Positions 1 to 33,688 of a stretch of DNA of 33,688 nucleotides are shown one piece after another (the first letter of the stretch is position 1; the number at the start of each line of letters is the position of its first letter). The notes beneath the pieces were generated by a model that was not told where the DNA came from, did not search any database, and saw only the letters and a list, made by a program, of their open reading frames with translations. This DNA is from Lamprocystis purpurea DSM 4197 (lineage in GTDB: Bacteria; Pseudomonadota; Gammaproteobacteria; Chromatiales; Chromatiaceae), in NCBI RefSeq assembly GCF_000379525.1, contig NZ_KB902526.1, forward strand, positions 1 to 33,688, written 5' to 3'. A program made the translations under genes and the position numbers.

Positions 1-2
1 GC

Positions 3-252
3 CTAGCAGCCTGTCGGACTTTAGGCGACTTCCGAATAAGACGCTATCAAGAATCAAGCTCCGTAGGAGCCCGCTTGCGGGCGACGTGACCTGCCGGAAT
101 CGCGTCATTGTGCCCCCACCCGTCGCCCGCAAGCGGGCTCCTACGGGTTGGATTTCTCGCGGAAATCACCTTACGTTAGATTGTGGAGCAACAAAAAGCC
201 TTTATGTTGACTCATGCCCTTATCCTAGGGGCTAAGTCCGACAGGCTGCTAG
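3..252. repeat. MITE-like palindromic element, complete copy
   Basis: A 250-bp non-coding element with perfect 19-bp terminal inverted repeats: ctagcagcctgtcggactt at 3-21 and its exact complement at 234-252. Inside lies a second, perfect 26-bp inverted repeat (61-86 and 121-146) built around gcccgcttgcgggc. Both ends are CTAG, which could be a target duplication, leaving 15-bp inverted ends. There is no transposase reading frame, so movement would need an enzyme supplied elsewhere. The first 114 bp recur at the right end of the window with one difference. Confidence 0.85.
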
Positions 253-372
253 ATCGTCGTTCCGGCCGTAGGGTGGACAAGCGCTAGCGCAGTCCACCGA
301 ATCCCGCGCCGTCGCTGGTGGACTGCGTTTCGCTTGTCCATCCTACGATGTCCCGTGGTCGGAACCGTGATC
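252..372. repeat. Nested palindromic intergenic repeat (GTAGGGTGGAC type)
   Basis: The inner arms at 268-298 and 317-346 (starting GTAGGGTGGACAAGCG) are near-perfect complements. They are enclosed by outer arms gatcgtcgttccggcc (252-267) and ggtcggaaccgtgatc (357-372), which pair at 12 of 16 positions. The same outer arms enclose different inner palindromes at about 2.7 kb and 11.9 kb. The element abuts the MITE-like element at 252. Confidence 0.7.
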
Positions 373-734
373 GAGGCCGACAAGCGATTCAATGTGCGTG
401 CGAGCAGCCCGATGTCCATCGGGTTTCGATTCGCCACATCGCCTGGGGGGTAAGGAAGGCCGCCAAGCATTTGAAAAGCTTCGGTTGCCATGTCCGGAAC
501 CAACGAATCGTTGCGACATTCGCAAAACTCGGACGGCGAAACGACGCGGTACGAGAAAATCCTCGTGGGACTCATCACTTCGATTACGACAACGACAACG
601 ACGGCGGCGACAAAGGCGTTACCTAATGGATTTGTTTCACTGATCGGTGAACGGTTCCTAAGCCCCGCCGTTTTGCCCACGTTTGCGGACACATCGCTTT
701 TCACTTGCCCGATCTGTATTCAGGAGTGCCCTCA
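373..734. other. Non-coding stretch before the TelA-like gene
   Basis: Several short open frames overlap on both strands but none has a ribosome-binding site, a recognisable product or consistent coding character. A short hexamer-like tract (gattac then gacaac repeats) is at 587-603. A CAGGAG ribosome-binding site at 721-726 marks the start of the next gene. Confidence 0.5.
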
Positions 735-1910
735 GTGACTGAACAAACCACCGAATTGGAACCCCGTCCAGATACCCTGGATCGGGCCCTGGCCCGGCGT
801 CCGGAGGCTGGTGCGCTGCAGACCACGACCCCGGCCGCCCGCACCGAACTGGCACCCCAGGTCGCCGCCCTGCTGCGCGAGATCGACCTGACCGACAGCC
901 AATCGGTTCTGTTCTTCGGCGCCAAGGCGCAGGAGCAATTGACCGAGGTGTCGGATCAGATGCTGGAGGGCGTGCGCGCCAAGGATGTCGGCCCCGCCGG
1001 TGCCTCGTTGAGCGAGATGGTCACCACCCTCAAGGGCTTCGACGTCGATGCTTTGAACCCCAACCGCAAGCCGGGGTTTTTTGCCAAGCTGATGGGCAAG
1101 ACGCGTCCGATCGCCCGGTTTCTCGAGGAATACGAGATGGTGCGCGACCAGATCGAGGCGATCAGCCGCGACCTGGAACGCCACAAGACCAAGCTCCTGA
1201 CCGACGTCACCGCGCTCGACCGGCTCTACCAGGCCAACCTCGACTACTTCCGCGCCCTGGAGCAATACATCGATGCCGGCGAGGCCAAGCTGCGCGAACT
1301 CGACGACACCGTCATCCCGGCCCAGGCCGCGCACGTTGCGGCGAGCGACGACATGGTCCAGGCGCAACAACTGCGGGATCTGCGTGCCGCGCGCGATGAC
1401 CTGGAGCGGCGCGTCCATGACCTGAAACTGACCCGCCAGGTCGCCATGCAGGGCCTGCCCAGCATCCGGCTCGTCCAGGAGAACGACAAGGGCCTGATCA
1501 ACAAGATCAGCTCCACCCTGGTCAACACCGTGCCCCTCTGGCGCCAGCAGTTGGCCCAGGCGGTCACCATCTTCCGCTCCAGCGAAGCGGCCGGCACCAT
1601 CCGTGCGGCCACCGATCTGACCAACGACCTGCTGCGCGCCAATGCGGAGAACCTGAAAACCGCCAATGCCCAGGCCCGGCGCGAGATCGAGCGCGGTGTC
1701 TTCGACATCGAAGTGGTGCGCCACGCCAACCAGACGCTGATCGCCACCATTGAGGAGAGCCTGCAGATCGCCGACGCCGGCAAGCGCGCCCGCGCCGAGG
1801 CCAGTCAGGAGTTGGAGCGGCTGGAGGCGGACCTGCGCCGGACGCTGAGTGCATCCAGCGCCAAGCCGACCGGGGAGGGGGCGGAAGACCGCGGTCGCAG
1901 CCGCGTCTAG
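735..1910 (+). CDS. TelA/KlaA-family toxic-anion resistance protein
   Basis: The 391-residue product is a soluble, largely helical protein that matches the TelA family (PF05816), associated with tellurite and other toxic-anion or envelope stress; the molecular function is not firmly known. Typical features are the DVDALNPN segment near residue 110, the short KPGFFAKLMGK segment, and long charged helices through the rest, ending in a disordered Lys/Glu/Arg tail. The start chosen is GTG 735, because CAGGAG at 721-726 lies eight bases upstream; a TTG at 705 would add ten residues but has no ribosome-binding site. It appears to be transcribed alone: repeats lie upstream and a non-coding stretch follows. 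The family is confident, the substrate is not. Confidence 0.85.
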   Translation: MTEQTTELEPRPDTLDRALARRPEAGALQTTTPAARTELAPQVAALLREIDLTDSQSVLFFGAKAQEQLTEVSDQMLEGVRAKDVGPAGASLSEMVTTLKGFDVDALNPNRKPGFFAKLMGKTRPIARFLEEYEMVRDQIEAISRDLERHKTKLLTDVTALDRLYQANLDYFRALEQYIDAGEAKLRELDDTVIPAQAAHVAASDDMVQAQQLRDLRAARDDLERRVHDLKLTRQVAMQGLPSIRLVQENDKGLINKISSTLVNTVPLWRQQLAQAVTIFRSSEAAGTIRAATDLTNDLLRANAENLKTANAQARREIERGVFDIEVVRHANQTLIATIEESLQIADAGKRARAEASQELERLEADLRRTLSASSAKPTGEGAEDRGRSRV

Positions 1911-2218
1911 GCGGTCGGGCGCAATAACGCAGCGTATTGCGCCTCAAGCTTCCGCTGAAACAGACCGGCTCGTTCCCCTCGCGGATTTTGTGGGAGCGGC
2001 CTCCGGCCGCGATGGGACCCACCGCGAACTCCGACGCCGCGAGACCGTTCGAGGCCCCGTCGCGGCCGCAAGCCGTTACCGCATTCGTCTCATCCTGTTC
2101 TTGTTACAGGAGTTGGGCGAGGCGCATGGGCTGGGCGGGAAGGCCGGCGGCAGAACGGTTGCCGCGGGTCAATCTTCTGTGCCGGGTACACACGAACGAA
2201 GAGGAGACTCGCAAGGCC
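1911..2218. repeat. Intergenic stretch with degenerate GTGGGAGCGG palindrome
   Basis: After the TelA-like stop codon, 1990-2017 carries gtgggagcgg followed by ccggccgcgatggg. A partial complement lies at 2055-2075 (cgcggccgc). This is a worn relative of the perfect palindrome at 5941-6034. No gene is supported here, although the frame of the following small protein stays open through it. Confidence 0.45.
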
Positions 2219-2473
2219 ATGCAGGAAAATCAGGCAGAGGCCATTGCCGAGGCCTTCCGGGCGGCGCAGATCGAGGCCGATCCGGTCACCAAGACCGACT
2301 TGAGCGCCAATGACACCGACCTGCGGCACGCCTTACAGGAGACCGAGCAGCGCTTCAAGGCGCAGATCGACTTATTGCGCAGCGACCTCACGGGCAAGTT
2401 CACCCTGCTGCAATGGATGCTCGGGTTGCTGCTGGCGGGGGTCGCCTCGCTCGTCATCAAGTCGTTCTTTTAG
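2219..2473 (+). CDS. Small coiled-coil protein with C-terminal membrane anchor
   Basis: An 84-residue protein. Residues 1-55 are charged and helical (Gln/Glu/Ala/Lys rich), consistent with a coiled coil, and about residues 63-80 form one hydrophobic segment (LQWMLGLLLAGVASLVIKSFF at the end). The layout resembles the short DUF1640-like proteins common in gammaproteobacteria: cytoplasmic coiled coil, then a single helix in the inner membrane, no known enzymatic role. ATG 2219 is chosen because GAGGAG (2201-2206) lies 12 bases upstream; the frame is open further upstream but runs through repeat-derived sequence. It could be the truncated end of a longer family member. Confidence 0.6.
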   Translation: MQENQAEAIAEAFRAAQIEADPVTKTDLSANDTDLRHALQETEQRFKAQIDLLRSDLTGKFTLLQWMLGLLLAGVASLVIKSFF

Positions 2474-2565
2474 CGCCGTTTGACCGCGACCGCCGCCGAA
2501 CGACAGTCCTCCCCGCATGGGTAAACCGTCGGCGACGCACATGAAGCTTGGGTCATGATCGCCGC

Positions 2566-2634
2566 TTTGGCCAAAGCGCTCACCCGGATTTATCCACAGA
2601 TGCCACAGATGAAGAAAATCTGTGGATGAGATTT
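2566..2634. repeat. CCACAGATG-type dispersed repeat, copy 1
   Basis: The sequence caaagcgctcacccggattt followed by tatccacagatgccacagat, a short spacer, then the complement atctgtggat (2618-2627). The same run of motifs (CAAAGCG, TCACCCGGATTT, TCCACAGATGCCACAGAT) occurs in opposite orientation at 11833-11934, with more CACAGATG units there. The stretch 2474-2819 holds no gene, only this repeat and the next one. Confidence 0.7.
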
Positions 2635-2642
2635 CCGGCCTT

Positions 2643-2789
2643 GATCATCGTTCCGGCCAGCGACGGCCTGTCCGCAACTGGAGGTCGAGGCTTTAGCCGG
2701 TGGCGATTCCTGAGATCTCAAATAAAATCAGTGGTGCCTGCGCGCCGGACCGGCTAAAGTCTCGACCTCCAGTCGCCGGAACGACGACC
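2643..2789. repeat. Nested palindromic intergenic repeat (ACTGGAGGTCGAGG type)
   Basis: Inner arms of 25 bp at 2677-2701 and 2749-2773 (starting actggaggtcgagg) are complementary at 24 positions. Outer arms gatcatcgttccggcc (2643-2658) and gccggaacgacgacc (2775-2789) pair at 13 of 15. Same bracket as at 252-372 and 11784-11945, different inner palindrome. Confidence 0.75.
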
Positions 2790-2819
2790 AAGACCAAAGC
2801 CAGCCCCGTTAGCGCAACT

Positions 2820-3059
2820 CTAGGCGACATCTTGCAGCAAGTTTGCGTAATCCTTGCCGGATGTTGGCGATGGCAAAGGTTTATGATCACGCTTGTACAA
2901 AATAATCGCCTCATCAACAACTTGGCAAAGCTCATCAAAAACGCGCTTCTCGTTTTCGCCGTGACAGCCCCCAAAAATCAATCCTGGGCAACTCCCAACA
3001 TAGCAATTGTCTTCTTCTGACCATTCCACGATTTTAGCGTAACGCGCACTATCTTTCAT
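2820..3059 (-). CDS. hicB: HicB-family antitoxin
   Basis: The 79-residue protein has the HicB partial-RNase-H fold signature: YAKIVEWSEEDNCYVGSCPGL near the N-terminus, then a Gly-rich turn (FGGCHGENEKRVF) and a helix ending in pairs of prolines. HicB neutralises HicA by direct binding and usually represses the operon. There is no separate C-terminal DNA-binding domain, as in the shorter HicB class. Its ATG overlaps the 3' end of hicA by four bases (3056-3059), the normal toxin-first order. It reads leftward into the palindromic repeat at 2.7 kb. Confidence 0.88.
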   Translation of the reverse strand: MKDSARYAKIVEWSEEDNCYVGSCPGLIFGGCHGENEKRVFDELCQVVDEAIILYKRDHKPLPSPTSGKDYANLLQDVA

Positions 3060-3253
3060 TTTTTTGACTCCGTTATTGCTTTTTCAACTGCTTTAACCAA
3101 ATACTGTTTCGCATCATCACCGGACTTCCCGGACACTGTAATTGGCTTTGTGACCTTTGGATGGACGAAGTTTCGGTGGCTCCCCTTTCCACCCCGATTC
3201 GCGAAGCCTGCCTGTTCCAATTGTTCAATCAAGTCTTTTACTTTCGGTGGCAC
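3056..3253 (-). CDS. hicA: HicA-family mRNA interferase toxin
   Basis: A 65-residue protein with the double-stranded-RNA-binding-like fold of HicA: LIEQLEQAGF, then the GGKGSHRNF motif with the probable catalytic His26, and ITVSGKSGDDAKQYLVKAVEKA at the C-terminus. HicA cleaves mRNA on induction and is held by HicB, encoded immediately downstream with a 4-base overlap. The start is GTG 3253, with GAGG seven bases upstream on the minus strand. The pair looks intact. It lies directly downstream of a truncated VapC, so two TA modules are abutted. Confidence 0.88.
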   Translation of the reverse strand: MPPKVKDLIEQLEQAGFANRGGKGSHRNFVHPKVTKPITVSGKSGDDAKQYLVKAVEKAITESKK

Positions 3254-3323
3254 ACGGCCCTCGCTTTTCTATGCGCCGAACGTGAAGCCTAGGTTCGGCT
3301 TCTCTGCTTCAGGGTTGCTTGAA

Positions 3324-3398
3324 TTACGTAAACTGTTCCAGGAACCCGAATTCCTTTAGCAGGATCGCCATTAGCGCCGAAGTATCGACCGCGATCAT
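3324..3398 (-). pseudogene. Truncated VapC-type PIN toxin (first 24 codons only)
   Basis: Directly downstream of the Phd-type antitoxin, an ATG at 3398 overlaps the antitoxin stop (ATGA, 3395-3398). The frame begins MIAVDTSALMAILLK, the hallmark N-terminus of a VapC PIN-domain nuclease with its first catalytic aspartate (Asp5). It continues only to residue 24 and ends at TAA 3326-3324. The remaining roughly 100 residues, including the other acidic residues of the active site, are absent. The rest was probably lost by deletion during or before arrival of hicAB. It cannot be an active toxin. Confidence 0.75.
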
Positions 3399-3646
3399 CC
3401 GGGCAGACCATCGTCGCCGTAGAGAAAATCCTGGCTACGCGCAGCGCTCGGCCCGGCGGAGGCGCAAGCAGATGCCCTGAGTGTTTCCAACAGCGTCCGC
3501 CGGGCCTTGCTGTCCGGCGTTGCCGTGATTGGAACCAGACGAACCCTGGCATGACCGTGGCGGGTCAAGATCACCTCATCACCCGCCTCGGCGCGGCGTA
3601 CCAGTTCGGTCAATTGCCCTTTGGCATCGGTGACTGAAATTTGCAT
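3395..3646 (-). CDS. Phd/YefM-family antitoxin (VapB-like)
   Basis: The 83-residue protein starts MQISVTDAKGQLTELVRRAEAG and continues with GDEVILTRHGHARVRLVPI, the classic Phd/YefM fold: a dimeric N-terminal DNA-binding part with a C-terminal toxin-binding tail. ATG 3646 is chosen because GGAGGAG sits a few bases upstream; longer in-frame starts reach into the neighbouring gene fragment. Its stop codon overlaps the start of a PIN toxin that is cut off after 24 codons, so this antitoxin has lost its partner. It may still repress its own promoter or cross-regulate related modules elsewhere. Confidence 0.82.
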   Translation of the reverse strand: MQISVTDAKGQLTELVRRAEAGDEVILTRHGHARVRLVPITATPDSKARRTLLETLRASACASAGPSAARSQDFLYGDDGLPG

Positions 3647-3686
3647 AGGCTCCTCCAGCAGTGAATCTGCCCTATAATCTGGCAGG

Positions 3687-3878
3687 TCAGAATAGTCCGG
3701 CAGATGGTCCATTATCGCAGAGGTTGCAGATTATTCGATAGCGCCGTCCTGTTGGAAGAAGTGTCTCCGCTCCGTCGCCCCAGAATGCGACCGCTAGACA
3801 AATGGGTCGATCGCTCGCAGATTCGTCGAGGATGGCGGCGATGGAGTTGCGAATGTCTTCTGCGGAGGCAACAAACAT
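3687..3878 (-). pseudogene. Broken gene start, possibly phospholipase-D-like hypothetical
   Basis: A 63-codon frame with a good ribosome-binding site (AGGAA eight bases before ATG 3878). Its first ~50 residues look like a real protein start: a helix (AEDIRNSIAAILDES), then a strand with ICLAVAFWGDGAETLL and YRIICNL. This resembles the N-terminus of phospholipase-D-like hypothetical proteins found beside restriction and TA genes. The resemblance is from memory and weak. After ICNL the sequence loses that character and stops just upstream of the antitoxin gene. I read it as a fragment whose remainder was deleted; a genuine short protein is possible. Confidence 0.4.
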
Positions 3879-4200
3879 GGATGGTTCCTGTGACTCCTAA
3901 CGAATAAACGTTTGCTGCACTCATCCGATCCTGGCACGGTGCCCACTGCGGGCACGGCCTTCTTTAGCAAGAGGGGATTGTATCCCAGAGCCCGGGTTAC
4001 CGGCCGGTGCCGAGCGGCACCTCATCACTTAGGCAACGGTCGGAGCGGCGCAAAGTGGGCATCCGAGGGGCTGGCAAAAGGACAATTATGGATTGATTGT
4101 AGAGCATATTCTGGCATGTGGGCGCGCAGGGTTTCGAGGTGCTGTCAACCGCTGTCGCTGGGGACGAACGTGGTCCGCACTGGGCCGCTGTCGGGTTGCT
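3879..4200. other. Intergenic stretch, nothing recognised
   Basis: No reading frame with coding character, no clear hairpin terminator and no copy of the intergenic repeats seen elsewhere in the window. Confidence 0.4.
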
Positions 4201-4566
4201 CTACGCCGCCCCGCGCAGGGCAAAATCCGCGCGGATCTCCGCAAACGGAACGCACAGCCGGCCGTCCGCGTCGGTCTCGATCAGCCCGGTCTCCAAGAGC
4301 GCCTGGCAGTCCGCGTCGACACGTTTCGCATCCCGACCCAAGGCGCGTGCCAGGGCACGTATCTCCAGGGGACCGATGGACTGAAGCCGCTCGATCAGTT
4401 CCCAGCGATTGGGTGTCAGCACCCTAAACAGTGCGCCCGGTGACTCGAAGACAAAGACCTCACCCTGATAGTCCCCGTGATGCCAAGCCGCCAGGAAGCG
4501 CCCGCGCAGATCGGCCAGGACCGCGTCGGTCTCCCGCTGCACGCGAATCACCGCGGTTCTGGTCAT
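4201..4566 (-). CDS. tumA: TumA-type winged-helix antitoxin
   Basis: A 121-residue protein with a winged helix-turn-helix in the second half: NRWELIERLQSIGPLEIRALARALGRDAKRVDADCQALLETGLIE is the usual HTH followed by recognition helix and wing. Such small MarR/ArsR-like regulators (HVO_A0114-like) are encoded directly after TumE-family proteins and act as antitoxin and autorepressor. Its ATG overlaps the stop of the preceding gene by four bases (4563-4566), indicating translational coupling. The TA role is inferred from the pair. In isolation the protein would only be called a transcriptional regulator. Confidence 0.75.
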   Translation of the reverse strand: MTRTAVIRVQRETDAVLADLRGRFLAAWHHGDYQGEVFVFESPGALFRVLTPNRWELIERLQSIGPLEIRALARALGRDAKRVDADCQALLETGLIETDADGRLCVPFAEIRADFALRGAA

Positions 4567-4844
4567 GGGCGTCGCCTCCGGACCTCTGCAAAAAAGTCGT
4601 CGATCAGCCGCTCGGGGGTAGTGAAGCGATACGGATGCTCGGTTCCGTCAAGGTGGAGATGGTCTCCCTTGCCGCGCTCGTTGTCGAATCCCACCACCCG
4701 CTTGCCAGGATAACCATAGAAAAGGCGGTACTTGTAGCTGTGGCCGCAACCGGGCACCGGTTCGGGCACGCGCCAGACAACGGCGTCGAGGATCGCCCCG
4801 TCGTCGTAGACCTCCCGGTATCGCAACAAGCGCTCGGCTGGCAT
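4563..4844 (-). CDS. tumE: TumE-family toxin (DUF6516)
   Basis: A 93-residue protein with the family pattern: a strand-rich core with DGAILDAVVWRVP, then HSYKYRLFYG, GKRVVGFDNERGKGDHLH (conserved Asn/Glu/Lys/Asp/His cluster), and YRFTTPERLIDDFFAEV at the end. TumE proteins are proposed toxins of type II modules paired with a winged-helix TumA. The antitoxin follows with a 4-base overlap. The ATG at 4844 is the only sensible start, although no strong ribosome-binding site precedes it. The biochemical target is not established to my knowledge. Confidence 0.78.
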   Translation of the reverse strand: MPAERLLRYREVYDDGAILDAVVWRVPEPVPGCGHSYKYRLFYGYPGKRVVGFDNERGKGDHLHLDGTEHPYRFTTPERLIDDFFAEVRRRRP

Positions 4845-4955
4845 GGGTGTGAGTATCGCAAGCAGGGCACAGGGTCAGCAAGGGGGCTGGCTCACGCGGA
4901 TTTACCGTCGGATCTGCTGCGCGGACCGAGCGCCGATGGGCCGATGGCCGAAACG

Positions 4956-4984
4956 GCAATACAGTCCGCCAGCCGTGCTATGCT
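4956..4984 (+). promoter_or_regulatory. Candidate promoter for the manganese riboswitch and exporter
   Basis: A good -10 hexamer TATGCT (4979-4984) lies about ten bases before the start of the riboswitch. The -35 region near 4956-4965 is poor. Placement rather than sequence strength makes it the best candidate. Confidence 0.35.
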
Positions 4985-4994
4985 CTGCGCCGTC

Positions 4995-5155
4995 TTTGGG
5001 GAGTAGCCGCCTTCCGCGCCCGCGAGAAGGGTTTGCATCAACAGACTTGGTCTGACCGCGGGGTCGGACCATGGTGCAGACAGCCGCATGTGCCTGGCGA
5101 GACCTTTGACCGCGGTGCGCCTACTGGGCTGGCGACGTTCCGTGGTCATTGGCTT
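4995..5155 (+). ncRNA. yybP-ykoY manganese riboswitch
   Basis: The leader of the GDT1-type gene starts TTTGGGGAGTAGCCGCC (4995-5011) and later has TGCCTGGCGAGACCTTTGAC (5091-5110). These are the two conserved blocks of proteobacterial yybP-ykoY aptamers. A stem is formed by tgaccgcgg (5107-5115) and ccgtggtca (5140-5148), eight of nine pairs. This RNA class senses Mn2+ and turns on Mn exporters and GDT1-type genes, which matches the gene 30 bases downstream. The aptamer ends close to the ribosome-binding site (GGAG 5171-5174), so control of translation initiation is plausible. Exact boundaries are estimates. Confidence 0.8.
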
Positions 5156-5181
5156 TTTTCGCCGGCCCCCGGAGTCTTTGT

Positions 5182-5748
5182 TTGGAAGCCTTCCTCGTCT
5201 CGACCGGTATTGTCGCCCTCGCTGAGATCGGCGATAAGACCCAACTGCTCGCACTCTGTCTCGCCGCGCGCTTTCGCAAGCCCTGGCCTATCGTTTGGGG
5301 GATTCTCATCGCCACCCTCGCCAACCATGGGTTGGCCGCGGCGGTCGGTCAATGGGTTACGGTCTACGTCGGGCCGGATGTCATGCGCTGGATTCTCGGT
5401 CTCTCCTTTATCGCGATGGCCTTGTGGATGCTGGTGCCGGATGAACTGGACGCGGATGCGGCGCCGGTCGGGCGCACGCTGGGTGTGTTCGGCGCGACGC
5501 TGGTCGCTTTCTTCCTGGCCGAGATGGGCGACAAGACTCAGGTGGCCACGGTCGCGCTGGCCGCGCAGTTCGGCAGCTATTTCTGGGTGGTCGCCGGCAC
5601 TACGCTGGGTATGTTGTTGGCCAATGTGCCGGTGGTGTTTTTCGGCGACCGGATCACCGCCTGGATACCGACACGCGTCGTCCATGGCACCGCCGCGGCG
5701 ACTTTCATCGTGTTGGGGGTGCTGGCGCTGATCGGGTTTGGTCAATGA
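5182..5748 (+). CDS. GDT1/TMEM165-family cation (Mn2+) exporter
   Basis: A 188-residue inner-membrane protein of the UPF0016/GDT1 family, which exchanges Mn2+ or Ca2+ for protons. Two homologous halves of three helices each carry the diagnostic motif: EIGDKT (residues 15-20) and EMGDKT (about 114-119). Both acidic motifs are intact. The start is TTG 5182, giving MEAFLVSTGIVALAEIGDKT, the normal N-terminus of the family, with GGAG seven bases upstream; an upstream TTG at 5149 lies within the riboswitch. With the Mn riboswitch in the leader, manganese efflux is the best functional assignment. The gene is monocistronic as far as can be seen. Confidence 0.9.
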   Translation: MEAFLVSTGIVALAEIGDKTQLLALCLAARFRKPWPIVWGILIATLANHGLAAAVGQWVTVYVGPDVMRWILGLSFIAMALWMLVPDELDADAAPVGRTLGVFGATLVAFFLAEMGDKTQVATVALAAQFGSYFWVVAGTTLGMLLANVPVVFFGDRITAWIPTRVVHGTAAATFIVLGVLALIGFGQ

Positions 5749-6120
5749 GCTAGGATCACGAGGGGTCATGATTGCCGTCCCTGCCACAAGAACGTCGTCG
5801 CCTCGATCATCGTGCCGACCGGTGTCCAGGCGTCGCGCACTGGTCGAGGCATTGACCGGACCAAAGCCGCGTAGATGCGATGTCGACCGGCAAACGGCCA
5901 TGGAAGGAACATCCGTCACCACGGACGATGAATGGCCTCCGTGGGAGCGGCGTCCCGCCGCGATGCGGTGCCGCGGTGATATCGAACGCTGCGGTGACAC
6001 GCCCGACCCCATCGCGGCGGGACGCCGCTCCCACAGGGTCGCTGCGCGACTTTCACGGTACCTCCAGTGATCTTGCGAGCGGCACGACGATCAAGGTCCG
6101 CGCCGTCAGGCGCGACCGGG
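5749..6120. repeat. Intergenic stretch with perfect GTGGGAGCGGCGTCCC palindrome
   Basis: Perfect 24-bp arms at 5941-5964 and 6011-6034 (gtgggagcggcgtcccgccg and complement) surround a 46-bp centre. The element lies between the convergent ends of the GDT1-type gene and the Cys-rich protein gene and could fold in RNA from either side. Degenerate GATC-containing outer motifs occur near 5756 and 6086. No gene is supported. Confidence 0.8.
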
Positions 6121-7641
6121 TTACCGCACCCCCGCCAACGGACGCATCTCGACGTCACAGGTGCCGCCGAGGCGGACGGTGGTGGGGTTGCCGCCGCCGC
6201 GGCAAGCCTCGCCCCGGTCTTTGACCCGGCAGGTGACCTCGACCGGCCGGCCGTCGTTGATCCAGCTCGGGGTCTTGCGATAGCGTCCGACCTCTTTGAA
6301 GCGGCAGCCGGCCGGGACGCCATAGGGCGGGCAGGCGCTGGGTTGACGCAGTGACACCTTGCGTTTGTCGACACTGAAGCCGGGGTAATTGTCCAGAATC
6401 CGGATGGCGTCTCCCTGCGGCTTCTCCTCGAATACAAACTCTTTGAAATCATAACCACCGTCGGCGGCACTGCCGACCTGGATGCGCTTGTCGGCGATCA
6501 GGGCAAAGTCGCCGCCGCGGCCGGCAACCGCGCCCGACATGTATTCCACCCGGTCGTGCCGGGGGAAGCATTTGCCCATGGCGGGGGCGTGATAGTAATG
6601 GCGCAGTTCAGTGAGGTTCGCGAGCGGGGTGCCGGGGAAGATCTCCTTCAGGTCGGTCTCGCTGCCGTAGAGGATGCGCTCCACGTCGCCGACGTTCTGG
6701 GTGTACATGGCCTGGAACTTGGCGTAGGTCTCGTCCTGGGCCAGATCGGGGCGCAGGAAGCAGGAGGTGAGCCCGGAGATCTGCGTCAGGTACTCGTCCC
6801 AGATGTTGTACTGGTTCACCGTGGAGGCGGCACCCTGGAAGTCGCCGGGGAACCCGCAGCCCTGATTGCTCTTGCACTGGCCGACGGCGCGGTTGCGGAT
6901 GGACAGCGCGATGACGTTGCGCTCGCAGGTGCCGTAGGCGTTGCAGCCGCGGCCGATGTGACCCTCGAACAGCGTCGTGCGCATCACATAATCCAGATGT
7001 TTGGCACGGGCCAGTTCAGTGTCCGAGCCAAGGCGTGCGTTGGCGCGCGAGAACTCGCCCCAGGCGTTGGCCAGGGCCGCACGCCGACCGGTCAGCGCGC
7101 GGTTGGCAGTTTCGCACTGGGGGGAGGCGTGAAAGGCGCGCACGATCTGGTCCAGGGTCGTCGCTCCGGCCGTGCCGCCGCCGTTGCCGCCGGAACGGGG
7201 CGGATCGAAGAAGGGTGCCTTCTTCAGGGCGTAGAGTTGGCGCACGTCGATGACATACTTGACGCCCGGCGCGCAGTGATGGTTCTGGACCTGGAGTTGG
7301 CCGCGTTCGGCCACCGTGCGTTTGAACCGTTCGGTGTCGGCGCGCGTCGCCTTGCGCGGGTCGACGACGACCTCGAAACCGACATAGGGCGTGCCCTGGC
7401 CGTCGGTCAGCGGTTTGCCGTCGCGGATCACCAGGCAGGGGATCAGCGAGGTGCCCTGGCTCAGTGAACCGGCCGGCGAACCGGGGCCGGTGAAGCCCTC
7501 CGCCCGGTAGTAGGGCACCGTGGCCGGGCCGTTGAACTTGTAGATGGTCATCACCGGGGTGGCGGGGATGGCCGCCTGGGTGACCTGGGCGGCGGTCAGG
7601 AGGACCAGTGCGCTGAACGATCGCTGCAAAAAACGCTGCAT
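6121..7641 (-). CDS. Secreted cysteine-rich protein of unknown family
   Basis: A 506-residue protein I do not recognise. It starts at ATG 7641 with a clear signal peptide (MQRF, a hydrophobic core SALVLLTAAQ, cleavage near TQA-AIP). The mature protein has about a dozen cysteines, many as CxxxxC-like or close pairs (GCNAYGTC, QCKSNQGC, CPPYGVPAGC), suggesting disulfides in the periplasm or outside. A central region is rich in Asn/Tyr/Arg (STVNQYNIWDEYLTQISGL); the end is strand-like. No transmembrane helix follows the signal. No catalytic motif is visible. It is divergent from the GH5 gene, with 212 bp between starts, so shared regulation is possible. I cannot assign a function. Confidence 0.8.
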   Translation of the reverse strand: MQRFLQRSFSALVLLTAAQVTQAAIPATPVMTIYKFNGPATVPYYRAEGFTGPGSPAGSLSQGTSLIPCLVIRDGKPLTDGQGTPYVGFEVVVDPRKATRADTERFKRTVAERGQLQVQNHHCAPGVKYVIDVRQLYALKKAPFFDPPRSGGNGGGTAGATTLDQIVRAFHASPQCETANRALTGRRAALANAWGEFSRANARLGSDTELARAKHLDYVMRTTLFEGHIGRGCNAYGTCERNVIALSIRNRAVGQCKSNQGCGFPGDFQGAASTVNQYNIWDEYLTQISGLTSCFLRPDLAQDETYAKFQAMYTQNVGDVERILYGSETDLKEIFPGTPLANLTELRHYYHAPAMGKCFPRHDRVEYMSGAVAGRGGDFALIADKRIQVGSAADGGYDFKEFVFEEKPQGDAIRILDNYPGFSVDKRKVSLRQPSACPPYGVPAGCRFKEVGRYRKTPSWINDGRPVEVTCRVKDRGEACRGGGNPTTVRLGGTCDVEMRPLAGVR

Positions 7642-7853
7642 GGGTATGGGGCCCTGGGGGTTGATCGTGAATCTGCTCCGGAACCAATCCGGGTGGTCCA
7701 CCGAGAAGTTGAAGTAAGATTGTGAACCATGCGCCTTCGTGGACTCAACCGTGCCCGCGGGTTCAGTGGGCCGCGGTGCAGATCGAGGCCGCCGGGCGCC
7801 CCCGGCGGTTGCTCAGTCACTCTACCTCACCTAAGTTATCGGGGTTCCGTTCG

Positions 7854-10247
7854 ATGAAACGCGACGCACTGTCCGCACGCATCCTGACGCTGAGTTCCCT
7901 GGCCCTCGCGCTCAACACCGCGCTGGCTGGAACCAATCTGATTCAGGACGGCGGTTTCGAAGGTCCCTTCCCCGCCTGGAGCAGCACCAAGTCAGCCCTC
8001 GCCCTGGATCCCGCCGCCGCGGAGACCGGCACCCAGGGTTTGCGTGTGGACTCCGCCTACGCCTGGTGTCCCTACGGCGCGCTCTATGCCCTGGCCGCCG
8101 GTTCTCTGCAGAACGGCACCCTTTATGAGGTAGGTGCCCGGGTCCGCCTGGCGGCGGACGAGACCGGCTATGCCGATCTGGATCTGGGCCTGATCAAGAA
8201 CAACGGCAGCCCGACCTGGATCGACGGGGAGCAATCGAGCTACGACGGCCGGGCCTATCCCGACCGCTGGACCACCCTGTTCGGCGTCATCAAGACCAAC
8301 TTCGCCGCGACCGACACGATCAAACTGTGCATCTCCGGCGGTCTGGGTAAGACCGTCTATATCGACAACGCCTACGTCGCCCCCCTGACCCGGGCCGAGA
8401 TCGGCTACCAGCCCCCAGCGACCCTGGACACCGACGCGCTGGTGCGGGCAAGCGGCAACCGTCTGGTGCTGGGTCCGAACGACGCGCCTTTTGTCCTCAA
8501 AGGGACCAACGTCTATCAGTACGATCCAGGCGACAATCTCTCCGCGGCGCTCACCAACTACAAGTTCAAGAACGTCAAGGCCGACTCCTACGCCGAGATC
8601 GCCGCCCTGGGCTTCAACAGCGTCCGGCTGATGCTTGCCTACAACGTATTCGAAGATGACACCGCCCCCGGGGTCTACAAGGAAGAGGGCTGGGCCGTGC
8701 TGGACCGCCACATCCAATGGGCCGAGGCCCACGGCCTGCGCCTGATCCTGGACATGCACGTTCCCCAGGGCGGCTACCAGAGTGCCGACGGCTTCAAGGG
8801 TTTCGGCAGCCGGGCCGACCTCAAGAAGCGCCTGGAGGATCTCTGGGTCGCCATCGCCGGGCGTTACCGCAACGAAACGACCATCGTCGGCTACGACCTG
8901 ATCAACGAACCCTACGTCAATCATTGGTTTGATTACGCGGCGACGGTCATCGAGAAGATCCGCGCCGTCGACCCCCACCATCTGGTCGTGGTGGAAGTCT
9001 CCTTCCATCCCAATGACACCGGCATGTACCGCCTTGCCGACCCCAATGTCCTGTACGACGTGCATTGGTACGAGCCCTGGTCCTGGGCCGGCTCGCACAC
9101 CAATAACACCCCCTACGTCGGTACCGTCGAGACCTTCAAGCAGGAACTGCGCGACGGCGAGGGCCTGCAGGAATTCTACGACGGCGCGACCGACAGCTTC
9201 ACTGTCCCCTTCAACGTGGGTGAGTACGGCATTACCTTTGAAAAGTACGAGATCGAGGGTGTCGCCGGGGTCGCCTGGCTGGCGGACGCCAATGCCGCTT
9301 TCGACCACTTCGGCATCAGCCGTCAGTTGTTCGCTTACAACGAGGGCAACTTCGGCATCTACCGCGGCTGGAACAGCTATCCCCGTGAGCATACTGCCAC
9401 CACGGCCGCCCTGCTTGCCGCCCTGCCGGAGGTGAACGGCGCCGAACCGCCGCCACCACCCCCGCCACCACCACCCCCGCCGCCACCCCCACCGGCCCCG
9501 GTCCTGGCCGACCTGAACCTCGTGTCGTTGGCCGTGGACAACCCCACCCCGGTGGCCGGCAGCACCGTCAACCTGAGCTTCGCGGTCGGCAACCTGGGCA
9601 CCGACGCGGCCCTGAACGCACGGGTCTCGCTGCCGCTGCCCGCCGGGGTACAGTGGGTCAGCGGTCCTGCCGACTGCGCCGCCGCGTCCGGCGCTCTGGT
9701 GTGCAGCTTCGGCACCCTGGAGCAATCGGGCACCCGCACCCGCAGTGTCGCCCTGCGCCCGACGACCGCCGGCAGCCTCACCCTCACCGGTACCGCCGGC
9801 TCCGACACCCAGGACCCGGACACCGCCAACAACGCGGCCAGCGTCGCCCTGACCGTGGCGGCCTCTCCACCCCCTGCCGGGCAGACCGCGGACCTCGTGC
9901 TGACTCAGTTCAAGGCCACCAGTCTGACCCCCAAGGCCGGGAGCGCGGCGGAGTTCATTTTCATCATCAAGAATCTGGGAACCGATGCCGCCGCCAACAC
10001 CCGTTTCGTGCTGCCCCTGCCCGCCGGCCTGAGCTGGGTGTCCGGACCCGCGGAGTGCAGCGTCGCCGCCTCCGAGGTGGTGTGCAGTTACGGCAGCCTG
10101 GCGAAGAACGCCTCACGCACCCGGTATCTGTACCTGCGGCCCGCCGCCGCCGGGGCCATGGTCCTTACCGGCAGCGCCCAGGCCGATACGCAGGATCCGG
10201 TCCCCGGCAACAATGCGAAGACCCTCAACCTGACCGTTATGCCCTGA
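7854..10247 (+). CDS. Secreted GH5-type glycoside hydrolase with accessory modules
   Basis: A 797-residue exported enzyme. A signal peptide (about 1-24, cleavage near ALA-GTN) is followed by a beta-rich carbohydrate-binding-like module (about 26-185, NLIQDGGFEG start as in CBM4/9-type modules). A GH5 TIM barrel follows (about 195-530), with GTNVYQY, SVRLMLAYN, the acid/base in INEP (Glu352) and the nucleophile in NVGEYG (Glu457). Sixteen consecutive prolines (532-547) link to two homologous Ig-like DUF11/CARDB repeats (about 552-670 and 680-797), both with NLGTDAA, LPLPAG and WVSGPA. Endo-beta-glucanase or mannanase activity is the family expectation; the exact substrate cannot be read. ATG 7854 is chosen because the signal peptide begins there. 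Confidence 0.88.
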   Translation: MKRDALSARILTLSSLALALNTALAGTNLIQDGGFEGPFPAWSSTKSALALDPAAAETGTQGLRVDSAYAWCPYGALYALAAGSLQNGTLYEVGARVRLAADETGYADLDLGLIKNNGSPTWIDGEQSSYDGRAYPDRWTTLFGVIKTNFAATDTIKLCISGGLGKTVYIDNAYVAPLTRAEIGYQPPATLDTDALVRASGNRLVLGPNDAPFVLKGTNVYQYDPGDNLSAALTNYKFKNVKADSYAEIAALGFNSVRLMLAYNVFEDDTAPGVYKEEGWAVLDRHIQWAEAHGLRLILDMHVPQGGYQSADGFKGFGSRADLKKRLEDLWVAIAGRYRNETTIVGYDLINEPYVNHWFDYAATVIEKIRAVDPHHLVVVEVSFHPNDTGMYRLADPNVLYDVHWYEPWSWAGSHTNNTPYVGTVETFKQELRDGEGLQEFYDGATDSFTVPFNVGEYGITFEKYEIEGVAGVAWLADANAAFDHFGISRQLFAYNEGNFGIYRGWNSYPREHTATTAALLAALPEVNGAEPPPPPPPPPPPPPPPPAPVLADLNLVSLAVDNPTPVAGSTVNLSFAVGNLGTDAALNARVSLPLPAGVQWVSGPADCAAASGALVCSFGTLEQSGTRTRSVALRPTTAGSLTLTGTAGSDTQDPDTANNAASVALTVAASPPPAGQTADLVLTQFKATSLTPKAGSAAEFIFIIKNLGTDAAANTRFVLPLPAGLSWVSGPAECSVAASEVVCSYGSLAKNASRTRYLYLRPAAAGAMVLTGSAQADTQDPVPGNNAKTLNLTVMP

Positions 10248-10397
10248 CCGCCGGAACGACGGGGCCAAGGAAGGCCCAAGGCGCCGCCGCTCGTCGGTGA
10301 GCGATGGTCCCAATGGCATCTGTCATGCTGGGCAGCGAATGCCGTGGGCGTGCCGAAGTCGACCGTCCGCCGCTGGTCACTGCGGATGTGCAATTTC

Positions 10398-10658
10398 ATG
10401 AACAGACAAGACGATAGCGATCCACTCGATCAGGAGATCGACTTCAGCCAGGCCCGCTGCGGCCCTGTCATCACCCCTGAGAGCGATATGACACGCATTA
10501 CAATCTCCTTGGATACAGCCGTCGTCGACTGGTTAAGGGCGCAGGTCAAGGAAAATGGCGGCAGCTACCAGACGCTGATCAACGGGGCCCTGAAGATCCA
10601 CATCCAACAGCAGCAAAGCCGGAATGATCTGGAACAGACACTGCGGCCTTGGTCATAA
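10398..10658 (+). CDS. BrnA-like (DUF4415) orphan antitoxin
   Basis: An 86-residue protein whose second half, DMTRITISLDTAVVDWLRAQV followed by GGSYQTLINGALK, is the ribbon-helix-helix of BrnA/DUF4415 antitoxins. These form dimers, bind DNA as repressors and block the BrnT RNase toxin. No BrnT-like frame precedes it: the 150 bases upstream, back to the GH5 stop, encode nothing similar. The start at ATG 10398 is uncertain; ATG 10386 is also in frame and no strong ribosome-binding site is seen. It is likely a solitary antitoxin or a plain repressor. Confidence 0.65.
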   Translation: MNRQDDSDPLDQEIDFSQARCGPVITPESDMTRITISLDTAVVDWLRAQVKENGGSYQTLINGALKIHIQQQQSRNDLEQTLRPWS

Positions 10659-10682
10659 ACCCGGCCACCGTGCGATCTGCGC

Positions 10683-10773
10683 GGTCGTCGGTCCGCACAG
10701 CGGACCCTACAGGTCACGGTGTTACCGTAGGGTCCGCTGTGCGGACGGTCCGCGGCCGGCCGGGACGATGATC
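10683..10773. repeat. Nested palindromic repeat (GTAGGGTCCGC type)
   Basis: Perfect 20-bp arms: gtccgcacagcggaccctac (10691-10710) and its complement (10727-10746). The flanks ggtcgtcggtccg (from 10683) and ggccgggacgatgatc (10758-10773) resemble the outer arms seen at 252, 2643 and 11784, though less well. A half copy (19 of 20 identical) overlaps the moxR stop codon at 13315-13334. Confidence 0.75.
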
Positions 10774-10927
10774 AAGGCCGACACTGCGGCGGGTGCTGCG
10801 CGAAGAACTCGACGCAAGGCAGGCTGCTTGAGGGCGATGCATTTGAACGCTTACGGTCGCGCCTGGATACGCGCGCCCCAGCCTCAATGTCTTGCATCCC
10901 CAGAATGAACCGTTAAAGGAGAAAATG

Positions 10928-11155
10928 ATGGACTACATCGACAGAATCGCAATTGCGCCGGGTAAACGTGGTGGGCGCCCCGTCATCCGCGGGCTTCGCA
11001 TCACCGTCTACGATGTCCTTGGATGGCTTGCCGACGGCATGACCGCCGAAGAAATCATCGAAGATTTTCCGGAGTTGGAAAGGGCCGACATCCAAGCGTG
11101 CTTGGCCTTCGCCGCTGATCGCGAACGCCGCGCTGTCGTTGTTCAAGCGTCATGA
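10928..11155 (+). CDS. DUF433 antitoxin
   Basis: A 75-residue protein with the DUF433 pattern: MDYIDRIAIAPGKRGGRPVI, GLRITVYDVLGWLADGM, then EEIIEDFPELERADIQACLAFAADRERR. The family has an HTH-like core and is the usual antitoxin partner of DUF5615 PIN-like proteins. ATG 10928 is preferred: AAAGGAG (10915-10921) lies six bases upstream, and family members commonly start MDY. ATG 10925 directly before it would add one Met. The stop overlaps the next gene's ATG by four bases. Confidence 0.85.
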   Translation: MDYIDRIAIAPGKRGGRPVIRGLRITVYDVLGWLADGMTAEEIIEDFPELERADIQACLAFAADRERRAVVVQAS

Positions 11156-11484
11156 GACTGCTGCTGGATGAGAACCTGTCGCGCAGGATGGTGCCATTCC
11201 TGCAAGCGCATTATCCGGGAAGCAGCCAGGTTGTACTTGCCGGGTTGGAGCAAAAGAGCGATCTTGAGATCTGGAAGTACGCTAAGGAGCACGGGTTCAC
11301 GATTGTTACCAAAGATTCGGACTTTCAAGTCCTAAGTTTGCTGAACGGCGCTCCGCCCAAGGTCATCTGGCTGCGGATCGGCAATACCAACAAGGCGAAT
11401 GTGATTCGCATCCTGACCGAGCGTTGTGACGCGATTGCAAGCGCCATCGCGGATGCACAGGTGCACTGCCTGGAAGTCGGATGA
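11152..11484 (+). CDS. DUF5615 PIN-like toxin
   Basis: A 110-residue protein of the DUF5615 (Mut7-C-like) PIN group, putative ribonuclease toxins. The N-terminal MRLLLDENLSRRMVPFL contains the first acidic residue pair (Asp6, Glu7); FTIVTKDSDFQVLSLLNG holds the second acidic cluster, and PPKVIWLRIGN is the conserved last strand. All the expected residues are present, so the toxin looks intact. It is translationally coupled to the DUF433 antitoxin (ATGA, 11152-11155). Confidence 0.85.
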   Translation: MRLLLDENLSRRMVPFLQAHYPGSSQVVLAGLEQKSDLEIWKYAKEHGFTIVTKDSDFQVLSLLNGAPPKVIWLRIGNTNKANVIRILTERCDAIASAIADAQVHCLEVG

Positions 11485-11783
11485 CCAGCATCGATTTATC
11501 GGATCGGAGAACCGATTGGCAATCGTGGTAAGTGGCCGACTGATACGGGTATTCCTTGATGTATGCGTCCGGCCGTACTTGGGGCGTCGGCAACTCATCC
11601 GACGTGAGCCGCCGCCGTCGTGACGCTTGGGCAGTTGCGGCAGAAGCGATGATGGCATTGATCACGGTTCCGGCCATGGGACATCGTAGTCAGTACCCGG
11701 TAGTCAGGCGGCCCGCTTCATCATGCAAACGACATGGTGTCAACCGTGTACTCCATTTTCGGCATCAAGGGTCCGGCGGCCGT
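11485..11783. other. Intergenic stretch, mostly featureless
   Basis: No coding frame is supported. At 11660-11675 gatcacggttccggcc is another copy of the outer-arm motif of the nested palindromes, without a clear partner nearby. Confidence 0.4.
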
Positions 11784-11945
11784 GGTCATCGGTCCGGCCA
11801 GCTTTCGCCGTGGCTCAGGCGTGGAAATTTCATCCACAGATGTCCACAGATGTTCACAGATGAACACAGATGACTTTCTTCATCTGTGGATATCTGTGGC
11901 ATCTGTGGAAAAATCCGGGTGATCGCTTTGACCGGAACGACGATC
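11784..11945. repeat. Nested palindromic repeat carrying CCACAGATG units
   Basis: Four 10-bp direct units of the form TCCACAGATG (11833-11872), an 8-bp centre, then three units in opposite orientation (11881-11909) make a long imperfect palindrome. The outer arms ggtcatcggtccggcc (11784-11799) and gaccggaacgacgatc (11930-11945) pair at 12 of 16. The right part repeats, inverted, the sequence at 2566-2612. The element lies between the convergent DUF5615 and DUF58 genes. Confidence 0.8.
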
Positions 11946-11973
11946 GTTGCCGGTTCGGCGACACCGATGCGGA

Positions 11974-13284
11974 TCACAGCAGTCCGGCCCGTTTAATGTC
12001 GAAATAGCGGTTCACCAGCGCGATAGGCAGTTGCGCCGGGAGCAGATCCAGCGACTGGATGCCCAGGTGTTGCAGGCGCTCCTGGTGCCGCTGCCGCTGG
12101 GCGAGCCAGCCATGGACGGTGTGGAAGCGTAACGCCTCCTCAAGGTTGCCGATCGGCGCCTCCAGTGCCCGATCCAGGGCGGCCTCGCGCAGGTCGGCGA
12201 CCACCACCAGATGACGGCGGCGCAGGAGTTGCGCGGCCTGCTCCAGGCCTTCCTGATCCTCGTCCCGACTGTTGGTGAGGATCACCACGAGGGCGCGGCG
12301 CGGCATGGCGGCCAGCAGGGCGCGGGCCGCGGCCAGCGGGTCCGCGGCTTCCAGGCTGGGTTGCAGGTCGTAGACGGCCTCCAGCAGCCGGTTCACCGTG
12401 GCGGGCTCCTTGCGCGGGGCGAACCAGCGGCGCGGTCCGCCATAGGTCATGAGTCCGACCGCGTCCCCCTGACGGACCGCGACATAGGCGAGCAGCAGCA
12501 GGGCGTTCAGCGCCTCGTCGAGGTGGCCGCGGCCTTGTCCGGCGTCGCGGTGGCGCATTCGCCGGCCGCAGTCGAGCAGAAACAGCAGGCGCTGATCGCG
12601 CTCGTCCTGATACTCGCGGGCGATGACTTTACGCATCCGCGAGGTCGCTTTCCAGTCGATCTGACGCAGTGAGTCCCCCTCGCGATATTCACGCAACTGG
12701 TGGAACTCGGCCCCGCTGCCGCGGCGCTGGAGTCGGCGCACGCCGAGTTGGGCCAGTTGATCATTGGCGGCGAGCAGGGTGTAGCGGCTGATCTCGGCGA
12801 AGTTGGGAAAGACCCGCAGCGTTTGCGCCGGCGGCAGGCAGCGGGTGCGCACCCACAACCCCAGGGGTGACCGGGTGGCGACTGCGCAGCCCACCACCGG
12901 GAAATCGCCGCGGTTGGGTGGGCGCAGGCGGTACTGAACCTCGGTTTGTCCGCCGGGTTGCAGGCGCAGATCAACGGGCAGTCCCTGTGCATCGAACTCG
13001 GCCGGGTGGAGGTCGTGGACGCGCAGTCGCAGCGTCTGAGCGGACGGATTGCCGACTTCCAGCCGCACCGGGCTCCAGACACCCAGCGGCAGGGTGCGGC
13101 CCATGTGTCGGCGCAGCAGCGGGTCGGGTAAGCGCCGCAGGGCGAACAGGTCGGCGAGCGCGAGCCCGGCGATCAGCACCCCGCCCCATTGCCAGAGGGT
13201 CCCGACCCAGGGCTGCCAGGCGGCGGCGATGCCGACGGCGGTCCAGGCGGCGAGGGCGATGACGAGGGGGGGGCGGGGGGTCAT
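11974..13284 (-). CDS. DUF58 domain protein (MoxR partner)
   Basis: A 436-residue protein. Two hydrophobic segments in residues 6-48 anchor it; a beta-rich part follows, then the DUF58 signature EFHQLREYREGDSLRQIDW (193-211) and a von Willebrand A-like fold starting LLFLLDCGRRM (233-243). DUF58 proteins almost always accompany MoxR AAA+ ATPases; the pair is thought to act in assembly, metal insertion or envelope stress, but no reaction is known for this group. It is the last gene of the operon, 46 bases after moxR. ATG 13284 is chosen because the family begins with the membrane segments; upstream sequence in frame overlaps moxR and a repeat. Confidence 0.85.
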   Translation of the reverse strand: MTPRPPLVIALAAWTAVGIAAAWQPWVGTLWQWGGVLIAGLALADLFALRRLPDPLLRRHMGRTLPLGVWSPVRLEVGNPSAQTLRLRVHDLHPAEFDAQGLPVDLRLQPGGQTEVQYRLRPPNRGDFPVVGCAVATRSPLGLWVRTRCLPPAQTLRVFPNFAEISRYTLLAANDQLAQLGVRRLQRRGSGAEFHQLREYREGDSLRQIDWKATSRMRKVIAREYQDERDQRLLFLLDCGRRMRHRDAGQGRGHLDEALNALLLLAYVAVRQGDAVGLMTYGGPRRWFAPRKEPATVNRLLEAVYDLQPSLEAADPLAAARALLAAMPRRALVVILTNSRDEDQEGLEQAAQLLRRRHLVVVADLREAALDRALEAPIGNLEEALRFHTVHGWLAQRQRHQERLQHLGIQSLDLLPAQLPIALVNRYFDIKRAGLL

Positions 13285-13314
13285 GGGGGTAGTAGCGAGT
13301 GGGCAGACGGGGCG

Positions 13315-13334
13315 GTCCGCGCAGCGGACCCTAC
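13315..13334. repeat. Half copy of the GTAGGGTCCGC repeat at the moxR stop
   Basis: gtccgcgcagcggaccctac matches the left arm at 10691-10710 in 19 of 20 positions. Bases 13331-13333 inside it supply the TAG stop codon of the MoxR gene on the minus strand. Confidence 0.7.
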
Positions 13335-14317
13335 GAGCGCGGCGCCGGTACGGCCGCCAGCAGGTCGCCGAGGACGTCGTCCGGTCGGTAGCCCTCGATT
13401 TCCAGGTCGGCGGTGAGTTTGAGGCGATGGCGCAGGACGGCCGGCGCCATCGCTTTGACATCGTCCGGAGTCACGAAGGCCTTGCCCTCGGCCAACGCAT
13501 GGCCGCGGGCGGCCCGGACCAGGGCGATGCCGGCGCGCGGTCCCGGGCCGGTGTCGATGCCCTGCCAGTCGCGCGCGGCCCGGATCAGGCGCACCGCGTA
13601 GTGCAGCACGCTGTCGTCCAGGCGCAGGCGCGCCGCAACGACTTGCAGCGCGGTGATGTCCTGGGTGTTCAGCACCCGGCCCACCCGCGAGGTGTCGAGT
13701 TGGTCGCCGATCTGTCCGTTGGTGACCTGGCGCACCAGGTCGAGTTCCTCCTGCTCGCCCGGGTAGTCGATGAAGATCTTGAGCAGGAAACGGTCGAGTT
13801 GGGCCTGGGGCAAGGGATAGGTGCCCTCCTGCTCGATCGGATTCTGGGTGGCATAGACCAGGAAGGGCGCGGGCAGGGGCAGCGGCTGGCCCTCGATGGT
13901 CACCTGCTGCTCCTGCATCGCTTCGAGCAGGGCCGCCTGGGTCTTGGCCGGGGCGCGGTTGATCTCGTCGCCCAGCAGCAGGTTGCAGAAGATAGGGCCG
14001 CGGCGGATGCGGAACTCCTCGGTCTTCATGTCGAACAAGGCGTGTCCGGTGACGTCGCTCGGCATCAGGTCGGGCGTGAACTGGATGCGCGCGAAATGGC
14101 CGCCCACGGCCTGCGCCAGACCGCGCACCAGGAGCGTTTTGCCAACCCCCGGCACGCCTTCGAGCAGACAATGACCGGCCGCCGCCAGGGCCACGACCGA
14201 CTCCCGGAGCACCTGGCGCTGCCCCACCAGCGCCCGCCCGACCGCGGCCTCCAGGGCTTGCAGGTGCGCGGCGGCCTGGGCGACCGCCTCATCCAATCCA
14301 GTCTCCGATTCGCTCAT
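13331..14317 (-). CDS. MoxR-family AAA+ ATPase
   Basis: A 328-residue ATPase. Walker A is GVPGVGKT (54-61); Walker B is LLLGDEIN (113-120), followed by RAPAKTQAALLEAMQE, diagnostic of MoxR. A sensor region with YATQNPIEQEGTYPLP follows, then a helical lid domain. MoxR proteins are chaperone-like AAA+ machines that work with von Willebrand A proteins, here presumably the DUF58 protein encoded next. Length is standard. ATG 14317 is followed by a normal start (MSESETG). The stop codon lies in a copy of a dispersed repeat. A 165-bp gap with a G-rich heptamer tract separates it from the preceding DUF4350 gene. Confidence 0.92.
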   Translation of the reverse strand: MSESETGLDEAVAQAAAHLQALEAAVGRALVGQRQVLRESVVALAAAGHCLLEGVPGVGKTLLVRGLAQAVGGHFARIQFTPDLMPSDVTGHALFDMKTEEFRIRRGPIFCNLLLGDEINRAPAKTQAALLEAMQEQQVTIEGQPLPLPAPFLVYATQNPIEQEGTYPLPQAQLDRFLLKIFIDYPGEQEELDLVRQVTNGQIGDQLDTSRVGRVLNTQDITALQVVAARLRLDDSVLHYAVRLIRAARDWQGIDTGPGPRAGIALVRAARGHALAEGKAFVTPDDVKAMAPAVLRHRLKLTADLEIEGYRPDDVLGDLLAAVPAPRS

Positions 14318-14410
14318 TCACGCCACCTCAGGCGATGTCCCGTCACATTCATCCGATGGATCAAGCCGCCCGCCGCCGGCTTGCGTCTGCTGGAGTTCCA
14401 GCGCAATCTG

Positions 14411-14470
14411 CCCCGAACCCCGAACCCCGAACCCCGAACCCCGAACCCCGAACCCCGAACCCCGAACCCC
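14411..14470 (-). repeat. Heptamer tandem repeat, G-quadruplex candidate
   Basis: Eight exact copies of ccccgaa (14411-14466) followed by cccc. On the minus strand, which is the transcribed sense of the operon, this reads GGGG separated by three-base TTC spacers, nine runs of four guanines. This fits the classic intramolecular G-quadruplex pattern twice over. It starts 13 bases after the DUF4350 stop codon and ends 93 bases before the moxR start. Confidence 0.9.
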
Positions 14471-14482
14471 TCGCCGCCAGGA

Positions 14483-15703
14483 TCACGGGCGCCGCCGCCT
14501 GGCCCCGTGCCAAAGCGCCTTGAGGACCTTGGTTTGCTCGATGAAGCCCTGGGCATCATCGGCCTGGGTCGTCAACGCTGCACGCACCTGTTGCGGCAAC
14601 AATCGGCTGGCCTCGGCGATGCCGGCGATCTGGTCGTGTTGCGCCAGTTGATGCAGGTCCGGGCGGCGCCGTTGCCAGACCGTGAAGACCTGCCGCCGCG
14701 TCGCCTCGACCAGTCCGGCGGCGCGCCCATGACGCCACAGGAAGGCCCCGGCGGCATCCAGGTGCTCGAGCAGGTCGCGTCGCCGCCGGTCCGGGGCCTG
14801 CTCCAGCGGTCCCAGCCGCGCGCTCAACGACCAGACCCACACCAGGACCAGGATCGCCACCGCGCTGATGCCTGCCGGTGCCGCGGCCCACAGCAGGGTC
14901 CCGAGCCAGGGAACCGCGCTGTCGTAGAGCAGCCAGACCTTGCCGCCGGGGGCCGGCTGGACCAGATAGGCGAGAAACAGCGCGTGATCGTGGCGCCCGA
15001 TCCGGTCGTTGGTGAGGAACAGGTGGTCGCTGGACACCGTGAGCATCCCCGCGCCGACCGGCAGTCGCACCATGCGCGTTCGCCCCCCGGCCGCAACCTC
15101 GGTCGCACCCGCGACACCCGCGGCTTCCAGGTACCAGTCCGGATGAAAGGCGACGCTCAGCGGTTCGCCGCCCGGCAGCCAGGGCGCCTTGGCCAGGATT
15201 TGATCCCGGTCCTTGCCGGAGGTCCCGTCGGCGTCCTCTTCGGTCTCCCGCAGCCTGATCCCGAAGGTGCCCGGCAGGTCGTCCGGATCCGGCGCGGCGG
15301 CCGGAACCGCATCATCGGACGACGCCTCCGCGTCGTCGTCTGCATCGTCCCACAGGTCGACCGCTTCCACCACCAGTCGGCCGCCATCCTGGAGCCAGGC
15401 GCGCAGTGCCGCCTGGCGTGCCGTGCTGAGCGGCCCCAGGCCATTGACGACCAGGGTGTCGGTGATGGGTGGGAGTTGCCGCAGCAAACCACGGCCGGCA
15501 CTGCTTTCCACCGGGATTCCCAGGCGGGTGAGGAAGCGCTCAGCCGCGAGCATGGGATTGCGGCGGGCTGCCGCGGCGGCACCGATCGGGATCTCCTGGG
15601 TCCGGCGCTCGAAGTTGGCCAGAAACCAGGCGGTGAAGGCCGCCATGCCGATCACGAGCAGACCGGTCAGCACCAGCGCCAGGGTGCGTCGTTCAGGCGC
15701 CAT
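14483..15703 (-). CDS. DUF4350 domain membrane protein
   Basis: A 406-residue inner-membrane protein. Residues about 9-30 form the first helix; a periplasmic part follows with the DUF4350 pattern (NPMLAAERFLTRLGIPVE, then QDGGRLVVEAVDLWDD, a glutamine-amidotransferase-like fold without known activity) and a very acidic loop (DDADDDAEASSDDA). A second helix lies near residue 270 (AAPAGISAVAILVLVWVW), and a cytoplasmic helical tail ends Arg/Pro-rich. It is the fourth gene of the operon; its start overlaps the preceding DUF4129 gene by 11 bases, indicating coupled translation. Role unknown, probably a membrane partner of the MoxR/DUF58 system. Confidence 0.82.
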   Translation of the reverse strand: MAPERRTLALVLTGLLVIGMAAFTAWFLANFERRTQEIPIGAAAAARRNPMLAAERFLTRLGIPVESSAGRGLLRQLPPITDTLVVNGLGPLSTARQAALRAWLQDGGRLVVEAVDLWDDADDDAEASSDDAVPAAAPDPDDLPGTFGIRLRETEEDADGTSGKDRDQILAKAPWLPGGEPLSVAFHPDWYLEAAGVAGATEVAAGGRTRMVRLPVGAGMLTVSSDHLFLTNDRIGRHDHALFLAYLVQPAPGGKVWLLYDSAVPWLGTLLWAAAPAGISAVAILVLVWVWSLSARLGPLEQAPDRRRRDLLEHLDAAGAFLWRHGRAAGLVEATRRQVFTVWQRRRPDLHQLAQHDQIAGIAEASRLLPQQVRAALTTQADDAQGFIEQTKVLKALWHGARRRRP

Positions 15704-17237
15704 GGTCGGCTCCGTCCGGTCGCGGCGCTGCCGTGTCGGTCCAGCGCAGCCAGGCGGCGAGGTGCGCGTCGATCCGGTCCAGGTCCGGTGTCCGCCGGGC
15801 GTAGGCCAGCGCCTCCCAATCGTGGGTCAGGAGCCGTAACGGCGCCAACTCGGATGCCTCCAGATGATGGGCCGCCAGGCGCAGGACCTCGCCTTCGGTG
15901 GCGCCCTCCGGGATTGTGACAGCGCATCGCGACAGGTGCGCGATGCTGCCGCGATAGAGCAGCGCCAAGGCGCCGCGCGCATCACCGGCGGCGAGGTGCG
16001 CGCGCACCGCGGTGGCCAGGTCGACCGGGGTTGGGTGAGGGTCCGCGGCCGGGGCCGCCGCGCGGATGACCGTCGACGGCTGCCGTCGCCGTCGCGCCGC
16101 GGGCCGCCAGTCGCGCAGGATGCGGCGCGCCAGCAGCGCAACCGCGGCGACGGCGCAGATGACCAGCAGCCATTTGAACAGCGGTCCGAGGAGCAGCGCC
16201 AGTTCGCCCAGCCACCGCAGCCAGGATGGTGTCTCGGTGGGCATCTCGTCCGGTCCGGTGATGGGCGCCCAGAAGGTGAGTTCCCGGGTGCGGCCGAAGG
16301 TCTCGTCGGCGAGGACTTCGGCCATGATCGCGCGCGCCTCGGCAGCGTCCGGCCAGGGTGGCGCGGGCGTTGCGGCCTGCAGTCCGCCGCCCGGCCAGGT
16401 CGTCGCCAAGCCGATCAGCAGGGTGCCGACCAGGGCCATGGTCAACGGTCGGCCAGGCCCGAGGCGTCGCTCCCGTTGGCCTGGTGTTCCGGCTCGGGGT
16501 GCCGACCCGGTGGTTCCCGCCTGGCGAAAGGCGAGTTCCAGATCCCAGGCTTCCAGTTCAGTGCGGCGGCCGATATAGAGCGCGAAGCCGCCACAGACGT
16601 AGAAGGGGGCGATCACCGAGGCGGCGAGCAGGTAGAGCGCGCTGCTCAGCCAGTAGGGCCAGGATTGCCCGTCGGTCACGGCGGCCGCCAAGTCGATGTT
16701 CGGCAGGCCCGCGGGGATCAGGAAATACAGGCCGAGCAGCAGTCCGCCCCAGAGGATGGCCTCGAAGTGATAGCAGATCAGGGTCAGCCAGGCGGCGGTT
16801 CCGTCGCCCTCGCTCAGCACCCGACGGCGGCTGCGCACGGCCGCCCCGTGCAGCCCTTCCAACAGGACGATGGGCAGATTGAACGAGCGGCCGACACTCA
16901 GCCGGCGCCAGAGCAGAGAAGGGAGCAGGCGGCGGGTCCAGGCGGATCTGAAGATGACACCGGCATTGCGCAGCGCCACGGGCTCGCCGAACAGCGCGCG
17001 GCTGCTCCAGTACAGCAGCGGGGCCTCATAGAGCGGCTTGAACCACCAAACCAGCACGAGCCACCAGTCGGCCTTCCCGCCGACCAGGGCCAGTGCGAGG
17101 AGAGCCGGCGGCAGGGTTCCCAACCACCACAACAGCCAGAGGGTTGGGAACCACTGACGCGCCAGGGTGAACCCCAGATCCACGCCCTCCCAGGGGCGGC
17201 GCGGGCGCAGGACAGCGGCGGCCCGGTCAAGCTCCAT
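15693..17237 (-). CDS. DUF4129 domain membrane protein
   Basis: A 514-residue protein. The first ~240 residues hold several hydrophobic segments (WFPTLWLLWWLGTLPPALLA, LPSLLWRRL, AILWGGLLLGLYFL, WLSSALYLLAASVIAPFYV). A periplasmic stretch follows, then one more helix near residue 350 (WLLVICAVAAVALLARRIL). The C-terminal DUF4129 region (about 390-510) includes ARGALALLYRGSIAHL and THDWEALAYARRTPD. DUF4129 is a recurrent neighbour of MoxR, DUF4350 and DUF58 genes, with unknown function. ATG 17237 has GGGGTGA upstream; GTG 17246 is an alternative. It overlaps the SpoIIM-like gene at the front and the DUF4350 gene at the end by 11 bases each. Confidence 0.82.
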   Translation of the reverse strand: MELDRAAAVLRPRRPWEGVDLGFTLARQWFPTLWLLWWLGTLPPALLALALVGGKADWWLVLVWWFKPLYEAPLLYWSSRALFGEPVALRNAGVIFRSAWTRRLLPSLLWRRLSVGRSFNLPIVLLEGLHGAAVRSRRRVLSEGDGTAAWLTLICYHFEAILWGGLLLGLYFLIPAGLPNIDLAAAVTDGQSWPYWLSSALYLLAASVIAPFYVCGGFALYIGRRTELEAWDLELAFRQAGTTGSAPRAGTPGQRERRLGPGRPLTMALVGTLLIGLATTWPGGGLQAATPAPPWPDAAEARAIMAEVLADETFGRTRELTFWAPITGPDEMPTETPSWLRWLGELALLLGPLFKWLLVICAVAAVALLARRILRDWRPAARRRRQPSTVIRAAAPAADPHPTPVDLATAVRAHLAAGDARGALALLYRGSIAHLSRCAVTIPEGATEGEVLRLAAHHLEASELAPLRLLTHDWEALAYARRTPDLDRIDAHLAAWLRWTDTAAPRPDGADHGA

Positions 17238-18210
17238 GACGGTCACCCCGGCCGGCCAGGCTCAGATAGACGGCTACCAGTATCCAGCCCACGGCGCCGA
17301 CCCCGTACTTGACTTCGGCCGGCGTGCCGCCGGCAGACCAGAAGGCCTCCACCACCGCGGCCAGCAGCAGCATCAGCGCGGCCCCGCCGACCAGCACCAC
17401 GGCGTCGCGCGCATTGGCGCGCAGGGCGGCCAGGCGGGTGCGGCGTCCGGGGGCGAGCAGCGCCTGGCCGAGCAGGAGTCCGGCCGCCCCGCTGATGGCG
17501 ATGGCGGTCAGCTCATAGGGTGCGTGACTGCTGACAAAAGGCCAGAAGGTCGACTCGAAGCCCAGCCGGGTCAGGTGGCCGGCCGCGGCGCCGATCGCCA
17601 ACCCGTTGAACAGCAGAATGATCACGCTGCCGAGCCCCAGCAGCAGCCCGCCGGCAAAGGTGCGGAACCCGATGCCGATGTTGTTCATCACGTAATAGCC
17701 GAACATCTGAAAATCGGTGTCCGCCTGGCGCTGTGCGGCGCGCCCGACCTTGCGGTTCGCCGGGTCGTACAGTGCTTCCAGATCGGTCACCTCACTGCTG
17801 TCCATGAGGCTGTAAATCAGTTCACCATCCTGATGGCAGGCAACGCCCATGATCGCCATCGGCAGGAACAGCAGGGCCGCGGCCAGCCAGAACGCGGCCG
17901 CATGACGGCGCAGGGTGCGGGGAAAACCGGCCGCCATGAAGGCCAGGGTCGGCCCCAGTAACGCCGGTCGACGCTGGTACAGACAGCGGTAGCCGCGCCG
18001 GACCAGCGCGTGCAGCTCGGCGATCAGCCCCGGGCTGTAATGGCGGGCGCGGGCCAGGGCGTAGTCGGCACACAGGCGCCGGTAAAGCACCGGGAAACGC
18101 ACCGGCGCCGGGTCTGGCCGGCGGCGACCGCGGCTTTCCAGTGTGTCGAGGAGTTGACGGTACTCCTCCCATTGGCCGGCTCGGTCGGCGGCGAAGGGTT
18201 GTTGTCGCAT
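17227..18210 (-). CDS. SpoIIM-like (DUF95) membrane protein
   Basis: A 327-residue polytopic inner-membrane protein. A soluble helical N-terminus (about 1-95) precedes five or so helices, including FWLAAALLFLPMAIMGVAC, GGLLLGLGSVIILLFNGLAIGAA and ALMLLLAAVVEAFWS. The NNIGIGFRTFAGGLLLG and SHAPYELTAIAISGAAGL motifs are characteristic of the stage II sporulation protein M family. In non-sporulating gammaproteobacteria these are found next to RDD and MoxR/DUF58 genes; the role is unrelated to sporulation and not defined. It begins three bases after the RDD gene stop. Confidence 0.85.
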   Translation of the reverse strand: MRQQPFAADRAGQWEEYRQLLDTLESRGRRRPDPAPVRFPVLYRRLCADYALARARHYSPGLIAELHALVRRGYRCLYQRRPALLGPTLAFMAAGFPRTLRRHAAAFWLAAALLFLPMAIMGVACHQDGELIYSLMDSSEVTDLEALYDPANRKVGRAAQRQADTDFQMFGYYVMNNIGIGFRTFAGGLLLGLGSVIILLFNGLAIGAAAGHLTRLGFESTFWPFVSSHAPYELTAIAISGAAGLLLGQALLAPGRRTRLAALRANARDAVVLVGGAALMLLLAAVVEAFWSAGGTPAEVKYGVGAVGWILVAVYLSLAGRGDRHGA

Positions 18211-18213
18211 GGT

Positions 18214-18981
18214 TCAGCGCCCCCTGGTCAGCCAGCTTGCGTAACCGGCCACCAGTGCCACCGCGGCGGGTCCACTCGGCCAGGTCTGGCCGTCCGCGGC
18301 GGGGGGAAACCGGGCGAGCAGGGTTTCGGCGAGTTCGATCCGTCGTGCCGCCGACAGTCGCGCCGCCCGTTCGTCGAAGGCGAGGATCGCCTGCGCGGCG
18401 GTCAGCGACAAGCCGGCGGGCGGCGGTCGGGGGGCCGTGTCGCATTGTGCGGCGAGGGCCGCGGCGAGGGCCGCGGGGCGGGCGACGGGGTTGTCCGCAT
18501 GGACAACCAGGGTGCCGGCCGCCAGATCGCCGAGTCGGCGAAAATCCCGGTCGGCCAGGGTGCAAACCAGGCCGACACCGTAGAACAGCGGCAGAAAATC
18601 GACGACTCGCAAGAGGTTGCGGATCAGCGACGCGGGCAGCCCCACCGGGGTGCCGTCGTCGTGGACCACCAGTAATCCCAGCGCGCGTTTGCCGGGGGTG
18701 GCCCCGGTCCAGACTTCGAAGACCACCGGATAGAACCATTCGAGCAGGAAGCCGGCGATCAGGATCATCCCGGCCCCGAGACCGGCGAAGGCCGCCAGCG
18801 GAGTGAGGGCCAGGTAGACCAGGAGTCGAATGCCGCCGTCGACGGCCAGTGCCACGGCGCGCGCCGTCGGGCCGGCCGGGCGCAGGCCCAGGTCGACACC
18901 CTCCGGGGTCTCGTTCAGACGGATGGTGTCGCGGGGGGCTACGACGGCAGGGCGCGCGCGGCCGTGCGTGGCGAAGGGCAC
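18214..18981 (-). CDS. RDD-family membrane protein
   Basis: About 255 residues. The RDD domain (about 20-165) includes NETPEGVDLGLRPAGPTAR, a first helix pair (LLVYLALTPLAAFAGLGAGM, ILIAGFLLEWFYPVVFEVW), the GATPGKRALGLLVV motif and DFRRLGDLAAGTLVVH. An Ala/Arg-rich helical tail follows. GTG 18981 is proposed as the start: the frame stays open further upstream, but there it runs through a REP-type palindrome (19049-19069) whose translation is a well-known spurious motif. Family members normally begin a few residues before the ETPEGV segment. First gene of the six-gene operon. Function unknown; some RDD proteins affect ion transport. Confidence 0.8.
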   Translation of the reverse strand: MPFATHGRARPAVVAPRDTIRLNETPEGVDLGLRPAGPTARAVALAVDGGIRLLVYLALTPLAAFAGLGAGMILIAGFLLEWFYPVVFEVWTGATPGKRALGLLVVHDDGTPVGLPASLIRNLLRVVDFLPLFYGVGLVCTLADRDFRRLGDLAAGTLVVHADNPVARPAALAAALAAQCDTAPRPPPAGLSLTAAQAILAFDERAARLSAARRIELAETLLARFPPAADGQTWPSGPAAVALVAGYASWLTRGR

Positions 18982-19048
18982 GTTGGTCGGGCGTTCCGTC
19001 TCATCCCGCCGGTCCGTTGTTGCTGAGAAGTACCGTCCCTGACCCTGG

Positions 19049-19069
19049 ATTCCGGCATCCTGCCGGAAT
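19049..19069. repeat. REP-type palindrome (ATTCCGGCA)
   Basis: attccggca, three bases, then the exact complement tgccggaat. This short hairpin is a common dispersed repeat in GC-rich proteobacteria. It lies in the leader of the RDD operon. Confidence 0.7.
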
Positions 19070-19136
19070 GACGGGGGGTGGTATTCTCGCGACTTCAGGT
19101 TGAACGGGGTGCTTGGTGATCCAGTAAACACGCTGT

Positions 19137-19781
19137 TCAGGCGGGCGGCCGCGGGATGTTTGATGGTTGAACCAGCGGCGATCGTTGCGTGTCGCCTTGA
19201 AACAACGCCAGTGCAAAGCGTTCAGTGATGAGGATCACGGGGTGACCGCCGATAATGATCCGATAGGTGCGGAATACCGATTCGCCGACATCCCCTTCCG
19301 CGTCCCGGTCGACCCCGACGTCCAGGACCTCCCGATAACTCTCCAGTCCGCTGTCACGGATCAATGCGCCGATGCCGATCTCGCGGTCGATCAGACGGCG
19401 GCGAAAGTCTTCGGGAATCAGCTCCGTGCGGATCAGCGACAAGGCCTCGGCGAAGGCGCGCCCGCTATGGACGCCACGCAAGCGGGCATCGCGAACCAGG
19501 CACCGGGATCCCGGTGTCAGACCGATCCAGGGCACCGCGGCCTGCGCCGTCTCGAAGCGTTGCTCCAGGGTGTCGACGGCCACGGGTTCCCAAAAATAGG
19601 CTTCCAGGATCTTGGTGACGGTTCCGTCGGTGACCAGGAGGGCGCGCAGAAACGGCGGTAGGGCGGCGAGCGGGATCGACTCACCCCGGTCGTCGCGGAT
19701 CTGGCCTTCCGCGACGTAGCCGTCACAGCGGAACGGCGACATCGACGGGTCGTCCAGCGGACGACCATAGTAGCGGCGCAT
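19137..19781 (-). CDS. Chorismate-lyase-like protein (DUF98/UbiC-like)
   Basis: A 214-residue soluble protein of the PF01947 type (UbiC-like fold, also called DUF98). Landmarks: LPPFLRALLVTDGTVTKILEAYFWEPV near residues 42-68, SRCLVRDARLRG, REIGIGALIRDSGLESYREVL, and FRTYRIIIGGHPVILITERFAL near the end. Family members with known activity remove pyruvate from chorismate, giving 4-hydroxybenzoate; whether this one does is unproven, and some members serve specialised pathways. ATG 19781 has GAGG ten bases upstream. It lies upstream of the RDD operon on the same strand, 155 bp away, but no functional link is evident. Confidence 0.7.
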   Translation of the reverse strand: MRRYYGRPLDDPSMSPFRCDGYVAEGQIRDDRGESIPLAALPPFLRALLVTDGTVTKILEAYFWEPVAVDTLEQRFETAQAAVPWIGLTPGSRCLVRDARLRGVHSGRAFAEALSLIRTELIPEDFRRRLIDREIGIGALIRDSGLESYREVLDVGVDRDAEGDVGESVFRTYRIIIGGHPVILITERFALALFQGDTQRSPLVQPSNIPRPPA

Positions 19782-20131
19782 AAATTAGGACCTCGGCAAA
19801 CGGCCTGCCTGGATCGCGGGCCTGGATCCCCAGCGTGGACCAAGATTGTGCCCGAGCGCAACCCGGCGCTCGAGCGACATCCGCTGGCCCTGAGGGTGTC
19901 GGACGTGAACGTGTTTTCATTACAAACAGGCGTGTCGTCAGGGCGATTCCGGAAATTCCGCGTGGTTTCGCCCTCTCGGCTGTTGCAGTTCGCGTGTTTT
20001 TCACGCAAGCTTACACACCGGGTCCGACTCTTTCGGTCAAACCGCTCGCGGTTGGCCAGGAGCGTACAATCGGATCTTGATCCACCGGGCATCCCGCGCA
20101 TCGTCAGATGTAACGGATGCAGTGTGGGGGA
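19782..20131. other. Divergent intergenic region between the UbiC-like gene and lpp
   Basis: A 350-bp stretch with no supported gene and no repeat element recognised. It must hold the promoter of the leftward UbiC-like gene; only the lpp promoter next to it is clear. Confidence 0.4.
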
Positions 20132-20160
20132 TTCGGAAAAACCCGAACCTGTGGTATAAA
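20132..20160 (+). promoter_or_regulatory. Promoter of the lpp-type gene
   Basis: A -10 TATAAA (20155-20160) preceded by TGG (extended -10) and a -35-like TTCGGA (20132-20137) at a 17-bp spacing. It lies about 38 bases before the lipoprotein start. Lpp-type genes are usually very highly expressed, which fits a strong extended promoter. Confidence 0.6.
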
Positions 20161-20198
20161 AAGAGAGCCGATTGGCTCAACCTTTGGAGATTCTACCG

Positions 20199-20393
20199 AT
20201 GACCAAGATCGTCAAGCTCGCTTCCCTGTCCGCCGCTGCCCTGATTGGCGCCTCCCTGCTGAGCGCCTGCACCGACTCCACCGCTCGTGAAATGGCTCAG
20301 CAAGCCCTGGACGCCGCCAAGGGCGCCCAGGCCTGCTGCGACGCGAACACCGAGCGTCTGGACCGCATGTATCAGAAGATCATGTCCAAGTGA
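20199..20393 (+). CDS. lpp: Lpp/OprI-type alanine-zipper outer-membrane lipoprotein
   Basis: A 64-residue lipoprotein. A lipobox LLSAC puts the lipidated Cys at position 24; the +2 residue is Thr, so sorting to the outer membrane is expected. The mature part is a short helix with spaced alanines (REMAQQALDAAKGAQA) as in Lpp/OprI, which form trimeric coiled coils, and it ends in Lys64, the position that is covalently joined to peptidoglycan in Lpp. Two adjacent cysteines (46-47) in the helix are unusual. GGAG precedes ATG 20199. A hairpin terminator follows. The opposite-strand neighbour encodes an L,D-transpeptidase, the class that makes the Lpp-peptidoglycan bond. Confidence 0.88.
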   Translation: MTKIVKLASLSAAALIGASLLSACTDSTAREMAQQALDAAKGAQACCDANTERLDRMYQKIMSK

Positions 20394-21385
20394 AGCCTGT
20401 CGGCTGAACTGCGCCGGCTTCCCACAAGTTGCGGGAGGCCGGTGTTTTCCTTGACCGCTCGTTCCACCGCCTGCCAATCCATCGTCAGCCCATCCGCGTT
20501 CGCCACCGACTCCGGTACCACCGAGCGCGCCGCCTTCCGTTTCGACTCATTGTCGATGTGCACCTCCAGATAGAGGTCATTCCCCAGCCAGCCGAGCTTG
20601 TAGGGCTGGTCGACGATCGTCACCACCGTACCCTCGCTGACCTGCGGGAACAATTCCTCGATCCCCTCGTTGTTCATGCGGATACAGCCATGGCTGACCT
20701 GCATCCCCAGACCCCAGGGTTTGTTGGTGCCGTGGATCAGATAGCCGGGAACGGACAGCCGCATGGCGAACTGCCCCAACGGATTGTCGGGACCGGCAGG
20801 CACCACCGCCGGCAGGATGTCTCCATTGGCCGCGTGCTCGGCCCGAATCGAGGCCGGCGGCGTCCAGGTCGGGTCTTTGACCTTCTTGGTTATCGAGAAA
20901 GTCCCGAGCGGTGTGCTCCAGCCCTCACGTCCGATGCTGATCGGGTAGCTCTGAATCTCGTCCGGGTTGTCGGGCGGATAGTAGTACAGGCGCATCTCCG
21001 GGCGGTTCAGCACCAGACCCCGGCGCGGGGTGTTGGGCAGCACGAAGAAGGTCGGAATCAACACATCGCTGCCGTCGCCCGGCACCCAGATGTCGACCTT
21101 GGGGTTCGCCTGGTCCATATCCTGATAACCCAACTGGTTCTGCCGACCGATATCGAGCAGAGTGTCGTGATTGCGGCTCTTTACATAGAAGGGCACGCCG
21201 ATCACGCTATCGCCCGGGTGCGCCAGCCGGAAGGTATCGGCCTGAACCGCGGGCGCCCAGCCGTGGCCGAGGCCGAGACCCAGCGCCGTCGCGGCGGCCA
21301 GCCAGCGCCCGCCCCGGGTCTGGGCGGGTGCCGAAGCGCGCGGTCGATCCCGGTCGTTATGCTTGTTTATATTCAGCTTTATCAC
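20372..21385 (-). CDS. YkuD-type L,D-transpeptidase
   Basis: A 337-residue periplasmic enzyme of the ErfK/YbiS group. A signal peptide spans about 27-49 (cleavage near VQA-D). A LysM-like N-terminal part (51-115, YQDMDQANPKVDIWVPGDG) follows, then the YkuD catalytic domain with HGT (218-220) and SHGCIRM (231-237), where Cys234 is the nucleophile. These enzymes link Lpp to meso-diaminopimelate or form 3-3 cross-links. GTG 21385 with GAGG seven bases upstream is the start. Its last seven codons overlap the end of lpp (convergent, 22 bases), so the two 3' ends share DNA. Its promoter must lie within or beyond the divergent EF-G gene. Confidence 0.9.
   Translation of the reverse strand: MIKLNINKHNDRDRPRASAPAQTRGGRWLAAATALGLGLGHGWAPAVQADTFRLAHPGDSVIGVPFYVKSRNHDTLLDIGRQNQLGYQDMDQANPKVDIWVPGDGSDVLIPTFFVLPNTPRRGLVLNRPEMRLYYYPPDNPDEIQSYPISIGREGWSTPLGTFSITKKVKDPTWTPPASIRAEHAANGDILPAVVPAGPDNPLGQFAMRLSVPGYLIHGTNKPWGLGMQVSHGCIRMNNEGIEELFPQVSEGTVVTIVDQPYKLGWLGNDLYLEVHIDNESKRKAARSVVPESVANADGLTMDWQAVERAVKENTGLPQLVGSRRSSADRLHLDMIF
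20414..20448 (+). terminator. Rho-independent terminator of lpp, inside the transpeptidase gene
   Basis: ccggcttccc (20414-20423) pairs with gggaggccgg (20433-20442), nine canonical pairs and one G-U, followed by tgtttt. It lies 20 bases after the lpp stop and entirely inside the 3' coding part of the opposite-strand L,D-transpeptidase gene. Confidence 0.7.
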
Positions 21386-21402
21386 TCTGTTACCTCGTAA
21401 GC

Positions 21403-23466
21403 ATGATGAAGAAATTGTCGCGATTGTCGCACGTCCGCAATATCGGGGTCGCGGCCCATGTGGATGCCGGCAAGACCACGCTGACCGAGCGCATCCTGTT
21501 TTACACCGGCGCTTCCTACAAAATCGGTGAGGTTCATGATGGGGCCGCCCACATGGATTACCTGGCCGAGGAGCAGCGTCACGGCATCACCATCACCGCG
21601 GCGGTCACCAAGGCGCCGTGGCGCGAACACCTGATCCAGGTGGTGGATACCCCCGGTCATGTCGACTTCACCATCGAGGTGGAGCGTGCCATGCGGGTGC
21701 AGGACGGCTGCATCCTGGTCCTCGACGGGGTGCGTGCCGTCGAACCCCAGACCGAGACCGTGTGGCGCCAGCGTGCCCGATTCAATCTTCCGGCGCTCTT
21801 TTTTATCAATAAGATGGATCGCCCCGGTGCCGACTATCGGCAGGCATTGGCCGCCATCAGGCAGCGTCTCAAGGGTGAACCCGCGCCGATCACGGTCCCG
21901 CTGCCCGACGCACAGGCCGTGGTTCATTTGATCGACCGGACGCTGATTCGTTTCATGGGCGAGCAGGGCGAGTTGCTGGAGACGCAACCCTGCCCCGACG
22001 CCCTGTGGGCGCAGCTGGCCGCCGACCGGGAGGCCCTGGGCCTGGCCGCCGCCGAGTTCGATGAGTCCCTGATCGAGCCGGTGCTGGCCGGCGAGACGCC
22101 GGAGCCCGCGGCCCTGCGCGCCGCCATCCGCCGCGGGACCCTGGCCGGGCGCTTGTTTCCCTGTTACGGCGGCAGCGCCCTGCGCAACCTCGGTGTCCAG
22201 CCGCTGCTGGACGGGGTGATCGATTTCCTGCCGGCCCCCCCCGACCGCCCGCCCGCCATCGGCCGCCGCCCCGACGGCAGCAGCGAGGAGGTGGTGCTGG
22301 GCGGGGACGGTCCGCTGGTCGCTCTGGCCTTCAAGGTGCAGCTCTGGGATGGACGGCGCCATGTGTTCGCCCGGATTTATCGCAATACCCTGAAAGCAGG
22401 CGACCCGGTGGAATTCGTCGGACCGGACGGTCAGACCCGCCATGAGCAGGCCGCCCGCCTGTTCGAGGTCGACGCCGGCAAGAAGACTAAGGTCGATCAG
22501 GCCGAGCCGGGTCAGATCGTCCTGATCGCCGGTCTGCGCTTCGCCACGACCGGCGATACCCTGTGCGCTCCCGGACACCTGATCGGCCTGGAACGGATCG
22601 AGGCGCGCGCCCCGGTCCTGGGTCTGGCCATCGAACCGGGCGCCGGGACCGATGAGGAGCGCCTGCTGGAGGTCCTGGACAAGGTCACCCAGGAGGATCC
22701 CACCCTGGCCGTGGAAGAGGACCCTGAGACCGGCCAGCGCCTGCTCAAGGGGATGGGCGAACTGCACCTGCAGATGGTCCTGGAGCGGTTGGGGCGTGAG
22801 TTCGGCGTGCAGGTGCGCAGCGGGCGCCCCGCCGTGGCGGTGCGCGAGACCATTCGCCGCGGCGCGGCGGCGGACGCCTTGTTTACGACGCCGCCGCTGC
22901 CCGACAGCAAACACCTGGACCTCATGGCGCGGGTCGCGCTGGCGGTAGAGCCGCTGACCCGCGGTGCCGGTACCCGTGTGGACGTGACGCCACGGGTGCT
23001 GCCCGAGGGCGCTGTCCTGAGTGACGAGCAGCGCCGGGCCATCGCGTCGGGTCTGCGCGGCGCGCTCGAATCAGGCCCGCTGCAAGGCGCCGCGCTCATG
23101 GATCTGGCCGTCCAGGTCCGCGAGGCCGAGTTGTTCGGCCCAGGCTCCACCCCGGAGGCACTGGCGGCGGCGGCCGGCAAGGCGTTGCGCAAGGCACTGG
23201 AGGAAGCCCAGCCGGTTCTGATGCAGCCGGTGATGGCACTGGAGGTCATAGTCCCGGAGGTCAACCTGGGGGCGGTCCTGGGCGATCTGCAGGCGCGTGC
23301 CGCCCTGATCCTGGAAACCCGCACCGGCGACACCGCCGACGGCAATGCCGCGATCCGTGCCGAGGCGCCGCTTGCCGCGCTGCTCGGCTATACCACGACG
23401 CTGCGCAGCCAGACCCAGGGCCGCGGTCAGTTCAGCATGGAGTTTTTGCGGTTCGATGTCCCCTGA
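21403..23466 (+). CDS. EF-G-like translational GTPase (paralogue)
   Basis: A 687-residue protein with the full EF-G architecture. The G domain has G1 AHVDAGKT (18-25), the switch-I segment RHGITI (59-64; canonical EF-G has RGITI), G3 DTPGH (82-86) and G4 NKMD (136-139). Domains II to V follow; the C-terminus has the family ending QGRGQFSMEF. EF-G drives ribosomal translocation or recycling. The gene stands alone, away from str-operon genes, and the divergent sequence suggests an EF-G2-type paralogue rather than the main fusA. The start is ATG 21403 or 21406. Only 17 bp separate it from the divergent transpeptidase start. Confidence 0.88.
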   Translation: MMKKLSRLSHVRNIGVAAHVDAGKTTLTERILFYTGASYKIGEVHDGAAHMDYLAEEQRHGITITAAVTKAPWREHLIQVVDTPGHVDFTIEVERAMRVQDGCILVLDGVRAVEPQTETVWRQRARFNLPALFFINKMDRPGADYRQALAAIRQRLKGEPAPITVPLPDAQAVVHLIDRTLIRFMGEQGELLETQPCPDALWAQLAADREALGLAAAEFDESLIEPVLAGETPEPAALRAAIRRGTLAGRLFPCYGGSALRNLGVQPLLDGVIDFLPAPPDRPPAIGRRPDGSSEEVVLGGDGPLVALAFKVQLWDGRRHVFARIYRNTLKAGDPVEFVGPDGQTRHEQAARLFEVDAGKKTKVDQAEPGQIVLIAGLRFATTGDTLCAPGHLIGLERIEARAPVLGLAIEPGAGTDEERLLEVLDKVTQEDPTLAVEEDPETGQRLLKGMGELHLQMVLERLGREFGVQVRSGRPAVAVRETIRRGAAADALFTTPPLPDSKHLDLMARVALAVEPLTRGAGTRVDVTPRVLPEGAVLSDEQRRAIASGLRGALESGPLQGAALMDLAVQVREAELFGPGSTPEALAAAAGKALRKALEEAQPVLMQPVMALEVIVPEVNLGAVLGDLQARAALILETRTGDTADGNAAIRAEAPLAALLGYTTTLRSQTQGRGQFSMEFLRFDVP

Positions 23467-23483
23467 CGGGTGAGCGCCGCACC

Positions 23484-23509
23484 AAAAAAAAGCGCGACCT
23501 GAGTCGCGC
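23484..23509 (-). terminator. Hairpin terminator, strongest on the minus strand
   Basis: A perfect 7-bp stem gcgcgac/gtcgcgc (23492-23498 and 23503-23509) with a four-base loop. On the minus strand it is followed by eight T, the ideal layout; on the plus strand only CTTAAAG follows. For the EF-G gene it is a weak terminator, for a leftward transcript a good one, yet no leftward gene is known between 23510 and 23766. Confidence 0.7.
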
Positions 23510-23766
23510 CTTAAAGTTACCACCAAAGGAGGATGGAGGAGTGCACCGAAGCGCGGTCGCTTCAGTACATCAACAGTTTCTTATATACAGGTTCCCTTGT
23601 CAAGTCCTCCAGAGTCTGATAATGCGCGCGCGGGCACATTTTCAGTTCAGCGTGCAGTCGGGTGTCGGCGTGACTTTTTCGGTCATGGCAACACTTTAGT
23701 TTAGTTGGTTTTTCCTGCGTTTCGTCAGCCCGCGGGTGCCGTCTGTCGGAACTGGAGTGAGTCGCG
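23510..23766. other. Intergenic region, possible leftward small RNA
   Basis: No protein gene of convincing quality. A rightward promoter candidate for the DUF2339 gene is TTGTCA (23597-23602) with GATAAT (23618-23623), but the spacing is only 15 bp. The minus strand ends in the good terminator at 23484-23509, so a short leftward transcript is possible. Short frames of 14 and 22 codons exist on that strand without family resemblance. Confidence 0.3.
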
Positions 23767-26484
23767 ATGCTGCCCGTCTTGTTTGCACTGCTCGGGATCG
23801 CGATCGGCGGGCCGCTGTTCGGTGACTGGTTCGCCTCCGCGCTCGCCGGTCTTGCCCTCGGTCTGATCCTCGATCTGCGTCGGCGGGTGGCGGCCCTGGA
23901 GCTTGAGCGTGCGCTCAGACGCTTGCGCGAGAGCGTGCCGGCACCGCGGCCGCTGACTGAACAGACCACTGAACGGACGGCCGAACCGGATTCGACACTG
24001 CTGTTCTCGCGGTCCGTGCCGCCGACCCGCGCGGTCACGACCGCGCAGACCGCTGCCGCGTCGGAGATCGACATCCTCGCCGAGTGGGACAGGCCGACCG
24101 GCCGGGCCGGATCCGCGCGCGCCGACGCCGCGGCCACCGGCGCGGCCGAGCCCTGGTGGGTCCTGGCCCGCAACTGGCTCCTGGGCGGCAACCTCATGGT
24201 GCGAGCCGGCGTGGTGGTGTTGTTCTTTGGTGTCGCCTTTCTGCTCAAGCTCGCCGCGGAACACGCCTTGCTGCCCATCGAGTTGCGGTTGAGCGCGGTC
24301 GCCGTCGGCGGCCTGCTGCTGCTGTCGCTCGGCTGGCGCCTGCGGCAGTCCCGGCCGCTCTACGGGCTGGCGCTGCAGGGCGGCGGGGTCGGGTTGTTTT
24401 ATCTCACCGTGTTCGCGGCGCTGCGGCTCTATGCCCTGATTCCGCCCGGCCCCGCCTTCGCGGTCCTGGCGGTGGTGGCCGCCGGTGCCGCCGCCCTGGC
24501 CGTGCTCCAGAACGCCCAGGTGCTGGCGGTACTCGGTGCTGTCGGCGGCTTTCTGGCACCGGTGCTGACCGCCGCGGGGACCGACAGTCATGTCGGTCTC
24601 TTTTCCTACTATCTGGTGCTCAATCTCGGCATCCTGGTGATCGCCTGGTTCCGCCCCTGGCAAGCGCTGAACCGGGTGGGTTTCGTCTTCACCTTCGTCA
24701 TCGCCTCCTTATGGGGCTATCGGTTCTATCGGCCGGACCAGTTCGCCGGCACCGAGCCCTTCCTGATCGCCTTCGCGGTCCTGTACGTGGCCGTGGCCCT
24801 GCTGTTCGCGCGCCGCCAACCGCCGGAGTCGCGCGACCAGGTGGATGCGAGTCTGGTGTTCGGTGTTCCGCTGGTGGGGTTCGCGCTCCAGGCGGGGCTG
24901 GTGCAGCGGTATGAGTACGGTCTGGCCTGGAGCGCGTTTGCCGCGGCGGTCTTCTATAGCGGTCTGGCCGGCCTCGGGTTCGTGCGCCGCGGCGCCGTGC
25001 CGCGACCGCTGACCGAGGTCTTCCTCGCCATCGGAGTGGTCTTCGCTACCCTGGTCGTGCCCTTGGCCCTGGATGCCCGCTGGACCGCGGGGTTGTGGGC
25101 TTTGGAAGGTGCGGCCATGGTGTGGGTAGGCGGTCGTCAGGGCCGGCTTGAACCCCGCCTGTTCGGTTATCTGCTGCAGATCGGGGCGGCACTGGCCTTG
25201 CTCCTGGCCGTCTGGGAGGCGCCGGCGGAATTGCCCGTGCTGAACGGTCTCTTCGTCGGCGCACTCTGCGTCGCTCTTGCCGGGGTCTATACCGCGTGGC
25301 ATCTTCAGCGTCACCCGGAGGCGGTTCCCTGGGAAACGCTGCTGTATCGGCCGTTCCTGGTTTGGGGGCTGCTGTGGTGGTACGGCGCCTGGATCACCGA
25401 GATCGCCGACCAGGTGGGCCAGGCGCAGCCGCTGGTCACCGCGTTGGCGCTCTGTTTCACCGCGTCCGCACTGCTCGCCGATCGGCTGCGCTGGACGCTC
25501 CCCTGGCCGGATTTGCGTTGGCCGGCCCGCGCACTGCTGCCCCTGCTCTATCTGCTGTTGCCGCTGGCCGGCTGGTTACTCGACCATCCATTCACGGGCT
25601 GGACGCTGGCCGGGTGGGGAGCCGGACTGCTGGGCCACCTCTATCTGCTCCGCCGGGAGGAGGACGGCGTGGCGTCCGAACCGGCGCTGCTCGCCCTGCT
25701 GCATCAGGCCGGGTTCTGGCTGGTCCTGATCCTGCTCTCCTGGGAGTCCGCCTGGCGGCTGGATCACTGGATGCAAGGTGCCGACACCTGGCCGTCCCTG
25801 GCCTGGGCACTGATCCCGGCGGCCGGGATGCTCACCTTGCGGCACCTGGGCGGACGCCTCCCCTGGCCGGTGTCGGCGCACCCGCGGGTGTATCGGGAGC
25901 AGGCCCTGGTGCCGGTCGGCTGCTTCCTCTGGGGCTGGGTCCTGGTGTCCTGTCTCGTCAGTCGGGGCGACGCCACTCCCTTGGCCTATCTGCCGCTGCT
26001 GAATCCGTTGGACATGGGTATCGGGCTCGCCCTGCTGGTGCTGGCCGATTGGCTCTATCGGGTCGGCCTGGACGGCGCCGCCGCGGCACCGGACCGACCG
26101 GCCTGGCGTTGGTCCTTCGCCCCCTGGGCACTGGGGCTCACCCTGTTTCTCTGGCTCAACAGCGCCTGGTTCCGGACTGCCTATCACTGGCTGGGTGTGA
26201 GTTTCTCGCCCGCGGCCATGCTCGGCTCCCAGACCGTCCAGGCGGGGCTGGCTGTACTCTGGGCCTTGGCCGGGCTGATCTGCATGGTGCTGGGCCACCA
26301 CCTGGCGCAACGCCGGGCCTGGTTCGCGGGCGCCGCGCTCATGGGTGTGGTGGTGCTCAAGCTGTTCCTGGTGGACCTGTCCAGTTCAGGTACCCTGGCA
26401 CGTATCGTCGCCTTCCTGTCAGTGGGCGTGCTGCTCCTGGTCGTCGGCTATTTCGCGCCGCTGCCGCCGCGCGCGAAGGCGTGA
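23767..26484 (+). CDS. DUF2339 polytopic membrane protein
   Basis: A 905-residue protein. A short hydrophobic N-terminus (MLPVLFALLGIAIGGPLFGDW) is followed by a charged helix with Arg/Glu heptads and a disordered stretch to about residue 130. From WWVLARNWLLGGNLMVRAGVVVLFFGVAFLLK onward the DUF2339 core appears: over twenty hydrophobic helices, with VGGFLAPVLTAAGT and the final VVVLKLFLVDLSSSGTLARIVAFLSVG. The function of the family is unknown. GGAG lies ten bases before ATG 23767. Its stop is two bases from the stop of the convergent hydrogenase large-subunit gene, with no terminator between them. Confidence 0.88.
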   Translation: MLPVLFALLGIAIGGPLFGDWFASALAGLALGLILDLRRRVAALELERALRRLRESVPAPRPLTEQTTERTAEPDSTLLFSRSVPPTRAVTTAQTAAASEIDILAEWDRPTGRAGSARADAAATGAAEPWWVLARNWLLGGNLMVRAGVVVLFFGVAFLLKLAAEHALLPIELRLSAVAVGGLLLLSLGWRLRQSRPLYGLALQGGGVGLFYLTVFAALRLYALIPPGPAFAVLAVVAAGAAALAVLQNAQVLAVLGAVGGFLAPVLTAAGTDSHVGLFSYYLVLNLGILVIAWFRPWQALNRVGFVFTFVIASLWGYRFYRPDQFAGTEPFLIAFAVLYVAVALLFARRQPPESRDQVDASLVFGVPLVGFALQAGLVQRYEYGLAWSAFAAAVFYSGLAGLGFVRRGAVPRPLTEVFLAIGVVFATLVVPLALDARWTAGLWALEGAAMVWVGGRQGRLEPRLFGYLLQIGAALALLLAVWEAPAELPVLNGLFVGALCVALAGVYTAWHLQRHPEAVPWETLLYRPFLVWGLLWWYGAWITEIADQVGQAQPLVTALALCFTASALLADRLRWTLPWPDLRWPARALLPLLYLLLPLAGWLLDHPFTGWTLAGWGAGLLGHLYLLRREEDGVASEPALLALLHQAGFWLVLILLSWESAWRLDHWMQGADTWPSLAWALIPAAGMLTLRHLGGRLPWPVSAHPRVYREQALVPVGCFLWGWVLVSCLVSRGDATPLAYLPLLNPLDMGIGLALLVLADWLYRVGLDGAAAAPDRPAWRWSFAPWALGLTLFLWLNSAWFRTAYHWLGVSFSPAAMLGSQTVQAGLAVLWALAGLICMVLGHHLAQRRAWFAGAALMGVVVLKLFLVDLSSSGTLARIVAFLSVGVLLLVVGYFAPLPPRAKA

Positions 26485-26486
26485 TC

Positions 26487-28448
26487 CTAGGATGCGCAAC
26501 GCATGTCCGACACTCGGGTGGTCGAACAGACGCCATGATTCACATCCACCTGGACCAACGGCTTGCCGTCCGGGTCGACGATATGGACTGCGCAGCCGAT
26601 GCAGGGGTCAAAACTGTGAATCGTCCGCAGCACTTCCAGCGGCTGCTTGAGATTGGCCAGGACATGGCCGCGCAAGGCCTCTTCATAAGGCCCGGGCACG
26701 CCGACGAGATCACGCGGTCCGGCATTCCATTGACTGGCAACGACACATTGGTAGTTATCGATCAGGCCTGAGACACGATTGAGCTTCACCCAGTGACCCA
26801 GAGCTCCGCGCGGTGCTTCGGTGAAACCGAACCCCACCTGCACGGGCCACAGATTAGGCTGTTGAAGGCGCGTAAAGGTGTTGGGATTCCAATAGGCACC
26901 CGCTTTGTTGTTGTAATAAAGCTGATACCATCCGGCGTAGGCTGCGGTACCCGCCGCCGTGTCGGCCGCCCGACCGGCGATCTGGTCGGCGATAATCTTG
27001 GTCTCCAGTACGCGGCAGAAGATTCGCCCCAGAGTGGAATTCAGCTGCGTGAAAGTAAGCCCCAGACCGCCCTGCGCCGTTGGATTGATCCAGAGTTGCT
27101 GCACATACTTGCGGACCAGCTTGTCCGTGGGTTGGGCGTTCGCGGTGCCGCCCCGTGCGTGCATCGTCAAAATATGCGCCAGCGGCCCGACTTCCATCGG
27201 CTGATCGTCGTAGCGGGGTGACTTGATCCAGGAATACCTGGCATTTTCATCAAGCATGTATTTTGAGGTGCCATCGGGATTACGGCCTTGATCAGGCAAG
27301 GGCCCGTCGTAATACAGCTCGGTCTCGCCAACGGACGGATGCTCACCGGTATCCGAGCCCAAATACCAGGCATGGGCGACATTCTCGGTCACCATTTTCT
27401 CATCGAAGGGGGTCAGCGTCGTCGGCGCATCTGCCCAGATCACGCCTTGGGGAATAATGTAACCGGCAGGATAGTCGATCGCGCCATCAGTGAACTCCCG
27501 CTTCACCAGTGCCGGGTCCGGGAACTCGCCGTAGCACAAGAAATTACCAGCGGTTGCACCAAAATTTGCCCACTCCTTATAACGCTTCGCCACCAAGATC
27601 ACGTCGGGCAGATAGACCTGATCGACAAAGGCCTTCATCCTCGTCACGGCGGTCTTGATAGTCGCCAACCCCTCGGTGTTGAGCGAGGTGCCCCCCTTTT
27701 CATCATTGACCGTACCGGTGTTGCTGCTGAGGGTGCAGGGCATGCCGCCTACCACCAGATTGGGATGGGGGTCCTTACCGCCGAAGACCGAATGCAGCTT
27801 GACCACCTCCCGTGCCCAGGCCAGCGCCTCGAGATAGTGGGAGACCAGCAACAGGTTTTCTTCCGGGCTCAGTTTGTACGCGGAGTGACCCCAATACCCA
27901 TTGGCGAAGAGGCCAAGCTGACCCCGGCTCACCAGGTTGTTCAGCTTGTTCAGGACAGTCTGAAAATAGGCGGCGTTCGGGAGCGCGCCGTTGTTCGGCT
28001 TATAAGTGCCATTGTTGATCCTGGCCAAGGCGGCGGTCCTGGTCGGATTCGCTTTCATCGCACTGACCACATCCACCCAGTCCAGCGCGTGGAGATGGTA
28101 AAAATGCATCACATGATCGTGGACATACTGTGCGCCGATCATCATGTTGCGGATGTAGTCGGCATTCTTGGACACCTTGATACCGATCGCGTGCTCTACG
28201 GCGCGCACCGAGGTCAATCCATGTACTACGGTACAGACGCCGCAGATCCGCTGGGTGAAGGCCCAGGCATCCCGAGGGTCGCGGCCCTGGAGGATTTTCT
28301 CCAGCCCCCGTACCATCGTACTGGCGCTGAGTCCGGGGTCCGTAATGGTGCCGCCGCCCATGCCGTCCGGCACGGCATGCGCTTGGATGCGCAAATGACC
28401 CTCGATGCGGGTAACGGGATCGATGATAACGTTCGGGGTGGCAGCCAT
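26487..28448 (-). CDS. [NiFe] hydrogenase large subunit
   Basis: A 653-residue catalytic subunit, group 1 type. The nickel ligands are in RICGVC (Cys69, Cys72) and DPCIGCAVH (Cys616, Cys619). N-terminal DPVTRIEGHLR and YVHDHVMHFYHLHALDW are typical. Maturation proteases cut after the His in DPCxxCxxH (His622 here). The part removed would be 31 residues, about twice the usual 15: the canonical-looking IVDPDGKPLVQVDVN is followed by 16 extra residues ending MRCAS. AGGAG lies seven bases before ATG 28448. It follows the small subunit gene by 87 bp. No endopeptidase gene is within the window. Confidence 0.93.
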   Translation of the reverse strand: MAATPNVIIDPVTRIEGHLRIQAHAVPDGMGGGTITDPGLSASTMVRGLEKILQGRDPRDAWAFTQRICGVCTVVHGLTSVRAVEHAIGIKVSKNADYIRNMMIGAQYVHDHVMHFYHLHALDWVDVVSAMKANPTRTAALARINNGTYKPNNGALPNAAYFQTVLNKLNNLVSRGQLGLFANGYWGHSAYKLSPEENLLLVSHYLEALAWAREVVKLHSVFGGKDPHPNLVVGGMPCTLSSNTGTVNDEKGGTSLNTEGLATIKTAVTRMKAFVDQVYLPDVILVAKRYKEWANFGATAGNFLCYGEFPDPALVKREFTDGAIDYPAGYIIPQGVIWADAPTTLTPFDEKMVTENVAHAWYLGSDTGEHPSVGETELYYDGPLPDQGRNPDGTSKYMLDENARYSWIKSPRYDDQPMEVGPLAHILTMHARGGTANAQPTDKLVRKYVQQLWINPTAQGGLGLTFTQLNSTLGRIFCRVLETKIIADQIAGRAADTAAGTAAYAGWYQLYYNNKAGAYWNPNTFTRLQQPNLWPVQVGFGFTEAPRGALGHWVKLNRVSGLIDNYQCVVASQWNAGPRDLVGVPGPYEEALRGHVLANLKQPLEVLRTIHSFDPCIGCAVHIVDPDGKPLVQVDVNHGVCSTTRVSDMRCAS

Positions 28449-28535
28449 TCGCGTTCTCCTGGCATTTCGTATCTGTTTATGGTCGCGGTAGGAATGGTAA
28501 GGGACCCATCCGACCGATGGCCCCTGGCGGTTGCT

Positions 28536-29642
28536 CTAGTCGTCATCACCACCGATATCGTCATGACAGGTGTTGCACGGAAGGCCGCGAGTATGGCCGG
28601 ATCCCGCGGCGATCGGGATGTAGAACCCTTTTTCATTTCTCCGGTTGGGACGATCCCAGAAATCCGGCTCTGAGCACCCGATGCACCCATGTCCGGACAT
28701 CATCGGGAAACTGGTGCCCTGGTTCCAGCGGATACGTGAGCAGGCGTTATGCGTGACCGGACCTTTGCACCCAAGCATATACAGGCATTTGCCTTTGCGG
28801 GAGTTGGCATCATCGAAGGCCCATGCCAACGGACCCTCCTCAAAGGATTCTTTGCGATAGCAATCCTCATGAACCGTATCGCCATAGAACACGGTGGGAC
28901 GGCGCAGTGAGTCAAGCGTCGGCATCCCTTGACTCAGGTAGTACAGAATGACGCCGGTAATCACCTCGGGAATCGGCGGGCACCCCGAGATGTTGATCAA
29001 TGGCTTGGAAATTCCGAGGTCAGCCATCAGATCGCCGATCGAAAGTGCATCAGTCGGATTGGGGTCGGCCTTGGGCAGACCGCCAAAACTCGCACAGGTC
29101 CCGACGGCGACGATCAAAGCCGCATTCTTGGCGGCATCTCGAAAACGGGCGACGCCGCTGCGTTCGCCACTGATAAAGTAGCCGCTATCCCAGCGGGCAG
29201 GGATGGACCCATCCACGACCAGGACATAATCTGACTGGTCGGTGACCGACAGGAGTCGTTCCTCCGCCTGATCGCCTGCCGCCGCCATCAGCGTTTCCTG
29301 GTAATCCAGCGAAATCATGTTCAGAATCAGATTTTCGATGGTCGTGCCGCCGCTGAAGGCAAAAGAGTTGACCATGGACTCCAGGCAGCCCGTGCATTCC
29401 TGAAATGACATGTAGACGACCGAAGGCAAGGTCGTCGAAGTGGCGGCCTGTGCCAGTCGCGGCACCATCGATTGCGGCAGCGCAAGCAGCGACGCCAGTC
29501 CCGCGCAATAGGACATGAAGCGTCGCCGGCTGATGCCGAGCTGCAATAGCCGCTCCACCGTTGCTTCGTCGAACGTGACGCCGTCGCTCGAATCCGCCTG
29601 CATGTGTGAGTGATCCGATCTGCTCGGTAAATCGGTGCTCAT
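28536..29642 (-). CDS. [NiFe] hydrogenase small subunit with CXXCH tail
   Basis: A 368-residue Fe-S subunit. A Tat signal with SRRRFM (38-43) and a hydrophobic stretch ending LAQA (63-66) directs the folded heterodimer to the periplasm. Proximal 4Fe-4S ligands: Cys83, Cys86 (ECTGC), Cys183 (GTCA), Cys221 (SGCPP). Distal 4Fe-4S: His258, Cys261, Cys286, Cys292. Medial 3Fe-4S: Cys301, Cys320, Cys323. ECTGC, not ECTCC, argues against the oxygen-tolerant six-Cys type. After EPDFWD there is no membrane helix; a 38-residue tail ends PCNTCHDDIGGDDD, giving a haem-c-like CNTCH (356-360). GGAG is eight bases before ATG 29642. Confidence 0.93.
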   Translation of the reverse strand: MSTDLPSRSDHSHMQADSSDGVTFDEATVERLLQLGISRRRFMSYCAGLASLLALPQSMVPRLAQAATSTTLPSVVYMSFQECTGCLESMVNSFAFSGGTTIENLILNMISLDYQETLMAAAGDQAEERLLSVTDQSDYVLVVDGSIPARWDSGYFISGERSGVARFRDAAKNAALIVAVGTCASFGGLPKADPNPTDALSIGDLMADLGISKPLINISGCPPIPEVITGVILYYLSQGMPTLDSLRRPTVFYGDTVHEDCYRKESFEEGPLAWAFDDANSRKGKCLYMLGCKGPVTHNACSRIRWNQGTSFPMMSGHGCIGCSEPDFWDRPNRRNEKGFYIPIAAGSGHTRGLPCNTCHDDIGGDDD

Positions 29643-29761
29643 GGTCGTATCTCCGCATTTTGTGTTTTGCGCGGAGGTGATGACTGCCCACCCCCGCCGT
29701 AGGCCTGCCGGGCTCAGTCCCTGGATGGCCGGACAGGTCCTGTCGATGACGTCGCCATCCC

Positions 29762-30190
29762 CTAAACCGGTGAGGGTTCCGCGAGCGTCTGTCGAAGACG
29801 CAGTAATCCGGCACGCATATCGATAACATGGGTTTTCAGGATGTCCGGAACTTCCGTGATTTCGATCAGCTCCGTCACGATACCGCCCTGCTCGTTGCGA
29901 TGCGTTACCCACCAAACGCCAGGATATTGCGTTTCTCTGATCTCAACTGTGACATCGCTATCAACCGTGGCGCTCACCTCGCCCGCGGACAACGCATCCT
30001 TAAGCGACTGATAAGTGGCCGCGTCCATCTGCGGCATCGCTCGCAGATCGATGACGGTAGCGAGTCTTGATTCAAGGAATTGCGCGAGGGTGTCCGCAAC
30101 GTTATTCAGAACTGCTGTCACCAGGGGCGACGCGTTGCCCCGGCTTTCGCCAGGATCGGCCTGTACCGGAATGTCACTCAAGCGGGTCAT
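29762..30190 (-). CDS. HupH/HyaF-like hydrogenase maturation factor
   Basis: A 142-residue protein matching the C-terminal domain of HupH/HyaF (PF04809): LKDALSAGEVSATVDSDVTVEIRETQYPGVWWVTHRN, then ELIEITEVPDILKTHVIDMRAGLLRLR. Full HupH proteins are about twice as long; here the N-terminal part is absent, as in other short forms. The family assists maturation of the small subunit's Fe-S clusters. It is the first gene of the operon, 119 bases before the small subunit. ATG 30190 is preferred although no good ribosome-binding site is seen; ATG 30313 would add 41 residues of unknown character. Confidence 0.82.
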   Translation of the reverse strand: MTRLSDIPVQADPGESRGNASPLVTAVLNNVADTLAQFLESRLATVIDLRAMPQMDAATYQSLKDALSAGEVSATVDSDVTVEIRETQYPGVWWVTHRNEQGGIVTELIEITEVPDILKTHVIDMRAGLLRLRQTLAEPSPV

Positions 30191-30458
30191 GGGGTCGGGG
30201 TCGATGCAGTTAGGGGTATTGGACAAGGCATCATACGCCTTGGAAGCTGAAAGATACCTTAACGCCTGGACCCGCAGCCGCTGCGGTGTAGGGCCACCGA
30301 GGGCCTTGGTCATCAACCCGGCCCCCCGTCCGTGCCCGGCTCACGAGCAACATATTTTTCAGTGGCTTAAGGCTGTATACGAATATAAACTGCGCGGTTC
30401 TATCCGGTATTTCGATCAAGGCTGTCGCCGGCCTTGATCGTAATCCCGATCGGGGGTA
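30191..30458. other. Leader region of the hydrogenase operon
   Basis: The minus strand at about 30353-30412 is AT-rich, with TATATT and TATACA hexamers and no good -35 element; no GG-N10-GC sigma-54 pattern was found. The region must carry the hydrogenase promoter unless it lies further upstream in the palindrome. Confidence 0.35.
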
Positions 30459-30515
30459 TGCGTAGTCAGGGCTTCCAGCCCTGACGGTGTCAGGCCAGGA
30501 TGGCCTGACTACGCA
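30459..30515. repeat. Three-part palindromic repeat (TGCGTAGTCAGG)
   Basis: The outer arms tgcgtagtcagg (30459-30470) and cctgactacgca (30504-30515) are exact complements. Each half also folds alone: cagggcttccagccctg (30467-30483) and caggccaggatggcctg (30491-30507). A three-way junction is possible. It lies between the divergent hydrogenase and Uma2 genes; the rest up to 30662 holds only the Uma2 leader. Confidence 0.8.
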
Positions 30516-30662
30516 CACGGCGCGCCCAAGTGACCGGAATACTGAAGCGGGAAGGCGGGGGAAAAGGCGCGCGAGATGGTATAGGATTTGACGAAAATCG
30601 CCTGACCGCCGACGTGAACACCAAGTCGCCGGCGCGGCGCCCGGACCTCACTGGAGCACGCA

Positions 30663-31619
30663 ATGTCCAACACTGCCCTGCGGATGCCGAGCCTGCCCAC
30701 CGAGGACGACCTGCCCTGCGACGACGGAGAGCCCATGGAGACCTTGCGCCACCGGTTGCAGATGGAACTCCTGATCCACTCGCTCGACCCTTGGGCCCAA
30801 GCGCGCGGCGACTGTTTCGTCGGCGGCAACATGTTTCTCTATTTCAGCAGCGAGCAAGTGCGCGGCAAGGACTTTCGCGGCCCGGACTTTTTCGTCGTGC
30901 TCGGCGTGTCGCCCCGCGAACGCAAGAGTTGGGTGGTCTGGGATGAAGAGAAAGGGCCGGACCTGATCGTCGAACTGCTCTCCGAGAGCACCGCGCACAC
31001 CGACAAGACCGAGAAAAAGCGCATCTACCAGGACCGTCTGCGGGTCGCCGAGTATTTCTGGTACGACCCCTGGACTCCGGAGGACTTCGCCGGCTTCACC
31101 CTGACGGACGGGCGGTACCGACCGCTGCTGCCGCGCACCGTGGGGCGGATACCCAGTCCACTGCTGGGGCTCGACCTGTGCTGGTGGGACGGCAGTTACG
31201 GCGGTGTCGAGACCCGCTGGATTCGTTGGTCCACGCCGGATGGTCAACTGCTGCCGACCGCGGCCGAGGCTGCCATTGCCGCGGCTGAAGTGGCCCGGTT
31301 GGAGGCTGATGCGGCAAAAGCAGGGGCCGAAGTGGAGAAATCGAAGGCCGAAGTGGCGAAGTCGGAGGCTGAATTGGCGAAGTCAGAGGCTGAAGTGGCA
31401 AAGGCGAAAGCTGAATTGGCAAAGTCGGAGGCTGAAGCCGCCAACTCAGCGGCCGAAGCTGCCAAGTTGGAAGCCCAAGCGGCCAAGTCGCAGGCCGCAA
31501 CCGCTATCCGCCAACTCGACGCCGAGGCCGAGCGCGCGGCGGCGGCCGAGGCCCGCGCCCGCGCTGCCGAGGCGGAGCTGGCACGGCTGCGGATGCGCCT
31601 ACCGGACTCCGCTCGCTGA
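30663..31619 (+). CDS. Uma2-family putative endonuclease with coiled-coil tail
   Basis: A 318-residue protein. The N-terminal ~190 residues are a Uma2 (DUF820) domain of PD-(D/E)XK-like fold: GGNMFLYFSSEQVRGKDFRGPDFFVVLG (catalytic-type Asp), DLIVELLSEST (Glu), and KRIYQDRLRVAEYFWYDP. Residues 208-277 are ten Ala/Glu/Lys/Ser heptads, a long coiled coil, followed by an Ala/Arg-rich end. Uma2 proteins are very abundant in cyanobacteria and purple sulfur bacteria and are of unknown role; nuclease activity is inferred from the fold. GGAG precedes ATG 30663 by eight bases. The last 21 bases overlap the convergent DUF1848 gene. Confidence 0.85.
   Translation: MSNTALRMPSLPTEDDLPCDDGEPMETLRHRLQMELLIHSLDPWAQARGDCFVGGNMFLYFSSEQVRGKDFRGPDFFVVLGVSPRERKSWVVWDEEKGPDLIVELLSESTAHTDKTEKKRIYQDRLRVAEYFWYDPWTPEDFAGFTLTDGRYRPLLPRTVGRIPSPLLGLDLCWWDGSYGGVETRWIRWSTPDGQLLPTAAEAAIAAAEVARLEADAAKAGAEVEKSKAEVAKSEAELAKSEAEVAKAKAELAKSEAEAANSAAEAAKLEAQAAKSQAATAIRQLDAEAERAAAAEARARAAEAELARLRMRLPDSAR
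31284..31493 (+). repeat. 21-bp minisatellite inside the Uma2 gene
   Basis: Ten consecutive 21-bp units, each encoding a heptad of the form AExAKSE. The central units (31347-31430) are the most alike, for example gaagtggcgaagtcggaggc. Because each unit is one coiled-coil heptad, slippage would change the length without breaking the frame. Confidence 0.85.
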
Positions 31620-32525
31620 GCTGCCGGAAACGGCCTTGATCATCGATGCCGATTCCGGATCGCGCGCCGCGTGATTCGCCCCGGCAGCCTTGAAGCTGCG
31701 CGTGGCGTAACAATAGGCGCAGCCGAAGAGACAGGAATCGTACATACCGATATCACGGCTTTCGACACAACCGCAGGCCTGGCGTTGTCCCTTGTCCTTG
31801 GTGTGGCTGACATCAATCCCAAAGGTGTCCCGGATCAACTGGTCATCAATACACTTGCCGGGCGCAATGCCGGCCGCGGTCAGATCAATCGTCTCGGCGC
31901 AACTCTGGATTCGCAATGAATGCGCTTGCGCGATCTGCGCCAGTTGTCGCATCAGTGGTTCGTCCCCTGCGGCAGCGTAAGCCCGGTACCGGAACTCAGG
32001 CTGTTCTTCTCCCAAGCGACCCAGCCGCCGGGCCGCCTTGGCATAGGGATCGAGGATGCTGATCACGACACCGCGGGTGGCGCCGTCCAGCGCCTTCGCA
32101 ATGCGTGCGAAGTTCTCCAGATGAAAGTGGTGATCCGTTGTGCTGGACAGCAGGATCGGATCATAACGCCAGACCACCCGCTCAGGACCGATGGCGTCGG
32201 CAAGACGGCGAAAGGCAGCGGCAGCCCGGTCCAGGGGCGGCGAATGGGGATCGATGGCCGCGGGATAGTTGACCAGGGTGTACTGGAAATAAAAGCGATA
32301 GCCGCGTCCCTTCAATTCCGCGACGGCTTTCAGGAAGGGGGCGGCCCAGCGTGTCCAGAAGACCAGCAGGGTCCGCTCCGGACTCAACGCGACCCGCGAC
32401 ACCTGCTTGCTGTTGAATGGATTGGGCACGGCGCACCAGCCGGCGCGCACCCGGCGCATGAACCACTGGCCGTAGAAGGCCGGAATGTCGGTGCGGCGGC
32501 TGGTGCTGATGATGTGGGTGTTCAT
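31599..32525 (-). CDS. DUF1848 family protein
   Basis: A 308-residue protein starting MNTHIISTSRRTDIPAFYG, the characteristic start of DUF1848. It has a TIM-barrel-like body (LLVFWTRWAAPFL, GYRFYFQYTL, RVVWRYDPILLS, VVISILDPYAKAARR) and five cysteines near the C-terminus (251, 253, 265, 269, 272; CGCVESRDIG and DSCLFGCAYCYA). The cluster resembles a radical-SAM-like or Fe-S binding site. The function is unknown. The C-terminal ~25 residues overlap the Uma2 gene's end. No ribosome-binding site of note precedes ATG 32525. Confidence 0.82.
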   Translation of the reverse strand: MNTHIISTSRRTDIPAFYGQWFMRRVRAGWCAVPNPFNSKQVSRVALSPERTLLVFWTRWAAPFLKAVAELKGRGYRFYFQYTLVNYPAAIDPHSPPLDRAAAAFRRLADAIGPERVVWRYDPILLSSTTDHHFHLENFARIAKALDGATRGVVISILDPYAKAARRLGRLGEEQPEFRYRAYAAAGDEPLMRQLAQIAQAHSLRIQSCAETIDLTAAGIAPGKCIDDQLIRDTFGIDVSHTKDKGQRQACGCVESRDIGMYDSCLFGCAYCYATRSFKAAGANHAARDPESASMIKAVSGSSASGVR

Positions 32526-32591
32526 GAAAGGCGGTCGTGTGCTTCAATTATATCGTGGAACAGATATTGCTTTTGGACGTGATAACCGGAC

Positions 32592-32620
32592 GTAGGGGCG
32601 GGTTTCAAGCCCGCCCCTAC
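32592..32620. repeat. GTAGGGGCGGG hairpin repeat
   Basis: gtaggggcgggttt, one base, then aagcccgcccctac: arms complementary at 13 of 14 positions. A typical dispersed intergenic palindrome; the rest of 32526-32694 shows nothing else. Confidence 0.75.
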
Positions 32621-32694
32621 ACGAAGGTCTGTCTGGATGTCAGGTGCGAACGCTATACAAGCTGAGCGTAAACGGAGGGTCGGCGTGGTCTGGA

Positions 32695-33217
32695 TCAGGC
32701 TGATGGCCTTGTGTCCGTTCTGGCGTACGCCAAGCCGGTTTCCCACGCGGCGCTGAGCTTCGTACGCAGCGTTGATGCGATGCGGTCATCGTTTTTCGCT
32801 TGCTGCAATGTTTCGGTCATGGCTTGGGCGATGTGCTGAATGACAACCGCTGGGTTGGCAACGCCGCAAACACGCCGTCCGAACGCCATGAGCGCTTCGT
32901 TGGTCGGATAGGCCTTGGTTTGATGACGACCGCGCAGCAGTTTCAGCGCCATGGTCCTGTCTTCCAGCTCGGGACCGCCTTCGTAGCGGGTGTAGCGGTA
33001 AATGGCGGTGGTGACGACATCGAACATTGGCGCCAGCCAGGCATCGCGGGCCGAACGATACAGCAGCCCAAAGTTTTTCAAATGAGCATCGCCATTGCGC
33101 ACCATCACCGAAAAGGCGACCTGCTCGAAGAACCGAGAGGGAGCGCTTCAGCAACTGGCCGGCACTGCGATCGTCGCCGATGGCAACCTCCAGCAACGGG
33201 ATTTTGTCAGGCAGCAT
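32695..33217 (-). pseudogene. hipA: Broken hipA kinase toxin (internal deletion, frame change)
   Basis: ATG 33217 overlaps the end of hipB by 11 bases, the normal arrangement. The first ~25 codons (LPDKIPLLEVAIGDDRSAGQLLKRS) look like a HipA N-terminus. At about 33150 the similarity jumps to another frame, which continues FFEQVAFSVMVRNGDAHLKNFGLLY, the kinase catalytic loop, then APMFDVVTT and RTMALKL to a normal HipA C-terminus at 32695. A full HipA is about 400-440 residues; some 250 internal residues are missing and the halves are out of frame. The product cannot be an active kinase. A sequencing error alone could explain the frame but not the missing part. Confidence 0.8.
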
Positions 33218-33485
33218 CCTCGTCGTCCTCGTCCAGCCTGAACCGGTCAGCAACTTCCTGCATGGTCGGGAGACCGGCTTTTTCCAGCCGCATCGCGAGA
33301 CCCAGTGCCGCGAGCACCGCCATCAGCGAGGAGAGGGTGATGTCTTCGCCGCTCTCGAGGCGATAGATCACTTCACGCACCTTGCCGGCACGTTGCGCGA
33401 GATCTGTTTTTGACAGGCCGAGGGCTTGACGCCGTGCACGTATCTGCGCGCCAAGCTCATCAGGCAGGCGGATCCTGTCAGTCAT
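33207..33485 (-). CDS. hipB: HipB-like Xre-family antitoxin/repressor
   Basis: A 92-residue protein with an Xre-type HTH: LGAQIRARRQALGLSKTDLAQRAG, then VREVIYRLESGEDITLSSLMAVLAALGL. The C-terminal tail is acidic (DEDDEDAA). HipB binds operators before its own gene and holds the HipA kinase inactive. The frame is intact, although the hipA gene after it is broken. ATG 33485 is the start. An inverted repeat that overlaps the start (33474-33536) is a likely operator. Confidence 0.85.
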   Translation of the reverse strand: MTDRIRLPDELGAQIRARRQALGLSKTDLAQRAGKVREVIYRLESGEDITLSSLMAVLAALGLAMRLEKAGLPTMQEVADRFRLDEDDEDAA

Positions 33486-33536
33486 AGCTTACAGTCTTGG
33501 ACGAAAGGCGTCATTTTGCAAGTTATAACTGACAGG
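33474..33536. promoter_or_regulatory. Putative hipB operator pair
   Basis: cctgtcagtcatagct (33474-33489) and agttataactgacagg (33521-33536) are inverted copies with 14 of 16 matching positions. The second contains the perfect palindrome AGTTATAACT. The left copy covers the hipB start codon, the right one lies about 36 bases upstream, where a repressor would block the promoter. Confidence 0.6.
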
Positions 33537-33574
33537 ACGCGTCGAAATTGCGCATCAGCTGGGTGAGTGCCCGA

Positions 33575-33688
33575 CTAGCAGCCTGTCGGACTTTAGGCGA
33601 TTTCCGAATAAGACGCTATCAAGAATCAAGCTCCGTAGGAGCCCGCTTGCGGGCGACGTGACCTGCCGGAATCGCGTCATTGTGCCCC
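33575..33688. repeat. MITE-like palindromic element, copy 2 (cut by window end)
   Basis: Identical to positions 3-116 except for one base (t in place of c at the position matching 29), in the same orientation. The remainder lies beyond the window. The whole 33.5 kb segment is therefore flanked by direct copies of the element. Confidence 0.9.

Follow-up and report, generated by a model that had tools for sequence, protein, structure and literature searches.

The Isp-type [NiFe] hydrogenases (group 1e; Allochromatium vinosum, Thiocapsa roseopersicina HydSL/HynSL) resemble the enzyme analysed here in leader type and cluster ligands, and PDB entry 3myr, which we take to be the A. vinosum enzyme, is the best solved relative of its core. 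Enzymes of this type have a C-terminal hydrophobic stretch and the genes isp1 and isp2 between those of the two subunits, the arrangement given for Thiocapsa in the available text of PMC3102683. For the HynSL cluster of Alteromonas macleodii the same text gives the order orf1-cyt-orf2-hynD-hupH-hynS-hynL, and reports that full activity in E. coli required HupH but neither Orf1 nor Cyt. In monohaem and multihaem c-type cytochromes, CXXCH is likewise found in an exported redox protein, surrounded by a cytochrome domain. The available text of PMC6962350 describes covalent haem added by Ccm to non-haem proteins given a CXXCH, including a short, flexible C-terminal haem tag (Braun et al. 2005, cited there), hypothesises that any Sec-delivered CXXCH is a substrate for Ccm, and reports −215 and −219 mV for solvent-exposed haem on engineered proteins.

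The stretch of DNA analysed here, referred to as the window, comprises 33,688 nucleotides of Lamprocystis purpurea DSM 4197 (NZ_KB902526.1, positions 1 to 33,688). On its minus strand, genes for a HupH_C-domain protein, a small subunit and a large subunit follow one another in this order. The HupH_C-domain protein (29762..30190; 142 aa, PF04809) is a proposed small-subunit maturation factor; its start was fixed by comparison with locus L125, and PF04809 matched a longer ORF sharing the stop. The small-subunit gene (28536..29642) starts at 29642, has its stop at 28536-28538 and encodes 368 aa with a twin-arginine leader, scoring 337.8 bits with TIGR00391 against a cut-off of 179.5, with PF14720 and PF01058 also above cut-off. 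After 87 bp follows the large subunit (26487..28448; 653 aa, PF00374). By family models, eleven Fe-S ligands and the adjoining large subunit, the small subunit is of the group 1 [NiFe] type.

All eleven ligands, ten Cys and H258, are present, and from known hydrogenases we take them to be grouped as C83, C86, C183 and C221; H258, C261, C286 and C292; and C301, C320 and C323. The protein has 13 Cys in total, namely C46 in the leader, the ten ligands, and C356 and C359 in the tail, which are the sole non-cluster Cys outside the leader and form PC-NT-CH. The two extra Cys that oxygen-tolerant hydrogenases with a six-Cys proximal cluster carry near that cluster are absent, all 13 Cys being otherwise accounted for. 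The leader motif ISRRRF spans residues 37-42, and R39 and R40 are invariant in all 36 aligned rows; the NCBIfam Tat model matched 10 of the 36 rows and gave no match on the window's small subunit.

The hydrogenase genes have a DUF2339 membrane protein as convergent neighbour (23767-26484), and a Uma2 protein lies upstream on the other strand (30663-31619). Further along the minus strand, a 136-aa HipA C-terminal piece beside a 57-aa ORF (32695-33380) may be the remnant of a broken copy, the ORF at the matching place in G002 being 417 aa long (L125:4951-6204). Adjoining TumE toxin-like and HVO_A0114 genes (4201-4844, minus strand) are likely a toxin-antitoxin pair, and DUF58, MoxR-type ATPase, DUF4350, DUF4129, SpoIIM and RDD genes in a row (11974-18981, minus strand) form a MoxR-type cluster. 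The genome as a whole contains six [NiFe] hydrogenase small-subunit genes of several types, on contigs C190, C2, C58, C163, C14 and C3.

After the FW motif, where most relatives have an anchor, the small subunit continues as a hydrophilic tail of 39 residues (28539..28655, minus strand) that ends PCNTCHDDIGGDDD and has no anchor helix. The first-pass annotation, which had described eleven Fe-S ligands followed by a tail of about 38 residues without a hydrophobic helix, is borne out in this respect, including the coordinates. Within the tail lies a block GSGHxRGxPCxxCHxD (residues 347-362; 28557..28604, minus strand), with 11 of its 16 columns invariant in six copies, and within the block a CXXCH (C356, C359, H360; 28563..28577, minus strand) that we propose as a haem c attachment site. 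The best 19-residue Kyte-Doolittle mean of the tail is 0.15. With the same scoring, 74 of 95 related rows had a stretch of 1.19 to 2.35, and 17 reached at most 0.29, comprising all 11 close copies and six short-tailed relatives; four rows were not scorable. A frameshift hiding an anchor was ruled out, since only 87 bp separate the stop from the next start and the other five copies end likewise, and an assembly error was ruled out by the agreement of six genomes.

The missing anchor is accompanied by a compact gene arrangement. Most of the loci of the best 80 of 582 relatives look Isp-type, and in 55 of the 77 more distant ones the subunit genes lie 1.9-2.9 kb apart, enough to accommodate isp1 and isp2; isp genes in relatives are inferred here from gap size and place. 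Unlike the Isp type, the window enzyme has its 87 bp gap and a tail maximum of 0.15, and the tailed close copies have gaps of 70-95 bp, or 438 bp in one (L131). Short gaps of 4-51 bp were found in 7 of the 77 relatives; in six of these the tail is readable, short and not hydrophobic, and the C-terminal piece of the seventh (L019) ends alike. A further four have gaps of 274-757 bp together with hydrophobic tails (gap not measurable in 11 loci). Missing anchor and missing isp genes therefore mostly coincide, the four intermediate loci being exceptions in one direction; the anchor and the full isp pair do not always go together.

With the Alteromonas-type HynSL the window enzyme shares a hupH gene directly before the small subunit, the lack of isp genes between the subunits, and the lack of an anchor. 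Nine of the 11 close copies have a HupH_C gene directly upstream of the small-subunit gene, as do L013, L020, L022, L030 and L151; none was present in the stretch searched around the acidic-tailed copies L130/L131 (G005:C148, G003:C513). L020 and L030 have the hupH/no-isp layout of A. macleodii HynSL, but they and L031 differ from the window subunit in having short tails without CXXCH, about 50% identity to it, and a place on another branch of the tree. The Alteromonas type also has a multihaem cytochrome in its cluster, whereas the window cluster has none; such a gene does lie near the hydrogenase in G114 and G014. A cytochrome with seven CXXCH in the L030 cluster, presumably the 'cyt' of the Alteromonas cluster in PMC3102683, is homologous to the G114 octahaem cytochrome (39% over 82 aa, E 1e-11), as is the small membrane protein of the octahaem module to its L030-cluster counterpart (E 2e-5).

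Close copies of the small subunit were found in 8 of 210 Chromatiaceae genomes, in at least 11 copies (E 1e-110); searches scored limited candidates per genome, so that the counts are lower bounds. CXXCH is present in six of the 11, in G000 (the window's genome), G002, G003, G005, G007 and, from another genus, G114, at identities down to about 70%. The same tail is accordingly found in related Chromatiaceae, in six genomes and two genera, as the first-pass annotation had suggested looking for. At genus level, five of eight genomes have a CXXCH copy. The five copies without it (G014, G108, G003 and two in G005) are the next-nearest, at 66-71% identity, and their tails contain no Cys. These sister tails (L103, L104, L110, L133, L135) are Asp-rich, most also with His, Gly and Arg, in some as repeats, and may perhaps bind metal or a partner. 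A scan of species genomes returned, among the best 80 of 582 relatives, one at 92% identity with CXXCH (L009) and two at 74% with acidic tails (L010, L011), which are the same copies as found in the family search (G005, G005, G014) and are counted once. The other 77 have at most 55% identity and no CXXCH in the readable part of the tail, the tails of L035 and L068 being cut by a contig end and the frameshifted L019 having had its C-terminal piece read separately. No further copy was found in a class-level sample of 369 genomes at E 1e-110; an order-level search of 210 genomes with a less strict threshold yielded three more relatives, which have 55-56% identity and lack CXXCH; and relatives in 88 records of a plasmid collection were all below 60% identity (8 rows viewed).

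In a tree of the core without tails, the six CXXCH copies form one branch (82/88), recovered in 80% of 200 bootstrap trees. This branch is nested in a Chromatiaceae branch with the acidic-tailed copies (98/95), which joins the short-tailed L022 (Methylococcaceae) and then L013 (unassigned Gammaproteobacteria) at 95/90, where the branches are long and may be unsafe. The tree includes half of the TM rows, and L031 is labelled TM though short-tailed. All six members of the branch keep the motif and the five next-nearest copies lack it, so CXXCH is a feature of one branch and not of the wider family; it is narrow in range and firmly kept within that range. Conservation in close homologues, on which the first-pass annotation had staked its proposal, holds for the six copies of the window's own branch and fails for the five copies next to it.

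Partners for such a tail were sought in the window and beyond. No cytochrome was found by Pfam on 28 ORFs of the window, 26 of them not hydrogenase subunits (the predicted gene at 10913-11146 lay outside the scan), and among the 27 predicted window genes CXXCH occurs in the small subunit only. The earlier remark that the window encodes no cytochrome b or Isp partner stands for the ORFs scanned, but the genome has both a b561-SHP-DHC (dihaem) module, at C144 (L169), and an octahaem module, at C131 (L168), on other contigs; CcmF is also present. The octahaem module combines an octahaem cytochrome with an FNR/2Fe-2S protein and a small membrane protein, and both G114 and G014 have it close to the hydrogenase. 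In G114, a same-strand string runs cytochrome b561, SHP (DUF1924), DHC, DHC, HupH_C, small subunit with CXXCH, large subunit. G007, with a CXXCH tail, has b561-SHP-DHC and gave no octahaem match. Both modules are also found in genomes that have no CXXCH copy. Of 11 genomes searched, 10 have DHC, two of them (G004, G006) without a close hydrogenase copy, which makes the link between DHC and the tail a loose one outside G114. A regulatory tie is seen in G007 and G003, where the sensor and regulator genes lie just upstream of the hydrogenase and show 66% and 79% identity, respectively, to the pair adjoining the octahaem module in the window's genome, three other pairs compared reaching only 27-29% (sensor) and 42-46% (regulator); in G000, G002 and G005 the pair is not beside the hydrogenase. 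The octahaem cytochromes (L137:58-879, L136:1856-2680, L168:7187-7990, L170:5780-6598, L142, L143, L145) have acidic C-terminal runs in all seven read, and in L136, L137, L168 and L170 they stand beside an FNR/2Fe-2S-like protein and a small membrane protein. An acidic end is therefore a shared trait of these proteins and not a mark of haem.

From sequence and gene context, the enzyme is probably an H2:cytochrome c oxidoreductase, soluble and exported by Tat, with a flexible tail to which Ccm supplies one haem c and through which electrons leave. It would work in the periplasm as a soluble group 1 [NiFe] hydrogenase, in a lineage that has neither an anchor nor Isp genes between those of the two subunits. 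Assisted by the HupH_C protein, the small subunit would fold with its Fe-S clusters in place, and Tat would export it folded, together with the large subunit. In the periplasm, Ccm would meet the flexible C-terminal tail, also on this Tat-delivered folded protein, and attach one haem c at C356/C359. H360 would be the proximal haem ligand, with the conserved H350 possibly the second; His at −6 is rare, occurring at 1 of 41 CXXCH sites in cytochromes of these loci, and the second-ligand idea is accordingly weak. The C-terminal helix of membrane-bound hydrogenases emerges next to the distal cluster, so a tail from the same place could take over the exit of electrons; the haem would receive them from the distal [4Fe-4S] cluster. 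They would pass to periplasmic c-type cytochromes, most likely DHC of the b561-SHP-DHC module and/or the octahaem cytochrome, for which the acidic tail end may serve as a docking patch. If the potentials of engineered haem sites can serve as a guide, a haem at about −0.22 V would be a usable step above H2. A haem c exit fits its context, with CcmF in the genome, c-cytochrome modules linked in some relatives, and precedent in the Ccm haem tags described in the available text of PMC6962350. The first-pass annotation had thought haem on the tail odd for a folded Tat substrate; this objection is weak for a flexible C-terminus, though the same text speaks of Sec-delivered proteins.

In favour of haem are the strict motif, the absence of other free Cys, the Ccm background, and the ties to c-cytochromes through gene neighbourhood and regulators that some relatives show; against it are the sister enzymes without CXXCH, the lack of a cytochrome fold, the loose partner links, and a short tail that gives little protein shell. 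No cytochrome Pfam domain was detected in the small subunit at E 0.001, a difference from c-type cytochromes. Searched against the PDB, the tail peptide returned three sequences at E 1.5 to 5.8, all below significance and all cytochromes c7, which have a His before CXXCH as the tail does. An AlphaFold2 model from 36 rows was of poor quality (mean pLDDT 55.4) and uninformative about the tail: the tail blocks score 30-36, but much of residues 255-332 is low too. Base rates predict about 1.2e-4 chance occurrences of CXXCH in a tail of this kind. Of 150 script-predicted genes in the examined loci, 141 have fewer than two CXXCH and seven of those exactly one, namely five copies of the hydrogenase small subunit and two SHP/DUF1924 copies (five loci, among them that of the G005 copy, were left out of this count). 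All six CXXCH copies end in the block GSGH[ST]RG[LM]PCxxCHxD plus acids, with varying residues inside CXXCH and synonymous changes beneath 7 of the 11 invariant columns. Of the ten pairs among the five genus copies (G114 left out), the six more distant ones, which span two sub-branches, have a tail dN/dS of 0.10-0.19; the value is 0.18 within one sub-branch and 0.41-0.82 among the three closest pairs, where changes are few; core values are 0.06-0.26. It is very improbable that the motif is a chance occurrence or relict in a drifting, functionless tail: the tail changes faster than the core and varies outside the block in length and composition, as such a reading would have it, but retention in all six members of the branch and two genera, through synonymous change beneath invariant residues, argues against coincidence, as does the chance expectation.

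That the tail instead uses H350, C356, C359 and H360 to bind a non-haem metal (Zn, Ni or Cu), whether to stabilise the protein, to store metal or to dock a partner, is unlikely. The invariant His, Cys, Cys, His set would suit such a site, and the Asp/His/Gly/Arg-rich character of several sister tails makes metal binding there conceivable, but those tails have no Cys, and for an exported protein in a cell that has Ccm, CXXCH is the standard site of haem attachment. Also unlikely, and slightly more so, is a tail without a cofactor, in which C356 and C359 form a disulfide or a partner cross-link as a redox or assembly switch while the acidic end docks cytochromes by charge alone. Acidic ends are common to the CXXCH-less sister tails and the octahaem cytochromes (7/7 read), so charge seems to matter independently of CXXCH; a disulfide, however, would not need the invariant His right after the second Cys. 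The five sister copies also imply that CXXCH is not needed for the basic reaction.

A haem c on the tail remains the reading we favour, and it can tentatively be carried further: the tail may be a natural haem tag, a Tat-exported folded hydrogenase bearing haem c on a disordered swinging arm between the distal cluster and diverse periplasmic cytochromes, which would make the enzyme an H2:cytochrome c oxidoreductase complete in itself, with a single origin in an anchorless Chromatiaceae lineage. Haem tags as presented in the available text of PMC6962350 are engineered and Sec-exported, whereas the window tail is natural and sits on a presumed Tat substrate. A search of titles and abstracts in the open-licence literature found no report of haem c or CXXCH on a [NiFe] small subunit, and the available text of the Thiodictyon syntrophicum genome paper (PMC5944118) names Isp, Hox and Hup hydrogenases and no such tail. 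If haem is bound, this would be a natural example of a Tat substrate that acquires haem c on its tail after folding, and of a hydrogenase that reaches c-cytochromes with no partner in the membrane. It would then bear on H2 use by purple sulfur bacteria and offer a model from nature for connecting hydrogenases to electrodes. The enzyme family also shows that its members can end in an anchor, an acidic tail or a CXXCH tail, as exchangeable parts.
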